In this document: one piece after another, positions 1 through 62,253 of the stretch
How positions within the stretch are numbered: position 1 is the stretch's first letter
How the letters are laid out: every line of letters starts with the position of its first letter
From: Planctomycetota bacterium
Lineage (GTDB): Bacteria > Planctomycetota > Phycisphaerae > Phycisphaerales > SM1A02
Reading direction: 5' to 3'
Assembly: GCA_003671025.1 (NCBI GenBank)
Contig: QWPW01000019.1
Span: 1 to 62,253, forward strand
Length of the DNA: 62,253 bases
Program-made: the position numbers and the translations under genes
The notes under the pieces: generated by a model
Told to the model about the DNA's origin: nothing
Databases searched by the model: none
What the model saw: only the letters and a program-made list of their open reading frames with translations

Positions 1-1269
1 GGGACCAAAGATCGACTCGCCGAGTTGCGGCACGACAATCGCGCGCGTGACCCCGTCTACTGTTTCCACTTCGAGCGTTGCCATGACGACCGCGCGCGCG
101 GCGACTTCTTGCGTGCTCTGCGGCACCATGCCGAACGCGAGTGCGTTGGCCAGAAAATCGAAATCAAACAACGGTCGCGGTCCATCCGGCGCAGCCCTGG
201 CGATTAAGAGATCCGCGCACGCGGCGGCTTCCTCGGGCGAGAGAGTCGCGACATTCAACGTTTGAAAGAATAGTGGCGAAGGCTCGATCCACGAGTAGCA
301 CCAGACGCGTGTCGTGAGCGGAAGCAGACTCACCACGCCGAAACCGCCCGTGGGAATCGCAATCGCCAGCATCGGGAGAACGAGCACGAGCGCCCAGCGA
401 GATCGAGGCATGCGCATCTTGCGCGTGACCGCGCCGGGGCGTGTGAGATCGTCGCCGCACTCATTGCAACGTGTGGGGTTGGCATCCGCGCACAGGTGCT
501 GGCACTTCGCACAGCGCAGCGGGCCTTGTCGCCAGAGTGGGCCGACCACGCTCATCACCAGCGTCATGGGAAGAATCCACCAACAGCCAGAAAGCATGGC
601 GAGAGACGTGCTTCGACCGAGGATGAAGTACGCAACACCGACAACGACCGCGAGACCCAACGAGTCCATCAGCAACTTCGGAACCGTCGCGCGCAGACGC
701 GTCGCCAATGATGCGTCGGGGTGGGCCGTGATGCCCATCGCACGCGCGTTCGCGCGGCGATAGGGACCAAACACGCACTCCCACACAATCTTCCACTTGC
801 TGGTGGGCCGACGCAGCCGGAGCGCCGTGCGGCGCAGTTCATCGTTGGCGCGAGTGAGCGCGTGCAGGTTTTGCGTCGCCATCGCTTCGAAGTACGCCAA
901 CAGTTGTGGTTGCTCCTGCGCCGAAAGTCCATGCTCCTCGCACGGCGCGCTGTCGACACGTGTTCGGCACCACGGACATGCGCACGCACGCGCTTCCCAA
1001 ACCACGGGCAGGAACGCGAGCCAGCGCGGAGTCGTTCGTCGAGCCCATATGACCGAACCCACGACCAGGATCACCAGTGCGAGCGCAATCCACAGCAAGA
1101 ATCGCAGTGAAATCGGTGCCGTCAGGAAGTACCACGCGGCGCACATCCCCGCGGCGACGAGCAGTTCCGCCAGCACGAGCATGTAAAAAGTGAAGTGCGC
1201 GCGCTCCACTCGTTGCGCGACTCCGTCCCATTCCGCCTTGGTGATGTTCCAGTCCTGCAATTCCGCCAT
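1..1269 (-). CDS. Zinc-ribbon multi-pass membrane protein, C-terminus cut by window edge
   Basis: The frame is open for 423 codons and runs off the left edge, so the C-terminus is missing. The start ATG at 1269 follows a GGAG about 10 nt upstream. Hydrophobic segments lie near residues 28-48, 55-75, 202-218, 225-245 and 291-310, so it is a polytopic membrane protein. Two cysteine clusters suggest zinc ribbons on hydrophilic loops: CPWC at 98-101 with C110, and CAKC at 253-256 paired with CNEC at 268-271, the second a standard four-cysteine ribbon. No catalytic motif is visible and I cannot assign a function. Membrane-anchored zinc-ribbon proteins of unknown role are frequent in Planctomycetota (family knowledge). 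It lies downstream of rny on the same strand but about 490 bases away. Confidence 0.75.
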   Translation of the reverse strand, partial: MAELQDWNITKAEWDGVAQRVERAHFTFYMLVLAELLVAAGMCAAWYFLTAPISLRFLLWIALALVILVVGSVIWARRTTPRWLAFLPVVWEARACACPWCRTRVDSAPCEEHGLSAQEQPQLLAYFEAMATQNLHALTRANDELRRTALRLRRPTSKWKIVWECVFGPYRRANARAMGITAHPDASLATRLRATVPKLLMDSLGLAVVVGVAYFILGRSTSLAMLSGCWWILPMTLVMSVVGPLWRQGPLRCAKCQHLCADANPTRCNECGDDLTRPGAVTRKMRMPRSRWALVLVLPMLAIAIPTGGFGVVSLLPLTTRVWCYSWIEPSPLFFQTLNVATLSPEEAAACADLLIARAAPDGPRPLFDFDFLANALAFGMVPQSTQEVAARAVVMATLEVETVDGVTRAIVVPQLGESIFGP

Positions 1270-1690
1270 AAGGGAATGACTCCAAGAGTTTCGAGTGCGC
1301 GAAGCGCTCGTGGTCGCCACGGAATGTCATTAGGTGCCGACTTCACCGGCATTACCTGCCCGAGTTCGTGTCAGTTCACAGTGTCACCGAATCGTCACGC
1401 GTTTGTGCAGTTCCATCTGATATATGGCCAACATTTTTGGCGGCGTCACGATGAGGCCATCGGATTCGAACGTCGGAGTGAATCGCTCGATTTCCCAACC
1501 TTAGAGAACGGTCCAGCCGCGCGCGCGAATCTCGAGCGTGCTCGAGGCGAGATGAAGCGGGGTGACAAAGCGCCGTTGCGATTGGCAGAGCACGCGCATC
1601 GCAATTCCTCACGCTCAGCGGACACGACTCACCGGTGAGTTTGATCTCGCCACAAAGAGCATGTCACAAGATCACGATGCGGCTTCACGC
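1270..1690. other. Intergenic stretch between zinc-ribbon gene and rny
   Basis: Apart from the interrupted small ORF at 1384-1599, I see no gene, RNA hairpin with a T-tract or obvious promoter here. Base composition is like the rest of the window. Confidence 0.5.
1384..1599 (-). pseudogene. Possible small gene interrupted by an in-frame TAA
   Basis: An ATG at 1599 with GAGG 8-9 nt upstream opens a 32-codon frame that ends at TAA (1501-1503). The same frame then continues without a stop for 38 more codons to TGA at 1384-1386. Both halves have ordinary protein-like composition, for example WEIERFTP and KMLAIYQMELHKRVTIR after the stop. This suggests a 71-residue protein broken by one nonsense change (GAA to TAA would restore it), a sequencing error, or chance. 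The family was not recognised. It is co-directional with rny upstream and the zinc-ribbon gene downstream. Confidence 0.3.
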
Positions 1691-1764
1691 CACATCACAC
1701 CGCCACATCACACCACCACATCACACCACCACATCACACCGCCACATCACACCACCACATCACC
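1691..1764. repeat. 13-bp tandem repeat, about 5.7 copies
   Basis: Five full units begin at 1691, 1704, 1717, 1730 and 1743, each cacatcacaccRc with only the 12th base varying (g,a,a,g,a), and a partial unit starts at 1756. The rny stop codon (1760-1762 on the minus strand) sits inside the last partial unit, so the array starts at the end of the rny reading frame and makes the first ~70 nt of its 3' untranslated region. Confidence 0.9.
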
Positions 1765-3448
1765 GCGCAATCGCCTCCGCGCGGGTCTCGCGCAGCACGG
1801 TGACTTTGATCTCGCCGGGAAATGTCAGTTCGGCTTCGATGCGTTTGGCAATCGCTTCGGCGATTTGGAAGGCCACGGCGTCGTCGGCTTTCTTCGCGTT
1901 GAGGATGACGCGGATCTCGCGACCAGCTTGAATCGCATGCGCTTCGTCGACGAACGGTTGCTCGCGCGCGATCGCTTCGAGCGTTTCGAGGCGCTTGATG
2001 TACAGCTCCATCGACTCGCGACGCGCGCCTGGACGCGCGCCGGAAATTGCATCCGCGGCCATGACGATCGGCGTGTACGCGGTGGTGGCGGGGATGTCGC
2101 CGTGATGACCACCGGCAGCGTTGAGCACCGCTTCGCTCTTCTCGCCGAACTTGCGCAGGAACTCCATACCGATCGCAGGATGTCCGCCTTCCATCTCGTG
2201 ATCCATCGCCTTGCCGATGTCGTGGAGCAGACCCGCGCGCCGCGCAATCGCGCCGTTGAGGCCGAGTTGGTCGGCGATCATCTGCGAGAGAAACGCAACT
2301 TCAATCGAGTGACGGAGCACGTTCTGTCCGTAGCTGGTGCGGAAGTGCATCTTGCCCAGCGCTTCGACAATCTTGGGATGCAGTCCGCGCACATCGGCTT
2401 CGACCACGGCGTCGTTTCCGGTTTTGATGATGCGTTCTTCGATGTCGCGTTTGGTTTGTTCGACGAGCTCTTCGATGCGCGTGGGATGAATGCGTCCGTC
2501 GGCGACCAATCGTTGCAACGCTTCGGCGGCGATCGCTTGACGCACGCGATCAAAGCACGAGACGCTGATCACGCCTGGCGTGTCGTCGACCAAGATGTCC
2601 GCGCCGGTGGCCTTTTCGATGGCGCGAATGTTGCGGCCTTCGCGACCGATGATGCGGCCCTTCATGTCTTCGCTGGTGATCTTGATGGAGCGCACCGTCG
2701 ACTCGCCGACGTTCTCGGCGGCGTAACGCTGAATCGACATGAGCGTGATTTCGCGCGCCTTGTTCTTCGCGTCGCGGGTCGCTTCATCGATGATGCGCTG
2801 ACGCAGCAGCGTGCCATCGTGCGCGCCTTGCTCACGCACTTCGGTGAGGAAGAGTTCGTGCGCCTCCTCCGCGGACAGTCCCGAAAGCTTGGACAACGCG
2901 CCGCGCAATTCGCCCCGCGTGCGCTCGATTTCTTCGCCGCCGCGCTTGAGTTCATCGTCTTGACGCTTGAGGTCGGCCTCGCGCGCGTCGATACGCACTT
3001 CGCGGGTTTCGATGGATTCGAGCTTGCGATCGAGCGTCTCTTCGCGCTTGGTCGCGCGCGTAAGACTTTCGTCGAGTTTCGCTTGAGTCGACTTCGATTC
3101 GCGTTCGATTGAACTTCGTCGCTCCGAGGAAGCCTTCTCCGCCGCGAGTTCGATTTCGCGCGCCTTCTTCTCCGCTTCACTGCGCAACGCATCGGCGGTG
3201 AGTTCGGCTTGTGCCTTCGCGTCGGTCAACATGCGCGTCGCTTCGGCTTGCGCACTCTTGATGCCGCGGCCTGACGCGTAAGTCAAAGTGACGATACCCA
3301 CGACGGCGCCGACGATGAGTGCGATGCCCGCAGCGACCAAGATCGCGGCGATACCGAAGTCAGAGTTCCCTGAGGACCCAGGATTCGTTTGCAGAAGAGT
3401 TGTCGGAAGAACCGTCGCACAGACGGGATACAGGAATGAAATTGGCAC
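1760..3448 (-). CDS. rny: Ribonuclease Y
   Basis: Membrane-anchored endoribonuclease that initiates mRNA decay. The product is 562 aa, slightly longer than the usual ~520. I chose the GTG at 3448 because GGAGG sits 5 nt before it; an upstream in-frame start at 3526 has no such support. Domains in order: a membrane segment near residues 31-58, a long charged coiled coil (about 62-215), a KH domain with GRIIGREG at 264-271, and an HD domain with LLHDIGKAMDHE at 407-418, H380 and AADAIS at 464-469. All diagnostic metal-binding motifs are present, so it should be active. The stop codon lies inside a 13-bp tandem repeat. It is transcribed away from the ABC permease at 4023. Confidence 0.97.
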   Translation of the reverse strand: MPISFLYPVCATVLPTTLLQTNPGSSGNSDFGIAAILVAAGIALIVGAVVGIVTLTYASGRGIKSAQAEATRMLTDAKAQAELTADALRSEAEKKAREIELAAEKASSERRSSIERESKSTQAKLDESLTRATKREETLDRKLESIETREVRIDAREADLKRQDDELKRGGEEIERTRGELRGALSKLSGLSAEEAHELFLTEVREQGAHDGTLLRQRIIDEATRDAKNKAREITLMSIQRYAAENVGESTVRSIKITSEDMKGRIIGREGRNIRAIEKATGADILVDDTPGVISVSCFDRVRQAIAAEALQRLVADGRIHPTRIEELVEQTKRDIEERIIKTGNDAVVEADVRGLHPKIVEALGKMHFRTSYGQNVLRHSIEVAFLSQMIADQLGLNGAIARRAGLLHDIGKAMDHEMEGGHPAIGMEFLRKFGEKSEAVLNAAGGHHGDIPATTAYTPIVMAADAISGARPGARRESMELYIKRLETLEAIAREQPFVDEAHAIQAGREIRVILNAKKADDAVAFQIAEAIAKRIEAELTFPGEIKVTVLRETRAEAIAR

Positions 3449-4022
3449 GCGCGCCTCCGGGCAAAAAGACTTACTCGCCGGGTGCCTCTTGCACCGGCTT
3501 TGCGCGCGCCGTTCGTCATCTTCCAAGCAGTTAGGGCGTGAGTTCTGGTCGTGTCAGTTCAGAAAAATCCATCCGTGGGTTGTCCCACAGCGATCTGCAT
3601 GCGCAGTTGCCGCCGCTTCCATGACGAAAGACTCGTCGAGAAGCGCACGTTGCGTGCAGAGTGAATGGTCTAAGGAAACTGTCACGATGTTTTCAAGGCG
3701 CTCTCAAAGCGTTCTCAGAGAGCTCTCACGCTGGGTGCCGTTGCCACCATTGGCGAGTCCGGCTTTGTGCTAGGTCGATCTATCCCGCGAGGTTCCTCAA
3801 GATCACCTGCGCGGGGGAGAGAGCGTTCGATGTGCATTGCATGAACGATTCATGAGCAATGCGTGCATCACACGCCAACTCCTGCAAACGGTCGCGAACG
3901 GCAAAGCCTGTTCGACGAGCCGAAAAATTGTCGAGCGGCTCAAGTCGCCGTTCGGTCCGCATCCGCGGACAGGTAGAGGATCGGCTGCCGTGCTCCTTCT
4001 GTCAAGGTAGGATTCCCCGCGC
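3449..4022. other. Long divergent intergenic region between rny and ABC permease
   Basis: This 574-base region must contain the promoters of both divergent genes. No ORF with coding character was found. It contains an imperfect 16-bp-stem hairpin at 3829-3869 and a perfect 10-bp palindrome (gagagctctc, 3718-3727) within a CTCTCA-rich patch at 3699-3728. No recognised riboswitch or tRNA was seen. Confidence 0.5.
3829..3869. other. Hairpin or dyad-symmetric element
   Basis: GATG-GCATTGC-ATGAA (3829-3845, one bulged base) can pair with TTCAT-GCAATGC-CATC (3849-3869, with 2- and 3-base bulges) around a CGA loop, giving 16 base pairs. No T-tract follows on either strand, so an intrinsic terminator is unlikely. 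An operator or a structured 5' UTR element for one of the two flanking divergent genes is possible. Confidence 0.45.
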
Positions 4023-5855
4023 ATGCCTGCTGCGCTCGTTTGGCTTTCCAATCTTCTGCCCACCAATCCCATCGCGGTGCGGATCATTTCGGGCGGATCG
4101 ACGCGCGCGCGCCACCTCCTTTTGCGGGCGGGCTACCTCGCGATCATGATTGCGATCCTGCTGTTGGGCCTGCTCGGTTCCGACGGCACGATGAAGCAGC
4201 TGGCCACGCGCGGCGCGGCGGCGTTCTCGCTGGTCGCGCTGGGACAAGTCGCGCTTATCTGCGTCTTGACGCCGATATTCATGGCGGGCGCGATCGTCCA
4301 AGAGGCAAATCCGCGCACGTGGGACATCCTGCTCACCACCCCGCTGTCCAACCTGCAAATCGTCCTCGGCAACCTCTGGGGACGACTGTTTTTCGTGTTG
4401 GCGCTGCTGCTCTCGACGCTGCCGCTGTTCATCCTCACTCAGTTCTTCGGCGGCGTTCCGGGCTCGTCGATCATGACCGCGTACGCGATCGCGGCCTCGA
4501 GCGCGCTCATCGTCGCCACCATCGCGGTGACGCTTTCGGTGACGCGCAGCGCGGGCAAACGCGCGGTGTTCGTGTTTTACGCGGCGGTGGTGATGTACCT
4601 GTTCGTGACCTACGCCGCGGACACCTACGCGCGCAGCACGGCATCGATCGGCGTCGGCAGCGGCGCAACGCACACCACGATCTTTACCGCGTTCAATCCG
4701 TTTCTTGCGCTCGAGAGCGCGCTGCAATCGACGACGTACATCGCCTACGCGCCCAGCGAAGTGCCGCTGCCGCAACTGGCCATCCTCTACACATCACCTA
4801 CGTCGACTTTCTGCGTGCTCTGCGTTGTGCTCAGCTTCGCGATGATTGTGTGGTCGACCGTGCGTCTGCGCGTGATCGGAACGCGCGGCGCGCAAATCGT
4901 GTGGTGGCGCGCGATCTTGGGCACGGGCGTCGGCGTCGGCGGAACGCGCGTCTCACAACGTGTTGGACACAATCCAATCGCCTGGCGCGAAAACATGCTG
5001 CGCAAACAATCGGTCGGCGGCGTGTTTGGTCGCTGGGCGTTTCTCGCGCTCGGCGCGTGCGTGGGCATCACTCTCGCGGGATTGCATCATCAAGGCTCGA
5101 TCACTTCGACTGACCTGCGACTCGCGCTCTTGGCGGTTGTCGGTGCAGAGATTGCGGTGGTGTTGTTGACCGCGGTGAGTCTCAGCGCGACCGCCGTGAG
5201 TCGCGAGCGCGAAGATGGCACGCTCGACATCTTGCTCACGACGCCGATCCAACCCGGTCCATACCTCGCAGGAAAACTCATCGGCATCGGACAATTCTTG
5301 GTGCCCATGATTGCGGTTCCGTTTGTGACGCTCGGTGTGATCGCGATCTATGTGCTCGCGGGCGGCTTCGGCGCGGCGCAAGGAATCACCGTCGCGCAAA
5401 CAGTTGGTGTTAGTTCGATCACGCTGCCCATCATGTTGCCTGAAGGCGCGCTGTTGGTGCTCATCGATCTCGTGGCCGCGACGAGCTTCGCGATCATGGT
5501 GGGATTGCAGTGGTCGCTGCGCACCAAGGGAACGATTGGTTCGGTCATGTCCGCCATCGGCGTCCTCGGTGTGCTGGGATTGGTGCTCGGCGTCTGCGCC
5601 ACCGGGTTCGGGAAAAACATTCCTTACTTAGGTGCGGCCGCTGCGGCGGCGAGTCCGCTCAATTTGCTTTACGCGACGGTGGATCCAGCGGCGAGCATCA
5701 CCGAAAGTCTCGGCGACATGAGCGCCGCGCGCACCAGTTTGGTGGTGGGTACGTTGGTCGCCGCAGTCATCTACGGCGCGGCTTGCATGGCGATGCATGC
5801 GGCGATGAAGAAGGGTTTCATGATGGTGGTGCGTCGTCTCGCGGGAACGAATTGA
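4023..5855 (+). CDS. Two-part ABC-2 type permease
   Basis: A 610-aa polytopic inner-membrane protein resembling permease subunits of ABC-2 exporters. The family's conserved cytoplasmic signature occurs twice: EANPRTWDILLTTPL at 94-108 and REREDGTLDILLTTP near residue 395. Each copy is followed by a hydrophobic stretch, so two permease-like halves are fused or duplicated in one chain. The first half begins with a helix near residues 35-52, and the protein ends with helices near 490-600. No ATP-binding subunit is encoded next to it, so its ATPase partner must lie elsewhere. The substrate cannot be read from the sequence. The start ATG at 4023 has AGG about 10 nt upstream (caaggtaggattccccgcgc before ATG). 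The next plus-strand gene begins 100 bases downstream. Confidence 0.8.
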   Translation: MPAALVWLSNLLPTNPIAVRIISGGSTRARHLLLRAGYLAIMIAILLLGLLGSDGTMKQLATRGAAAFSLVALGQVALICVLTPIFMAGAIVQEANPRTWDILLTTPLSNLQIVLGNLWGRLFFVLALLLSTLPLFILTQFFGGVPGSSIMTAYAIAASSALIVATIAVTLSVTRSAGKRAVFVFYAAVVMYLFVTYAADTYARSTASIGVGSGATHTTIFTAFNPFLALESALQSTTYIAYAPSEVPLPQLAILYTSPTSTFCVLCVVLSFAMIVWSTVRLRVIGTRGAQIVWWRAILGTGVGVGGTRVSQRVGHNPIAWRENMLRKQSVGGVFGRWAFLALGACVGITLAGLHHQGSITSTDLRLALLAVVGAEIAVVLLTAVSLSATAVSREREDGTLDILLTTPIQPGPYLAGKLIGIGQFLVPMIAVPFVTLGVIAIYVLAGGFGAAQGITVAQTVGVSSITLPIMLPEGALLVLIDLVAATSFAIMVGLQWSLRTKGTIGSVMSAIGVLGVLGLVLGVCATGFGKNIPYLGAAAAAASPLNLLYATVDPAASITESLGDMSAARTSLVVGTLVAAVIYGAACMAMHAAMKKGFMMVVRRLAGTN

Positions 5856-5955
5856 TCGCGCTGATCACGCATCGCTCTATTGCGCGGGTACGCCTACCGT
5901 GCGCTGCTCTTACGCTGCTCTCAAATCAACTGGCAACAACTCTTGTGGAGGAATC

Positions 5956-7512
5956 ATGTCGACGTACATCCTGACGCTCTCTCGTTCTCTCGCCTTCATC
6001 GTGGTTGCCAGCTCATACGCAGACACGCAAGTCGCTGCGAAACCCGCTGCTGCCGCCAAGCCCGTGGCAACTGCAGGCACTTCGATCACCGTGTATTCCT
6101 CGGCGGATCCAGGCGGCTTCGATCCGCAGCGATACATACAAGCAGAGCGTGGTGGCTACGACGCCAACGATGTGCCGGGATACGCGATCGTCAAAGTCGT
6201 GCGCAATGTGGCGATTCCTGCAGGAATCGGAACTGTTGCGTTCACTGACGTCGCCGCGTTCATTGATCCCACCACGGTGAGCTTCACTGATCTTGAGGAC
6301 GCGGCCACTGCGGTGCTCGAACAAAACTTTCAGTTTGATCTAGTGAGTCCCGCGAAGTTGATGGAGCGCTACATCGGTCGCACCATCACGCTCTCTGTGC
6401 CCATGGGCGACAGCGTGTCCAATGTAGAAGGCGAACTTCTCAGCGCGAATCAAGGTCAATTAGTGCTGTCCACCATTGACGGCATCCGCATCGTTCCCAG
6501 TAACGGCGCACAAGTTCAACTCGGCGATTTGCCCGGAGGATTGCTCACCAAGCCAACGCTGTTGTGGAAACTGAGTGGCGGTAAGGGCGGCGATCACCTC
6601 GTACGCACCACCTACAAAACCAGCGGAATGACCTGGCGCGCGGATTACAACATCGTGCTCGACAGCGCGGACAAGTCGGCGAGTCTCACCGGTTGGGTGA
6701 CGCTGATGAATCTCAGCGGCGCGAGTTACCCCGGCGCGCAACTCAAACTTGTCGCGGGAAAGGTGCAGACGATTCAGCCGAATTCACGCGGCGCTGTTGG
6801 CAGCGGCGGCGGAGCACGACCGCGGATGCTGGAGATGGTCGCGGACGGTTTCCAAGAGAAAGAGTTCTTCGAGTACCACCTGTACACGCTGCCGCGCGCG
6901 ACCGATGTGATGGAAAACTCGACGCAGCAAATCGCGCTCTTTCCGCCTGTGGATGCGTTCAAGGTGAAGAAGGAATTGATCTTCGATTGGACCGCGGGGT
7001 ACGGCGTCGCGAGCGCGCCGATTGTCGATCGCGATTTCACAATCGGTGACACGCGCAAGCCCGCGATCATGGTGAGCTTCGAGAACAAGAAGGACAACGC
7101 GCTGGGAATGCCTTTGCCTGCAGGGAAAATCCGCGTGTTCAAAGAAGATTCCAGCGACGGCACACTGGAGTTCATCGGCGAAGATCTCATCGATCACACG
7201 CCGCGCAACGAAACCGTGAAGATCAAACTGGGCGAAGCGTTCGACGTCGTCGGCGAACGCGTGCGCACTGACTTCACCATCGACAGCGCGGGCAAGCGCA
7301 TGACCGAAACATTCCGCATCGAGATTCGCAATCAGAAGTCGAGCGCGCAAACTGTGCGCATCATCGAGCGTCTCTATCGCTGGACCAACTGGCAGATTTC
7401 AGCCAAGAGCGACAACTTCACCAAGTTGGATTCGAACACGATCGCGTTTGATTTCGATGTTCCGCCAGAAGGCCGGCGCGCGGTGACGTACACGGTGGTC
7501 TACACCTGGTGA
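5956..7512 (+). CDS. Secreted DUF4139-like protein
   Basis: A 518-aa protein with an N-terminal signal-like segment (hydrophobic residues about 5-21) followed by an Ala/Pro/Lys-rich stretch. The ATG at 5956 is preceded by GGAGG with a 4-nt gap, clearly better than the GTG at 5899. The body has mixed beta-rich composition. The central part (WKLSGGKGG, TSGMTWRADYNIVL) and the C-terminal part (ENKKDNALGMPLPAGKIRVFK, VRIIERLYRWTNWQI) resemble DUF4139-type beta-sandwich proteins, in which this MTWRADY region is typical. Biochemical function is unknown. It follows the ABC permease by 100 bases on the same strand and may be co-transcribed with it. Confidence 0.75.
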   Translation: MSTYILTLSRSLAFIVVASSYADTQVAAKPAAAAKPVATAGTSITVYSSADPGGFDPQRYIQAERGGYDANDVPGYAIVKVVRNVAIPAGIGTVAFTDVAAFIDPTTVSFTDLEDAATAVLEQNFQFDLVSPAKLMERYIGRTITLSVPMGDSVSNVEGELLSANQGQLVLSTIDGIRIVPSNGAQVQLGDLPGGLLTKPTLLWKLSGGKGGDHLVRTTYKTSGMTWRADYNIVLDSADKSASLTGWVTLMNLSGASYPGAQLKLVAGKVQTIQPNSRGAVGSGGGARPRMLEMVADGFQEKEFFEYHLYTLPRATDVMENSTQQIALFPPVDAFKVKKELIFDWTAGYGVASAPIVDRDFTIGDTRKPAIMVSFENKKDNALGMPLPAGKIRVFKEDSSDGTLEFIGEDLIDHTPRNETVKIKLGEAFDVVGERVRTDFTIDSAGKRMTETFRIEIRNQKSSAQTVRIIERLYRWTNWQISAKSDNFTKLDSNTIAFDFDVPPEGRRAVTYTVVYTW

Positions 7513-7657
7513 ATGGTGCGCGTTGGTGGTGAGAGCGATGCGATTCACGTTCGTGGACACACAATGTGGCGAACGTTTGCGCCAAGAGTGCACCATCGAC
7601 AAGCCTACAACGATCATCACGCGGCGAGTTCGCCGCATCGAGCGAGTCGCGAGCTCC

Positions 7658-8473
7658 TCACGACGACGCACGCCACAAACGCACGATGTCCGCGACGGCC
7701 AGCGTCTCTGGTCGTTGCTTCGGATCGATGCCTTCAGGCCACGTGCGATCGCGACCGAGGATCGCGCCGAGTTGTTTGCGTCGCTTGGAAAACAGCGTGT
7801 GCACGAACGCGCCGAACGCATCGGTCTCGTGATGCGCAATCGCGGTTGCGTCGCGCGGACGAAGCGCCAACATCGCGCTGGTCACTTCGGGTGGCGGCCA
7901 GAAACATCCCGGTGCTAACACGGCGATTTGTTCGACGTGCGCGAACGCTTGCACGATGATCGTGAGTGGTCCGTACTCGCTGCCACCGGGAGCCGCGCGC
8001 AATCGATCGCCCACCTCGCGTTGCACGGTGACGAACTGCCCCAAACACTGGGGAAACGCGGCACAAATGGCCATCACCGGACTCGCGGCTTGATAGGGAA
8101 GATTCGCCACCAACGTGAAGTGGCGCGCGCCGATGAGCGCCAACGCGTCGGCGTTGAGCGCGCGTTTTCCATCGAGGCAATCGCCTTCGATGAGCGTGAA
8201 GCGCGACTCACGCGCGAAGAGTTCGCGCACATGCGCAGCGAGATCGCGATCAAGTTCGATGGCGATGAGCTCGGCGCCGCGCGCGAGAATTTCTTCGCTC
8301 ATCGTGCCCGTGCCCGGACCGATCTCGACGACTAACGAACCCGCGCCGATGCCGCTGGCATCCACCAACTTCCGCAACAGATTGTGGTCGACCAAGAAGT
8401 TCTGCCCGAATCGATGCTTGGGCGAAAGGCCGCGCGCGGCGAGCATGGCACGGATGTCGGAGAGTGTTTGCAC
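7658..8473 (-). CDS. rsmA: 16S rRNA dimethyladenosine transferase
   Basis: Dimethylates two adjacent adenines in the 3'-terminal hairpin of 16S rRNA using S-adenosylmethionine during 30S maturation. The product is 271 aa, normal for KsgA/RsmA. Motifs present: HRFGQNFL near the N-terminus, SAM-binding motif I VEIGPGTGTMSEE (about 49-61), ELDR, and the adenine-methylase motif NLPYQAASP (about 125-133). The C-terminal FSKRRKQLG is also typical. It starts with GTG at 8473; AGGA lies about 10 nt upstream. Convergent with the DUF4139-like gene; the 145 bases between them show no clear terminator. Confidence 0.96.
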   Translation of the reverse strand: MQTLSDIRAMLAARGLSPKHRFGQNFLVDHNLLRKLVDASGIGAGSLVVEIGPGTGTMSEEILARGAELIAIELDRDLAAHVRELFARESRFTLIEGDCLDGKRALNADALALIGARHFTLVANLPYQAASPVMAICAAFPQCLGQFVTVQREVGDRLRAAPGGSEYGPLTIIVQAFAHVEQIAVLAPGCFWPPPEVTSAMLALRPRDATAIAHHETDAFGAFVHTLFSKRRKQLGAILGRDRTWPEGIDPKQRPETLAVADIVRLWRASS

Positions 8474-8576
8474 GAGTGCGGCATCCTAGTGGATGTGTTT
8501 CGCGCGTCGATTCGTGTTCGCGCGCGCGTTGATCGCGATGCGTCGCGGTTCCGACAAACTCGATGCGACAAAAGAA

Positions 8577-8602
8577 ACAGGCTCAGCCTGCGCTGAGCCT
8601 GT
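8577..8602 (-). terminator. Intrinsic terminator after the cytochrome gene
   Basis: Perfect 11-bp stem (acaggctcagc / gctgagcctgt) with a 4-base loop at 8588-8591. On the minus strand the stem is followed by TTTCTTTT. It lies 40 bases beyond the stop of the multihaem cytochrome gene. Confidence 0.85.
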
Positions 8603-8641
8603 GTGAGAGTTGTGTTGCACGGTTGAATCGCGGGCGCGCGC

Positions 8642-10651
8642 TCAGCTCCACGCGCTCAACAGCGCCGCGAGATCTGCGCCATCGATGTGTCCGTCTCCGT
8701 TCACATCGCCGAGACCAGTTCCACCCCAGTTGCTCAGCAAGATTGCCAAGTCAGAGGCGTCGACGGCACCATCACCGTTGAGGTCCGCGGGATTTGCGGC
8801 CACCAGCGAAATCATCGCCGTGTCCATCGCGACCGGCGCGCTCTTGCCCGTGCTCGCCCAAAGATCGTGCACGGTTTGGCCCGTGGTGTTGGTTGTGTTG
8901 GTATCGCGCAGGAAGTCAACATATTCCTTCGAGGTGGTTTGGTAGTAGAGCGTGACCGTCGCACTCGTCGCGCCCGGCGGAACCGAATACATCGTGTCGT
9001 CCCAGTGTTGGCCGTCGACATAGCTGTAGCCGATGACGCCAGAACCAATCGCGTTGAAGTTCGCGTTGGTGAATCCGCGCGGAGGAATGCGGTTGTCGAG
9101 GAAAATCTTGTTCGACAGCGCGAGATGAAATCCAGGGCCCGCAGGAAGGCCAGTGAGTTTCGACACCGCTTCAGTGATGCCGTGCTTGGTTTGATAGACC
9201 TTGGTGTCGTTCTTGGTGAGCACTGCAGTCGAGCTGTTGTACGCGCCGCGCTCAGCGATGACTGTGCCCTTCGCGTTGGTGAACTTCACGTTGACCCACA
9301 TGCGACGGCCTTCGGGATATCCCGAGGGAAGCTTGTGGCCCGACTCATTGGTCACGCGCACTTTGATCTCGCCACCGACTTGGGTGAGCGTCATGTCCGA
9401 CGCGTTCTGCAACATCTGAATCGTGCGCGCGGACGCTTGATCAATCAGATCCTGCGTGAGTCCCAACGCGTCGGCTTCGTCGGGGCCGTTCTGTTCGCGA
9501 ATCGCTTGCACAACCCATGTATTCGCGCCGGCAAACGAATGTTGTGGCATGTCGGCGCGCTCGAACCACGGATCGCCGTACTCATAGAAACGGCAACCGC
9601 CCGCGATCACTTTGGGCATGTGGCAATCTTGGCAACTCGAGACCACGCCGTCGGGATCATTGCCACCGAAGCGATGATCCTTGAAGCCCACGCCGTTCAC
9701 GAACGAACTGTTGAGCCACTCGCTGTAGGTGCGCTGCTCGGGATACATGTCCGCGGGATCTTCCGTGGGATGCGGCATCCCCAGCGCGTTGAGGACAAAC
9801 TGGCCCTTCTTGTTTTTCGAGTAGAGCGGATTGCTCACGTCGTGGCACGTTCCGCAGAATTCGCTGGAACGGTGATAGGGCGAGGTGATGAGTTTCACTG
9901 GCGCGCCGCTCGACGACATGCCGTGGAGATTCTGCGGAACATCGCTGAACGGTCCGCGTCGCGCATCATCGGGATCAACCACGTAGCGCGCATTGCCGTC
10001 GCCGATGGGAATCAAACCACTCGCGGCCAACGCGCTGATGATGGGAACGTCGGGCGCCGCAGCATCGCCGGGATATCCCACGGCGCTCAACGCGCCGAGT
10101 TCGGGATTGACCACCCGATGGCAAAAGTTGCAATTGATGCCGTCGAAATCCTCGGGGATGAAGTCAGCAGTGGTGCCAGTGCTGGTGCGCTCTCCGAGAA
10201 ATGCACCCGGAGCATGGCAACGCAAACATGTCGAGCCGCCAAGATTTACATCCTGATTGGCGATGGCCAGCGCGGCGTGGAAAATCGGATCGCGCGCGCT
10301 TTGGGCCATGATGCTGGTGACCCAGGTATCAAACGGCGCAACCGCGGTTCCGTAACCCGAGTGGCAATAGGTGCAATTTTGCGCGCCGATGATGGCGTCG
10401 AACACTTCGATGTCGGGATTAGGCTGCGTGCCTGACTCGAAGAAATCCGCCGCCGTGGCGGGGATTTGCGTCTGCCCGCCGCCGCCGCGAGCCACCACGG
10501 TTCCCACTGCGATGCCGATGGCCGCAATTCCCAGCACGGCGAGCGTGGCGCGAGTCAGTGCGCCCTTGCTTGCAGCAACGAGTGCGCGCGCGCGCGTGTT
10601 GCCATGCGTGCGGGGAGATAAGGGCTTTGAGTTCAAATCAAGTCGTGGCAT
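8642..10651 (-). CDS. Exported pentahaem c-type cytochrome with dockerin-like C-terminus
   Basis: A 669-aa protein using ATG 10651; a longer start at 10750 lacks a ribosome binding site, whereas AGAGAAGAA lies upstream of 10651. A single membrane/signal segment covers about 34-54. Five CxxCH haem motifs occur at 93-97, 142-146, 174-178, 266-270 and 340-344, so it should be a periplasmic or surface electron-transfer or redox protein. Spaced histidines may be distal ligands. After the cytochrome half comes a beta-rich region (KVRVTNESGHKLPSG) typical of multihaem cytochromes with a C-terminal sandwich domain. The last ~45 residues form two calcium-loop repeats, DLNGDGAVDASDL and DVNGDGHIDGADL, each followed by LLS.W, as in dockerin type I. 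The physiological electron donor is unknown. Confidence 0.88.
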   Translation of the reverse strand: MPRLDLNSKPLSPRTHGNTRARALVAASKGALTRATLAVLGIAAIGIAVGTVVARGGGGQTQIPATAADFFESGTQPNPDIEVFDAIIGAQNCTYCHSGYGTAVAPFDTWVTSIMAQSARDPIFHAALAIANQDVNLGGSTCLRCHAPGAFLGERTSTGTTADFIPEDFDGINCNFCHRVVNPELGALSAVGYPGDAAAPDVPIISALAASGLIPIGDGNARYVVDPDDARRGPFSDVPQNLHGMSSSGAPVKLITSPYHRSSEFCGTCHDVSNPLYSKNKKGQFVLNALGMPHPTEDPADMYPEQRTYSEWLNSSFVNGVGFKDHRFGGNDPDGVVSSCQDCHMPKVIAGGCRFYEYGDPWFERADMPQHSFAGANTWVVQAIREQNGPDEADALGLTQDLIDQASARTIQMLQNASDMTLTQVGGEIKVRVTNESGHKLPSGYPEGRRMWVNVKFTNAKGTVIAERGAYNSSTAVLTKNDTKVYQTKHGITEAVSKLTGLPAGPGFHLALSNKIFLDNRIPPRGFTNANFNAIGSGVIGYSYVDGQHWDDTMYSVPPGATSATVTLYYQTTSKEYVDFLRDTNTTNTTGQTVHDLWASTGKSAPVAMDTAMISLVAANPADLNGDGAVDASDLAILLSNWGGTGLGDVNGDGHIDGADLAALLSAWS

Positions 10652-10817
10652 GGGAATCGGGTTCTTCTCTTTGGACAAACGGCGCACGCGCTCGGACTGA
10701 CTCGTGAGAGCCTCTTGCGTCGACGCATCGACGCTGAACGACCTCACCATGTTCGCGCGACTCGCGTTGCAGTCGCGTCGAACCTCACATTTTCTCGACC
10801 TCTCGGCCGACCCTCAC

Positions 10818-10846
10818 AATCTACTTTCGGCTCATGTCGATGTCAT
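10818..10846 (-). promoter_or_regulatory. Candidate sigma-70-type promoter for the cytochrome gene
   Basis: On the minus strand ATGACA (10841-10846) and TAGATT (10818-10823) are separated by exactly 17 bases, a good match to -35/-10 elements. It lies about 170 bases upstream of the chosen cytochrome start. Confidence 0.45.
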
Positions 10847-10938
10847 GTTTTCTGCACGTTTTGAATGGAAAGAATTTGATCGATAAGGTCGCGCTCGGCT
10901 CGCGGCTCGGTATCGGACTGCTTCGATACACTTCGCCC

Positions 10939-11583
10939 ATGCTTCGACCCGCGTTCGCTTCGATCACCGCTGCATTCATGCTTGTCGGCTGTGCGACAGA
11001 CCCCAAGGGCGCGAGCTTCGTGACCGTTCCGCATGCGCGTTATGACGAAGCGTTTGACCTCGCCTGCACCGTCGCGCGCGCCGAAGGCCTCGTTCCCGAG
11101 ATTTCCGATCGCCGCACGGGCACCATCGAAACCAAGCCGCGCCTCGCAGGCTCGGTGATGGAGCCATGGGAGTGGACGGACTTGACCACTGGCGACGTCG
11201 TTGAAGGCACGCTCGCGCTGGAGCGTCGCCGCGCGCGCTTTGAATTTGTGCCCACGGGATTTCGACCGGAACCTCCGCAAGGCACGGTTCCGTTGGCGGG
11301 ACCGGTGCTTCCTGGTTCATCGCGTGGCGAAGGCGCGGATGTCGAGAAGCTCACTGTCGATCTCGAACTGCGCGTGACCGTTTCGGTGGAGCGACAGTTT
11401 CGCCCTGGTTTTCAGCGCTCTTCGTGGACGTGTTCGTTGGGAAGTTTTTACAAAGACGTGTCGATCGTCGACGATCCGCGCGCGCCGCGTGACCTCTCGA
11501 TGTGGACAGCGGTCGCGCGCGACGAACGCTTCGAGCGCTTGCTCATCGATCGCATTGCGCAGCAACTCGTGCTTGCGAAGTAA
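10939..11583 (+). CDS. Putative lipoprotein of unknown function
   Basis: The ATG at 10939 starts a 214-aa protein with a short signal peptide and a lipobox, LVGC, with the lipidated cysteine at residue 18. It should be anchored to a membrane facing the periplasm. The mature part has alternating charged and beta-type segments (YDEAFDLACTVARAEGL near the N-terminus, VERQFRPGFQRSSW near the middle) with no catalytic motif that I recognise. Pro/Gly-rich loops occur around residues 110-125. It is divergent from the cytochrome gene (287 bases between starts) and convergent with the OppB-like permease, with only 20 bases between the two stops. Confidence 0.72.
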   Translation: MLRPAFASITAAFMLVGCATDPKGASFVTVPHARYDEAFDLACTVARAEGLVPEISDRRTGTIETKPRLAGSVMEPWEWTDLTTGDVVEGTLALERRRARFEFVPTGFRPEPPQGTVPLAGPVLPGSSRGEGADVEKLTVDLELRVTVSVERQFRPGFQRSSWTCSLGSFYKDVSIVDDPRAPRDLSMWTAVARDERFERLLIDRIAQQLVLAK

Positions 11584-11603
11584 CGGTCGCGACGTAATCG
11601 CGC

Positions 11604-12572
11604 TCATCCCAATCGCGGATCGACGAATCGATACATCACATCGACCACAAGGTTGAACACGACCATCAGCGTCGAGTAGACCAACACCACGCCCATCACC
11701 AGCGTGATGTCTTTGCCCAACACGCCATCGACGAAGTGTTGTCCGATGCCGGGCACTGCGAAAACTTTTTCGACCACGAATGAACCCGTGAGCGCGACTG
11801 CCGTCGCAGGCCCGAGATACGAGAGCACGGGCAAGAACGCGTTCTTGAGCGCGTGTTTGAGTGCGACTTTCCAACGGGGCAACCCTTTGGCGCGCGCCGT
11901 GCGAATGTGGTCGGCGCTCATTTCTTCGATCATCCCAAAGCGCACGAGTCGCGAGATATATGCGGCAAACGGCAGCGAGAGCGTGAAAGCGGGGAGCACG
12001 ATGTACGAGACGCCGCCCCAACCGCCCACGGGAAACAATCCCAACTTCACGGCGAAGAGCATGAGCATCGCGCTACCGATGACGAAGCTAGGCAGACTGA
12101 TGCCGATGATCGCGAGCAGTTGCGTGAACCCATCGAGCGGTGAACCAGGATTGAGTCCGCCGATCACTCCCGCCGTGAGTCCGATGGTGAGCGCGATCAA
12201 CATCGCCGACAAACCCAACGTCATCGAGACGGGCAAGCCAGTGGCGAGGATTTCATTCACCGTCCAATCGGGCTGCTTGAGTGAGGGACCCAAATCAAAC
12301 GGTTGGTCGGAGTATCCCAACACCCACGAGATGCTTGTCGCTTTGCCGAGGTAGTCGAAGTAGAACGCGACGGGATCGTCGAGCTTGTATTGCTTCTTCA
12401 TCGCCTCGACGATTTCCGCGGGCGGTCGACGGCCATCGGGATTCTCCAGCGGATTGCCGGGGATGCTCCACGCGAGGAGAAATGTAAGCGTGTACACCGC
12501 GAGCACGATGAACGGAAGTTGCACCAATCGTCGTGCGATCAGCGCGACCACCGAAGTCGATTGCGTGCTCAC
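11604..12572 (-). CDS. Peptide/oligopeptide ABC transporter permease, OppB-like
   Basis: A 322-aa inner-membrane permease with six expected helices. The start is GTG at 12572, whose GTGA overlaps the TGA of the upstream binding-protein gene by 4 nt, indicating translational coupling. The family's features are all visible: the N-terminal RRLVQLPFIVLAVYTLTF, a periplasmic loop with PDGRRPP, and the EAA loop RTARAKGLPRWKVALKHALKN that contacts the ATPase, followed by SFVVEKVFAVPGIGQ and the C-terminal YRFVDPRLG. Imports peptides or similar solutes together with a second permease and ATPases, but no OppC, OppD or OppF is encoded nearby. The next gene downstream is convergent, so the partners must be elsewhere. 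Confidence 0.92.
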   Translation of the reverse strand: MSTQSTSVVALIARRLVQLPFIVLAVYTLTFLLAWSIPGNPLENPDGRRPPAEIVEAMKKQYKLDDPVAFYFDYLGKATSISWVLGYSDQPFDLGPSLKQPDWTVNEILATGLPVSMTLGLSAMLIALTIGLTAGVIGGLNPGSPLDGFTQLLAIIGISLPSFVIGSAMLMLFAVKLGLFPVGGWGGVSYIVLPAFTLSLPFAAYISRLVRFGMIEEMSADHIRTARAKGLPRWKVALKHALKNAFLPVLSYLGPATAVALTGSFVVEKVFAVPGIGQHFVDGVLGKDITLVMGVVLVYSTLMVVFNLVVDVMYRFVDPRLG

Positions 12573-14518
12573 GGTGTTGCCTGCTGCGTGCGTCGCGTGA
12601 GAATCGACAGGTCTTGCTCGAGTCGCGGATGATCGGTCATCCCCGTGACTTTCGAGGGGTCGTACATGTAGACCGTGACGTAATTGCACAGCGGCAATAG
12701 CGGTGATTCTTCGGTGAAAAGCCACTTTTCGCATGCCGCGAGTTTGGCCAAGCGTGCTTTGGGATCAAGCTCCGCGTCGGCCGCGTCGAGCATCGCATCA
12801 AACTCAGGATTGGAATATCCGCGGTCGTTGTTGCCGTTGCCTGTGCGTTGCAAATCAAGCCACGTGGTGGGATCGCCGTAGTCGCCGTACCAACCACCGC
12901 GCGCGATCATGAAGTTCCCCTTCTTGAGATCTTCTTTGTACAGCTTGGCATCCTTGCCGCGACATTCGGCGGCGACACGCAGTTCTCTTCGCCACATATC
13001 GCGCATGGCCATCGCAAGGTTTTGATAGCGGGGACTCGCGGTCGAGTAGAGGATGTCCACGGTGGGAAATTTTTCGCCTTTAGCGTTCTCGACGATGCCA
13101 TCACCATCGCGATCCTCGTAGCCCGCGGCGGCGAGTTCGGCGCGCGCGCGCGTGCTGTCGTAGCCGAGTCCTTCGACAATCGGATAGTCGGTGATCGAGC
13201 CTGGCGGAACCAGTGTTGACGCGACACGTTCGCCTAAACGCGTGACGCGATCGATGAGCGCTTGCTTGTCCACCGCGAGCGCAAAGGCGCGGCGAACGCG
13301 CTTGTCGTGAAAGACATTCACAGCGCCGCCAGGCATCGCATCGCGACAGTTGAAGCTGAAGAAGTCCGTGCCAAATGCGTCGAAACCGCGGAGATCACGG
13401 CGTTCTCCACTGCGCGGCGGTGGCAGCGCACCCACGATTTCATCGAGCAATTCCCCGTGCGCAAGACCCGCGTCGACATCGCCCTTGAAGCGTTCGAGAT
13501 ACGTGCGTCGCTGCGCCAACATTTCTGTCTTGTACTCAGGACCAAGATCGGTGAGCCAGTCGGCGGCGCCCGATTCGTAACTGAGCACCGCGGTGTTGGC
13601 GTTCTCGATGGTGCGACAGTCGATCGACTTCGCGCGCACGGCCGATTGATTCCAGTAGTACGGATTCTGCTCGAGTCGCATGTCGCGCTTGTAGCGCCAC
13701 ACCGTGGGCACATACGCGCCGTTGGTCACGATGGCGCCCGGCTTGGTCCATCCATGTCGCTGCGAGACGCGACCAGATTGGGGATCGAGCGAGACAAATT
13801 GTTCAACCGTCGCCGCCGGGACAGGACTAAAACAGGGGAAGGCGCACAGGTCGAGGAAGTAATGCACCGGATGATCGAGCGACACGATGAAGGTGTGGTC
13901 GTCGGGTGTGTTGATGCCGACGTTGCGTCGGAAATCGGTTTCGGTGGCGCTCCATGCGTCCGCGGCGATCTGCGCATCGCAGCCCTTCGCGAGCGTGATC
14001 AACTGCGCGCTACGAGCCTCAAAGAAGCGCTTTGCGCCGCGGATGGAGAGGAACAGTCCCGAGTAGTCGGCCGCAGTATCGGGCAGGATCGCGCGGCGCC
14101 ACGCGTAGGCGAAGTCGTGACTGGTGACGGGCTCGCCGTTGGACCACTTGGCGTCGGCGCGCAGATAGAACGTGTACACCAAGCCGTCCGAGGAGACTTC
14201 CCAACGCTCGGCCACCCCTGGGATTATTGCGCAATCAGAGGCGCGAAGGTTGACGAGTCCTTCAAAGAGCACGCGCGCGCGGCGCAGCTCATGTTGGTAG
14301 CTCATGCGCTGGGGGTCGAGCGTGAAGCAATCGCTGCGCTCGACAATCACCAGATCGGCAGGCGGCAATGGGGCGTCGAACGAAAGCGCTGCCAAGAGCG
14401 CGAGGACCAACGCCAAGATGGGTGCAATGAGACGCACAGTGTGCACAGTAGCCGCGAGCAGCGCGTGCGCTTTGCGTCGAGTGCATCGCGTCGTCTGTTC
14501 GCGCCGGTTCGCGCCCAT
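12569..14518 (-). CDS. Peptide ABC transporter substrate-binding protein (SBP family 5)
   Basis: A 649-aa extracytoplasmic binding protein of the OppA/DppA type. The N-terminus is basic, followed by a hydrophobic segment at about 29-46, consistent with a signal peptide or anchor. Family features: FTLDPQRMSYQHELRRAR and LFEGLVN early, WSNGEPVTSHDFAYAWRR (about 125-142), and late FMIARGGWYGDYGDPTTWLD followed by a GYSNPEFDAML segment. At 649 aa it is longer than most (about 540). A later in-frame GTG just before RLIAPILAL could be the true start. It overlaps the permease gene by 4 nt and probably supplies it with ligand. Ligand identity is not readable from the sequence. Confidence 0.9.
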   Translation of the reverse strand: MGANRREQTTRCTRRKAHALLAATVHTVRLIAPILALVLALLAALSFDAPLPPADLVIVERSDCFTLDPQRMSYQHELRRARVLFEGLVNLRASDCAIIPGVAERWEVSSDGLVYTFYLRADAKWSNGEPVTSHDFAYAWRRAILPDTAADYSGLFLSIRGAKRFFEARSAQLITLAKGCDAQIAADAWSATETDFRRNVGINTPDDHTFIVSLDHPVHYFLDLCAFPCFSPVPAATVEQFVSLDPQSGRVSQRHGWTKPGAIVTNGAYVPTVWRYKRDMRLEQNPYYWNQSAVRAKSIDCRTIENANTAVLSYESGAADWLTDLGPEYKTEMLAQRRTYLERFKGDVDAGLAHGELLDEIVGALPPPRSGERRDLRGFDAFGTDFFSFNCRDAMPGGAVNVFHDKRVRRAFALAVDKQALIDRVTRLGERVASTLVPPGSITDYPIVEGLGYDSTRARAELAAAGYEDRDGDGIVENAKGEKFPTVDILYSTASPRYQNLAMAMRDMWRRELRVAAECRGKDAKLYKEDLKKGNFMIARGGWYGDYGDPTTWLDLQRTGNGNNDRGYSNPEFDAMLDAADAELDPKARLAKLAACEKWLFTEESPLLPLCNYVTVYMYDPSKVTGMTDHPRLEQDLSILTRRTQQATP

Positions 14519-14542
14519 TCGCGCGTGACCGACTTCACGCGA

Positions 14543-15667
14543 TCATTTGTAGGGCGACGCCGAGACGATCGCGTTCCAACGCTTCACTTCGGCGTCGAAC
14601 TTCGCTTTGTCGCTGGCTTCCCATGCAGTCGCGAGCACGCGCGTGTCCGCGTCAGCCTTCGCGCCGACGTACGCCTGCGGGCGCTCGCTGCGATCGATGA
14701 GACGCAACATGACTTCGCACGAGTTCACCACTGCGGCGTAACTTGGCGCAAGCGTTGCATTGTTGTGACCAGCTTCCCAGTGCGTGCTTGATGCAGTGAG
14801 CAGATCACCCATCGCAGGAGCCAATGTCTTGGCCGCAGCGGTGCGATCGGCCTGCTGAAGCAGCAACAAATCGTTGCGCACACCAATGAGCGCGCGTTGC
14901 AATGCCTGCATGCGCTCGTCGGCGGTGGTGTTGCTCTTGATCGACTTCGCGACGGCGGCAATGGCTTCGGCTTGCGCCTTGCGAATGTTGCGCGCGTTGT
15001 CGGGTGGAAGTTCCTTGCGCTTGGCGGCCGTCGAGATTGCAGCCAATTTCTGCTGCAAAGCGATCCAATCTGGCTCGGTGCTTGCGGCGTCGCGAATGCG
15101 TCGCGCAGCGGTTTCGAGAAACGCGTTGCTCGCGTCGAGATCTTCGAAGCTGTCCGCCAACAGGCTCGCTGCAGCGAGGCGCTTTCCCGGATCGTTCTCG
15201 CTCGCGGAGTTGCTGCGCTCGATGAGCACGTCGACCGACTCGGATGTGCGCGTGAAGCGGATCACTTGCATGGCATTGACCGCGCGTTGCAGATCCTTGC
15301 CCTTGATCACCGGCGTCAGCTCAGTGATGAGAATCGCGGAGTACCCCTTGCGAAACGGCGCCGTCGCGGCGGGATCGCGTGCGGGTGTGACCAGCGTCCA
15401 ACGAGCGTCCACCATCTCGGTGGCGTCAGTGCCATCGCGAATCGCATCGAGCGCGCTCGCAGCGAAGGTCGAAACCGCCGCCTTTTGCGCGTCGGTGAGC
15501 GGTGCCGCGGTGGCGATGATCCCTCGGTCAAGCGTGGTCTGACCCAAGGCCGAAGCGCATAGGCTCGCGGCGATGGCGCACAGGATGAAGAGTGGTCGCG
15601 CCGAGAGTTGCGCGCGCGCGGGGAGGGAAGCCTGCACAGAGGTTGGCACAGAAGGTCGCACAGTCAT
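14543..15667 (-). CDS. Secreted helical protein of unknown function
   Basis: A 374-aa protein with a signal peptide (basic N-terminus, hydrophobic core about 25-41, likely cleavage after ASALG). The mature chain is Ala-rich and predominantly alpha-helical, with repeated amphipathic stretches such as RIRDAASTEPDWIALQQKL and ARNIRKAQAEAIAAVAKSI, suggesting a TPR-like or helical-bundle fold. No enzymatic motif was recognised. Only 24 bases separate its stop from the start of the peptide-binding-protein gene on the same strand, so it is probably the first gene of that operon, though its link to peptide uptake is only positional. Confidence 0.7.
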   Translation of the reverse strand: MTVRPSVPTSVQASLPARAQLSARPLFILCAIAASLCASALGQTTLDRGIIATAAPLTDAQKAAVSTFAASALDAIRDGTDATEMVDARWTLVTPARDPAATAPFRKGYSAILITELTPVIKGKDLQRAVNAMQVIRFTRTSESVDVLIERSNSASENDPGKRLAAASLLADSFEDLDASNAFLETAARRIRDAASTEPDWIALQQKLAAISTAAKRKELPPDNARNIRKAQAEAIAAVAKSIKSNTTADERMQALQRALIGVRNDLLLLQQADRTAAAKTLAPAMGDLLTASSTHWEAGHNNATLAPSYAAVVNSCEVMLRLIDRSERPQAYVGAKADADTRVLATAWEASDKAKFDAEVKRWNAIVSASPYK

Positions 15668-15904
15668 GGCGCTCGGTTCTCAGTGTTCAGGTCGTTCAGG
15701 AGCGGTCGCAGAATCGACGGTGACGCGAGCCATGCGGCGCGCGTCTTAATCGCGATCCCCGATACCGTTAGTCGGCGGGAGCTGTTGACGCTAATCCATG
15801 ACGGGGCGACTGTCAATGAACCGCCAGTGGCGAGCGACGCATCCGCGCAATCGCATATCGCTTGTTCGATCTTGGCGCCGCTGCTGAGCCGATGAGAGCA
15901 ACCC

Positions 15905-18538
15905 ATGATTTCGACACGCGTCCTCGCTTCGCTTTCCCTCGCGTCCATGATCCTCGGGCTCTCGGCTCGAGGGTCGCTCGCGTGGGGACAGGAGTCGACC
16001 AGCGCGCCCATTCCTAGCGCGACCCAAGACGCTGCTGCCGCAACTCCGCCCGTGCCGATGGTGGTTCCGCCGTTGGCGGAGCTCGGCTCGTTCCCCGTCG
16101 ACCCCGCGATGGAGGCGATCACCCGCGAACGCCTCAGTCGCGCGTTCGCCCAGCGCGCACGCAATCTCTTGCAGCGCGAGGCCGTCTATCTCGGTGTCCT
16201 TGATGCCGCGAAGATGCTCTTTGAAGAAGCGGTCGAACTCAATCCCGACAACCCCAACATTTGGCGGTTGGTGCTCGATCTCGCCACGGCGATGCGCGAG
16301 GGTGAGAGCGAGGCCGGTCATCTCGAGATGCGTGCGCTCAAGCGGCTCAACGAGTTGGAACCACGGGACGAGATCGTGCTGCTGCGTCGGTTGCTTCATC
16401 GCATCGACGATCGTCAAACGGCAGAGGAACGATTGGCGATTTCGGAAAAACTGCTCGCACCCGAATCGGTCGCGCGCATTGGTCACGCGGTCGCGGCACG
16501 AATCGCGTTTGATCGAGCGATTCTGCTCGAACGCACCGGTGATCGCGCGGGATACGAGCGCGAGTTGCTTCGCGCGCTTGATCTCGATGGCTCGTTTCCG
16601 CAAGCCGCGGAAGTTGCCGCGGGATACTTCGGCACCACCGCGCCAGGTCCCGCGGAACAAGCGCAAGCGCTCCGTGCCGCGGTCACGGCGAACCCTTCAC
16701 GAGACTCGGTTGCGCTCGCCTTGGCGAACTTGTGCATGAGTTACGGCGCGTACAACGCGGCGTGCGAGATCCTCAATGTTCAAACGAGCTTTCGCGCGAC
16801 GCAACTTCCCAGCGATTCGTACGACACGGTGCTCGCCGATTTCGTGATTGCGTTGTGGGGCGCGGACCAGACTGAAATCGCGGCGGCGCTCATTCGCACA
16901 CGACAAAAACAGCTGAACTCGTTTTATGTTGCCGAGCTCGAACGTCGCGGCGTGAATGTCACCATGGAACGCCGCCGCGAGTTGAGTCTGCCCTTCAGCG
17001 AGAGTCTGCTCATCAACGCCACCGCAATGATTGCCGCGGTCAACTCGGAAGGTTTCGCGCAAGAGATCCAAGGCGTCAAAGGTGCCTTCAAGTTTCGCTT
17101 GGAGCTGTTGAAGGTACGCGAGACACCGCCGCTCGAAATGGCGCAAGTCATGCTCGAGGGGGCGATGGTGCAGTTGTGGTTTGCGGGCGATGTCGACGCG
17201 GCGGTGGAGTGGATCGACGAGGCCAACACCATCGCGCCGATTTCGGCGGAAGCGCGCGCGCGATTTGATGGTTGGATTTCTATTCGCAAAGGCGAAGTCG
17301 CCGCCGGTCGCGCGCAGTTGTTGTTGCAACCCGCGGACGACGCGATGGCGTCGATTGGAGTCGCAACCGCTGACGAATTGCTGGGAGACAAGAAAGGTGC
17401 GGCACAGCGATTTCTCGCCATCGCGCGCAATGGCCCCGCCACCGCCACGGGCTTGTGGGCGCGCAGTCGATTGCGCGTGCTGCTGGGAAACGATGTCAGT
17501 GTCATGAAAGAATCAGCAGCAGTCGAAGCCGCCGCGGCGCTTCCTCCCGCGTTCTTGGAATTGATGAAACTCGGCGCAAATTCCATGATGATGCGGGTGC
17601 AGCCGCGCCTGCGCGAGGTCTCACCCTTTGACCCGATGATCTTCGACATTGAGCTGATCAATCGCAGTGATTGGCCACTGGCGATCAGCGCGGAAGGCCC
17701 GATCAAGGACACCATGACCGTCACAGCGACAGTCAATGTTCCGCGCCGCGTCGCCTCGCAACCACCATTTGCATTCGTCGCAGTGGACCGAATTTTCTCA
17801 ATTCCACCTCGAGGTAGTTTGCAAATTGCGCTCGATGTTTCGCTGACCGACGCGAGCATTCTGTTGCGCGAAGACCCGCTCGCGGGCGCGTTTCTTTCCG
17901 TGCATGCCATCTCAAATTGGCGCACCACCAACTCGGGTGTTGAGCCAGGACCGATGGGTCTCGAGACCGAGTCACCGGAGATTCACATCACTGGCGTTCG
18001 CATGACCGCTGCGTGGGTCGAAAGTGAATTGGCCGCTCTCGCCGACACCACGCGTCCCGTGAACCCGGAGACCGTCGCGATGTTGGCGCACGCGGTGGCG
18101 CGCGCTTCGAAGTTGCCTGAACTCGTCGATGCATCCGTGCATGACGCACTCGTGCCTGCGGGCGCGGTGCTTGCTGACGCGGCTGCGCGCGTGACTCCGC
18201 AGACGCGCGCGTGGCTGCTCTTCGCTTGCCCCAAACCTCGGCGACCCGATGAAGCCATCCTCGCGCAAGAGATGGTTAATGCAGCTGCGGGTATCGCGGT
18301 CGAAGCAATGCCCGCAGTGCCCGAACTTGCGATGATGGAGGCGGTGTTCAAGTCTGATGCGACCACGCTGACGCGCATGGCTTGGATTTCCACACGCGCC
18401 AAGCGTCCCGAAGACCCACGTCTTGCCGAGGCAATGCTCTCCTTGGACCCCAAGATCGCCGCGTTTGCCAAGGCATTCCACGGTTGGATGAGCGACACGG
18501 TCGAAGCGCAACGAGAGAAACTAAACCTCACCAAATGA
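15905..18538 (+). CDS. Large secreted TPR-like protein of unknown function
   Basis: An 877-aa protein with an N-terminal signal peptide (hydrophobic stretch about 6-24, likely cut near SLAWGQ). A Pro/Ala-rich linker follows. Residues about 70-500 are helical and contain TPR-like helix pairs, for example AKMLFEEAVELNPDNPNIW and AEERLAISEKLLAPE and a later AVEWIDEANTIAPISAEA. The middle third (about 545-700) switches to beta-type sequence (MRVQPRLREVSPFDPMIFDI), and the last ~170 residues return to Ala-rich helices. It probably works as an extracytoplasmic scaffold; no catalytic residues are evident. Divergent from the secreted helical protein with 237 bases between starts. Confidence 0.72.
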   Translation: MISTRVLASLSLASMILGLSARGSLAWGQESTSAPIPSATQDAAAATPPVPMVVPPLAELGSFPVDPAMEAITRERLSRAFAQRARNLLQREAVYLGVLDAAKMLFEEAVELNPDNPNIWRLVLDLATAMREGESEAGHLEMRALKRLNELEPRDEIVLLRRLLHRIDDRQTAEERLAISEKLLAPESVARIGHAVAARIAFDRAILLERTGDRAGYERELLRALDLDGSFPQAAEVAAGYFGTTAPGPAEQAQALRAAVTANPSRDSVALALANLCMSYGAYNAACEILNVQTSFRATQLPSDSYDTVLADFVIALWGADQTEIAAALIRTRQKQLNSFYVAELERRGVNVTMERRRELSLPFSESLLINATAMIAAVNSEGFAQEIQGVKGAFKFRLELLKVRETPPLEMAQVMLEGAMVQLWFAGDVDAAVEWIDEANTIAPISAEARARFDGWISIRKGEVAAGRAQLLLQPADDAMASIGVATADELLGDKKGAAQRFLAIARNGPATATGLWARSRLRVLLGNDVSVMKESAAVEAAAALPPAFLELMKLGANSMMMRVQPRLREVSPFDPMIFDIELINRSDWPLAISAEGPIKDTMTVTATVNVPRRVASQPPFAFVAVDRIFSIPPRGSLQIALDVSLTDASILLREDPLAGAFLSVHAISNWRTTNSGVEPGPMGLETESPEIHITGVRMTAAWVESELAALADTTRPVNPETVAMLAHAVARASKLPELVDASVHDALVPAGAVLADAAARVTPQTRAWLLFACPKPRRPDEAILAQEMVNAAAGIAVEAMPAVPELAMMEAVFKSDATTLTRMAWISTRAKRPEDPRLAEAMLSLDPKIAAFAKAFHGWMSDTVEAQREKLNLTK

Positions 18539-18599
18539 TGCGCGGTTCTCGCTTCATCTTTGTGGCGCGCGCCGCTGCAAACCACGGCGGAGCGCAAGC

Positions 18600-19553
18600 A
18601 TGCCGGTGATGCGCTGGATGAAATTTCGCGAACCCGCGCGCGCGAAACGAATCTTGCGCGTGGCGGGACTCATCTTTGGTCTCGTCTGTCTCGCGGGCGC
18701 GATCTTCACAGCGATGCATGAGCGCGAGCAGTTTCGTACCGCACTGCAAGCGTTGCGCGATCCGCCACCGATGGCCGTGGCGTTGGTGTTGGCGTCGATC
18801 GCCGTGGGCGTGGTGCTGAGCGCGACACTGTTTCACATTCTGATACGACGATTTGCGGTGGTTCCGTTTTGGGAAATGCAAGCACTCATCGCGGCGACGG
18901 CGTTCGCCAATTACCTTCCGCTGAAGCCGGGCTTCGTCGGTCGCGTTGCCTATCACCGATTGCGCCATGGGATTCGCGCGCAACAAACCATTCGCACCAT
19001 CATCGAAGCCATCGCGCTCAGCGGCACAGTCGCCTCGCTGTTTTTGCTCTCCCTGTTGGCGCTCCGCGCGCTCAAGCTAGACGGCGAGTGGGCCTTGGTC
19101 GCGCCCACGGTGTTGGCGATTGCTTTGTTTTCAAGGCGTTTGCGCCCACTCGCGCAGGCACTGCTGGTGCGGCAAGTGGAGTTGGCGCTGTGGACGCTGC
19201 GCTACTGGTCGATCTTTCAGATCGTGGGCGCACCGATTGATCTCGAGAGCGCCATCGTGCTCGCGAGCGTCAGCGTGATCGCCACGCTCTTGCCCATCGT
19301 CTCCAATGGCCTAGGCATTCGCGAGTGGGTCATCGGATTGCTCGCGCCACTCATCTCTCACGGCCAAGTCGACATGTCGCAAGCAATCGTCGCGGAGCTG
19401 GTGCATCGCTGCGCCGAACTCATCGTGATGACGCCGCTGGGATTGACCGCGATCGCCGTCCTTGTGCGTCATACGCGCAAGAATCCAATGTTGGTCAGGC
19501 CGATCGCGTCGACAGCGTCGAGCGCGAGCACCGAGCCCGCTTCGCCGAAGTAG
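18600..19553 (+). CDS. YbhN/UPF0104-type flippase-like membrane protein
   Basis: A 317-aa polytopic membrane protein with about seven to eight hydrophobic helices (first near 20-38). It resembles the lysylphosphatidylglycerol synthase/flippase-like family: NYLPLKPGFVGRVAYHRLRHG (about 102-122) carries the conserved N.LP.kpG-type loop, and the C-terminal half has GLGIREWVIGLL. There is no C-terminal synthase domain, so a synthase role is unlikely; a role in lipid or lipid-linked sugar transport is a family-based guess. The ATG at 18600 has GGAG about 8 nt upstream. It follows the TPR-like gene by 61 bases and is convergent with pyrE. Confidence 0.75.
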   Translation: MPVMRWMKFREPARAKRILRVAGLIFGLVCLAGAIFTAMHEREQFRTALQALRDPPPMAVALVLASIAVGVVLSATLFHILIRRFAVVPFWEMQALIAATAFANYLPLKPGFVGRVAYHRLRHGIRAQQTIRTIIEAIALSGTVASLFLLSLLALRALKLDGEWALVAPTVLAIALFSRRLRPLAQALLVRQVELALWTLRYWSIFQIVGAPIDLESAIVLASVSVIATLLPIVSNGLGIREWVIGLLAPLISHGQVDMSQAIVAELVHRCAELIVMTPLGLTAIAVLVRHTRKNPMLVRPIASTASSASTEPASPK

Positions 19554-19564
19554 TCGCGTTTCAC

Positions 19565-20095
19565 TCACGCACTAGGAGTGATGCCCAGATCGTGCACCGT
19601 GAAAATCGCGTCGAAGGCGATGCCTTCTTTTTCGATGTTCTCGCGCGCGCCTTCGAGGCGATCGATCGTGGCGATGATGGCCACGACCACCGCGCCTGCA
19701 TCGCGGAGCACCTTCGCCGCCTCGAGTGCTTGACCGCCGGTGGTGGCGACATCTTCCACGATGACAACGCGATCACCCTTCTCGACGCGCCCCTCCAATT
19801 GCTTGGCTGTGCCGTAATCCTTTTTCTGATTGCGAATGAACAGGCAGGGCAGACCCGTAGCCATGCTTGCGCTGGAAACCAGCGGAATTCCGCCCAATTC
19901 AGCGCCGGCAAGTCGTTGCGTTCCCTGCGGAATGCGCGCGGCAAACTCGTGACCTAAGCGCGCGAGGATCTGTGGCTGTGTCGAAAACAAGTACTTGTCG
20001 AGGTAGTACGTCGACGTTCGCCCCGAGCGCAGTACGAAGTGTCCGTGAAGCAGTGATGCGGCGGCGATTTGTTGAGCGAGCTCTTGGCGTGTCAT
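19565..20095 (-). CDS. pyrE: Orotate phosphoribosyltransferase
   Basis: Converts orotate and PRPP into orotidine 5'-phosphate in de novo pyrimidine synthesis. The product is 176 aa, typical of the shorter bacterial form. The PRPP-binding loop VVIVEDVATTGG is at about 111-122. The N-terminal HFVLRSGRTSTYYLDK motif and the flexible catalytic loop IRNQKKDYGTAKQLEG (about 87-102, with the catalytic lysines) are intact. It lies 49 bases downstream of the GH57 gene on the same strand and could be co-transcribed with it. No other pyrimidine genes are present. Confidence 0.95.
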   Translation of the reverse strand: MTRQELAQQIAAASLLHGHFVLRSGRTSTYYLDKYLFSTQPQILARLGHEFAARIPQGTQRLAGAELGGIPLVSSASMATGLPCLFIRNQKKDYGTAKQLEGRVEKGDRVVIVEDVATTGGQALEAAKVLRDAGAVVVAIIATIDRLEGARENIEKEGIAFDAIFTVHDLGITPSA

Positions 20096-20144
20096 GGAAA
20101 AAGATCCAACAATCCTGTCGAGTGAACTTGTGAAGCGGAAAGAT

Positions 20145-21395
20145 TCAGTGAGCAGCTTGCGGCGGACTCTTTACGCGCATCGGCGTACCAGCACCCGCGC
20201 GCGTGCGCAGATGATCGATCACGTTCATGAAGTTGATGTACGCGTCGTAGGGCGAGTCGTAAGGCGAGAAATACTTGTGCACGTCGCCGTCCGACCAGTA
20301 CTTGGTGCACATGTAATAGAGGTGATCGCTGGTGGTGAGCTTGCGCCAGTCCTCAAGAATGTACGGATCACCCGCAGCGTGACGCGCCTTCACTGGCGCT
20401 TCGAGGGCGTACAACTCTTTCGCTGCGCCGTCCTGAATGGGATTGCCCAACCACGCCGAGAGATCGCGTTCGCTGTCAGCCCACGAAACATATTTCTCGA
20501 CGTTGTACTCGCCGACGGGCTCATGGCAGTCGAGCACTTGCGAAGGCGTGAGGAAGTCGTTGTGTCCCTGATTGATGTCGTAGATCGCACCGGGCAACGC
20601 GTCGAGGAATTGGAAGATTCCCGTGTCAGCCCACTGATGCTCGCCGAAGGTCTCGTAGTCCATGAACAGATTGCACATGTACCCATCGCCGTTGATCTGA
20701 TTGACCCAACCCGCGAATTTCTCGGCGCTGAGAGGCCATTCCTTCCAACCGCGATTGGAGAATCGAAACGCGATGTCATCGGAGAGGCGGTAGTTCTTCA
20801 GGAGCAACTTCACGGGCCGGTCAGACAACTCGCCATGCCCTGGAGGTGCGTAGAGATAGTTGGGCGAGCGGAAACCAAGCAAACGATCGACGCCTTCGCA
20901 GAGGATCGCTTTGTGTTGGCCACGTGCCGCGATGTGATCCGCGAGTTCATTGGAGTAGATGAGCTCGGTGTTGCGGAACACCTTTGGGGTCACGCCGAAA
21001 ACTTCTTGCATGCGGCGCTGATGCAGATCGACCTGCGCATCAAACTCACTGCGCGAGAATAAGAACGACAGCGAGTGATGACTCGTTTCACCGATGAGTT
21101 CGCACGCGCCCGTGTCCACCAGCGCTTTGAGCGTGTCCACTACATCGGGCGCCCACTTGAGCAGCTGCTCGAGCACGGTCCCAGTGATGGAATAAGAGCA
21201 ACGAAATCGCTTGTCGTGTCGACGCACGAGGTCAAGCATCTTCAGCGTGGTGGGGCGATAGCACTTGTCCGCCACTTTGCGAAGAATGCGTTCGTTGGCC
21301 TCGTTGTCAAAGTAAAACGGATCGGTGGAGAACACCGAATACCGACGGAGGCGATAGGGCTGATGCAGCTCGAAGTAGAAGCAAACGCTGGCCAT
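20145..21395 (-). CDS. Glycoside hydrolase family 57 protein
   Basis: A 416-aa cytoplasmic (no signal peptide) alpha-glucan-active enzyme of the GH57 type, which hydrolyses or rearranges alpha-1,4-glucans such as glycogen with retention. Motif I is FYFELHQPYR (6-15), the candidate catalytic nucleophile is E144 in FRNTELIYS, and the candidate acid/base is D246 in MDYETFGEHQ. SHHSLSFLF (105-113) matches the family's second conserved region. The length fits the shorter alpha-amylase-like GH57 members. It sits between the polysaccharide locus and pyrE, and could belong to either unit. The exact substrate specificity cannot be told from the motifs. Confidence 0.92.
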   Translation of the reverse strand: MASVCFYFELHQPYRLRRYSVFSTDPFYFDNEANERILRKVADKCYRPTTLKMLDLVRRHDKRFRCSYSITGTVLEQLLKWAPDVVDTLKALVDTGACELIGETSHHSLSFLFSRSEFDAQVDLHQRRMQEVFGVTPKVFRNTELIYSNELADHIAARGQHKAILCEGVDRLLGFRSPNYLYAPPGHGELSDRPVKLLLKNYRLSDDIAFRFSNRGWKEWPLSAEKFAGWVNQINGDGYMCNLFMDYETFGEHQWADTGIFQFLDALPGAIYDINQGHNDFLTPSQVLDCHEPVGEYNVEKYVSWADSERDLSAWLGNPIQDGAAKELYALEAPVKARHAAGDPYILEDWRKLTTSDHLYYMCTKYWSDGDVHKYFSPYDSPYDAYINFMNVIDHLRTRAGAGTPMRVKSPPQAAH

Positions 21396-21419
21396 GGTCG
21401 CAGGGTAGCCGAAGAGGCA

Positions 21420-22427
21420 TCACGCGCTGTAGTACGCGCGATACCACTCGATGAATCGCGCGACGCCGGTCTCGATGGAAGTCGAAGGTCGGTAGCCAGT
21501 CTCGGATTCGAGTGTGCTCACGTCAGCAAGCGTGTCGGGAACATCGCCCGCTTGAAGCGGCAACATGTTCATCGTGGCCTTGCGTCCGAGGGCTCGTTCG
21601 ATTGCCGCGATGTACTCGAGCAATTCGATCGATTGCGCGTTGCCGATGTTGTGGACGCGCCACGGCGCATTCGAACTTCCAGGGTCAGGAGCCGTCGCAT
21701 CGAAGGCAGAATTTGCGCGCGCGGGGTTATCGAGTGTGCGCACCACGCCTTCGACAATGTCATCGATGTAGGTGAAGTCACGGCGATGGTGGCCGTGATT
21801 GAACACCTCAATCGGCTTGCCCTCAAGAATGTTTTTCGTGAAGAGAAACAGCGCCATGTCGGGCCGCCCCCACGGTCCATACACCGTGAAAAAGCGCAGC
21901 CCCGTGCAAGGCAATCCAAAGAGATTCGCGTACGCGTGCGCGAATAGTTCATTCGATTTTTTGCTTGCGGCGTAGAGCGAAAGCGGGTGATCGACATTGT
22001 CGTGCACCGAAAACGGAAGTCGCGCGTTGCCGCCGTAAACCGAACTCGAACTGGCGTAGACCAGATGCGCGCAACCGTGTTGGCGACATCCTTCGAGGAT
22101 GTTCTGAAAGCCGACAATGTTCGATTGAATATAAGCGTGCGGATGGGTGATCGAATAGCGCACACCCGCTTGCGCTGCGAGATGCACCACCCGCGCGAAG
22201 CGATGGCGCGCGAACAACTGCTCCATCTCGTCGCGCTGTGCGATGTCGAGTTTGACAAACGAAAACCCGCGCTTGACGCTCAATCGCGCAAGGCGCGCTT
22301 CTTTGAGCGTGGGGTCGTAGTAATCATTGAGGTTGTCGACCCCGATGACTTCCTCGCCGCGATCAAGGAGCCGATGTGCGACGTGCGAGCCGATGAAGCC
22401 CGCTGCACCTGTGACGAGAATTGCCAT
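21420..22427 (-). CDS. NAD-dependent nucleotide-sugar epimerase (UDP-glucuronate 4-epimerase-like)
   Basis: A 335-aa extended short-chain dehydrogenase/reductase. I chose ATG 22427 because the Rossmann motif TGAAGFIG then starts at residue 6 and AGGA lies 8 nt upstream; earlier in-frame starts add an unrelated tail. The catalytic YxxxK is Y152-K156 in YAASK, with SSSSVYG (126-132) supplying the serine. [10 protein letters not shown] (30-39) and [16 protein letters not shown] are hallmarks of UDP-glucuronate 4-epimerases, which interconvert UDP-glucuronate and UDP-galacturonate. A related C4 epimerisation is also possible. It follows the aminotransferase gene in the polysaccharide locus and should provide an activated uronic or neutral sugar for the glycan. 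Confidence 0.93.
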
Positions 22428-22492
22428 GCGATGCATCCTAATTCGCGGACTGATGGCGCGCGTCGCAGGCGCCGATTCGGATGGCCACTCGC

Positions 22493-23686
22493 TCACGCAA
22501 CCGCGGCGCGCGCGGGTGAGAGCGCAGACTCGATGGTGTGCGCAACACGCGCGAGATCTTCATCACTCATCGCGCTTCCCGAGGGCAGGCAGATGCCTTG
22601 CTCGAACAGTCGCTGCGACACCGGTCGACGCGCAGGATCATGGGCAAACATGCGGCATCCCGCAAAGAGCGGCTGCATGTGCATGGGCTTCCATGTTGGT
22701 CGCGCCTCGATTCGTTGCGCCGAGAGCGCCGCAAGAAGTTCGTCGCGCGTGCAGCCTGCCGCCGCAGGATCAAGCGTGGCCGCGGTGAGCCAATGGGTCG
22801 AGCGGCTCCACACGGGCTCGGGCATGAAGCGGACTCCAGGACGGCGCGCAAGGCTTGCTTCATAGCGGGCGAAGATCGCCCGTCGGCGAGCGACGCGGTC
22901 AGCGAGCACGGAAAGTTGACCGCGACCGATGCCGGCCAAGACGTTGGACATGCGGTAGTTGAAGCCCGCTTCGACGTGCTCGTAGTGCGCCGCGGGTTCG
23001 CGCGCCTGCGTGGCCAAATGGCGCGCGCGTTCCACCAAACTTGCATCGGTAGAGACCAACATTCCGCCGCCAGAAGTTGTAATTATCTTGTTTCCGTTGA
23101 AACTAAGTGCAGCCATCCGACCAAACGTTCCGCAGGCACGCCCATGCACCGACGCGCCGAGACTCTCTGCCGCGTCCTCCAGAATCGGGATGTCATAGTC
23201 ATCGCAAATAGCTTGCAACGCAGGGTAATCGCAGCCTTGACCGTACAGGTCGACCGCGATGCACGCGCGGGGGTGACGGCCTTGTGCGACCAGCGTCTCG
23301 ATGGCGCGGCGCAGGGCGACGGGCGACATGTTCCAACTGGTTTCGTCGCTGTCAACAAACACTGGTTCCGCACCAAGTTGACGAATAGGATTGGCGCTCG
23401 CCACGAAAGTGAAGTCAGAGCACAGCACCACATCGCCAGCCTTCACGCCGAGCAAGATCAGTCCGAGGTGGATGGCCGCAGTTCCCGATGAGGTCGCGCA
23501 GCAAGCGAGTCGTGCACCCTGCGCGACTCCCAAATGTTCCGACATCTCGCGTTCGAAGCCGTCGACATTGGGCCCCAGCGGAGCGATCCAATTGGTGCGG
23601 AAAGCCTCGTCGACAAAGCGCTTCTCCTCGCCCGACAGGTGAGGAGGCGAGAGCAAGATCGGCGTGTGCGTCGGGTAGTGGGTCAT
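22493..23686 (-). CDS. DegT/DnrJ/EryC1/StrS-family PLP aminotransferase
   Basis: A 397-aa pyridoxal-phosphate enzyme that typically aminates a keto-sugar nucleotide to make an amino sugar. The PLP-binding lysine is K200 in [26 protein letters not shown] (145-155) and [11 protein letters not shown] (169-179) carry the family's cofactor-binding residues, and [14 protein letters not shown] is the usual partner segment. Sequence character is closest to the PglE/LegC-like sugar aminotransferases, but specificity is not certain. The neighbouring epimerase and glycosyltransferases support a role in making an amino sugar for the surface glycan. It follows asnB with a 117-base gap. Confidence 0.92.
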
Positions 23687-23803
23687 GGGGTGTGAGGTTC
23701 TCTCCGACGGACAACACCAACTCGGAGCTTCTCTATCGGCAATTGCTGGGAATCAACTCCATGCAGCCGACTTGGGGTAACTCACCCTCGCGCACCCCTC
23801 ACG

Positions 23804-25798
23804 TCAGCCGCGACCCCAACGCGCGAGCCATGCGCCAAACGACAGCGCGTTCCAGATGTCGGCCGCGTCAGATGGGTCGCCGGTTTCGAGCAGGCGATGC
23901 CAACGGGCGCGTGCAGATTTCACGTGCAAAAAGCCTTCACGGCGCAATCGGTCTTCGGCCAAAAGATCTTCGGCCCACGCGCGCAGCGGACCTCGAAGCC
24001 ATGCGGCGAGTGGCACTCCAAACCCCATCTTGGGGCGCGCCATGAGATGGCGGGGGACGCGCCGATCAACCACTTGTCGCAAGATCCATTTGCGCTCGCC
24101 ATGGCGAATGCGCATCGAACCAGGCAACGAGAAGGCGAGGTGCGCGAGGTGGTGGTCGAGCAGCGGTTCGCGCGCTTCGAGCGAGACCGCCATGCTCGCG
24201 CGATCCACCTTGACCAGAATGTCATCAGCGAGGTAGCCCACGATGTCCGCGTGCATGAGCTGGGTGCTGAGATCCACTTCGGCAGCCGATTCCTCGAGAG
24301 AATCGAGCGTCGTTCGGGGAGGTGCGAGTGCCTCCGTGAGCATGAGTGGTTGATTGGACACGCAGAGCAACGAGCGATAGATCGCCCACGGATCCGTGTG
24401 CGTGAGCAGTCCAGCAAGACGGTGCGCGCGATCGCCCGCGCGATCGAAGGGCATCATGTGCGGCGCCAACGCGGCCAACGCGTCACCGATGCGGTTGGTC
24501 AACACACGCGGAGTCGCCGCAAGAACTCGCGCCAACGCGCGGCGCACACTGTGCGGAATTTTTTGTTGTCGCGCGGCGAGACGCGGAATCCATGAGTGGC
24601 GGTAGTAACCACCAAAGAGTTCGTCGCCGCCGTCGCCCGAAAGCGCAACGGTCACGCCCGCGCGCGCACAGTCGCACAGCAACAGTGTGGGGATCTGCGA
24701 AGAATCGGCGAAGGGCTCGTCGTTGATTTCGATCAGTCGCGGCAATACATCGAGTGCTTCGCGACCAGTCACGATGCGCTCGGTGTGATCGGTGCCCAGA
24801 TGCGCCGCGATCGCGCGCGCATAGGGAGCCTCGTTGCGCGCGTGATCGTCAAAGCCGATGGTGTAGGTGCGCACGCGCGCACTTGATTGTGCTTGCATCG
24901 CGGCGACGACCGCAGTCGAGTCCACACCGCCCGAGAGAAACGCGCCCAGTGAAACATCGGCGTCCATGCGCATGCGCACGCTGTGAAGAATCGCGCGGTC
25001 CACCGCTTCGATGGCGTCTTCATCACTGCCGAGGAACGGCGAGTGCACACCCGATTGCACCAGTGTGCGCGAACTCCACCACGCGTGTTGTTGCACAGAG
25101 CGGTCACCGATGTCGACGCGCAGCCAACAACCTGCGCCGAGTTTGCGCACCTCGGGATGAATCGACAGCGGCGCGGGAACATGACCGCGCTGCATGAACA
25201 GCGCCAACGCGCCGCGATCGACCGAAAGCGACATGCGCGGCATCGCATGCATCGCTTTGAGCTCGCTGGAAAACACCAGCGAATCCCCTGCAGAAAGCAT
25301 GAAATCACTCGATGGCACCGCGCGTGCGTTGCTCAATCCGTAGAGGAGGGGCTTGACGCCGAAGCGGTCGCGCGCGAGCCAGAGCACGCGTTGCGGGCGA
25401 TCAAGTACCGCGCAGGCGAACATTCCCGTGAAGCGATGCAGTGATTGCTCGAAGCCGTACTCCTCAAACATCGCGAGCATGACTTCGGTGTCCGAGCGTC
25501 CAGCAAAGACGTGACCGCGCGCGATGAGTTCGTCGCGCAGTGAGCCGTGGTTGTAGATCTCACCGTTGAAGACGATTTCAAAACGTCCGCTGCGCGAAAG
25601 CATCGGTTGATGTCCCGCAGGAGAGAGTTCCAGGATGGAGAGTCTGCGAAACGCGAGACCGCAGCGCGTGGCGTGATCAAACGAGATGCCCTCATCATCA
25701 GGTCCGCGGTGAATCAGGCGACGCGCCATCGCGCTTAGCGTCGCCTGTGGATCGCTCACCACTCCTGCAATGTCGAGAAATCCCGCGATTCCGCACAT
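23804..25798 (-). CDS. asnB: Asparagine synthase (glutamine-hydrolysing)
   Basis: A 664-aa two-domain enzyme. The N-terminal class II glutaminase begins MCGIAGF, with C2 as the nucleophile after Met removal, and has FNGEIYNH and GRSDTEVML. The synthetase domain carries the ATP pyrophosphatase P-loop SGGVDST near residue 285 and a second conserved segment LSGDGGDELFGGYYRH. It forms asparagine from aspartate, or an amide on another carboxylate. Copies inside polysaccharide loci often amidate uronic acids (family knowledge), so such a role is plausible beside the UDP-glucuronate epimerase-like gene. The gap to the ligase gene is only 12 bases. Confidence 0.94.
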   Translation of the reverse strand: MCGIAGFLDIAGVVSDPQATLSAMARRLIHRGPDDEGISFDHATRCGLAFRRLSILELSPAGHQPMLSRSGRFEIVFNGEIYNHGSLRDELIARGHVFAGRSDTEVMLAMFEEYGFEQSLHRFTGMFACAVLDRPQRVLWLARDRFGVKPLLYGLSNARAVPSSDFMLSAGDSLVFSSELKAMHAMPRMSLSVDRGALALFMQRGHVPAPLSIHPEVRKLGAGCWLRVDIGDRSVQQHAWWSSRTLVQSGVHSPFLGSDEDAIEAVDRAILHSVRMRMDADVSLGAFLSGGVDSTAVVAAMQAQSSARVRTYTIGFDDHARNEAPYARAIAAHLGTDHTERIVTGREALDVLPRLIEINDEPFADSSQIPTLLLCDCARAGVTVALSGDGGDELFGGYYRHSWIPRLAARQQKIPHSVRRALARVLAATPRVLTNRIGDALAALAPHMMPFDRAGDRAHRLAGLLTHTDPWAIYRSLLCVSNQPLMLTEALAPPRTTLDSLEESAAEVDLSTQLMHADIVGYLADDILVKVDRASMAVSLEAREPLLDHHLAHLAFSLPGSMRIRHGERKWILRQVVDRRVPRHLMARPKMGFGVPLAAWLRGPLRAWAEDLLAEDRLRREGFLHVKSARARWHRLLETGDPSDAADIWNALSFGAWLARWGRG

Positions 25799-25810
25799 GG
25801 AGTGAGCGTA

Positions 25811-27157
25811 TCACACGCGTGTGGTGGTCGAGCACATGTCGCTGTATCCCGTCGCGCGGGGAAGCGCACACAACGCAGCCAAGATGACGACATGCGTCAA
25901 CGCGACATTCATGAGCTCGACGCATTCAGTGTTGGTCGCAAGAAACACATAGAGCATTCCAGCGAACGCGGCGGTGGCGACGGGATCAGTGCGCGAGCGA
26001 CGCCAGCCCTCGCGCAGTAGCGATGCGACGAGTCCAAGCAGCAACAGCAGACCCACGATTCCTGATTCGGTCAACGCGCGTATGTAGGTGTTGTGTGGAT
26101 GTACGTGATGAAGATGCGCCAAGGGAATGTGCGTCTGCGCGGCGTACTCGCGCGTCGCGTCGTGCGCCGCGAGAAAGGGCGCGAAGCTTCCCAAGCCTCC
26201 GCCGAGCCACGGATGAGCGGCCCATTGCTCGAGCGCGATTTGCCACCAAAACCAGCGGATTCCCACCGAAAGTGCCGCGGGTTGATCGGGACTGTGCAGT
26301 GCGCCCATGAGGTAGCGCCAGAACGGTCCGCCTACGAAGTACAGCGCGAGTGCCGTAGGCAGAAGCAACGCGATGCATGCGGTCATGAGTGTCTGCCGTG
26401 AGAGAAGTCCGCGCATGAGCAGCATTGCGACGGCGACGATGATCGCGGGCACGAGCATCAGCGCGGGACCGCGCGATGCGGCGAGCATCACGCCCGCCGC
26501 GCACAACATGGCCATCACCCCGAGCACCGCACGCGTGATTTTTCCCGCGTCACACCACAGCCCCATGATCATGAGGAGTGCGCCACCCGACCAGATCGCC
26601 GCCACTGCGGGAACGTGCGCGAGTCCCGCAGCGCGCCATGAACCATCGCGTGGTGACAACACGATGCCCTGGCTTTGCATGCACTGCGTCACTGCGTTGG
26701 TGGTGGCGGCGAGCACCAACGTCCACGCCAACAGTCGCGCGCGGTCGAGCACGGGCCAGAGCGCGAGCGTGGTCAACAGCAGTCGGTCAGATGCCAACCA
26801 ACGCAAGGCACTCGGTCCTGCGGGCGACCATGTCACCGAGAGCGCACTCCACGCGACCCACGCGAGTCCAAGCCACAGCGGAGGCCAACGCAAAAGGGGC
26901 GCAAAAAGCGCAGGAAACACGAGTAATCGCGCGAGCGCCATTGCCAGCAAACCTGCGGTAGCAATTCCGTTGGGTGCCTGATTGAGCGCGCCGGCGTAGA
27001 CAAAAATCACCGCCGCGATGGTGTGCAACAGGTGACCGTTGCGGTCGCGCGCGCGTACGGCAATGAGTGCATCCATCGCGCAGTCCACACGCGCGGGCGG
27101 CCACGCGCGGGGGATGGCAATGCTCGCATCAAACCATGGCAAGAGGAATCGACTCAT
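25811..27157 (-). CDS. O-antigen ligase/polymerase-like membrane protein (Wzy_C type)
   Basis: A 448-aa integral membrane protein with about 10-12 hydrophobic helices. The large loop in the C-terminal half, with WLGGGLGSFAPFL followed by HLHHVHPHNTYIRALTESG, is the signature of the O-antigen ligase/polymerase family, where HxxHN..l.l..E.G carries functional residues. It would attach a polysaccharide chain to a lipid or protein acceptor, or polymerise repeat units. The ATG overlaps the TGA of the upstream GT4 gene by 4 nt (ATGA), so the two are translationally coupled. A Wzm/Wzt exporter is encoded 14 kb away in the same locus, which makes a ligase role more likely than a polymerase role. Confidence 0.85.
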   Translation of the reverse strand: MSRFLLPWFDASIAIPRAWPPARVDCAMDALIAVRARDRNGHLLHTIAAVIFVYAGALNQAPNGIATAGLLAMALARLLVFPALFAPLLRWPPLWLGLAWVAWSALSVTWSPAGPSALRWLASDRLLLTTLALWPVLDRARLLAWTLVLAATTNAVTQCMQSQGIVLSPRDGSWRAAGLAHVPAVAAIWSGGALLMIMGLWCDAGKITRAVLGVMAMLCAAGVMLAASRGPALMLVPAIIVAVAMLLMRGLLSRQTLMTACIALLLPTALALYFVGGPFWRYLMGALHSPDQPAALSVGIRWFWWQIALEQWAAHPWLGGGLGSFAPFLAAHDATREYAAQTHIPLAHLHHVHPHNTYIRALTESGIVGLLLLLGLVASLLREGWRRSRTDPVATAAFAGMLYVFLATNTECVELMNVALTHVVILAALCALPRATGYSDMCSTTTRV

Positions 27158-28290
27158 GCGCCTAGTGCATCCATGATGGTCGCATTGACGAGGCGGACAT
27201 CGAAGCGGCGTTCCGCCAACGCTCGTGAATGATGTCCCATGCGTACTCGGCGCTCTTCATCAAGCGCAAGTGACAAACACGCGTGAGCCAACCCATCACC
27301 ATCGCGCGCGGGCACGAGAATTCCGTTGCACTCGTCGTCATCACTCATCACGGTTTCGCGGCAACCAGGCGCATCAGTGGTGATCACTGGTCGACCGGTC
27401 GCGAGCGCTTCCAACGTGCTCTTGGGCGTTCCTTCGCGATACGAAGGCAGCACAAACACGCTGCATGATGCGAGTTCAGCGCGGACATCATCGAGTCGCC
27501 CCGCGTACACGATGTCGCCGGCTGCAATCCAACGATCAAGCTCCGCTTGGGCAATCGCCGCAGGATTTCCATCAATCCAACCGACCAAACGAAACTGACA
27601 ATCGGCGCGCTGCGCACGAACAACGCGCGCGGCGTGGGCGAATTCACGCACGCCTTTGTCGCCGAGCAATCGAGCGATCATGAGAAACACTGGCGCGCTC
27701 GTCGGCGCGGCGACCGGGGAAAACTCGATCAGATCAACACCCGAACCGCCAGTCATGCGCACGTCACTGTCGCGCGTGATCAGTTGCGCTTGTTCGAAGT
27801 ACGCACGATCGTCGGGGTTCTGAAAGATGGTCGTCGTTGCCGCGCGCGTCGCGTTGTGATAGAGCCTCGAGGCGATGATGCGCAAGAGGCGCGCCTTGAA
27901 CGAACTGCCAGTGAACGCGTAGCCCAAGCCGGTGATCATGGCGACGCGACGCGACACACCCGCGTGTTTTGCAGCAGGAATCGCGTGAAAAACCGGCTTT
28001 GGGTTGGCCGCAAAAACACCATCGGGCTTGACGCGTTCGAAGAGTGCGCGGTAGTGTCGTCGCGTCAAAAGTTCGCGAACGGGATTGGTTCCAGTCCGAT
28101 CGAGTGGCGCGAAAACGCATTCGCCACCGAGGTCTTTGATCGCGCGTTCCACATCCAAGGCAGAACGTTCGAGCGGCGTAGGCGTGGAGACCACGACGCG
28201 ATGACCGCGCGCGACGAGGTCGCGCACGAGCGAGCCGCGAAAGGAGATCACGGCGTCTCCGATGCCATTGACAAGAACGAAAGTCGCCAT
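27154..28290 (-). CDS. Glycosyltransferase family 4
   Basis: A 378-aa GT-B fold retaining glycosyltransferase that transfers sugar from a nucleotide donor. The N-terminal acceptor domain begins MATFVLVNGIGDAVISFRGSL and contains FAANPKPVFHAI. The C-terminal donor domain has the family's PSYREGTPKSTLEALATGRPVITTD-type segment (read as PSYREGTPKS then LEALATGRPV), with E286-type residues in the EGTPKSTLE motif. It resembles the PglA/capsule GT4 subgroup that adds early sugars to lipid carrier. It is the first gene of the minus-strand arm; the divergent promoter region at 28291-28425 separates it from the plus-strand arm. Confidence 0.92.
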   Translation of the reverse strand: MATFVLVNGIGDAVISFRGSLVRDLVARGHRVVVSTPTPLERSALDVERAIKDLGGECVFAPLDRTGTNPVRELLTRRHYRALFERVKPDGVFAANPKPVFHAIPAAKHAGVSRRVAMITGLGYAFTGSSFKARLLRIIASRLYHNATRAATTTIFQNPDDRAYFEQAQLITRDSDVRMTGGSGVDLIEFSPVAAPTSAPVFLMIARLLGDKGVREFAHAARVVRAQRADCQFRLVGWIDGNPAAIAQAELDRWIAAGDIVYAGRLDDVRAELASCSVFVLPSYREGTPKSTLEALATGRPVITTDAPGCRETVMSDDDECNGILVPARDGDGLAHACLSLALDEERRVRMGHHSRALAERRFDVRLVNATIMDALGA

Positions 28291-28401
28291 AGAGCGTTGC
28301 GGTAAAGCGGTCGTAACAGAGAGGTCTCAGCACCTTCGGAACCGTCCGAGAAACCGCTCGCAGCCGCGCGCGTGTGTCTTAAGGCGATCAACGGAGTTCA
28401 C

Positions 28402-28407
28402 TATACT
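28402..28407 (+). promoter_or_regulatory. Candidate -10 box for the plus-strand polysaccharide operon
   Basis: TATACT lies 18 bases before the start codon of the first plus-strand glycosyltransferase. Only a weak -35 (around cttaag at 28379-28384) is seen at 17-base spacing, so an activator or alternative sigma factor may be involved. Confidence 0.4.
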
Positions 28408-28425
28408 TCGCGTCAGGACTCTTCT

Positions 28426-29361
28426 ATGGCGCTCTCATACGGTGTGGTAACGGCAACACTCAACGCACGGGGATCAGTCCTCGCGGCGTTGCGTTCCGTG
28501 ATCACTCAAACACGTGCGCCCTCCCAATACATCGTGATTGACGGCGGTTCGACCGATGGAACGCGCGAGGTGGTCGAGGCCGAGTTTGCCGCGATTCGCG
28601 CGCGTGGATGCGCGATTCAGCTGCAACTCATCACACAAAATGCGCCCATGGGAATTGCGCACGCATGGAACCAAGCCATCGCGCAACTTGCCGCCGACGT
28701 GGTGTTCTTAGTGAACGCTGATGACTGGCTTGAATCAGATTCGGCAAGTCATGTGATGGAAGCGTTTGCGCGCGATGCCGAGCTTGATGTCGTCCACGGC
28801 AACGCGCGCTTCCATTCGACGCAAGGCGAAGACCTCGGCGTCCTCGCGCCATGTTGGGTCAATCGTCTCGGGGTTCAAAGCCGCACGCTGCACTGTTCGA
28901 CGTTCGTGCGTCGGCGCGTGTACGAGGAGTTAGGAGGCTTTGACCCCAATTTCTGCACCACTCTGGACTATGACTTTCTCGAGCGCTGCTGGCGGCGGGG
29001 GAAGCAGTTTCGTCATCTCGATCGCGTGCTCTCGAATTTCCGTTTAGGCGGGATCTCCAACACATTTCGTTCGCGCGCCGATCTCGAAACACTCAAGATT
29101 GGCCTGACTCACTCGCGCACCAAACTCTTGCCTTTGGCGGCGTACGCAATGCGCAGGTTTGTCCTTCGGCCCATGGGAATCGCGGGCTTTGATTTGTGGA
29201 GCAAGCGCAATTCGCGCGTTGAAGTGTCGCCTCAAGCTCACGCCGTGGGCGGATTCCCCGCGGCAGACCCGAGCGGTGTGATGCAGGACAATCACATCGA
29301 TGCACCACGTCACTCTGCAAGTGCGAACCCAGCGCCGCAACTCGAACGCATCGAGGCATGA
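28426..29361 (+). CDS. Glycosyltransferase family 2
   Basis: A 311-aa GT-A fold glycosyltransferase. ATG 28426 is preferred since AGGA lies 9 nt before it and the family motif begins at once: the nucleotide-binding segment YIVIDGGSTDGT is at 35-46 and the metal-binding DxD-like NADDW at 97-101. Family WcaA/SpsA-like. YDFLERCWRRG (about 184-194) matches the catalytic-base ED/DYDF region. It is the first of eight co-directional genes, and its stop is 3 bases from the start of the next. Donor and linkage are not predictable from the sequence. Confidence 0.93.
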   Translation: MALSYGVVTATLNARGSVLAALRSVITQTRAPSQYIVIDGGSTDGTREVVEAEFAAIRARGCAIQLQLITQNAPMGIAHAWNQAIAQLAADVVFLVNADDWLESDSASHVMEAFARDAELDVVHGNARFHSTQGEDLGVLAPCWVNRLGVQSRTLHCSTFVRRRVYEELGGFDPNFCTTLDYDFLERCWRRGKQFRHLDRVLSNFRLGGISNTFRSRADLETLKIGLTHSRTKLLPLAAYAMRRFVLRPMGIAGFDLWSKRNSRVEVSPQAHAVGGFPAADPSGVMQDNHIDAPRHSASANPAPQLERIEA

Positions 29362-29364
29362 GAG

Positions 29365-30228
29365 ATGTCCGCTGACTCAGGCAGTCGCGAACTCATCAGC
29401 GTGGTGGTGCCCTCATTCAATCAAGGCCGGTGGATCAACGAGTGTTTGCACAGTTTGTTTGCGCAAGCGGATGCCAATTTAGAAGTCATCGTGATTGATG
29501 GCGGATCGACAGATTCGACGCTCGCGGTGCTTGAGCATTGGCGACCACGATTGGCCGCGTGCATTAGCGAGCCTGATCGCGGACAAGCGCACGCCATCGC
29601 CAAAGGGTTCGCCCTCGCTCGCGGTGAACTGTTGAGTTGGCTCAACTCGGACGACATGCATCTGCCGTGGACGATTCGCGCTTGGCGCTCGGCATTTTCG
29701 CGTGATCCGTCCCGCGAGATGCTTCATGGAAATCGCATCATCATGGACGCGTCCGCGCGCGTGATCGGCTATCGACTGCTCCCGGGGCACTCGCGCTTCT
29801 GGCTCAATCGTTTCCCTTGGACCCATCAAGAAACCGCGGTGTGGCGTCGCGACTTGTACCAGCGCGTCGGGGGCATCGATGAGTCACTTCAGTTTGCGAT
29901 GGATTACGATTTGTTCGCACGGTTCTTTGACGCGGGGCGCTGCGCTCACTGCGACGAGTTTCTCGGCGTGTTCCGTTGGCATGAGCAATCCAAGAGCGCG
30001 ACGGTGCAAGCAACGGTGGGGGCCGAGGAGATGCGCACCGTGCGCCAACGACGCGGTGTTCCTGACTACGCGCGAGTTCATCCACTGCGCATGGCCATGA
30101 CTAGCGCAGTGCGTGTAGTCACGCGCGTGCACACGATGCGCGCGCACCGCGTACCCAAGTGCCTCACCGCGACCGGCTTCGAGGTGGCGCAGTTGTGGGA
30201 CAAGACTCCGCACGTCCTGCGTGGGTAA
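29365..30228 (+). CDS. Glycosyltransferase family 2
   Basis: A 287-aa GT-A fold enzyme. VIVIDGGSTDST (41-52) and the metal-binding NSDDM (94-98) are intact, and the active-site region has the DYDLF segment near residue 175 (FAMDYDLFARF). GHSRFWLNRFPWTHQETAVW (about 139-158) carries the usual QE acceptor-site element. It starts 3 bases after the preceding GT2 gene, suggesting coupling. It resembles the WcaA-type enzymes that build capsular polysaccharide backbones. Donor sugar unknown. Confidence 0.93.
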   Translation: MSADSGSRELISVVVPSFNQGRWINECLHSLFAQADANLEVIVIDGGSTDSTLAVLEHWRPRLAACISEPDRGQAHAIAKGFALARGELLSWLNSDDMHLPWTIRAWRSAFSRDPSREMLHGNRIIMDASARVIGYRLLPGHSRFWLNRFPWTHQETAVWRRDLYQRVGGIDESLQFAMDYDLFARFFDAGRCAHCDEFLGVFRWHEQSKSATVQATVGAEEMRTVRQRRGVPDYARVHPLRMAMTSAVRVVTRVHTMRAHRVPKCLTATGFEVAQLWDKTPHVLRG

Positions 30229-30279
30229 GCATCATCGATGCAAACTTCCTGAACACGACTTGTGGTAGAACGACACACG

Positions 30280-31545
30280 ATGCGAGTTCTTCACGTCAGC
30301 ACCTTCGAATCAAGCGGTGGCGCCGCGCGAGCCGCGCATGGCTTGCACGTCGGGTTGGTCGCGGAAGGTGTCGACAGCCACATGTTGGTGCGTGAGCGGC
30401 AGTCGGATGACCCGCGCGTGTGTGTCGCGACTCCAAACGAAGTCGACGCGGGCGCGTGGCGCGAGATCGCGTTGCACTGGATTCACAACAATCGCACGGC
30501 GCTTTCAAACACCTTCTTTTCCACGGGTTTTGCAGGGATTGCCGCAGCCGATCATCCGTTGGTGCGCAGCGCCGATGTCATCAATCTCCATTGGATTCCT
30601 GGCCTGATCGATCCGCGCGGCATCGGCGAACTCCTCGCGCTGGGGAAGCCAGTGGTGTGGACGGTGCATGACGAATGGGCGTATTCCGGCGGTTGCCACT
30701 ACGCGTCGGGTTGCGAGCAGTGGCGTCACTCGTGCCGCGAATGCCCGCAGTTAGCGAGCGATCCACATGGATTGGTGTCGGCCATCTTTCAGGAGAAGCT
30801 CACGCAGTATGCGCGTGGCCCACTCACCGTCGTTGCGCCGAGCGTGTGGCTCGCGGAGCGTGTTCGCGCGAGTGCTCTGCTGCGCGGCTCGCAAGTCGAA
30901 GTGATCCCTTACGGCGTCGATCTCGATGTCTTTACTCCTGCGCGGCGCGACGAGGGTCGCGCGCGATTAGGCGTGCAGCCCGATGAAGCAGTGATCCTGT
31001 TCAGCGCCGATGCGGCGGGAGAACGACGCAAAGGATTCGAAGAACTCTGCGCCGCGCTGGAGTTGGTGCGCGCGCAATTGAATGCGCTGGGATCGCTCGC
31101 GAGTCCCGTGCGTTTGGTGGTGTTGGGCAATGTCGATCGCGTGCAGTTGCCCGAAGGAACCCTGGCTACTGGCCGACTTTTCAGTCGCACCGAACTCGCC
31201 AGTGTCGTGGCTGGCAGCGATCTCTATGTGTTGCCCTCGCTCGAAGACAATCTTCCTAACGGTGTGCTTGAAGCACTGGCGTGCGGCACTGCATGCGCAG
31301 CATTCACCGTCGGCGGCGTACCCGACATGTTGGCCCATGCACCGATTTCGTATCTGGCTCCCATGGGTGATGTCGCCGCGCTCGCTGGTGCGATGGTGCG
31401 CGCAGTTCATGATTTGCCCACGCTGCGCACACGCCGCGCGGATTTGCGCGAGCATGCGTTGAAGCATTACGCACTCTCGCACCAGGCGCGTTCGTACATG
31501 AAACTTTACTCCGCGCTCCTCGCAGAAAGTTTGACGGCTGCATGA
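30280..31545 (+). CDS. Glycosyltransferase family 4
   Basis: A 421-aa GT-B glycosyltransferase. The ATG at 30280 begins the conserved MRVLHVSTF..SGGAARAAHGL N-terminus; the GTG at 30262 is out of keeping with the family. The region VWTVHDEWAYSGGCHYASGC (about 130-149) with clustered Cys/His is characteristic of a GT4 subgroup. The donor-binding C-terminus contains SLEDNLPNGVLEALACGT, the EDNLPNxxLEA version of the E-x7-E motif. The last four bases (ATGA) overlap the start of the following FkbM gene. Confidence 0.93.
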   Translation: MRVLHVSTFESSGGAARAAHGLHVGLVAEGVDSHMLVRERQSDDPRVCVATPNEVDAGAWREIALHWIHNNRTALSNTFFSTGFAGIAAADHPLVRSADVINLHWIPGLIDPRGIGELLALGKPVVWTVHDEWAYSGGCHYASGCEQWRHSCRECPQLASDPHGLVSAIFQEKLTQYARGPLTVVAPSVWLAERVRASALLRGSQVEVIPYGVDLDVFTPARRDEGRARLGVQPDEAVILFSADAAGERRKGFEELCAALELVRAQLNALGSLASPVRLVVLGNVDRVQLPEGTLATGRLFSRTELASVVAGSDLYVLPSLEDNLPNGVLEALACGTACAAFTVGGVPDMLAHAPISYLAPMGDVAALAGAMVRAVHDLPTLRTRRADLREHALKHYALSHQARSYMKLYSALLAESLTAA

Positions 31546-32555
31546 GTGATGTCACGAGTAACACCGCAAGTAGCACCGCTGCTGCAACGATGAACACAGC
31601 AACGCAGGGAAACATGAGCAGCGCGCAAGACATCCCCTCCCCGACATCGGCATCACTCGAGATGTTGGCGTTGCGAATGTTCGCGCAACCGATGTTGGAC
31701 AAGCTCGCAACGCTTGAAGCGCAGTACGAATCCCTGGCGCGCCGCGCGGCCAAAGCGGAACTCGAGAACGAGCAACTGCGCTCGACACTGGCATCGGGGC
31801 GCGAACTGCTCAAGCATCTCGGTCGGCGCGCGACTGCGAGATTTCGCGGTATTCGTGGCTCGGCCTCTGCGGCGGTTGATGCGCCGACTGCCTCACTGTT
31901 GCCGCTTCCCACCGAGGCCGCGTTGGCGCGCGCGATGCTTCGCGGCGTTGAAGTCAAGACCATCATCGATGTCGGCGCTTCCGATGGTCGCTGGACCGAA
32001 CTCAGTCGTCACGCGTTTCCCGAAGCGAAGGCGTTGCTCATGGAAACCAACGAAGTGCATCGTCCAGCGTTGGACCGTTACTGCGCCGCGCGGCCTGGAT
32101 TTTCTAATGTGATCGCCGCGGTTGGACCTGCGCGCACCGAGTTGTGGTTCGAGCGCACCGAAGATCCCTACGGCGGTCGCGTGCATTCCGAGAAACGCTG
32201 TGCTGATTGGATCCCGCTCGCGGGAACCACCATCGATCTCGAAGTTGCCGAGCGCTCGCTTGAGGGCCCGTACCTGATCAAGCTCGACACGCACGGATAC
32301 GAAGTGCCCATTCTCGAAGGCGCGAAAGACACGCTGCAAAAGGCGTCGCTCGTCGTCATCGAGGCGTATGCCTTTCGCATCGCATCCGACAGTTTGATCT
32401 TCCATGAACTCTGCGCGTGGATGTGGGAGCGCGGATTCATGGCAGTTGATTTATGCGAGCCCGTCACGCGCCCGCGCGATGGATGTTTGTGGCAAGTCGA
32501 CATCGTGTTCTCACCGCGCACGCGGCCAGAGTGCGGAGTGCGCACATGGCAGTGA
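31542..32555 (+). CDS. FkbM-family methyltransferase with N-terminal coiled coil
   Basis: A 337-aa protein. Residues about 1-35 are Ser/Thr/Ala-rich and disordered-looking; 40-90 form a heptad-like coiled coil (LDKLATLEAQYESLARRAAK). The SAM-binding motif is IDVGASDG at 142-149, followed by the FkbM-type IKLDTHGYEVPIL near residue 246 and VIEAYAFR. FkbM proteins O-methylate sugars or polyketides (family knowledge), so it likely decorates the glycan. The start overlaps the previous gene by 4 nt and the end overlaps the next gene by 10 nt, so it is embedded in a coupled operon. The coiled coil could dock it to the glycosyltransferases or to chain-length control. Confidence 0.88.
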   Translation: MSDVTSNTASSTAAATMNTATQGNMSSAQDIPSPTSASLEMLALRMFAQPMLDKLATLEAQYESLARRAAKAELENEQLRSTLASGRELLKHLGRRATARFRGIRGSASAAVDAPTASLLPLPTEAALARAMLRGVEVKTIIDVGASDGRWTELSRHAFPEAKALLMETNEVHRPALDRYCAARPGFSNVIAAVGPARTELWFERTEDPYGGRVHSEKRCADWIPLAGTTIDLEVAERSLEGPYLIKLDTHGYEVPILEGAKDTLQKASLVVIEAYAFRIASDSLIFHELCAWMWERGFMAVDLCEPVTRPRDGCLWQVDIVFSPRTRPECGVRTWQ

Positions 32556-33439
32556 GCGAGAGTTCGCCTTCTCCGTTGGTGACGGTGGTGACGCCGAGTT
32601 TCAACTCAGCCGAGTTCATCGAACGCACGATTCTCGCGGTGAAATCGCAGGAATACCCGCGCGTCGAACACATTCTCATGGACGGCGGCTCCACCGATCA
32701 CACCATGGAAATCGTCGAGCGTCACCGCGCGCACTTCACCCACATTCACAGCGGCAAAGACAACGGCATGTACGACGCGATTCATCGCGGCTTCGCGCAG
32801 TCGAGCGGCGAGATCATGACCTGGCTCAACTCCGATGATGAGTGGTTGCCCGGAACATTGCGCACGGTGACGCGACTCTTTCAAGAGTTTCCTGATGTCG
32901 AATTCATGACCAGCGGTTTCCCGTGCGCCATCGATGCCACGGGTGCGATGATCGCCACTGCGCGACTGTCAGGCTTTAGTCGCAACGGTTCCAAGCGCGG
33001 AGAGTTTCTTCCCGCGTGCGGTTGGCCCGCCGATGGATTCATCCAACAAGAGTCGACCTTCTGGCGACGATCGCTGTGGGAGCGCGCCGGTTCGCGCATG
33101 GATCACTCGCTGCAATTTGCCGGTGACTACGAGTTGTGGTCGCGCTTCTTGTCGATGGCGCAACTCTGGTGCGTCGAAGTTCCGCTCGGATGTTTTCGTC
33201 GACGCGAAGGTCAGAAGACTGCGGTCGCGCTCAACAGTTACCTCGATGAAGCGCGCACAGTTTTTTTGCGCAGCGGTGGCAAGATTCCCTCGCGGCTGAA
33301 CGCGACTCTGCGCGTGGGATTCCGTCGTCATGCGCCGCCGCAAATCAAGCAATTCCTCGGTCGAAACGGTTGGTACGAGCGTCGTCCACACCTTCTCTAC
33401 GACTGGGGAGCTTCACGCTGGACACAGTCGTGGTACTGA
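32546..33439 (+). CDS. Glycosyltransferase family 2
   Basis: A 297-aa GT-A fold enzyme. ATG 32546 has CGGAG 8 nt upstream and overlaps the end of the FkbM gene by 10 nt. Motifs: ILMDGGSTDHT (43-53), NGMYDAIHRGF (73-83) and the metal-binding NSDDEW (95-100). An acceptor-site element FIQQESTFWRRSLW follows at about 160-173, then a DYELW segment near 190. WcaA-like; donor unknown. Confidence 0.93.
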   Translation: MAVSESSPSPLVTVVTPSFNSAEFIERTILAVKSQEYPRVEHILMDGGSTDHTMEIVERHRAHFTHIHSGKDNGMYDAIHRGFAQSSGEIMTWLNSDDEWLPGTLRTVTRLFQEFPDVEFMTSGFPCAIDATGAMIATARLSGFSRNGSKRGEFLPACGWPADGFIQQESTFWRRSLWERAGSRMDHSLQFAGDYELWSRFLSMAQLWCVEVPLGCFRRREGQKTAVALNSYLDEARTVFLRSGGKIPSRLNATLRVGFRRHAPPQIKQFLGRNGWYERRPHLLYDWGASRWTQSWY

Positions 33440-34776
33440 ACCCGCCGCATGCATTGCTCGAGCAAATGGCGCAGCGCCTGAGTGCGCGCGGTTCGCTGCG
33501 CATTGTGATGTTGAGCGATCTCGGTTTCGAATACGGCGCGGGTGCCGCGATGCGTCGACAGATTCAGAGCTTGCTGCTCGACGGACACGAAGTCGCCGTG
33601 GTGTGCGCAGGCTCGTTGCACGAGGGACGGGTCGTCGCTGCGAGTGATCCAGGTGTGGCGGCGCTTGTTCCGCGCGGACGCGAGTTCAGTGGAACATGGT
33701 TGGGCGTGCATTCGGTTCCTGCGGCGGCGTGCATGGATTCGCGCCAACGACGTCGGTGTGATCCCGAACTGCTCGCGATGGTGGCCTGGCTGCAACCGGA
33801 TCTGGTCATCGCGGGCAATCTTCATTGGGCGGGGTGGTCCGCTGCAGTGCTTGAGGCGCTCACGCGTAGAGGCATCGCGACCGTTGCGTACATGCACGAT
33901 TTGCACCATCTGACTGGGCGTTGCGCGCATCCCTACACCTGCCGCAAATTCCTCACGGGCTGTGACGCGTCGTGTCCCACGGCAGAAAAATATCCCGCGC
34001 TGTCGAGTGAACTCATCGCCGATGAGTGGATGGTCCGTCGTCATGTCTTCGTCGAAACCGCCGTGCCCTTGGTGGCCAACAGCACGTGGACCAAAGCGTC
34101 TGCCGATGCCGCGTTTGGAAATGCGGCCACCGTCGACATCGTGCGTCTTGGTGTGGACACGAAACTGTTCGCACCGATCGACCGTTCGCTCGCGCGTCAC
34201 TTGCTGGGCGTCGATGAGAAACCGACCGTTCTCTTTGGCGCCGTTGATGTGGGGCAAGTCGAGAAGGGCGGGGTCGTCCTGCAACACGTCGTCGACATCT
34301 TGCAGCGTGAGGGCATCAACTTCGTCGCGTTTGGCTACGGATCTGCGGCGTATCGCGGCGTGCGCGGACTGGGCTATGTCAGCGACGAACGACAAATGCC
34401 CATTCTTTACGCCGCATGTGATTGCTATCTCTCCGCCTCCGCGGTGGAGAGTTTTGGTCAGACCGTGCTCGAGGCAAGTGCATGCGCGCGCCCAGTGGTG
34501 ACCTTGCGTGGTGGTGGCATTGTCGACATTGCGCGCGACGGTGTGAACGGTCGCACCATCGCCGATGCCGAGCCACGACTCATCGCCGATGTGGTGCGCG
34601 AGATTGCCTGCGACGCCGCGGCGCGTGATCACTTCGGTGCCGCGGGTCGTTTGATTGCCGAGCGCGAGTTTTCACTTGATGCGCAAGCTGCGTCATGGCG
34701 TGCGTGGATGAGTTCGCAAGGCGAGCCACGAGCCTCGCGTGAACAAGGTCAATCAATGAGTGAGGCGCGTCCATGA
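33430..34776 (+). CDS. Glycosyltransferase family 4
   Basis: A 448-aa GT-B enzyme using the GTG at 33430, which overlaps the preceding stop by 10 nt with GGAC about 8 nt upstream. An ATG at 33466 just before the conserved LRIVMLSDLGFEYGAGAAMR is a reasonable alternative. A Cys/His-bearing segment HHLTGRCAHPYTCRKFLTGC (about 158-177) resembles the one in the other cluster GT4. The donor domain has SASAVESFGQTVLEASACAR, the E-x7-E region. Its stop overlaps the start of the next GT2 gene by 4 nt. Confidence 0.91.
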   Translation: MVLNPPHALLEQMAQRLSARGSLRIVMLSDLGFEYGAGAAMRRQIQSLLLDGHEVAVVCAGSLHEGRVVAASDPGVAALVPRGREFSGTWLGVHSVPAAACMDSRQRRRCDPELLAMVAWLQPDLVIAGNLHWAGWSAAVLEALTRRGIATVAYMHDLHHLTGRCAHPYTCRKFLTGCDASCPTAEKYPALSSELIADEWMVRRHVFVETAVPLVANSTWTKASADAAFGNAATVDIVRLGVDTKLFAPIDRSLARHLLGVDEKPTVLFGAVDVGQVEKGGVVLQHVVDILQREGINFVAFGYGSAAYRGVRGLGYVSDERQMPILYAACDCYLSASAVESFGQTVLEASACARPVVTLRGGGIVDIARDGVNGRTIADAEPRLIADVVREIACDAAARDHFGAAGRLIAEREFSLDAQAASWRAWMSSQGEPRASREQGQSMSEARP

Positions 34777-36065
34777 ACAAAGCGTTCGCCGTGTGTCGCG
34801 CGTTGATCATGCCGCAGCGCCCAGCGACTGTCGCCGCGCACCCGCGTGATGACCGTGATCGAGATGGTTCACCGCTGGTGAGCATCGTCACGGTCTGTCT
34901 CAATCGCGCGAGCACGCTGCAGCGCACGATCGACTCGGTGCGCGCGCAATCGTGGAAAAACATCGAGTACATCGTGCTCGACGGCGGATCCACCGATGGC
35001 ACCGTGGAGGTGATTCGCGCCAACGAGGACATCATTTCGTTCTGGCGCAGTGCGCCCGATGCGGGCCTGTACGCCGCGCTCAACGAAGGCGTCGAACGGT
35101 CGCGCGGCCGCTTCGTGCAGTTCGTGCACGCCGATGATTGGCTCGATGAACAACAGATCGCGCGCGCCGTTGAAGTGGCGACATCTGTCTATTGCGATCT
35201 CGTTCATGGCGATCTGATGATGCATCGCGCACAAGGCGGCGAGTGGCTGCGCGTCGGTGACGATGGATGGTTTCCCCTTGAAATCGCGGCACTTCCGCGT
35301 ATCTCGCATCCCACTGTGTTGGCGCGACGCGCGGTGTATGAGCGCATTGGTCTCTTCCGCACCGACCTGCGCATCGCTTCTGACGTCGACTGGCTGTTGC
35401 GCGCGGCGCACGCGGGACTGCTGATGCGCTACTGCCCGCTCATTCGTTCGCACATGTCTGAGGGCGGCATCAGCACGGTGCAGCAACGGTTGGCATTGGC
35501 CGAGTTTGTCGCACTGCTCGCGCATGTTCCGCGTCGAAGCTTGCCGCAAGCGTTTGGTGCGTTGTGGTTGATGTTCACCCATGAACCCGCGGTGCAGCGT
35601 GCTGGTGCGTACAGCGCCCGCGTTGGAAAATCGTTGCGTGCATGGCTCGAACGCAACCGCTTGCGGGCGCGGCGAATCATCATCAATGGGCTACACGCGA
35701 CTGGTCTCATTGGCAGTGCGCGAATCGTGTACTACAAGAAACTCGCGCGTTGGACTGCTCCCGCGCCCAAAGGAATTGCATCAGGGCCGCCGCTGCCCAC
35801 GCGGGCAATGCGCGCGATGCGCCGAACACTTGTCGCAGTGCTACGTGCGACCGGATTGATTGGACCAGTGCGCGCCTCGTACCGACTCGCCGCAGGCATC
35901 GCCGCCGAACCGATTCCATTGGAACTCGATCGCCGCACCTTGGCGCGCTTCGCCGAACTGCGATTTGCGCGCGCCGATCTTGATGACGCCACCATCGCGC
36001 GTCTCGTTGAGAACGCACAGATGCCACCAACCGCCGCGAGCGACGATATCCTCGGCCCATCATGA
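34773..36065 (+). CDS. Glycosyltransferase family 2 with extended C-terminus
   Basis: A 430-aa protein whose GT-A domain occupies about 35-260: YIVLDGGSTDGT (66-77), AGLYAALNEGVERSRGRFVQ (97-116), and the metal-binding HADDW (119-123). About 150 extra C-terminal residues follow. They contain two copies of a basic helical motif, HATGLIGSAR near 308 and RATGLIGPVR near 358, about 50 residues apart, which suggests an internal duplication of an amphipathic, membrane-associating or partner-binding segment. The ends overlap neighbouring genes by 4 nt each (ATGA). Confidence 0.9.
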   Translation: MNKAFAVCRALIMPQRPATVAAHPRDDRDRDGSPLVSIVTVCLNRASTLQRTIDSVRAQSWKNIEYIVLDGGSTDGTVEVIRANEDIISFWRSAPDAGLYAALNEGVERSRGRFVQFVHADDWLDEQQIARAVEVATSVYCDLVHGDLMMHRAQGGEWLRVGDDGWFPLEIAALPRISHPTVLARRAVYERIGLFRTDLRIASDVDWLLRAAHAGLLMRYCPLIRSHMSEGGISTVQQRLALAEFVALLAHVPRRSLPQAFGALWLMFTHEPAVQRAGAYSARVGKSLRAWLERNRLRARRIIINGLHATGLIGSARIVYYKKLARWTAPAPKGIASGPPLPTRAMRAMRRTLVAVLRATGLIGPVRASYRLAAGIAAEPIPLELDRRTLARFAELRFARADLDDATIARLVENAQMPPTAASDDILGPS

Positions 36066-36877
36066 ATCTCTTGCAACGACTCGGTCTGAGTTCTCGTGTG
36101 GAGGCCTATCGCCAAGAGGCCGCATCAGACGGAATTGGTGCGACCGAACTGGTGGCCTTGCGCGAAGGCGACGCGCGCGAAATCGAAGCGCTCTATCGCA
36201 TGGGAGCTCTCGCGCAACTGCGCGAGCGCAAGGGTCGCTCGCGCGATCTCGCGCAACTCATCGGAACATCTGTGGGCGAAGGCCTCTATCTCTGCGATGC
36301 GCTGCAGCATGCGTTGGACAACGCCGGCGATGTCTGCGAATTCGGCGTCGCGCAAGGCGCAACCTCGCGTTTGCTTGCGGGTGAGTTGTCGGCGGACACG
36401 CGCGGTCACGACCGCAATCTCTGGCTGTTCGATAGTTTCGAAGGACTGCCGCAACCCTCGGCCAAAGACAAGTTGATCGACGACATCTTCAAACTGGGAA
36501 CGATGGACGCGTATGCGGGCACGATGCGATGCGCGCGAACGTTGGTCGAAACCAAACTGCGCGATGCGGGATTTCCTGAGCATCGCGTGCACATCAAACA
36601 AGGATGGGTTGAAGAGACGATTCGCACTGCGCCGCTTCCGAGCAAGGTCGCGTTTGCGTATGTCGACTTCGATTTCTATCAACCAATTCTTGACGCACTG
36701 CATTGGCTCGACACCGTGACCGAGCCTGGTGCGCGCATCGTGGTGGACGATTACGGATTTTTCTCCGATGGCGCGCAGGCCGCGACTGACGAGTTTGTCG
36801 CCGAGTGCGGCGGACGTTGGCAACTCTCTTTCCCTTTGCCCAGCGCGGGGAAATTCGCGTTGTTGCAGCGGGTGTGA
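36062..36877 (+). CDS. TylF/MycF-family sugar O-methyltransferase
   Basis: A 271-aa SAM-dependent methyltransferase. The N-terminal ~75 residues are helical. The SAM motif is CEFGVAQGATSRLL (about 92-105), with LWLFDSFEGLP downstream, which is the TylF hallmark, and KVAFAYVDFDFYQPILDAL then VVDDYGFF supplying the metal/catalytic acidic residues. TylF-type enzymes methylate deoxysugar hydroxyls. It is the last gene of the coupled plus-strand run (ATGA overlap with the GT2) and convergent with the sulfotransferase gene, with 16 bases between stops. Confidence 0.92.
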   Translation: MNLLQRLGLSSRVEAYRQEAASDGIGATELVALREGDAREIEALYRMGALAQLRERKGRSRDLAQLIGTSVGEGLYLCDALQHALDNAGDVCEFGVAQGATSRLLAGELSADTRGHDRNLWLFDSFEGLPQPSAKDKLIDDIFKLGTMDAYAGTMRCARTLVETKLRDAGFPEHRVHIKQGWVEETIRTAPLPSKVAFAYVDFDFYQPILDALHWLDTVTEPGARIVVDDYGFFSDGAQAATDEFVAECGGRWQLSFPLPSAGKFALLQRV

Positions 36878-36893
36878 TGCGAGCGTGGGTGGA

Positions 36894-37778
36894 TCACGGT
36901 GAGACTGAGGTTACCTGCGTCATCGCATTCGATTGCTCGGACTCATGTACGACCGCGAGTTCATCGCGGCACACGTCATCAAGTATCTCGCACCGCGGCG
37001 CTGCTCCCCAGCGCACTGCATCCATCATCGCGTCGCGCACGCGCGTGACTGAATCACTCAGCGGCTCATCAATCGCAGCGTGATGACGCAGTGAAGGGTG
37101 GAGAAATTCTTCGATGGCGGCAGTCGCTGGTGTCGGAACCAGCGTGCCACGCGGAAGAATCGCCGCCGCGCGTGCGACCACGGTGCGCCAATCACCCATC
37201 AACAATTGGTAACTCACGAATGCGCGCGGAAGATCACGCGTGTATCGCTCCGCGAGCAGCACGTGTTCCATCCACGCGCGTTGCGCCAATGCGGTGGGCA
37301 TTCCATCGCGCTTGGCCAAACTAGCGGCGACTTCTGCAGGTTCACGCACTGCATGAAGCGCGCTCACGCGACGGCCAGTCTTGCGCAACACGCGTCGCCA
37401 CAACGGAAGCAGTCGACAGATGCGCGGCTCCTTGATCAGCCAACAACGGCTCTGCGAAAACATTCCGCGTCCCCATTCTTCGTGCACGATCTTGAGGAGA
37501 TCGGCCTCGGCAACGCGCGCGTCCTTCGAGGCAAACCACGCGGGATCGATGGGCTGCTCCGCGATCATGGTGGTTCCGATACGACTCAGGAGCGCTTCGT
37601 GATACTCAATCAATCGCCGCGATTCCCAGTATCCGCGCTCGTTGTCGCCGGCAACCGCTTCGAAGAGCGTGCGCGGAAGTGCGCCGCCGCACAGTGAGAG
37701 CACGCGCGTCAGCGCCGACGTTCCGCTGCGATGCATGCCCAGCACCAGCAGCACTGACTTGCGCGCGAAGAACGTCAT
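36894..37778 (-). CDS. Sulfotransferase
   Basis: A 294-aa PAPS-dependent sulfotransferase, transferring sulfate to a hydroxyl or amine of a glycan. The 5'-phosphosulfate loop is VLGMHRSGTSALTRVL (about 12-27), with the catalytic-type histidine nearby. Tyr/Trp-rich sections such as RGYWESRRLIEYHEALL and KEPRICRLLPLW follow; the latter fits the 3'-phosphate-binding KxPR region. The ATG at 37778 overlaps the upstream methyltransferase stop by 4 nt (ATGA). Three modification genes in this run therefore share one operon with the Wzt-like ATPase. Confidence 0.88.
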   Translation of the reverse strand: MTFFARKSVLLVLGMHRSGTSALTRVLSLCGGALPRTLFEAVAGDNERGYWESRRLIEYHEALLSRIGTTMIAEQPIDPAWFASKDARVAEADLLKIVHEEWGRGMFSQSRCWLIKEPRICRLLPLWRRVLRKTGRRVSALHAVREPAEVAASLAKRDGMPTALAQRAWMEHVLLAERYTRDLPRAFVSYQLLMGDWRTVVARAAAILPRGTLVPTPATAAIEEFLHPSLRHHAAIDEPLSDSVTRVRDAMMDAVRWGAAPRCEILDDVCRDELAVVHESEQSNAMTQVTSVSP

Positions 37779-38428
37779 GCGCGGAAGTACCTGCCCATCA
37801 TCTGTCCGCGCGGGTGATCCCACGCGCCGATGTCTTCAAACTTCCATCCGCTCTCGACGCCAAACGAATGCATCTCTTGCGCGGTGTAGTAGAAACACAA
37901 GCGCGAATGGCTCTCGGTGGGATTGGTGTGCTCGAAGTCGCGGCGAAAGAAGGTGGCGAAGAGTTGCGTGTGGGGCGCGGCAATCGCGGCCATTCCTGCC
38001 AGCGATCGACGAATGTCCTGCGGTGTGAGATGAGTGAAGATCGACTGCGCGATGGCGAAGTCGGGTTGCTTGGTGAACTCACTCAGATCAAATCGTCCAT
38101 TGAGAACGAATTGCGGGCGCCGCGCGAGAAACTGCTCATGTCCGAGTTCATTGAGCACGCCGAGGATGACGAGATCAATCGACTTGTCGAAGCCGAGATA
38201 GTTGTCTGCGTTGAGATAGGGGATGAAGTGCATGCCCGCACGCAGCGATCCACACGCGAAATCAAGCAGCACATGATGTGGCTCGAGTCCGCGCGCGCGC
38301 ATGAACTCAAACTGCAGTCGTCCGATCTTCTGCCACAAATCGCCGTCGCCGCCGACAAACGCACGATGTCCCAGTTTGCGTACGCCCAGAGCATCATCGG
38401 TGGCGTCAGTGTTGTGTTCGATAGTCAT
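37775..38428 (-). CDS. Class I SAM-dependent methyltransferase
   Basis: A 217-aa methyltransferase. The SAM-binding motif I is VLLDFACGSLRAG (about 53-65), followed by the helix-strand pattern expected for a Rossmann fold, NYLGFDKSIDLVILG (about 76-90), then a later IAQSIFTHLTPQDIRRSLAG segment in which IFTHL is the usual motif III area. The acceptor cannot be identified. It overlaps the downstream sulfotransferase gene by 4 nt and lies 57 bases downstream of the Stf0-like gene, in the export/modification operon. Confidence 0.85.
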   Translation of the reverse strand: MTIEHNTDATDDALGVRKLGHRAFVGGDGDLWQKIGRLQFEFMRARGLEPHHVLLDFACGSLRAGMHFIPYLNADNYLGFDKSIDLVILGVLNELGHEQFLARRPQFVLNGRFDLSEFTKQPDFAIAQSIFTHLTPQDIRRSLAGMAAIAAPHTQLFATFFRRDFEHTNPTESHSRLCFYYTAQEMHSFGVESGWKFEDIGAWDHPRGQMMGRYFRA

Positions 38429-38485
38429 CGGTCGAGAAATCTCAGATGGTGGGATGGGGTAGGGATTGCGATTGCGCTCGCGAGT

Positions 38486-39250
38486 TCAGGACTTCGCTGA
38501 CGCGAGATCGCGCTCGAAAAGTTTTCGTATCGCGTTCGTGGCATCGTCGCGTTGAATGCGCAGGTCGGTCGCGAAGTGATGATCAAGCGGAATGTCGCGC
38601 CCCGCAAGTCGCGCAAAGGCACGCACCGTGGGGACAGGATCACCGAGCATTTCCTCGTACACCGCCTCGATCATCACTGCGCCAGGAATCTGCGCGCACG
38701 AGTTTGCCGCGCGTTGGAGTTCGCGCGCGTGATGCTCCACTTGCTGCAGCGCGAGACGCAGTGCGGCGAAGTCGTACGGCGGCATCTCTTGCGGAACCGC
38801 GTCATCGGTGCGTATGGCGAAGCGGTTGGTCGCGGTGGCACGCCACATCGAAACGGCTTGACCGACAGTGTCGCGTCGACGCAGAACAAGAATCGCAGGC
38901 CGCGGAAACACGCGCGCCGCCCACGCATCACTCACGCCATCGCCAATGCCCCAGCGAACAAGTGCCGCGGGAAGCTCGCTCCAAATCGAAGAGATGATCT
39001 TGATCGCGAAGACGCCGTTGCGAGTTCCCGCGGCTTCGCGCAGATTCGTCAAGAACACCTCGCCGTTGTGCGCGCCATCTGGCGGCAACTCGGAGCGACT
39101 CTGTGCGTTGGGGTGGATCAGACGCGTGAGCCACTCGCGACAGACACCCATGGTTTCCGTCGAGCGCATCAGCGACGCGGTCCACGAACTTCCCGATCGT
39201 GGAGTCGTGAGCACAATCAATGCGGTGCGAGGAGAATCAGCGGGCAACAT
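38486..39250 (-). CDS. Sulfotransferase (Stf0-like)
   Basis: A 254-aa PAPS-dependent sulfotransferase. ATG 39250 has AAGGAG 4 nt upstream and overlaps the end of the Wzt-like gene by 14 nt, so the pair is coupled. The 5'-PSB motif is TTPRSGSSWTASLM (about 15-28), and VCREWLTRLIHP resembles the Stf0 family's substrate-binding section. ILVLRRRDTVGQAVSMWRA (about 115-133) is the usual 3'-PB region with RRxD..(A/S)QA(V/I)S. It is a second, different sulfotransferase from the one at 36894, so two sulfation steps or sites are likely. Confidence 0.85.
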   Translation of the reverse strand: MLPADSPRTALIVLTTPRSGSSWTASLMRSTETMGVCREWLTRLIHPNAQSRSELPPDGAHNGEVFLTNLREAAGTRNGVFAIKIISSIWSELPAALVRWGIGDGVSDAWAARVFPRPAILVLRRRDTVGQAVSMWRATATNRFAIRTDDAVPQEMPPYDFAALRLALQQVEHHARELQRAANSCAQIPGAVMIEAVYEEMLGDPVPTVRAFARLAGRDIPLDHHFATDLRIQRDDATNAIRKLFERDLASAKS

Positions 39251-40715
39251 CGTTCTCCTTCTCTCGGTTCGCATGATCACGCATTGTGTTTGACGTAACG
39301 CGCGCCTCTTGGGCAATCGCGCCGAAGGCGACTTGCGGTTCACTGCGATGAATCGCGGCGTATCCGTGATAGGTGCGCGACGACCAACTCTCCACCACGA
39401 TCGCGGCCACATCACCGAGTCGATGCAGGAACGCTTCTTCGGCGAGTGATCGCACAGTGACACTGAGAAAATAGTTGCCCGGTGTGAGTCGCATGTCGAT
39501 GGGAAATTGCACGCTCACGCGCGAGTCAGCGGCGACATGTGTGGCATCCGCGCGAGATGGATGGGCGAAGCCTGCGACGACAACTCCCTTCGCAGTACGA
39601 AGCGTGTAGCCATACATCACGCTGTCGGCGGCGCGATCAAACACGACTTCGAAACGAATCGTGTAGTGCATGTCGACGCGCAGGCGATTGCGTCGCACAC
39701 CATCGCTTCCTTCGATGCGCGGATCTTCGATGCGCACACCGGCGCCGGCGCGATCCGTTTGTTCGGTGGCGGTGAGCGAGGGATCAAACCATCCCAACGG
39801 ATCTTCGATCACACGCGGAGCAATTTGTGCGGTCGTCGCCGCGGCGCTCGTGTTCGCCGGCGCCGTCGTCGTATCACGCCCCGGTTCGCGCGTGGTGCCC
39901 GCGTAGAGCACGCGGTGATAGTGAGTGATCACGTCGCGCGGATCGCCATCATCAATCTTGCGTCCATCCTCCAGCAAAATCGCGCGACGACAGAGTTCGC
40001 GAATGGCGGTGACGCTGTGAGAGACGAAGAGAATCGTGGCGCCGCGGTCTTTGATCGCTTCCATTCGCGCGAAGCACTTGCGCGCGAACGCGTCGTCACC
40101 GACAGAGAGAATCTCGTCGACGATCAGAACGTCAGGTTCCACACAGATGGCCACCGCAAACGCGAGTCGTGCGAACATTCCGCTGGAGTACGTCTTCACT
40201 GGCGATTCGAGCGCCGCACCGATGTCGGCAAATGCGGCGATTGAATCGAAGTTCGCCAACGCCTCTTGATGCGTGAGTCCTAACACCGACGCGTTGATCA
40301 TCACATTTTCGCGACCAGTGAAGTCTTGATTGAATCCTGCTCCAAGCGCCAAGAGTGGTGCGATGCGGCCATGCACTTGCACGGTGCCCTCACTCGGTTG
40401 CAGCACCCCCGCGAGGATGCGCAACAGCGTCGACTTGCCGCTGCCGTTGCGACCGATGATTCCCAGTGTTTCGCCGCGACGCACTTCGAGATCGATTCCG
40501 CCGAGTGCACGCTTCTCGTGATAGAACTTTCGCTTGCCATCATCGCGCTTCCCGCCTAGGAGCAATTGCTTGAAGCGATCGGTCGGATTGTTGAAGACGC
40601 GGTAGACCTTGCCGATGCCGCTCATGCGAATCGCAACTGGCGCCGAGTCACCAGCGGCGTCGCTTGCGCTGTCGCTGTTGTTGTTCTCGTCGAGATCTTT
40701 CTGTGGACTCATCAT
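39237..40715 (-). CDS. wzt: Polysaccharide ABC exporter ATPase with C-terminal binding domain (Wzt-like)
   Basis: A 492-aa ATPase. Motifs: Walker A GRNGSGKST (88-96), signature SSGM (177-180, a shortened but typical Wzt/TagH form), Walker B LIVDEI (197-202) and H-loop SHS (232-234). A Thr/Ala-rich linker (about 270-300) leads to a ~180-residue beta-rich C-terminal domain of the Wzt_C type (GYTLRTAKGVVVAGF, GNYFLSVTVRSL), known in characterised homologues to bind the modified non-reducing end of the exported chain. It begins immediately after the permease stop and overlaps the Stf0-like gene, so export and sulfation are produced together. Confidence 0.95.
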   Translation of the reverse strand: MMSPQKDLDENNNSDSASDAAGDSAPVAIRMSGIGKVYRVFNNPTDRFKQLLLGGKRDDGKRKFYHEKRALGGIDLEVRRGETLGIIGRNGSGKSTLLRILAGVLQPSEGTVQVHGRIAPLLALGAGFNQDFTGRENVMINASVLGLTHQEALANFDSIAAFADIGAALESPVKTYSSGMFARLAFAVAICVEPDVLIVDEILSVGDDAFARKCFARMEAIKDRGATILFVSHSVTAIRELCRRAILLEDGRKIDDGDPRDVITHYHRVLYAGTTREPGRDTTTAPANTSAAATTAQIAPRVIEDPLGWFDPSLTATEQTDRAGAGVRIEDPRIEGSDGVRRNRLRVDMHYTIRFEVVFDRAADSVMYGYTLRTAKGVVVAGFAHPSRADATHVAADSRVSVQFPIDMRLTPGNYFLSVTVRSLAEEAFLHRLGDVAAIVVESWSSRTYHGYAAIHRSEPQVAFGAIAQEARVTSNTMRDHANREKENDVAR

Positions 40716-41543
40716 TCAAACCACATCCGCAAACGCGGGGCGAAGCCGCTGAAAGATGGCGAAACCCGCGACAAACACCACGAGCGAACCCGCGAGACAG
40801 AGTCCGAGCGCGACGAAGTTTGGTGTCGCTGATTCGAAGAGTGCTTCACGTGCTTCCGTCACAATGGTGGTGATGGGATTGAGTTCGATGAAGACGCGCG
40901 CGGATGCAGGTGCTGCATCAAGGCTGTAAAAAATTGGGCTGAGAAACATTAGTGAAGTGCAGATGAGTCCAGCGATTTGCGTGAGGTCACGAAAGTACAC
41001 GCCGATCGCGCTCAGCGCCCAGCCTGCGCCGAGCGCAAGAAACACAAGCGGCAGCGCGATGAGTGGAATCCACAACACCCCCAGCGGCGGCGCGCCCAGC
41101 AAAATGCAGTGAAACACGAGCAGAATCGCGAACGAGACGGTTGCGTTGAACAGCGCCACCGCGAGGGTCACCATGGGCAGGATTTCCAGCGGAAACACCA
41201 CCTGCTTGACGAACGTCGCGTTGTTGCGGATGAGCGATGGACTCGACTGCACCATCTCCGTGAGGATCTGAAACAACAGCAGCCCTACGAAGAGCAAGAG
41301 TACGAAGGGAATCTGCCGACCTTCGCGTTCCGTCACGCGCGCTTGCAGCACTGATCCAAATGCAAAGTTGTAGACGGCGAGGGTGAGCAGCGGCACCGCG
41401 ACGGCCCACAGTGGACCGAACAAACTGCCGCGATAGCGCGCGGAGATATCGCGTCGCGCGAGGCGATCGATGAGACGGCGATGTCGCCATCCCACGGTAA
41501 ATGCATCAGTAAAGCTTGTCGCTAACGCGCTGGAAACCGCCAT
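40716..41543 (-). CDS. wzm: Polysaccharide ABC exporter permease (Wzm-like)
   Basis: A 275-aa six-helix ABC-2 permease. ATG 41543 is favoured over the longer start at 41600 because homologues begin near this point. The conserved cytoplasmic N-terminus RHRRLIDRLARRDISARYRG is followed by GSLFGPLWAV; further membrane spans are at about 68-92, 121-145, 150-175, 185-205 and 240-265. LNPITTIVTEAREALF near 215-230 is the family's late signature. It pairs with the adjacent Wzt-like ATPase to move lipid-linked glycan across the inner membrane. The gap to the upstream repeat-protein gene is 61 bases; possible -10 sequence TACACT sits about 9-14 bases before ATG. Confidence 0.94.
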   Translation of the reverse strand: MAVSSALATSFTDAFTVGWRHRRLIDRLARRDISARYRGSLFGPLWAVAVPLLTLAVYNFAFGSVLQARVTEREGRQIPFVLLLFVGLLLFQILTEMVQSSPSLIRNNATFVKQVVFPLEILPMVTLAVALFNATVSFAILLVFHCILLGAPPLGVLWIPLIALPLVFLALGAGWALSAIGVYFRDLTQIAGLICTSLMFLSPIFYSLDAAPASARVFIELNPITTIVTEAREALFESATPNFVALGLCLAGSLVVFVAGFAIFQRLRPAFADVV

Positions 41544-41604
41544 CGTCGGAGTGTATCGAACGGTTCGCGCGCGACACACAGCGTCGCATGTTGACGGCAC
41601 TCAC

Positions 41605-43155
41605 TTACGGCTCGACAACCGCCCACGCAACCGGAGCGCGACGAATGAAGCCCGACGACTTCGTCGTGAATCCATCCATCAACCAACCATGCAAGTCACC
41701 AGTGAGTGCGTTGCGCCACACGATGTCGTACTTGCCGTCGCCATCGAGGTCACGAAGTCCATCGATGCGCCATTCACTTCCATCTGCGGCGGCAATCGCA
41801 CCGCCACCGATTTTGCTGAGTCCGTCCATCAACCAGATGTACGCGACGCCCATCGGACTCTGCCACACCACATCGGAATTGCCATCGCCATCGAGATCGC
41901 GCGTTCCCACGACTCTCCAACTCATCGCTACTGATGCGGGCGCGTTGCTCACAGCACCTTGCGTCTTCACGGTGAGTCCATCAAGCAACCACACATGCAT
42001 CGCACCGTTGCTCGCACGCCAGAGAATGTCCGACTTCGCGTCACCATCAAAATCGCCAAATCCTTCGATACGCAGGCCGATTGCGGTGGCGATTTGTGCT
42101 TCCGCAAGTCGCACCACTCCATCCATCAACCACACATGAACCTCGCCGGTGGACTTGTCGCGCAGCACGATGTCGCCGCGTCCATCACCAGAAATGTCGC
42201 CGATGCCCAGCACTTTCCATGATGGTGCAAGCGGAATGGAAATCGGTGCCTTGAGCGAAACCGTGGTCGACTCGAGGAGCCACGCGTAGAAACGTCCGTC
42301 GACGGAATCGCGCCACACCATGTCAGTGGAGCCGTTGCCGTCGAGGTCGCCCATGCCGCGCGCTTCGAACGTTTCGGGAACAACGTCGGGCAAGACATCG
42401 CCTTGTTTGCGATCGAGTCCTTGCATGAGCCATGTCGCGATGCGTCGCGCTTGCGGGTTGACGAACACGACGTCGGAGTTCAAGTCATCGTCAATGCGAT
42501 CAGGGTGATAGGGCTTGAGCGTTCCGTCGGGATAGTAAAATCCTCGGCTTTCCGCGGCAAAATCGGCAATTCCTTCGTTGGAGTAACCGACGGTCGCGGC
42601 GAATTCCAGTCGCAGCCCGTCATGCCACTCGGTTGCGGTCACGACAAACTGACCCACGAGTACGCCGTAGTCATTGCCCGAAACACCGAAACCATTCGAA
42701 GGCGGCAGGTTGTACCAACCAGCAGTTCCACCAGCGGCGTTGTTGGAAACGAAGGTCGCATCATCAAATCCTGGATCACCGATCGTGCCGTTGATGAGGT
42801 TGCCTTGTTCGGCGCCGATGGTGACGTAGCTATCGAACAACCACGCTTCGCCCGGCGGCAAAAACGGAAGCGGCAACATGCTTGCGGGAATCGCGCCATC
42901 GACTTGAGCTTGATGAAACTCAGCCTTGCTTCCAAGCGCGTTGGCTTGCGTGAGCGATGCAGTCACATCGAAAATGTTGAGCAACCGATCGGTGGGATCG
43001 TCAAAGATCGCGTGCACGCGCACGATGTGATAGGTGTCGAGTTCGCCTGCAACGACTTCGCGGGTGCAGGTAAATCCAGCAAAATCAGCGCATGCAGTGG
43101 ATGCCGCGATGAGCGAGATGAGTGTGACCAGAGCAACAGGACTTCGAGAACGCAT
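41605..43155 (-). CDS. Secreted protein with six-repeat Asp/Trp module
   Basis: A 516-aa protein using ATG 43155, giving a clear signal peptide (VALVTLISLIAAS; cleavage after ACA). The N-terminal ~200 residues are a beta-rich extracellular domain (LDTYHIVRVHAIFDDPTDRL), of a kind seen in Phycisphaerae secreted proteins. Residues about 222-516 consist of six ~48-residue VCBS/FG-GAP-like repeats, each following D.dGdgksDivWR....g....WLmdG. The last repeat ends in AWAVVEP at the C-terminus. Asp-rich DxDGDGxxD loops should bind calcium. The repeats match, position by position, those of three other proteins in the window. The role is unknown; the gene is 61 bases upstream of the Wzm-like gene but need not be linked. 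Confidence 0.85.
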   Translation of the reverse strand: MRSRSPVALVTLISLIAASTACADFAGFTCTREVVAGELDTYHIVRVHAIFDDPTDRLLNIFDVTASLTQANALGSKAEFHQAQVDGAIPASMLPLPFLPPGEAWLFDSYVTIGAEQGNLINGTIGDPGFDDATFVSNNAAGGTAGWYNLPPSNGFGVSGNDYGVLVGQFVVTATEWHDGLRLEFAATVGYSNEGIADFAAESRGFYYPDGTLKPYHPDRIDDDLNSDVVFVNPQARRIATWLMQGLDRKQGDVLPDVVPETFEARGMGDLDGNGSTDMVWRDSVDGRFYAWLLESTTVSLKAPISIPLAPSWKVLGIGDISGDGRGDIVLRDKSTGEVHVWLMDGVVRLAEAQIATAIGLRIEGFGDFDGDAKSDILWRASNGAMHVWLLDGLTVKTQGAVSNAPASVAMSWRVVGTRDLDGDGNSDVVWQSPMGVAYIWLMDGLSKIGGGAIAAADGSEWRIDGLRDLDGDGKYDIVWRNALTGDLHGWLMDGFTTKSSGFIRRAPVAWAVVEP

Positions 43156-43338
43156 AAACACACCAGTGCATGGAGTGAGTGTGAAACTCGCGTGCGTGGG
43201 ACAACGTCGCGCGGGACGCCGCAAAGAATTTCGGCGCTCGGAGGGATCGGCAGGCGGGCCGAGCGCGTTCAGCAGCGGACCGACTCGGTCGTGCAATGGC
43301 TGCGTGTTGTGTGGGTCATGCACCCCATGACGAGAGTT

Positions 43339-43362
43339 CGAGCGAGGGCGATATCTCGCTCG
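43339..43362. other. Perfect 8-bp inverted repeat
   Basis: cgagcgag (43339-43346) and ctcgctcg (43355-43362) flank an 8-base spacer. It has no T-tract. It lies in the upstream region of the gene starting at 43155 and might be an operator; a functional role is not shown. Confidence 0.3.
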
Positions 43363-43452
43363 GCGTGAGCGACATCATGGGGATGCGCCACGCTACGAAA
43401 GCCCGAGCATCTTGAGACTTGCTGCGGGAAACGAAGCGGCTTGCCAAGAAAA

Positions 43453-43481
43453 ACGGACGCGCTCGCATTGAGCGCGTCCGT
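43453..43481 (-). terminator. Intrinsic terminator after the long repeat protein
   Basis: Perfect 12-bp stem (acggacgcgctc / gagcgcgtccgt) with a 5-base loop at 43465-43469. On the minus strand it is followed by TTTTCTT. It lies about 75 bases past the stop of the gene ending at 43556. Confidence 0.9.
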
Positions 43482-43555
43482 GGGTTTGCGGAGTTGGTTG
43501 AGAACGTCGTCGCCAATGTCGCGCGAGAGTTGCGTCGGGCTAACGCGTCACTCAC

Positions 43556-46249
43556 TCACGACGCTGGCACTTGCACTTCACTGATGCTGCCGTCGGCCGC
43601 GACGATTTCGATCTTCCACACTGGGCCGAGATCTTCCGATTCGAGCTCAATGTCATGCGGCGCAAAAGTGGGGCGCGAGGCCATCGCCTGCGCGAGCGCT
43701 GTCGTTGCCGAAACCGTGACCTCGCTGAGGACATCGATTTCGTCTTCATGCGAGGAGAATTCTGCGCCCGATGGCGTCCAACTGCTGTTGCTCACCACAG
43801 CGAGCGTGCTGCTGTTCACCACCACGCGCGTCAACTTCGCGGTCGCGGCGTTCCACTGCAGGACTTCCACGTAATCCGCGGAGCCTTCGTGTTCGGCCTC
43901 AACTTCGAGAATGGGAAGGTTGCTCACGGCGAGCGCCGCGGTGATCGAGTTGGTGAACGCAACCGTCGAAACAGACTCGTTGCCGCCGCCGCTTGAGTTG
44001 TCATCGGAATCGCTTCCGCCGTGATCATCGTTCCAGTCGTCGCTGTTTTCGTCGTCGTGATCGTCGTCGTTGCCATTGCCGTCGTGGCCGTGATCATCGT
44101 TGGAGTCATCATCGTTGAGACATGACCATGAAACGCCGCGCTTACGAATGAGCGCGCTCGAATCCCTGACAGTGCCGCTCATGAGCCAACCCTGAACATC
44201 CGCAGAGAGACGATTCGACCACACGATGTCATCGTCCCCGTCGCCGTCGAGGTCGGAGAGGCATTCCACGCGCCACGTATTCGAGCGCGTCGTGATGGTG
44301 CTCACAACGGCGTTGACGCCGTTCATCATCCACGCGGAGAGCGTGCCCGTTGCAAGGTCGCGCCACAAGAGATCGCTGTCGAGGTCGCCGTCAAGATCGC
44401 CCGTCCCTGCGATGACCCAGTTGGTAGGAACCGCAGAAACGCCGGTGAGTGAGACAGTTTCGACGAGTTCAACGCCGCTCATTTTCCACGCGAGCACGAC
44501 GCCAGAGCTGTTGCGCCACAGGATGTCGCTGCGCCCGTCGCCATCAATGTCCGCGCATGCGAGATACTCAAGACCGACGGAATTGCCCGCGTTTCCCTTG
44601 ATTTCCTTGGTCGCGCCGTTCATCGCCCAGATCTTGAGCACGCCCGTGTTGGCATTGCGGAAGATGATGTCGGCGCGTCCATCGCCCGAGAGATCTGCGT
44701 TGGCAAGAAAGCGCCAGTTCCAACTCATCGTGCTCGCGAGCGTGGTGTCGGCGATCACGGCGGTGCCGCTGAGTCGCTGCATGCGAAGTCCGCCAGTTGA
44801 CTTGTGACGCATGAGCACGCTCGAGCGGCCATCGCCGTAGAAATCACCAACGCCGTTGTACTCATACGTTGCACCAACCACAGTGGCGACAGTGCCGGCG
44901 GACTGGCGCACCAATCCGTTCATCGCCCAGTACTGAACTTTTCCCGCGGTTGGATTGAACCAGAAGAGATCGTCACGACTGTTGTTGTTGCTCGACGGTT
45001 TCGACGCGCTGATTTTGAACACGAAGGCAATGCCGCGATCGACGTTGGCATTGTTCGTCGTTGGCGCGCCGACGATGACACGCTCACCAGCGATGGCCAC
45101 ACCTTCACCAAATGATCCGCTCGCGCTTCCCGTCGCGGCAGCAAGTTTCGCGCTCGCTTGCCACAGGCTCGAGGAGACGCGACGAAAGACTGTGACGCTT
45201 CCCGCGTCGGACACGCTCTGAACCGTATCGGTGGGCGCGGCGATGGCGACGCGATCGTCGTATGCATCGAGTGCCGCACCAAACCCATCGCCTGCTTGTC
45301 CATCAGGAATGGCGAGTCGCGCTTCCGAAGGCCATGAAACATCGCTCGCGCGACGAAAGACAAATGCAGCACCCGATGCGACGCCGCTGTTGAGCGCATC
45401 AGGTGCGCCGACGTATGCGAAGTCATCAGCGAGGTAACTCGAGAGCGCGACGGCAGTGCCGAACGCGCTCGCGCCGACTTCGCCCGAGGCAAGCTGCACG
45501 GCTGGAATCCACGATGCGCCAGACTTGCGGAAGAGATACGCCGCGCCATTTTGCGCGTCATGTTGCGGCGCGCCGATGAGCACCTTCGAACTTCCCATCG
45601 CCACGCTGTTGCCGAAGCGATCGCCGAGAGCGCCGTCTGCTGCCACGACTTTTGCGACTTGCGTCCAAGTCGTTCCTGATGTGTTTTGAAACAGATACGT
45701 CGCGCCGTTGCTCGACGCGTTGGGCGCGCCGATAGCAATCATGTCGCCTTTGATCGAAACGCTTGCGCCGAACTCGGCACCGGCCGCGCCGTCGACAGCA
45801 TTGAGTCGTGCGATCTGCACCCAACTCGCGCCGCTCGCCGCAAACACATACGCCGCACCTTGATCGTCGCTTGCGGAGCCCGAACCTTGCGGTGCGCCCG
45901 CGACAATGATGTCGCCGTCGAGCGCGACGCACATTCCGAATTGATCATTCGCGGCGAGATCACTCGGCACCAATGTGGAGATGAGATTCCACGCGTTGCT
46001 CGATCCACGCTCGAAGACTGTGACCGAGCCAGCATTGCTCGATGCACCGGAGGCGCCCACGGCAGCGACGCCGCTGTCCATCGCGATGCTCGTTCCGAAG
46101 TATTGACTCACACCCGTCGAAGTCGGACTTACCTGCGAGCGCTCGCTGCGCGTGACCGACTCTTGGCCGAGTGCAATTGAAGCGAGGGCGAACGAACCCA
46201 TCAGCGTGACGAGCGAGCGAGCGTGGAATGTGATGCGTGTCATGTTCAT
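43556..46249 (-). CDS. Secreted FG-GAP protein with six-repeat module and PepSY-like C-terminus
   Basis: An 897-aa protein (ATG 46249; ATG 46243 is also possible) with a signal peptide ending near LASIALGQ. Residues about 35-415 hold seven FG-GAP repeats, each with an FG.svam...v.vGAp element, enough for a seven-bladed beta-propeller. Residues about 421-712 are six Asp/Trp repeats as in its neighbours. A ~48-residue Asp/His/Asn/Gly-rich linker (about 712-760, with DDHGHDGNGNDD) follows; it looks disordered and could bind metal ions. The last ~135 residues show two PepSY-like units (VEAEHEGSADYVEVLQWN and IELESEDLGPVWKIEIV). Function is unknown; extracellular calcium-dependent adhesion or binding is a guess from the folds. 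Confidence 0.87.
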   Translation of the reverse strand: MNMTRITFHARSLVTLMGSFALASIALGQESVTRSERSQVSPTSTGVSQYFGTSIAMDSGVAAVGASGASSNAGSVTVFERGSSNAWNLISTLVPSDLAANDQFGMCVALDGDIIVAGAPQGSGSASDDQGAAYVFAASGASWVQIARLNAVDGAAGAEFGASVSIKGDMIAIGAPNASSNGATYLFQNTSGTTWTQVAKVVAADGALGDRFGNSVAMGSSKVLIGAPQHDAQNGAAYLFRKSGASWIPAVQLASGEVGASAFGTAVALSSYLADDFAYVGAPDALNSGVASGAAFVFRRASDVSWPSEARLAIPDGQAGDGFGAALDAYDDRVAIAAPTDTVQSVSDAGSVTVFRRVSSSLWQASAKLAAATGSASGSFGEGVAIAGERVIVGAPTTNNANVDRGIAFVFKISASKPSSNNNSRDDLFWFNPTAGKVQYWAMNGLVRQSAGTVATVVGATYEYNGVGDFYGDGRSSVLMRHKSTGGLRMQRLSGTAVIADTTLASTMSWNWRFLANADLSGDGRADIIFRNANTGVLKIWAMNGATKEIKGNAGNSVGLEYLACADIDGDGRSDILWRNSSGVVLAWKMSGVELVETVSLTGVSAVPTNWVIAGTGDLDGDLDSDLLWRDLATGTLSAWMMNGVNAVVSTITTRSNTWRVECLSDLDGDGDDDIVWSNRLSADVQGWLMSGTVRDSSALIRKRGVSWSCLNDDDSNDDHGHDGNGNDDDHDDENSDDWNDDHGGSDSDDNSSGGGNESVSTVAFTNSITAALAVSNLPILEVEAEHEGSADYVEVLQWNAATAKLTRVVVNSSTLAVVSNSSWTPSGAEFSSHEDEIDVLSEVTVSATTALAQAMASRPTFAPHDIELESEDLGPVWKIEIVAADGSISEVQVPAS

Positions 46250-46572
46250 GGTGTGCTTTGGTGTGCGGGGTGATGCCGCGAAAGTCTGTGAGGGGCGATG
46301 TACAGGAGAGCGCGGCGAGGTCGCGGTGATACGCCTTTTCTGCACAGAAAGATCTGAGTGTTCATTTCACAAAGTCGACGCGAACTGCCTCAGGGGAGGA
46401 TCGGACGAAAATCCATCTTCAAGTATGCCATCGATTGCGGGGCGATTGCTACGGATTCGTTCTTCAACCCGACAGAGATCACAACAAAACACCGCCCCGC
46501 ATCCATCGAAGGACGCGGGGCGGCGAGTGCATTCAGAAGCTGTGAATTCCCGCGTATTCGGCGGAGATTGGT
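46250..46572. other. Intergenic region between two repeat-protein genes
   Basis: 323 bases containing only the terminator at 46493-46522 (for the gene ending at 46573) and the upstream region of the gene starting at 46249. No other gene is apparent, and no strong promoter was recognised. Confidence 0.6.
46493..46522 (-). terminator. Intrinsic terminator after the third tandem repeat-protein gene
   Basis: 12-bp stem with one mismatch (cgccccgcatcc / ggacgcggggcg) and a 6-base loop at 46505-46510. The minus strand then reads GTGTTTTGTT. It lies 50 bases after the stop of the gene ending at 46573. Confidence 0.82.
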
Positions 46573-48141
46573 TTACTTGATCGACTGCCAGCTGTTCGAA
46601 ACAGTGCGAATGAAACCGCTGTCGATTCGCTCCGTGCCATCGAGCATCCAGGCGTTGGTGCTGCCCGAGCCCAGATTGCGCCACAAGAGATCAGACTTAC
46701 CGTCACCGTTGAGATCAGGCGTGCCCACGACGCGCCACGATGCTCCGACCGAAGGTGCAATCTGTCCGCCGCCGACGCGACGAGCGCCGTCCATGAACCA
46801 CGCGTACACCGCGCCCGCGGATTGGTGCTGCCAGATGATGTCGGCTTTGCGATCGCCGTTGACATCTGCAAATCCCGCGACTCTCCACGCGCTGCTGCGT
46901 GAAGACGCGTCAACGAGATCGCTGTCACTGACCAGCGTCACACCGTTGAGGATCCATGCGGAGAGCACGCCAGCGCTATCGCGGAAGAGCAAGTCATCTT
47001 TGCCATCAGCAGTGAGATCAGAGAGACCGAGGAACTCAAGTCCCGCAGCCGAGGCAATGTCTTGCGTCGTTCCGATGGACAGTCCGTTCATCAGCCAACC
47101 CTTGATCATGCCGGTGGAAGTGTTCTTGAAGACGATGTCCGCCTTGCGATCACCGTTGATGTCACCGACGGCAAGGGCTTCCCATTCCATACCGAGTGCG
47201 CTGCCGAGCGTGCCTTGCGAGCCAACTCCAGTCGTGCTCATGAGCCACGCGGAGAGTGCGCCCGTCGCGGGATTGCGCCAGATAAAGTCGGCGATGCGGT
47301 CGCCGTCAAGGTCGCCAAGACCAACCGGAGCCGCATTAGGCGCGGTGGTCGTCGAGGGGCGCACGGAGCTCGTGCGCGTGACGCCGTCCATCACCCACAC
47401 GGCGCCTTCGCCCATCGACTTGCTGTTCCAGTAAATATCCGACTTGCCGTCGAGGTTCACGTCGTCGCGCACATAGTTAGGTACGAGTGCGGGAGCAGAG
47501 TCGTACTGAATGTGATCGATGGCAAACGGCGCCGCGGATGAAACGAACACCGCAGTGATGCCCAGCGGCGAAGTGAATCCAAGGAACACATCATCGCCCG
47601 CGTTGTCAGGAAGACTCAACACGCTCAGTTGCTTGTTGACGAAAGTTCCATCCGCGAGTTCGACGATGAACGTGAGCGGCAGGCCGACGATTGCGCCAAG
47701 CCCGTCTTCGATCGACGCACTCGTCACCACCACACCAATGCGGGTGGGGGCGCCGCCAAGATCGGCCGCAGAGAGTTGCAAGCCAACAGCTGCAGGAACC
47801 ATAGGAATCCACGATCCGATGGCGAGGCTGCTGCCGAGAGCGCCGTTTCCGTCGATCGAAGTGTCGTCGGAGTCAACCGAGTTGCCCACCAAGCGAGCGC
47901 CCGCGTCGACCGAAAGTCCGAGGCTGCGCGTCTCGGATTCGAAAGAGTCGAGGATGAGCAGATTGCCCACGCCCGCAGCGACGAACGGACTGTCGTCAAT
48001 CGATTGGTAGGGGCTCATCGTGACCCAACCATCTCCAATGCCCGCGAGAGCAGTGGAACTGGCGAGCAGTGAGGCGAGAGCGACTGGGCTAGTACCCATG
48101 CTAAAAATGACGCGGTGCGCGGACATCATGCGATTCTTCAT
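46573..48141 (-). CDS. Secreted protein with six-repeat Asp/Trp module
   Basis: A 522-aa protein. ATG 48141 has AGGAG about 10 nt upstream, so the start is well supported. The signal segment is SPVALASLLASSTALA. The N-terminal part (about 35-222) is a beta-rich ectodomain ending in PFAIDHIQYDSAPALVPN, resembling C-terminal edges of carbohydrate-binding-like or choice-of-anchor domains (inference). Residues about 225-522 are six Asp/Trp repeats, for example DLNGDGKSDLLWRN and DINGDRKADIVFKN, with the final repeat ending WQSIK. It shares this module with the genes at 41605, 43556 and 53527. Each of the three tandem genes keeps its own upstream region, and terminators follow this gene and the next, so separate transcripts are likely. 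Confidence 0.86.
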   Translation of the reverse strand: MKNRMMSAHRVIFSMGTSPVALASLLASSTALAGIGDGWVTMSPYQSIDDSPFVAAGVGNLLILDSFESETRSLGLSVDAGARLVGNSVDSDDTSIDGNGALGSSLAIGSWIPMVPAAVGLQLSAADLGGAPTRIGVVVTSASIEDGLGAIVGLPLTFIVELADGTFVNKQLSVLSLPDNAGDDVFLGFTSPLGITAVFVSSAAPFAIDHIQYDSAPALVPNYVRDDVNLDGKSDIYWNSKSMGEGAVWVMDGVTRTSSVRPSTTTAPNAAPVGLGDLDGDRIADFIWRNPATGALSAWLMSTTGVGSQGTLGSALGMEWEALAVGDINGDRKADIVFKNTSTGMIKGWLMNGLSIGTTQDIASAAGLEFLGLSDLTADGKDDLLFRDSAGVLSAWILNGVTLVSDSDLVDASSRSSAWRVAGFADVNGDRKADIIWQHQSAGAVYAWFMDGARRVGGGQIAPSVGASWRVVGTPDLNGDGKSDLLWRNLGSGSTNAWMLDGTERIDSGFIRTVSNSWQSIK

Positions 48142-48483
48142 TTGTTAAGACTCCTCTTCCAATCCGGTGAAACCGTTGTTCTTCCGTTACCTGTTTGCGC
48201 GCGGCGACCCTCCCAGGACGCGGCACGACACCACTACGCAGCAAGCTGTGGCATTCACCACGACTCACTGTGAGATCTTCCCTGACCTCGACGAAGGCGA
48301 TCCTTCGAAGGGGAGCATACGTCGTGACCGGAACGGATGTTCCGAAAGACGTTACTCCACACTCATCTTGTCACGTAATTGAGCCGCGTCCAATCGAATC
48401 GTGCTCAGCGTGCGCGGATATTTTTTTCGCAGCACGTTCCAAGCGTTACGCGCTGCGCAAGTCATCCAACACTCACGACCAAC
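48142..48483. other. Intergenic region upstream of the repeat-protein genes
   Basis: 342 bases between the sigma-54 regulator stop and the start of the repeat-protein gene at 48141, both on the minus strand. It must hold the promoter of that gene. I searched for a -24/-12 (TGGCAC/TTGC) pair and found only an incorrectly spaced one (TGCCAC-AGC-TTGCT on the minus strand). No additional gene was seen. Confidence 0.5.
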
Positions 48484-49983
48484 TCAAGCACTGTTGCGCA
48501 GCGCATCGAGTCCGAGGTCGCGCATCTTCCGATAAAGCGTGGTGCGATTGATGCCAAGCGCTTCTGCGGTGCGCGAGCGACTCCATGCGTTCGCGTCGAG
48601 TGCGCGCCGCAGTGCTTCGCGTTCTGGTGCACGCATGGCATGTGCAAGAGTGTTCGCTTCGCTGTGCGTCGGTTGCTCAAGCGCGAGATTAAATCGAATG
48701 GGATCCGCGTGTGCGCGTGCATCATTGATCGGACTCTCGGACTCAGCGCGCTGCACATGCGACGGGAGATGTTCGATTCCGATGTGCGCAGTGAGGCACA
48801 ACAGCGCCGCGCGCTCGATCGCGTTTTCGAGTTCGCGCACATTGCCCGGCCAGCGATAGCCGCGCATCGCGTTCATCGCGGTGTCGGTGAAGCCCAGAAT
48901 CGTGCGTCCAATTTCTGCGGACTTGACCGTGAGAAAGTGCTCCGCGAGCGCTTGTGCGTCGTTGGGTCGATCGCGCAGCGGAGGCAAGTCGATGGGCAGC
49001 ACATGCACGCGATAGAAGAGGTCCTCGCGGAATCGCCCGTCGCGCACGAGTTGTGCGAGCGGTTGATTCGAGGCCACGATCACACGCACATCGACTTCGA
49101 TGGTGTCATCGCTTCCGACCGCTTCGAACTTTTTTTCTTGCAGCACGCGCAGCAACTTGAGTTGCATGATCGGTGACGCAGAGTTGATCTCATCGAGAAA
49201 CAACGTGCCGCCATGCGCGGCAAGAAAGCGTCCCTTCTTGTCCGCGAGTGCGCCAGTGAACGCGCCCTTCACGTGACCGAAGAGTTCACTCTCGAGCAAC
49301 GTCTCGGGCACCGAGCCGCACGCGAGTTCGACAAACGGCATGTTCGCACGCGGTGAGTTGCGATGAATCGCGCGCGCCAACATGCTCTTACCCGTTCCGG
49401 ATTCGCCTTGAATCAGCACAGTTGATCGCACCGTGCTCGCAGCATGCCCGAGTTCGAGTGCGCGTTGCAGTTGTGGATCAGAGCCGATGATGCCGCTGAT
49501 GTTGCCACGCGACGCGTCAACTTTGTGACTCGATGCGGCGGGCCGTGAGGAGATTCGTGTGGTGGTGAGCGATGATCGTTGCATCGCGCGCTCGACCGCA
49601 AGAACGATCTCCGCGTCATCAAAAGGTTTCGCAAGAATGTCGAGCGCTCCCGCGCGCACCCATGCAATCGCACGTGACGCGGTGACGTCGCTGCTGGCGG
49701 CGATGACCACACACGAAGGCGACGCTGCGTGCAGACGCTCGGTGAATTCACGAAACGTGCGCGCGGCCGAACTCGCGTCGGCGATGACCACCGAGACAAC
49801 TTCGTGGCGCACCAGCGTCGTCGCGTGCATGACATCGTTGGCCAACTGCGCGTCGAAACCGTGGAGTCGAAGAGTCGCGACGATGGACTGTCCCGCATGA
49901 GGATCGCCATCGAGAACGACGACGCGCCCAGTGCGAGCGTCAATCGGCGTGGTAATGCTGGAGTCCGCGGGGCTCGTGCTCAT
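48484..49983 (-). CDS. Sigma-54-dependent response regulator (NtrC-type)
   Basis: A 499-aa transcription activator. ATG 49983 has GAGGAG 5 nt upstream. The N-terminal receiver domain has the phosphoacceptor candidate D69 (VVIADASS), an acidic pocket at LDGDPHAG (24-31), AASSD and K119 (LAKPF). The AAA+ domain has Walker A GESGTGKS (193-200), the sigma-54-contacting GAFTGA (240-245) and Walker B LFLDEI (261-266). The C-terminal Fis-type helix-turn-helix (about 455-492, TAEALGINRTTLYRKMRDLG) is intact. No sensor kinase is encoded nearby, so it is an orphan within this window. It should act from distant enhancer sites on -24/-12 promoters. Confidence 0.96.
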   Translation of the reverse strand: MSTSPADSSITTPIDARTGRVVVLDGDPHAGQSIVATLRLHGFDAQLANDVMHATTLVRHEVVSVVIADASSAARTFREFTERLHAASPSCVVIAASSDVTASRAIAWVRAGALDILAKPFDDAEIVLAVERAMQRSSLTTTRISSRPAASSHKVDASRGNISGIIGSDPQLQRALELGHAASTVRSTVLIQGESGTGKSMLARAIHRNSPRANMPFVELACGSVPETLLESELFGHVKGAFTGALADKKGRFLAAHGGTLFLDEINSASPIMQLKLLRVLQEKKFEAVGSDDTIEVDVRVIVASNQPLAQLVRDGRFREDLFYRVHVLPIDLPPLRDRPNDAQALAEHFLTVKSAEIGRTILGFTDTAMNAMRGYRWPGNVRELENAIERAALLCLTAHIGIEHLPSHVQRAESESPINDARAHADPIRFNLALEQPTHSEANTLAHAMRAPEREALRRALDANAWSRSRTAEALGINRTTLYRKMRDLGLDALRNSA

Positions 49984-50330
49984 CTGTCTCCTCGGTGCCC
50001 GATTGGGCCCGCCGAGTCATCGGCCGCATCGCGGTTCAAACGCAGCCTCGTCCTCCAAAGCGGGGGAGAAACCGTTACTCGGACGGTGCTGTCGAGTGAT
50101 CGTCCGGCAGGCTGTCGCGATCGAGTTGCAAATTCTTGCACTCGGTGCGTCATATCGGTCGACCGTGTTCGTTCGATCCCGCCTTGCGCTGACAGCGCGG
50201 TTTTTCGGTGCGAGAACTCGCGCTTTCGGACCGCTTCTCAGTGGATGCATCAGTTTCGAGCGCGCTCGTCGCGCTATCACTCTCGCTTCTACCCGTATCG
50301 CCTCGTTTCGCCCGTATTTGGAGATCCCGC
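49984..50330. other. Divergent intergenic region between regulator and EF-hand protein
   Basis: 347 bases between divergent starts. Weak sigma-70-like elements are visible on the plus strand: TTGCAA and TCATAT near 50140-50165, 18 bases apart. A short stem (gcgct-gac-agcgc) at 50186-50198 is followed by ggttttt (50199-50205), which could act as a weak attenuator before the EF-hand gene. No extra gene was seen. Confidence 0.35.
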
Positions 50331-52142
50331 ATGCTTCGCAAACTCTCGCTCGTGTCACTTCGTTCCGCGATTCTCGCTGCCTCCACCTTGGTGGCGAGCG
50401 AGTCTCTCGTCGGATTCTCGACCTTCGCCCAGAATGAACCACCAGCCGGTGGCAACAACGGCGGTGGCCAACGCGGCGGTGGAGGTTGGCGTGGAGGCGG
50501 TCAGGGCGGCGGCCAACGCGGCGGCGGCATGGGAGGCATGGGCCGCGGAATGCAGGACATGCGCGAGGCGCTCGAGGCGGATTTTCAGCGCCGCGATGTG
50601 CCGATCTTCGTTCGCCAACTCAAGCTCACTGAGGATCAAGGAACCGTGCTCGAGACTCTCTTCGTCGACTACGAAGCGCAGTACCAGCCCGAGTCCGAAG
50701 CGATCATGGCATCGATGAGCGAGATCGGTCAGACCATGATGCGTTCCGTCATGTCGCCCGAGCGTCAGCAGCAGATGCGCGACACGTGGCAGACGATGCA
50801 ACAAGAGCAACAGGACTTCGAGGCCAAGAACGGCCCGATGGATGATGATGCTCGCCGCGCCTTTTTCCGTGAACGCATGCAGGCGGCCACTGAGAAATTC
50901 TCCACTGAAGCAGCGACCAGCGGAATGGATGCGGAAGTGAAGGCGGCGCTCGGTCAGATGCTCGAGAAGCTCGAAGCATGGCAGACACGCAAGGCACAGA
51001 TTCGCGACAATTTCACCGCAGGAATGAAGGTTGTTCTCGACGACGACCAGCTCGCCCTTTGGCCAGCATTCGATCGTTTCTTGGTGCGCGAGAAGACTCT
51101 TCCTCGTGGACGCATCAGCGGCGAGAATGTGAATTTGTTCTTTGTTGTCGATGAAATTCGACTGCCCCAAGAAGAGTTCGCGAAGATCGAGCCGATGTTC
51201 AACGACTACGAGACGCGCCTCGACTCCGCACTGCGTGCACGCAACTCATACATCGAAGAGTCGATGCCGCAGCTGTTCAAGTCGGTGCAGACCGGCGACA
51301 TCAGCGGGGCCACGCGCATCTTCAAGAAGCAATCCGAGTTGCGCGCCTCGGTGCGTGACGTCAACGAAGAGTTCCGCACCTCGATGGTCGGAGCCCTCGG
51401 CGAAACCGAATGGTCCAAGTCGCTGGACAAGGCCGTGTTGGAGAAGGGCTGGGATCGCATCTTCCGTCCCACCGGCACCGATCGCATCTTTGAAGCGGCG
51501 ATGAAAATCGAAGGCCTCGACGCGTCGATTCTCACCTCGATCACCGACTTGCTCGGCAGCTATCACACGGAACTTGCGCCGCTCAATTCGCGACTCAAGG
51601 AACTCGCGCGTACCGAAGAACCCGCGCAGATCGTGACCGAAGGCGAGCGCTTCGTGACCGCGATCAGCCAGGGTGTCAGCGGATTCGCGCGCAATATGGG
51701 TGGTTTTGGTGGCGCCGGCAACAACGCTGATGATCCATCGCGCAAGGTGCAAGAGGCGCGGACGACGCTGGGCGAGCAGTATCAGGAGCGCCTCAAGGCG
51801 CTGTTGACTCCTGAGCAGTGGGAGGCGTTGCCCAAGAACAATCGCGGTGGCCAAGGTGGCCAGGGCGGACGTGGTCAAGGTGGCGGTCAAGGTGGCATGC
51901 AAGGCATCCTCGATCGCTTGCCCGAAGAGCAGCGCAAGCAATTCATGGATCGCGTCGACACCAACAAGAACGGTGAAATCGACGAAGACGAGCGCAACGG
52001 CGTTCGCGAGTACATGCGCGAGCAGTTCTCCAACATGGGCGGGCAAGGCGGACAAGGCGGACAAGGCGGACAAGGTGGCGGTCGCGGTGGCCAAGGTGGT
52101 CGCGGCGGACAAGGTGGCCAAGGCAACCCGAACGAAGTGTGA
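50331..52142 (+). CDS. Secreted Gly-rich EF-hand protein
   Basis: A 603-aa protein starting at ATG 50331 (GGAG 8 nt upstream). The signal peptide covers about 1-33. A Gly/Arg/Gln-rich tract (38-75) follows. The long helical body (about 80-525) repeats motifs like LKLTEDQGTVLETL and LLTPEQWEAL, comparable with LTxxQ periplasmic metal-response proteins such as CpxP/Spy, though much longer. One canonical EF-hand loop, DTNKNGEIDEDE, is at about 543-554. The C-terminal tail (about 569-603) is GQGG/GRGG repeats. The composition suggests a metal- or unfolded-protein-binding extracytoplasmic role (family inference). Confidence 0.8.
   Translation: MLRKLSLVSLRSAILAASTLVASESLVGFSTFAQNEPPAGGNNGGGQRGGGGWRGGGQGGGQRGGGMGGMGRGMQDMREALEADFQRRDVPIFVRQLKLTEDQGTVLETLFVDYEAQYQPESEAIMASMSEIGQTMMRSVMSPERQQQMRDTWQTMQQEQQDFEAKNGPMDDDARRAFFRERMQAATEKFSTEAATSGMDAEVKAALGQMLEKLEAWQTRKAQIRDNFTAGMKVVLDDDQLALWPAFDRFLVREKTLPRGRISGENVNLFFVVDEIRLPQEEFAKIEPMFNDYETRLDSALRARNSYIEESMPQLFKSVQTGDISGATRIFKKQSELRASVRDVNEEFRTSMVGALGETEWSKSLDKAVLEKGWDRIFRPTGTDRIFEAAMKIEGLDASILTSITDLLGSYHTELAPLNSRLKELARTEEPAQIVTEGERFVTAISQGVSGFARNMGGFGGAGNNADDPSRKVQEARTTLGEQYQERLKALLTPEQWEALPKNNRGGQGGQGGRGQGGGQGGMQGILDRLPEEQRKQFMDRVDTNKNGEIDEDERNGVREYMREQFSNMGGQGGQGGQGGQGGGRGGQGGRGGQGGQGNPNEV
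52042..52130 (+). repeat. Short Gly-Gln-Gly coding repeats
   Basis: Nine-base units related to ggcggacaa recur in tandem and encode the GQGGQGG/GRGG tail of the EF-hand protein. This low-complexity patch is a candidate for length variation by slippage. Confidence 0.7.
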
Positions 52143-52200
52143 GTCGACGAGGTCGGCTCGCGCTCACGCGCGAGACGCCTGAGTTTCATCAAACGATTTC

Positions 52201-52235
52201 ACGACGCGCGCGGACTCCGCGCGCGTCGTGTCTTT
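52201..52235 (+). terminator. Intrinsic terminator after the EF-hand protein gene
   Basis: Perfect 13-bp stem (acgacgcgcgcgg / ccgcgcgcgtcgt) with a 3-base loop at 52214-52216, followed by gtcttttgg. It lies 58 bases after the stop. Confidence 0.88.
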
Positions 52236-52349
52236 TGGTGATTCGATGTTGTGGCAGCGCAGATTCGCGTCACGCATCTTCCCGCGATCACACCATCTTT
52301 TGTGGAACTGCTCGGCTTCTCCGACCTAAGCCGTCGATATGGTCGCGCC

Positions 52350-53210
52350 ATGACTTCTTCACTGCGTGACCAATCAACCGACGGACCCAACGCGCATGTC
52401 CCGACGCTCATCGCGTTGGCGAGCCGTAGTGCATCATCAAGTTTGCCCAGCGATGAGTTCCTCGCCTCGACATTGCATGCGCTGCGAGTGATGGTTTTTC
52501 CGGAGTTGGGTCAAGCAGACGAAGCGCCGACGCAGATTGCCGCGCGAGTGATCGACGGCTTCCGCTCGATGATCGGGGCGGTGGCGAAGGTGAGTCAAAG
52601 TGGCGAGGCGGAGCGTTGGTTGAACGCATTTTTGAGGCAAATTCCAGCCGTTTGCGAGCTTCTGAGCGATGACGTGCGCTCGGCGTATGAAGGCGATCCC
52701 GCTGCAACGGGCACGATTGAAGTCGCCGCGTGCTACCCAGGAATTCGCGCGCTCTTCGTCTATCGATTCGCGCACGTGTTGGTGGGGATTGGTGTGCCGA
52801 TTCTTCCACGCATGATGTCGGAGTTCGCCCACCGCGAAACGGGAATCGACATTCATCCTGCCGCGCAGATTGGCGCGGCGGTCTTCATCGATCACGGCAC
52901 GGGCGTGGTCATCGGCGAGACCGCGGTCATTGGCGACCGCTGTCGTATCTATCAAGGAGTCACGTTGGGCGCGAAGAGTTTCGATCGCGAGCCCGATGGT
53001 TCGATGCGCCGCGGATACAAGCGACACCCCACACTCGAGTCCGACGTCGTGGTGTATGCAGGCGCGACGATCCTCGGCGGCGAGACGGTGATCGGTCGCG
53101 GAAGCGTCGTTTCGGGTGGCGTGTTCTTGACGCAGAGCGTGCCCGCGGGGCACATCGTTGCGGGTCCCGCGTTGCAATTGCGCGTGCGTTCGATGGGCGG
53201 CGGGCTCTAG
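52350..53210 (+). CDS. cysE: Serine O-acetyltransferase
   Basis: Acetylates L-serine with acetyl-CoA for cysteine synthesis. A 286-aa protein starting at ATG 52350; an in-frame upstream start at 52251 lies in the intergenic region. The N-terminal ~150 residues are helical. The C-terminal left-handed beta-helix of hexapeptide repeats starts at GIDIHPAAQIGAAVFIDHG, and GTGVVIGETAVIGDRCRIYQ, GVTLGAKSF and HPTLESDVVVYAGATILGG follow. The catalytic His in FIDHGTGVVIG is present. Its length and extended N-terminus resemble the EpsC/SrpH type. No cysK is in the window. Confidence 0.93.
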   Translation: MTSSLRDQSTDGPNAHVPTLIALASRSASSSLPSDEFLASTLHALRVMVFPELGQADEAPTQIAARVIDGFRSMIGAVAKVSQSGEAERWLNAFLRQIPAVCELLSDDVRSAYEGDPAATGTIEVAACYPGIRALFVYRFAHVLVGIGVPILPRMMSEFAHRETGIDIHPAAQIGAAVFIDHGTGVVIGETAVIGDRCRIYQGVTLGAKSFDREPDGSMRRGYKRHPTLESDVVVYAGATILGGETVIGRGSVVSGGVFLTQSVPAGHIVAGPALQLRVRSMGGGL

Positions 53211-53526
53211 TTTTTCGCCGCGATTCGCTTCGGCGGCGCGCGCATTGACTCGCGATATTGCGCGTCGGGGCCGCGGTTCGGTGTCACCAAAAAACCCACA
53301 ATTCGCGGCAAAACATGGGGAAAGCCAAGGCGCGGCGCGTGCCCGTTATCGGGAGAGCGTCGCATGCTTTCTTCATCTTCTTTCAGCACCTGCGAACTTG
53401 CAGCGTCGATTTCCGTAGGTCTATCGTCGCCCACTTGAGTGGCGAATCTTTGCCCATTCGTGGCCTGATATGTCGATGCTACCGACCGCCATTTGGCCCT
53501 CATCGCGAGCTTTGGAAGACCTCATT
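53211..53526. other. Intergenic region upstream of the RCC1/repeat-protein gene
   Basis: 316 bases after cysE. A short cgccg/cggcg stem occurs at about 53217-53240 but without a downstream T-tract. A weak plus-strand promoter candidate is TTGCAG (53398-53403) followed after 17 bases by ctatcg. No other gene is seen. Confidence 0.4.
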
Positions 53527-56175
53527 ATGCCGCAATTCGCCCGCCTTCTTGTGTTCGTCCCACTCATCGCTGTCGGCCTCGCTCATGCGCAGTCGGCTGA
53601 CTTCTCGACGCTCAATTGTTGGGGCGGTGAAACGCCGGAGCAATGCGCCGTGCCGCGCGTGCCCAACGCGAACTTTGTGAACAGGGTGACGCTCGGTTCA
53701 GCATTTGGTGTCGCGCGCTACAACAACGGCACCATTGCATGTTGGGGCGACAACACGTTTTTGCAGTGCACTCCGCCGGTGCTGCCCGCACTGAGCACTT
53801 TCGCGGAAGTCGCCGTCGGAACCGCCCATTGCGTCGCGCGCATCGGTCCAGCGGGAACGATCGCATGCTGGGGTTTCAATGGTTTCTTTCAAACCGACGT
53901 GCCAAGCTTGGGTGCACTGACCGCGGTCGCCGTGGGCGCTGGCCAGAACCATTCGCTTGCGATTCTCTCCGATGGTTCGGTGATCGCGTGGGGACTCGAT
54001 GACACCGGACAGGTTTCTATGATCCCCGCGTTCGGCTCAACGCCGGTCTCCGTGAGCGGCGGTTACGGCCACTCCGCAGCACTCCTGACCGACGGCACCA
54101 TCGTCTGTTGGGGCGACAACACGTTCGGCCAGTGCGACGTGCCTGCGCTCGGGGCCGACACCTACACCAGCGTGGAGTGTGGCACGAGTTCCACTATCGC
54201 ACTGCGCTCAGATGGCCTGGTCGTGGCGTGGGGAACCAATCCCGCACTTCCAGGCGATGATGTCACCGACATCCCTCCGATTCCTGTGGGTGAAGTCGTG
54301 GTCGAAGCGGGTGGCCGCTTCTCTAACGCCTACTTCCGCACCGACCTGGGCACGATCGAGGTGTGGGGCAACAACGACGCCGAGCAGAATTTGCCTCCTC
54401 ATATGGGGCCGACGATTGTCACTGGTGTTGCCATCGGACTGAAATTTGGAATCGCAACGCTGTTCGCCGATTGTGACGATAACGGCATCCCCGATCGCAC
54501 CGATGTCGCGGTTGACCCATCGCTCGACTGCGATCAAAGCGGGGCGCTCGATTCATGCGAACTGGTGGCCGACCCCACGCTCGACTGCGACGCGGACGGT
54601 CTCTTCGACCCCTGTGAAATCGCCGCCGATCCGACGCTCGACTGCGACGGCAACAACCGCTTCGACTCCTGCGAAATCGCCGCCCTCGACACGCTCGATT
54701 GCGACGAAAACGCGGAATTGGACAGCTGCCAGATCGAGACGGATCCCACGCTTGATTGCGATGACAACACCGTGCTCGACTCCTGCCAAGCCGACGCCAC
54801 TGGCGTTTCATCCAACTTCATCTCTCCGTTCGCTTCGGGCACCACGCTCACCGCGTTGGGCACCGGGTTGGCGTTGCCGATTCAGGATGTGCGCGTGGAA
54901 GTGGTCGTCAAGGCCGACCTGGGAAGTTTCGGCGAGTGGCTTGAGCTTTCTCTCAACGACACGATCATCGATTACATGTTTGTCTCGGGCGGCCACAACT
55001 GCCCCTCGAGTGCGGACCGCGAAACACTGCTCATCGATAAGGACTTGTTCATCGCGCTCGCGCCTGAAGGCGACGTGACCATCACCCTTCGTCCCACATC
55101 ATTCGTGAATGCGACTGAGTGCCCCTCGAGCAATGCCACGCTCACCGCAACCTGGCGCTCCGCGGGAGCCGATTGCAACAACAACGGCACTCCCGACAAC
55201 TGTGAAGTGACCACCGGCGACGTCTCCGACAACAACAGTGACGGCATCCCCGACACCTGTGAGTACATCGCGCGACAAGACCTTGATGCGGACGGAATGT
55301 CCGATGTCATCTGGTGGAACGAGGCCACGAAGACGCAGCAAGTGTGGTTCATGGATGGCGACGAGCTACGCGAGCAGCGCGGAATCACCAGTCAACCGAG
55401 CGCGAGATCGCTGTTGGCCTTCGCGGATCTTGACGGCGACGCGAACGCTGACTTGATCTACATGAACACCACTAACAAAACGCTCTTCGGAAGCCTCATG
55501 GATTCCACCACTGTCGTGGAGGAAAAGAGTATCTCACCGGATGTCATCGGTTCGACGGTGAAACTGATGGGAACCCCGGATCTCGATGGCGACGGTTACG
55601 CCGACTTCGTGTTTGTGAATTCGTCGACTAATTCCGTGACCGGCTGGCTCATGGCAGGACTCACGCGACGCTCGGCGGGGACCATTAAGTCATCGCTCGG
55701 GCTCAAATTCGTAGGGTTTGGCGATCTCGACGCTGACGGCAAGACCGATCTGGTCTGGCGCGACAGCACGGGTCGCCTGCGCGGCTGGCTCATGTCTGGT
55801 TTGACCGTCACCACTGACGAACTCTTCACCAACTCTCCCGTGCGACCTTCCGCCGAATGGAAGGTCATGGGTATGGGCGATCTCGATGGTGACAAGAAGG
55901 CGGACATTCTGTGGCGCCGCATCAGCAGCTCCGTCACCACCGCGTGGATGATGGATGGACTCAATCGCGCGAGCAATGGCACGATCGACGACGCCTTCGG
56001 CGCCGAAACAGTGATCGAACTTGTGTTCGATGCCAACGGCGATACGAAGTCGGATTTGCTGTGGCGCAATCAGACCACCGGCGAAGTTTCGATTTGGCTT
56101 ATGGATGGCTTGGACTCGACATCACAGGAGATCCTCGGAACGCGCGGAACCGCGTGGACCGTCATCCGACGCTGA
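53527..56175 (+). CDS. Secreted RCC1-propeller protein with Ca-loop array and six-repeat Asp/Trp module
   Basis: An 882-aa protein. ATG 53527 has GGAAG 9 nt upstream and gives a clean signal peptide (RLLVFVPLIAVGLAHAQ). Residues about 27-310 form RCC1-type repeats, each with G..h..ar...G.i.cWG.n. The first unit is a C-terminal half-blade and the last a matching N-terminal half, so a seven-bladed propeller closed by circular permutation is predicted. At about 316-425 five to six tandem DCD.n...DsCEia units follow, thrombospondin-3-like calcium loops with regular Cys. Further Ca-loops are near 545-580. A beta domain lies between (about 430-545). Residues about 583-882 are the six Asp/Trp repeats. 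Function unknown. Confidence 0.87.
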   Translation: MPQFARLLVFVPLIAVGLAHAQSADFSTLNCWGGETPEQCAVPRVPNANFVNRVTLGSAFGVARYNNGTIACWGDNTFLQCTPPVLPALSTFAEVAVGTAHCVARIGPAGTIACWGFNGFFQTDVPSLGALTAVAVGAGQNHSLAILSDGSVIAWGLDDTGQVSMIPAFGSTPVSVSGGYGHSAALLTDGTIVCWGDNTFGQCDVPALGADTYTSVECGTSSTIALRSDGLVVAWGTNPALPGDDVTDIPPIPVGEVVVEAGGRFSNAYFRTDLGTIEVWGNNDAEQNLPPHMGPTIVTGVAIGLKFGIATLFADCDDNGIPDRTDVAVDPSLDCDQSGALDSCELVADPTLDCDADGLFDPCEIAADPTLDCDGNNRFDSCEIAALDTLDCDENAELDSCQIETDPTLDCDDNTVLDSCQADATGVSSNFISPFASGTTLTALGTGLALPIQDVRVEVVVKADLGSFGEWLELSLNDTIIDYMFVSGGHNCPSSADRETLLIDKDLFIALAPEGDVTITLRPTSFVNATECPSSNATLTATWRSAGADCNNNGTPDNCEVTTGDVSDNNSDGIPDTCEYIARQDLDADGMSDVIWWNEATKTQQVWFMDGDELREQRGITSQPSARSLLAFADLDGDANADLIYMNTTNKTLFGSLMDSTTVVEEKSISPDVIGSTVKLMGTPDLDGDGYADFVFVNSSTNSVTGWLMAGLTRRSAGTIKSSLGLKFVGFGDLDADGKTDLVWRDSTGRLRGWLMSGLTVTTDELFTNSPVRPSAEWKVMGMGDLDGDKKADILWRRISSSVTTAWMMDGLNRASNGTIDDAFGAETVIELVFDANGDTKSDLLWRNQTTGEVSIWLMDGLDSTSQEILGTRGTAWTVIRR

Positions 56176-56272
56176 TCGATCAACGTCAAACAATTTGCGT
56201 ACACCACCCTTCGCGCCCAGTGCTCTTTGCACTGGGCGCGTTGCTTGAACGGTTGCTTGTATCCTCGCCGCC

Positions 56273-57613
56273 GTGCTGAAGAACACGACGCAAACTCCCG
56301 TGACCAGCGCTCCAATCTTTACGGGTCGCCGCCGTCTTATCGTGGCGATTGGCGTGTTGGGATTTGCCAGTGGGCTGCCCAGCGTATTAGTCAACGACAC
56401 GCTCTCAGCGTGGCTTTCAGACCTCGGATTCAAAGTCAAGGACATTGGATTGTTGTCGTTGGTCACTCTGCCGTACGGCCTCAAACTGTTGTGGGCACCA
56501 CTGCTCGATCGTTACCCCGCGCCGGGATTTGCTTGGTTGGGTCTGCGTCGCAGTTGGATCGCGCTGCTCTGCATTCTGCTCGCAATCGGCTTCGTTGTAC
56601 TCGCATGGGTCGGGCCCGCGACGGCGCAATCCGCGGTGCTTCCGGTCGCCGTCGCGGCGCTGGTGATTGCGGCGATTTCAGCGTCACTCGATGCCGCAAT
56701 CGACGCGCACCGCACCGACGCAGCGCATGGCGGTAATGAAGGCGCGGCGGCGAGCGGGTTTGTCCTGGGCTACCGCGTCGCGTTCGTCTCAATCGGCGCA
56801 CTGGTGCTCATTTTCGTGCCCAAGATCGCGCTGTTGCTCGGCCCCGAGGGAGATCTTCACGCCCGCGAGTTGGCGTGGCGAATTTCGATTTCTGTCGCGG
56901 GACTTGCGATGTTGGTTGGACTGGGCTCCGCATTCTTAGCGCCTGAGCCGCCGAATCGACGCCGGCCTGAATCGCTCTCCAAAGCCGTGGTTGAACCATT
57001 CCGCGCCCTCGCGCATTCATTTGGACCGCGCCTTGGAGTCGTTCTCTTTGTCGCGCTCTTCTTCCGACTGCCTGACTTGTTGGGCAACAAAATGACGATG
57101 CCGTTTCTTCAGCAAGAATTGGGCTTTCGTCTTGAAGACATTGGATATATCAAGCAAGCATTAGGCTTTGGAATGACAATTGTCGGCGCGATCGTCGGCG
57201 GCCTGTGCGTGAAGCGGTGGAGCCTGCTGCGTGTACTTCTGGTGTTTGGCGTGTTGCAGATTGCTTCGAACGCGGGCTACATCATTCTGGCGCAGACGGG
57301 GAAATCGCTGGGTGTGTTCCAGGCTGTGGTCGTGGTCGAAAGCTTTTGCAACGGACTGGTAAGCGCGGCATTCGTGGCCTACTTCATGATGCTGTGCCTG
57401 CCTCGATTCGCAGCCGCGCAATATGCATTGCTGTCAGGACTGATGTTTCTCGCAAGCGCCATCGTGGGCGCAAGCAGCGGGTGGCTGGTGGAGCGCCTCG
57501 GCTATCAGAGTTTTTTCATGATCTCGATTGTCGTGGGAATTCCACCCTTACTCGCGCTGCCTTGGGCAATGCCGCGCGCAGGGGACGACGACGCGGCGCT
57601 CTCGAACGACTAG
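56273..57613 (+). CDS. AmpG/PAT-like major facilitator transporter
   Basis: A 446-aa membrane protein with twelve predicted helices. The GTG at 56273 is the first start in frame; no strong ribosome site precedes it. The first repeat has VLGFASGLPSVLVNDTLSAW and LSDLGFKVKDIGLLSLVTLP, followed by LKLLWAPLLDRY, the AmpG-like loop with the membrane-embedded Asp and Arg. The second half includes GFRLEDIGYIKQALGFGMTI. AmpG proteins import anhydro-muropeptides for cell-wall recycling, and related PAT proteins move acetyl-CoA. Specificity is not provable here. It is followed by acnA, 107 bases downstream. Confidence 0.83.
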   Translation: MLKNTTQTPVTSAPIFTGRRRLIVAIGVLGFASGLPSVLVNDTLSAWLSDLGFKVKDIGLLSLVTLPYGLKLLWAPLLDRYPAPGFAWLGLRRSWIALLCILLAIGFVVLAWVGPATAQSAVLPVAVAALVIAAISASLDAAIDAHRTDAAHGGNEGAAASGFVLGYRVAFVSIGALVLIFVPKIALLLGPEGDLHARELAWRISISVAGLAMLVGLGSAFLAPEPPNRRRPESLSKAVVEPFRALAHSFGPRLGVVLFVALFFRLPDLLGNKMTMPFLQQELGFRLEDIGYIKQALGFGMTIVGAIVGGLCVKRWSLLRVLLVFGVLQIASNAGYIILAQTGKSLGVFQAVVVVESFCNGLVSAAFVAYFMMLCLPRFAAAQYALLSGLMFLASAIVGASSGWLVERLGYQSFFMISIVVGIPPLLALPWAMPRAGDDDAALSND

Positions 57614-57720
57614 CGCTCGACCGAGCGCGCATCCATTTCTGATCGCTCTACAATCGCGACTTCGCTTGCTGTGGTTCTTCCACACCTCTGCGTCTTTCCC
57701 CCGAATCTAGGCCACGCACC

Positions 57721-60444
57721 ATGACCACAACTAACGACCACTTCGGCGCCCGCACGCCTATCGAAACTCCGTACGGCACCAAGCATTACTACCGACTGGA
57801 CGCGCTTGCAGCCTTTGGCGATGTTCGCAAGCTGCCCATCTCCATTCGTGTGCTGCTTGAGAGCTGCCTGCGCAACTACGACGACTTCATCGTGACGGAA
57901 GAGCACCTCAAAGCGCTCATGAACTATGACGCGAAAAATGTCGGCGAGAACGAGATTCCGTTCATGCCCGGACGCGTGGTTTTGCAGGATTTCACGGGCG
58001 TTCCTTGCGTGGTTGACCTTGCCGCGATGCGCGCGGCCATGGCGCGCCTTGGTGGCGATCCTAAGAAAGTGAATCCACTTGTTCCCTGCGATCTCGTGAT
58101 CGATCACTCGGTGCAAGTCGACGCGTTTGCTTCGGGCACCGCGTTGACCATCAACGGTCAGAAGGAATTCGAGCGCAACATGGAGCGCTATGAGTTTCTT
58201 AAGTGGGGACAGAGTGCGTTCTCGAATTTCTCGGTAGTTCCGCCAGCGACCGGCATCGTGCACCAAGTCAACCTTGAGTACCTCGCGAAAGTGGTTTGGG
58301 AGAAGGACGGAGTGCTCTACCCCGACTCGCTCGTGGGCACCGACAGTCACACCACCATGATCAACGGCGCGGGCGTCGTCGGATGGGGTGTCGGTGGAAT
58401 CGAGGCCGAAGCCGTGATGCTTGGCCAGCCGATTTACATGCTCATTCCCGAGGTTGTCGGAGTCAAACTCATCGGCAAACTTCCCGAAGGCGTGAACGCC
58501 ACCGACTTGGTGCTGCGCGCGACGGAAGTGTTGCGTAAGCACGGAGTGGTCAACAAATTTGTTGAATTCTTCGGCCCAGGGCTCTCCGAAATGCCACTGG
58601 CCAACCGCGCCACGATAGCCAACATGGCACCCGAATACGGCGCCACCATTGGGTTCTTTCCCGTCGATGAGCAGACGTTGGCGTACCTCCGACTCTCGGG
58701 GCGTGCCGAAGGACTCATCAAGACGATCGAGTTGTACGCGAAGCAGAACGGTTTCTGGCGCGAGGACGAAACCGGTCCGAACGCGTCGCGCGTGGTGTAC
58801 TCCAGCGAGTTGCTGCTTGATCTCTCGACGATCGAACCCTCGCTCGCGGGACCAGCCCGGCCGCAAGATCGCATAGCGCTCTCGAACATGCAGCCAAGCT
58901 GGCGACGCGACTTAGGCAAGATTTATAACAAAGGCGCGCAGGCGGCCACTCCTAATGCAACGACGTCGACGGCCGTGGATGGCGTGCATGTCCGCGACCT
59001 CGAAGGCAACGAGTTTCAATTAAAGCATGGCGCAATTGTCATCGCCGCGATCACGAGCTGCACGAACACTTCGAATCCCAACGTGATGATTGAAGCGGGG
59101 CTCGTGGCGCAGAAAGCCGCAGCGCTGGGCCTCACCCGAAAACCTTGGGTGAAGACTTCGCTCGCACCCGGCTCCAAAGTTGTCACTGAATACCTCAACG
59201 ACGCTGGCCTTATGAAGCCGCTTGAGGCGCTTGGTTTTTACCTCGTCGGCTATGGCTGCACCACCTGCATTGGCAATTCGGGACCGCTGGCCGATCACAT
59301 CGGCGCAGCGATCAAAGAGGGCGATCTTGCGGTGGCAAGCGTGCTTTCAGGCAACCGCAATTTTGAGGCGCGCGTTCATCAAGACGTCAAAGCGAACTAC
59401 CTCGCCTCGCCTCCTCTGTGCGTTGCGTATGCCATTGCCGGAACGGTCGACATCGACCTGCAACACGATCCGCTCGGCGTGAGTTCAGACGGACGCCCGA
59501 TCTATCTCAAGGACATCTGGCCCACGCAAACCGAAGTCGCCGAAACCGTCAAACGATTCGTAACGCGCGCACAGTTTGAGAAAGAGTACGCCGATGTCTT
59601 CAAAGGCTCTTCCGAGTGGCAGGAGATTGCGACTGGAGGCGGTGAGATGTATGCATGGGCTGCGAAGTCCACTTACATCCAGGAGCCGCCGTTTTTCGTC
59701 GACATGACGCGCGAAGCTGGCACCATCACTGCGATCACTGGAGCGCGCTGCTTGGCCAAACTGGGCGATTCCGTAACAACCGATCACATTTCTCCTGCAG
59801 GCGACATCAAGCGAGATGGTCCCGCGGGCAAGTTCCTCGTCGAGCACGGTGTCGCGCCTGCGATGTTCAATAGTTACGGTTCGCGGCGTGGCAACGATCG
59901 GGTGATGACCCGCGGTACGTTCGCGAATACCCGTATTAAGAACGAACTCGCGCCGGGCACCATCGGTGGTCTCACCATGGATTTCACTGACGGCACAGTC
60001 AAGTCGATCTTCGAAGCGAGCAATAGTTATAAAGCGAAGGGCATCCCGTTGGTCGTGCTCGCAGGCAAAGACTATGGAATGGGATCGTCGCGAGACTGGG
60101 CAGCGAAGGGGACGTTTCTCCTCGGCGTGAAAGTCGTCATTACCGAAAGTTTTGAGCGCATTCACCGCTCCAATTTGGTGGGAATGGGCGTGATGCCGCT
60201 CAATTTCATCAATGGACAGAGCCGTGACACGCTCGGTCTCAAGGGCGATGAATCGTTCACGGTGCACATTCCGTCCAACCTCAAGCCACGACAGCTCATC
60301 AAGGTTGAGGCGACGCGTGCGGATGGTTCTACGCTGGCGTTCGACACGCTGTGTCGAGTCGATACGCCGGTCGAGGTCGAGTACTACCGCAACGGTGGCA
60401 TTCTCAACACGGTGCTGCGCAAGATGATCTCGGCGTCGAGGTAA
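57721..60444 (+). CDS. acnA: Aconitate hydratase A
   Basis: Interconverts citrate and isocitrate through cis-aconitate in the TCA cycle. A 907-aa protein, the normal AcnA/IRP1 length. The [4Fe-4S] cluster cysteines are in SCTNTSNP (about 445-452) and [13 protein letters not shown] (about 511-523). [12 protein letters not shown] is read as [12 protein letters not shown] near 209, and the swivel domain has [10 protein letters not shown] near 790 with the catalytic serine. All active-site blocks are intact. A TACAAT hexamer at 57649-57654 is a possible -10 box, with a weak -35. A strong terminator follows at 60463-60495. Confidence 0.98.
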
Positions 60445-60462
60445 GCGGCGACTTCAAAGGCA

Positions 60463-60495
60463 GCGCGTCCTGGCGGATGTAGGCCGCGCGTTTTT
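60463..60495 (+). terminator. Intrinsic terminator after acnA
   Basis: Stem gcgcgtcct (60463-60471) pairs with aggccgcgc (60481-60489) with one mismatch around a 9-base loop, followed by gttttt. It lies 19 bases after the acnA stop. Confidence 0.75.
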
Positions 60496-60583
60496 CTGTG
60501 CCCGATTCACTGCAGCAAAAGTGCGGTAAACCGCTGCGCTGTCGATTTGCTGCGGTACTCTCAGCGCAGAGGGGGACATCTCA

Positions 60584-61435
60584 ATGGGGAAATTGAACAC
60601 CGCGGACAACGCGCTCGCGCGAGCCATGCGCATCATTCACGCGCAGCGTCGTGAGGCGCAGAGATGTACGCGGCGCGTCCGCGGCGCAAGCAAACTGACC
60701 GCACTACTCGCTCGGGTGGAAACATCGCTCTTTGGCTATCGCATGCCAGATCCGCGAGTGTTGATCATGCAAGCCCAGTGGCGACGCGACGACATTTCGA
60801 GCTACTGCTCACGCTGCGCGACCACGCTGGTGCAGTTCGAAGAAGCGAGCGGGGGTTGCGCCGAATGCCGCGGTCGAAAGCTCGGATTCGACGCCGCGGT
60901 TCGACTCGGTCGTTACGCGCCTCCGCTCTCTCAGTGGGTGCCCGCCATCAAGCACCGCGCGTGGCGGAGCATGGGGCGCGTTCTTGGGGCGCAACTGGGA
61001 GAACAGATCCGCGCCGCGGTCGATGATGGCAAGTTCGAATTTCCCGACGCGGTCGTTGGTGTGCCCTCACACTGGACTCGGCGGCTGCTCCGTGGAATCG
61101 CGCACGCCGAGTTCATCGCGGACGAAGTCGCACAGACACTCGCGTTGCCGCGAATTAACCCATTGTTTGTCCCGCTGCGTACCCGACAAACTGGGCGAAA
61201 CCGCAGTCAACGGCTTCATTCCCAGCGCCTCTTTCAAACTCGGGCAAACGCGCCTCCGCTCTTAGGTCTGAGGATTGTCTTAGTTGATGACGTAAAGACC
61301 ACGGGTCGCACACTTGCTTGCGCCGCCCGAGTCCTCAAAGAGGCCGGAGCGCGGACGGTCATCGTGGCCGCGCTGGCAGTGGCAGATCCTCCCAACCGTA
61401 ACTGCAGACCAGTAGGGCTCCGAATGGGTCGATAA
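60584..61435 (+). CDS. ComF-family phosphoribosyltransferase-like protein
   Basis: A 283-aa protein. A four-cysteine zinc motif at C75, C78, C92 and C95 (YCSRC, CAEC) is followed by ComF-typical YAPPLSQWVPAIKHRAW near 108-124. The C-terminal PRPP-binding loop VLVDDVKTTGRTL is near residue 232, with RTRQTGRNRSQR upstream, as in ComF/GntX. ComF homologues are linked to DNA uptake and competence, but the enzymatic reaction is not established. The N-terminal ~60 residues are an extension. ATG 60584 has GAGGGGG 7-12 nt upstream. The downstream hairpin at 61565-61606 may end this transcript before the rRNA promoter. Confidence 0.85.
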   Translation: MGKLNTADNALARAMRIIHAQRREAQRCTRRVRGASKLTALLARVETSLFGYRMPDPRVLIMQAQWRRDDISSYCSRCATTLVQFEEASGGCAECRGRKLGFDAAVRLGRYAPPLSQWVPAIKHRAWRSMGRVLGAQLGEQIRAAVDDGKFEFPDAVVGVPSHWTRRLLRGIAHAEFIADEVAQTLALPRINPLFVPLRTRQTGRNRSQRLHSQRLFQTRANAPPLLGLRIVLVDDVKTTGRTLACAARVLKEAGARTVIVAALAVADPPNRNCRPVGLRMGR

Positions 61436-61564
61436 ACCTGTGGATAAAACCTGAGGTTCAGCCGGCGTCACAAAAGTTTTCGTGGGTTTGTCGTCCGAGA
61501 AGGGCCTCGCCAGACGCAAACGACTTGATAACATATCTTCTAGGACTTGAGTTTGGTCAATTGA

Positions 61565-61606
61565 CGGGGTTCTCGGGCGCGTAGCGGATCGCGCCTGAGA
61601 ACCCCG
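61565..61606 (+). terminator. Long GC-rich hairpin between comF-like gene and the rRNA promoter
   Basis: A 17-bp stem (61565-61581 with 61590-61606; one G-U pair) around an 8-base loop. Only caaaa follows, so it is a weaker intrinsic terminator. It lies 130 bases after the ComF stop and 33 bases before the rRNA -35 box, where transcription from upstream would need to be stopped. Confidence 0.55.
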
Positions 61607-61638
61607 CAAAATCACCGACGCGAAACCGCGCAAAGGGG

Positions 61639-61666
61639 TTGACAGCAATCCTCGTTTCGTTACACT
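61639..61666 (+). promoter_or_regulatory. Strong sigma-70 promoter of the rRNA operon
   Basis: Perfect -35 TTGACA (61639-61644) and -10 TACACT (61661-61666) with a 16-base spacer. It lies about 410 bases upstream of the 16S start, a distance compatible with a long processed leader. Confidence 0.8.
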
Positions 61667-61721
61667 CCTCGACCCAAGGCGTATTGGCACCAGCTAATCA
61701 CTGAAGTCAAACGCTGAGGAA

Positions 61722-61749
61722 CGCGGCCTAGCCGCGCTATCTTTGACAA
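61722..61749 (+). promoter_or_regulatory. boxB/boxA-like antitermination signal
   Basis: A 6-bp hairpin cgcggc-cta-gccgcg (61722-61736) is followed by tctttgacaa (61740-61749), which matches the core of the bacterial boxA consensus (TCTTTRAMA). The order boxB then boxA is that of rRNA leaders. Confidence 0.55.
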
Positions 61750-61768
61750 GTCAGCAGTTGGAAACCGT

Positions 61769-61855
61769 GAGGATGTTTCGCGTCGAATATGGGCACGGCC
61801 TGTATTCTCAACGCGCAAAATCGTCACCGCTATGCGGTGACAGATGAACATCCTC
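61769..61855 (+). other. Structured rRNA leader element
   Basis: gaggatgtt (61769-61777) pairs with aacatcctc (61847-61855) and encloses an 8-bp hairpin gtcaccgc-tat-gcggtgac (61823-61841). The long-range helix may be part of leader folding or a processing signal. Confidence 0.5.
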
Positions 61856-62078
61856 CGTGATGCCAAAGACAATGATCAATTCCAATGATCACTATCGGTT
61901 CTGGTTGCGGTCTTAACACCGAAACTAGACTGGTAGCGATGTTCATCGAAACTATGGTGGATTTGCCGTCCACCACTCTCGGCAGGTACCGAGAGAATGA
62001 CCGGCCGGCACGATTAAATATTGTGTCGGTTTGGCTGGGCAAACCTTCGAGTGGTAACACAGCGTAAGCTGTTTAAAC

Positions 62079-62253
62079 TTATTGAAGAGTTTGATCCTGG
62101 CTCAGATTGAACGCTGGCGGCATGGTTAAAACATGCAAGTCGAACGCGTGTAGCAATACACGAGTGGCGAAAGGGCGAGGAATAGATTCCTACGTACCCC
62201 GGAGTCAGGGATAACCATCGGAAACGGTGGCTAACACCTGATGATCTCGAAAG
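62079..62253 (+). rRNA. 16S ribosomal RNA, 5' end (truncated by window edge)
   Basis: The universal 5' sequence attgaagagtttgatcctgg (62081-62100) is followed by the conserved GAACGCTGGCGGC and catgcaagtcgaacg blocks. About 175 bases are present. The plus strand runs off the window. Confidence 0.98.

Follow-up and report, generated by a model that had tools for sequence, protein, structure and literature searches.

Organisation of the locus

The window, i.e. the whole 62,253-nt stretch of DNA analysed here, comes from a bacterium of the order Phycisphaerales within the Planctomycetota. From position 41543 down to 36894 its minus strand carries five consecutive and mostly overlapping genes, wzm, wzt, stf0, a methyltransferase gene (MT) and a second sulfotransferase-like gene (ST2), which are listed with their surroundings in Table 1. 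This gene set and its order had been recognized in the initial annotation and are confirmed. The full gene order recurs in a genome of the same genus (G060), which speaks against chance. The end of wzm (40716) directly abuts the start of wzt (40715). The ATG of stf0 at position 39250 is preceded by GAGAAGGAG, and the first 14 nt of this gene overlap with the wzt end, while MT and ST2 share 4 nt (ATGA); both distances had previously been given as gaps. Overlapping or near-overlapping ends are thus found for wzm/wzt, wzt/stf0 and MT/ST2 but not for stf0 and MT, which are 57 nt apart. The range 37775–41543 formerly assigned to the whole set leaves ST2 (36894–37778) outside.

Table 1. Position and predicted function of genes at the locus
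Feature	Position	Strand	Description
wzm	40716..41543	-	275 aa; ABC-2 polysaccharide export permease; ATG 41543; PF01061
wzt	39237..40715	-	492 aa; ABC ATPase with C-terminal cap-binding domain (Wzt_C); PF00005 and PF14524 above cut-off
stf0	38486..39250	-	254 aa; Stf0-like PAPS sulfotransferase; ATG 39250; PF09037
MT	37775..38428	-	217 aa; class I SAM-dependent methyltransferase; weak PF08242
ST2	36894..37778	-	294 aa; divergent sulfotransferase-like protein; ATG 37778
TylF-like O-methyltransferase	36062..36877	+	facing operon, convergent with ST2; PF05711, 1.3e-22
FkbM methyltransferase	31542..32555	+	N-terminal coiled-coil-like stretch; PF05050, 4.8e-9
Glycosyltransferase genes	27154..36065		GT2 and GT4 families, same glycan cluster; Pfam
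Wzy_C/O-antigen-ligase-like membrane protein	25811..27157	-	PF04932, 4e-17

The exporter and its cap-binding domain

The wzm product matched ABC2_membrane (PF01061) with 87.3 bits (cut-off 26.9; E 1.3e-24) and scored 59.1 bits against the NCBIfam model Wzm/RfbD, below its cut-off of 380. In the wzt product, ABC_tran (PF00005) was matched with 76.1 bits (cut-off 25) and, at residues 326–453, Wzt_C (PF14524) with 64.4 bits (cut-off 30.4), the only Wzt_C match found in the genome. The full-length O-antigen exporter WzmWzt of Aquifex aeolicus (7k2t, 8dku, 8dky, 6o14), which likewise consists of a Wzm permease and a Wzt with a nucleotide-binding domain and a C-terminal jelly-roll cap-binding domain, provided the top-ranked fold matches of Wzt; confidence of the C-domain model was 61–85 by blocks over residues 331–420 and lower beyond. 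A profile built from ten Wzt C-domains matched 8dky, 6o14, 2r5o and 5hno, with a value of 1.4e-11 for A. aeolicus Wzt. The C-terminal domain is therefore a genuine Wzt_C, as had been assumed, and the locus has two features of a cap-reading Wzm/Wzt exporter, an ABC-2 permease encoded next to an ABC ATPase and a C-terminal Wzt_C of known fold.

The A. aeolicus protein holds 3-O-methyl-mannose via Asn313, His350 and Trp362, among other residues (PMC9445017, in the part available). In an alignment that is tentative in this region, the equivalent positions of the window's Wzt are Ala, Arg and Arg. Neither the methyl-stacking Trp nor the hydrogen-bonding His of the 3-O-methyl pocket is kept, so the ligand is probably a different one. 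Both the His350- and the Trp362-equivalent positions are basic in 6/7 loci of the window's Wzt type compared to 0/71 other Wzt proteins, of which 12 are gapped at the latter position. The Trp362 equivalent is often Arg or Lys in the other proteins as well (14/71). This two-basic-residue signal stems from one gene lineage.

The sulfotransferase-type proteins, the methyltransferase and sulfate activation

The stf0 product is, judged by its sequence, a true Stf0-family sulfotransferase. It matched Stf0 Sulphotransf (PF09037) with 47.4 bits (cut-off 22; E 2.2e-12) as the only such protein in the genome, the Stf0 profile matched the trehalose 2-sulfotransferase Stf0 (1tex) at 2.3e-20, and its conserved N-terminal motif PRSGSSW, which we take to be PAPS-binding, aligns with RSGS of 1tex. 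An assignment to the trehalose 2-sulfotransferase equivalog was rejected: against NCBIfam NF047724 the protein scored 28.3 bits, far under the curated cut-off of 400, and the substrate is therefore probably not trehalose. Of the 251 genomes of the order, six contain strong Stf0 matches (>40 bits), four of which lie in a Wzm/Wzt locus.

MT matched Methyltransf_12 (PF08242) weakly (17.6 bits, cut-off 30). A class-I-like motif, which reads LLDFACGSLRAG in the window, is conserved up to one or two changes in seven aligned sequences including that of the window, and MT has six relatives of 54–85% identity. For ST2, the 309-aa frame gave no Pfam match at E 0.1, and the trimmed protein reached 13.4 bits with Sulfotransfer_3 (PF13469), under the cut-off of 27. 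The same family was weakly matched by all six aligned ST2 members, the window's included (best E 2.6e-4), and the relative in genome G105 reached 20.9 of 27 bits. All six share a P-loop-like GMHRSGTSAL and an R-x7-S motif. RSGTS would correspond to the 5′ phosphosulfate loop and R-x7-S to the 3′ phosphate motif of sulfotransferases. The structure model of ST2 was too poor for a fold test (mean pLDDT 44.5). Its sequence fits a divergent sulfotransferase.

Genes for sulfate activation lie together on another contig (C24), where a CysD-like frame, a 669-aa CysN-like GTPase fused to APS kinase, a second APS kinase and a CysQ-like frame of the inositol-phosphatase family were found. The CysD-like frame is the sole PF01507 match in the genome. 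With these synthesis genes present, the organism is predicted to make PAPS. Sulfite reductase was found in 0/1 for the window's genome and in 11/14 control genomes.

Recurrence of the gene module among relatives

Besides G060, four further genomes of the genus have the combination Wzm-Wzt-MT-ST2, and MT and ST2 accompany the window's Wzt type in all seven loci. Stf0 is missing from 4/7 loci with the same Wzt/MT/ST2 set. A TylF-like gene is in the locus in all three Stf0-positive cases and in none of the three assessable Stf0-negative ones. The similarity of Wzt_C does not follow Stf0, since the domain of the Stf0-positive G105 is 38–41% identical to those of Stf0-negative loci, 31% to that of the Stf0-positive G060 and 36% to that of the window.

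Gene fusions were observed repeatedly. In G105, Stf0 is fused to an MT homologue and the fusion overlaps the wzt end, with an ST2 relative (34%) 2.5 kb away on the opposite strand, while in G107 an ST2-homologous region fused to two glycosyltransferase domains lies beside wzt. In genus g31, unrelated Sulfotransfer_3::Methyltransf_11 fusions stand beside wzt in 7/7 loci, in one of them (L088) with a 4-nt overlap. A Wzm-like frame was found in 0/7 of the 12-kb stretches of these loci (E 0.01); the fusions therefore adjoin wzt but no recognisable wzm.

Across the order, a sulfotransferase frame occurs within 6 kb in 24/83 Wzt loci compared to 2/40 control regions of 20 kb each. With independent, less biased queries these counts were 15/83, seven of the 15 coming from one genus, and 2/40 (Fisher p = 0.055). 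The coupling of sulfotransferases and methyltransferases to wzt looks real and recurrent.

Discussion

The chemical mark that licenses a polysaccharide for export has been established in few Wzm/Wzt systems; methyl, methyl-phosphate and Kdo are known. The best explanation of the locus overall, with a probability of about 0.6 as judged from the genes, would be a cap-reading Wzm/Wzt exporter whose operon includes group-transfer enzymes of its own. In the cytoplasm, a lipid-linked glycan would be assembled by the glycosyltransferases of the facing operon, the constant MT and ST2 and the variable Stf0 would then put methyl and sulfate groups on it, and Wzt_C would bind the chain end and feed the glycan to the Wzm channel. 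The repeated pairing or fusion of such enzymes beside the same kind of exporter gene in relatives suggests sulfation and methylation of the chain before its export, and the exported glycan probably carries both groups.

The further proposal of the initial annotation, that sulfation and methylation make the mark read by Wzt_C, is tentative and falls short of even odds. The genuine Wzt_C, the Stf0 family membership, the PAPS genes, the recurrent linkage and fusions, and the two basic cap-contact residues speak for it; the loci lacking Stf0, the Wzt_C sequences that do not co-vary with it and the presence of FkbM as a rival cap-maker speak against it. MT and ST2 are most likely better candidates for the export mark than Stf0 because both accompany the window's Wzt type throughout, while Stf0, whose gains or losses coincide with those of the TylF methyltransferase, most likely decorates the glycan. 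We consider it rather unlikely that bacteria of the Phycisphaerae use PAPS-dependent capping, in which a sulfotransferase and a methyltransferase, separate or fused, would make a sulfated and methylated terminal sugar read by basic pocket residues of Wzt_C.

The cap could instead be made by the coiled-coil FkbM protein in the manner of WbdD-type polymerase-terminator systems, with Stf0, MT and ST2 decorating internal or side sugars only. In characterised systems the terminator belongs to a protein that contains a coiled-coil ruler (PMC11231755, in the part available), and by a home-made heptad score over 28 residues FkbM ranks highest of 14 locus proteins (0.99, residues 58–85), followed by one stretch in Stf0 (0.83) and by ST2 (0.45), with none in MT. 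By the same score, the long coiled coil usual for terminators was not seen in Stf0, MT or ST2. The FkbM gene is present in the window and in 5/6 other genomes with this Wzt type compared to 0/2 same-genus genomes with another type, and the coming and going of Stf0 with TylF is as expected of decoration. However, the FkbM coil is short (about 45–60 residues by eye), scores lower in relatives (0.61 in G060, 0.82 in G286, the best stretch lying elsewhere in G105), and FkbM is without a match in G195 (88% complete, the gene missing inside the cluster), where Wzt, MT and ST2 are nonetheless present. Together with the loss of the Trp and His of the 3-O-methyl pocket, this makes FkbM a somewhat doubtful cap-maker. 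Similarly doubtful is that the sulfotransferases and MT decorate the polymer along its length, as in a sulfated O-antigen or capsule, while the end recognised by Wzt_C is unmodified or capped in another way. The capsule of Cobetia marina KMM 1449, which comes with a Kps ABC exporter cluster, carries its sulfate on a sugar of the repeating unit (PMC11766843), the sulfated capsule of Vibrio sp. KMM 8419 with its Kps-type cluster is a similar case (PMC11641403), both as far as the available text goes, and the presence of Stf0 follows TylF and the content of the cluster. Against this, the genes overlap wzt or each other and not glycosyltransferase genes, two are fused in G105, and both cap-contact positions are basic, among the aligned Wzt proteins, in the window's type only. 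Finally, the set might merely be co-transcribed, with sulfotransferases acting on lipids or small molecules and an incidental proximity to wzt. Sulfotransferase genes are common in the order (PF13469 in 215/251 genomes), the enrichment by locus with independent queries is borderline, and in the wbsalmo cluster of Aeromonas salmonicida a sulfotransferase-domain gene directly follows wzt while no sulfate was seen in the O-antigen according to the part of the account available (PMC4483657). Yet the gene order is conserved across genera, and beside wzt there are sulfotransferase-methyltransferase fusions of two unrelated kinds as well as one fusion of a sulfotransferase-like region with glycosyltransferase domains, which makes such a coincidence improbable.

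An exporter operon with its own group-transfer enzymes resembles the loci of WbdD (E. coli O9a) and ORF6 (K. pneumoniae O7), where a group-transfer enzyme is paired or fused with a methyltransferase near an ABC exporter (PMC11231755, available part). Those proteins are kinase-methyltransferase chain terminators, whereas the window has a sulfotransferase in place of the kinase, with chain termination as a possible role, and a long coil was not seen in Stf0, MT or ST2. The Vibrio and Cobetia strains likewise combine an ABC polysaccharide exporter with sulfotransferases and PAPS genes, but their capsules use kps genes, in contrast to the window's Wzm/Wzt and its cap-reading domain. The presence of PAPS synthesis genes within the cluster itself has been called a hallmark of sulfated ABC-exported polysaccharide clusters (PMC11641403, available text); here, the APS kinase, CysD-like and CysN-APS-kinase genes lie on contig C24, outside the window. 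Compared to the single 216-aa sulfotransferase-domain protein described for A. salmonicida, there are two sulfotransferase-type genes plus MT. As sulfated Kps capsules, cyanobacterial ABC-type clusters with sulfotransferases (PMC8205485, in part) and the A. salmonicida wzt neighbour have been published, the initial view that sulfated polysaccharides exported through Wzm/Wzt would be unusual has to be toned down.

If the capping reading is true, it would add a sulfate-based export certificate to the methyl, methyl-phosphate and Kdo caps, and such capping would have evolved repeatedly, starting from sulfotransferase families that are not related. The recurrent module, the natural presence or absence of Stf0 in sister genomes and the fusions offer concrete genes and residues for the question of sulfate as a mark. 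The module also marks out environmental Phycisphaerae as likely producers of sulfated surface glycans.

Results

Organization of the wzm-wzt operon

The genes wzm, wzt, stf0, MT and ST2 share one direction on the minus strand of the window, stf0 encoding a sulfotransferase of the Stf0 family, MT a class I SAM-dependent methyltransferase and ST2 a divergent sulfotransferase-like protein. The order of these five genes agreed with the initial annotation, but the spacings of 14 nt and 4 nt given there are both overlaps according to the coordinates, and its range 37775–41543 falls short of the operon because ST2 lies outside it. The sequence GAGAAGGAG is located upstream of the stf0 ATG.

The operon is faced by a cluster of glycosyltransferase genes that also encodes an FkbM and a TylF methyltransferase, followed by genes for a Wzy_C/ligase-like protein, a DegT aminotransferase and an epimerase (all by Pfam). 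On the other side, wzm is adjoined by three consecutive genes for large FG-GAP-repeat proteins, homologues of which also adjoin wzm in same-genus loci of this Wzt type, i.e. with MT and ST2. Past them lies the gene of a sigma-54-dependent response regulator, with syntenic homologues in relatives.

Coordinates of the operon and of further features
Stretch	Feature	Position	Strand	Remarks
Window	wzm	41543-40716	minus	Pfam match over cut-off; directly abuts wzt
Window	wzt	40715-39237	minus	ATPase and Wzt_C (residues 326-453), Pfam, both over cut-off
Window	stf0	39250-38486	minus	Pfam Stf0 over cut-off; begins inside wzt (14-nt overlap)
Window	MT	38428-37775	minus	weak Pfam match; 57 nt beyond stf0
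Window	ST2	37778-36894	minus	no Pfam match at E 0.1; 4-nt overlap with MT
Window	TylF-like methyltransferase	36062-36877	plus	
Window	three FG-GAP-repeat proteins	41605-48141	minus	572, 929 and 522 aa
Window	response regulator	48484-49983	minus	Response_reg, Sigma54_activat, HTH_8
L090 (genome G107)	wzm-wzt, sulfotransferase, 1291-aa frame, another sulfotransferase	4230-12074		1291-aa frame: ST2-like + GT4 + GT2
L002 (window genome, contig C24)	SIS-plus-CBS (KdsD-like) frame	253-1401		directly adjoins CysN-APS-kinase gene

Identity of ST2 and the supply of sulfate

Sulfotransfer_3 was weakly matched by all six aligned ST2 members, window included (best E 2.6e-4). All six also carry the motifs GMHRSGTSAL and R-x7-S, which we take to be the two PAPS-binding motifs of sulfotransferases; the relatives in the MT and ST2 alignments were picked by synteny and do not represent all homologues. 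Profile searches of the PDB returned two chance-level rows for ST2 and none for MT, and the AlphaFold model of ST2, built from only three sequences, had a pLDDT of 44.5.

The window genome (3.25 Mb, 68 contigs, 96% complete) contains two APS kinase matches, both on contig C24. The first is a frame of its own, with a CysD-like frame (PF01507) and a CysQ-like one of the inositol-phosphatase family as neighbours, and the second forms the end of a 669-aa frame starting with a GTP_EFTU (CysN-like) domain; these Cys names were assigned by reading. A separate PAPS reductase was not found in this genome, the CysD-like frame being the sole PF01507 match, and the sulfite reductase family had no match there but was detected in 11 of 14 control genomes. 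The lack of reductase matches in a genome of this completeness suggests that PAPS in this organism may be spent on sulfation. A SIS-plus-CBS frame adjoins the CysN-APS-kinase gene, so the PAPS genes may have genes of the Kdo type next to them. LpxC was found as well, hence lipid A, and with it an O-antigen, would be possible.

Sister loci and distribution of Stf0

A close match to MT occurs in 7 of 181 genomes of the family, window included, the others being 54–85% identical to the window MT, and an eighth genome has a distant match (31%). Besides MT, all seven possess Wzm, Wzt and a relative of ST2, although the contig end truncates the ST2 copy of G179 and that of G105 (34%) is encoded 2.5 kb away on the opposite strand. 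Three of the loci (window, G060, G105) contain Stf0, and the other four (G162, G179, G195, G286) lack it. The TylF-like methyltransferase was found in 3/3 loci with and 0/3 assessable loci without Stf0, a co-occurrence that hints at a common sugar substrate. In G105, stf0 and MT form a single 480-aa frame overlapping the end of wzt. In four genomes of the same genus (G002, G048, G081, G168) the Wzm/Wzt locus is of another kind and lacks Stf0, MT and ST2.

Within the order, Stf0 matches occur in 15 of 251 genomes; six exceed 40 bits, four of which lie in a Wzm/Wzt locus. Stf0 relatives in named records amounted to 23 loci, two being those of G060 and G105 and 21 distant (24–30% identity). Wzm and Wzt occurred together in none of these 21 (phmmer map, E 1e-4; flanks of unequal length), and the Wzt matches near distant Stf0 genes (L038, L039, L049, L051, L057) cover the ATPase domain only.

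Sulfotransferases beside Wzt in the order

Wzt_C is found in 121 of 251 genomes of the order. The survey comprised the window and 82 further Wzt neighbourhoods, namely Wzt_C matches of at least 49.9 bits (window included) plus G239, G157 and G286, and thus does not follow one strict cut. A sulfotransferase-family frame of at least 30 bits was located within 6 kb at 24 of the 83 loci, a count biased upward because the sulf3 HMM was trained on 12 neighbourhood and 4 own-genome segments. Same-strand frames within 1.7 kb were present at 21/83 loci, in 9 of 49 genera. The control gave frames in 2 of 40 stretches (3 frames) from genomes of the same set, these being 20-kb regions on Wzt-bearing contigs as compared with ~12 kb around Wzt. 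With independent queries from elsewhere in the window genome, 15/83 loci (17 frames in 1.0 Mb) were positive versus 2/40 (2 frames in 0.8 Mb), which gives p = 0.055 when loci are compared, and 7 of these 15 come from g31, a single other genus of the order. The 30-bit threshold dropped a match in L015 (19.4 bits), and fusions in L018 and L094 were not counted as their methyltransferase scores fall under the Pfam cut-off.

All seven g31 loci (L074, L076, L078, L081, L083, L084, L088) encode a protein adjoining wzt with Sulfotransfer_3 and Methyltransf_11 domains, both over cut-off; in L088 the fusion measures 653 aa and the start of its gene overlaps wzt by 4 nt. A smaller sulfotransferase frame lies at or overlaps the wzt end in five of the seven, and the two checked by Pfam were both over cut-off. 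However, a Wzm-like frame was found in none of the seven 12-kb stretches, compared with a match in 70/83 loci overall, which counts against a simple reading of the g31 fusions. By eye, their methyltransferase part is unlike the window MT. From these sequences, sulfotransferase and methyltransferase genes probably became paired with a cap-reading Wzt on more than one occasion. A further arrangement was noticed in L090, where wzm-wzt is followed by a sulfotransferase, a long composite frame and another sulfotransferase.

The C-terminal domain of Wzt

The window Wzt_C is the only such match in its genome. As a single sequence it had no PDB match at E 1, but a profile of ten Wzt C-domains from the order retrieved 8dky/6o14, 2r5o and 5hno, the latter two presumably from E. 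coli O9a and Raoultella, respectively. Entries 8dky and 6o14 are A. aeolicus structures (6o14 according to an excerpt of PMC9445017). The top-ranked fold matches of the window Wzt model were full-length A. aeolicus WzmWzt, with the ATPase domain dominant in the VIA-align rows. The Wzt_C assignment, for which the initial annotation had proposed a structure-based comparison, is borne out by Pfam, the ten-sequence profile and these fold matches.

In A. aeolicus, the 3-O-methyl-mannose cap is contacted by Asn313, His350 and Trp362 among others (PMC9445017, in excerpt), whereas the window Wzt has Ala, Arg and Arg by alignment. Positions 350 and 362 are both basic in 6 of the 7 loci of this Wzt type and in none of the 71 further loci that aligned (12 gapped at 362), which have a basic residue at 362 in 14 cases and at 350 in 2; five of 85 sequences without a domain alignment (L035, L097, L110, L117, L118) were left out. 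An anionic ligand would fit two basic positions, seen here in one gene lineage and aligned in a variable region. Between the window and G060, Wzt_C shows 43% identity, compared with 71% in the ATPase domain and 85% in MT; by these values, Wzt_C is evolving faster than the two other modules. Covariation of Wzt_C with Stf0, suggested by 38% identity of the Stf0-bearing G105 to the window versus 32–33%, was overturned by the full identity matrix, in which G105 is 38–41% identical to loci without Stf0, 31% to G060 and 36% to the window.

Discussion

Sulfated capsules with Kps-type ABC clusters have been published (PMC11641403, PMC11766843) and cyanobacterial ABC-type clusters with sulfotransferases were mentioned (PMC8205485), while in A. 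salmonicida a sulfotransferase-domain gene directly follows wzt, with no known sulfate (PMC4483657), as far as excerpts of these four papers tell. Among the matches listed from the open-access literature, with subscription papers largely outside this scope, there was neither a Wzt-read sulfate cap nor a sulfotransferase-methyltransferase fusion beside wzt.

The operon enzymes would most likely modify a cytoplasmic lipid-linked glycan ahead of export. It was proposed initially that sulfation and methylation by these enzymes create the chain-end mark read by the Wzt C-terminal domain. A cap made jointly by MT and ST2, at times joined by Stf0, is a tentative explanation, for which the constant linkage, the fusions and the basic positions speak. 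It competes with a cap made by FkbM, which bears an N-terminal coiled-coil-like stretch: terminators of published systems bear a coiled-coil ruler (excerpt of PMC11231755), and FkbM occurs in the window and 5 of 6 other genomes of this Wzt type but in 0 of 2 genomes with the other type; against it, FkbM was not found in G195. Sulfation as decoration competes as well. The weakest candidate for producing the mark is Stf0, because it is dispensable and travels with TylF.

As read from the genes, the idea of a mark made by the operon is a reasonable hypothesis. The sulfotransferase/methyltransferase arrangement beside Wzt is real and recurrent, and we put the probability that this exporter handles a sulfated, methylated glycan at roughly 70%.
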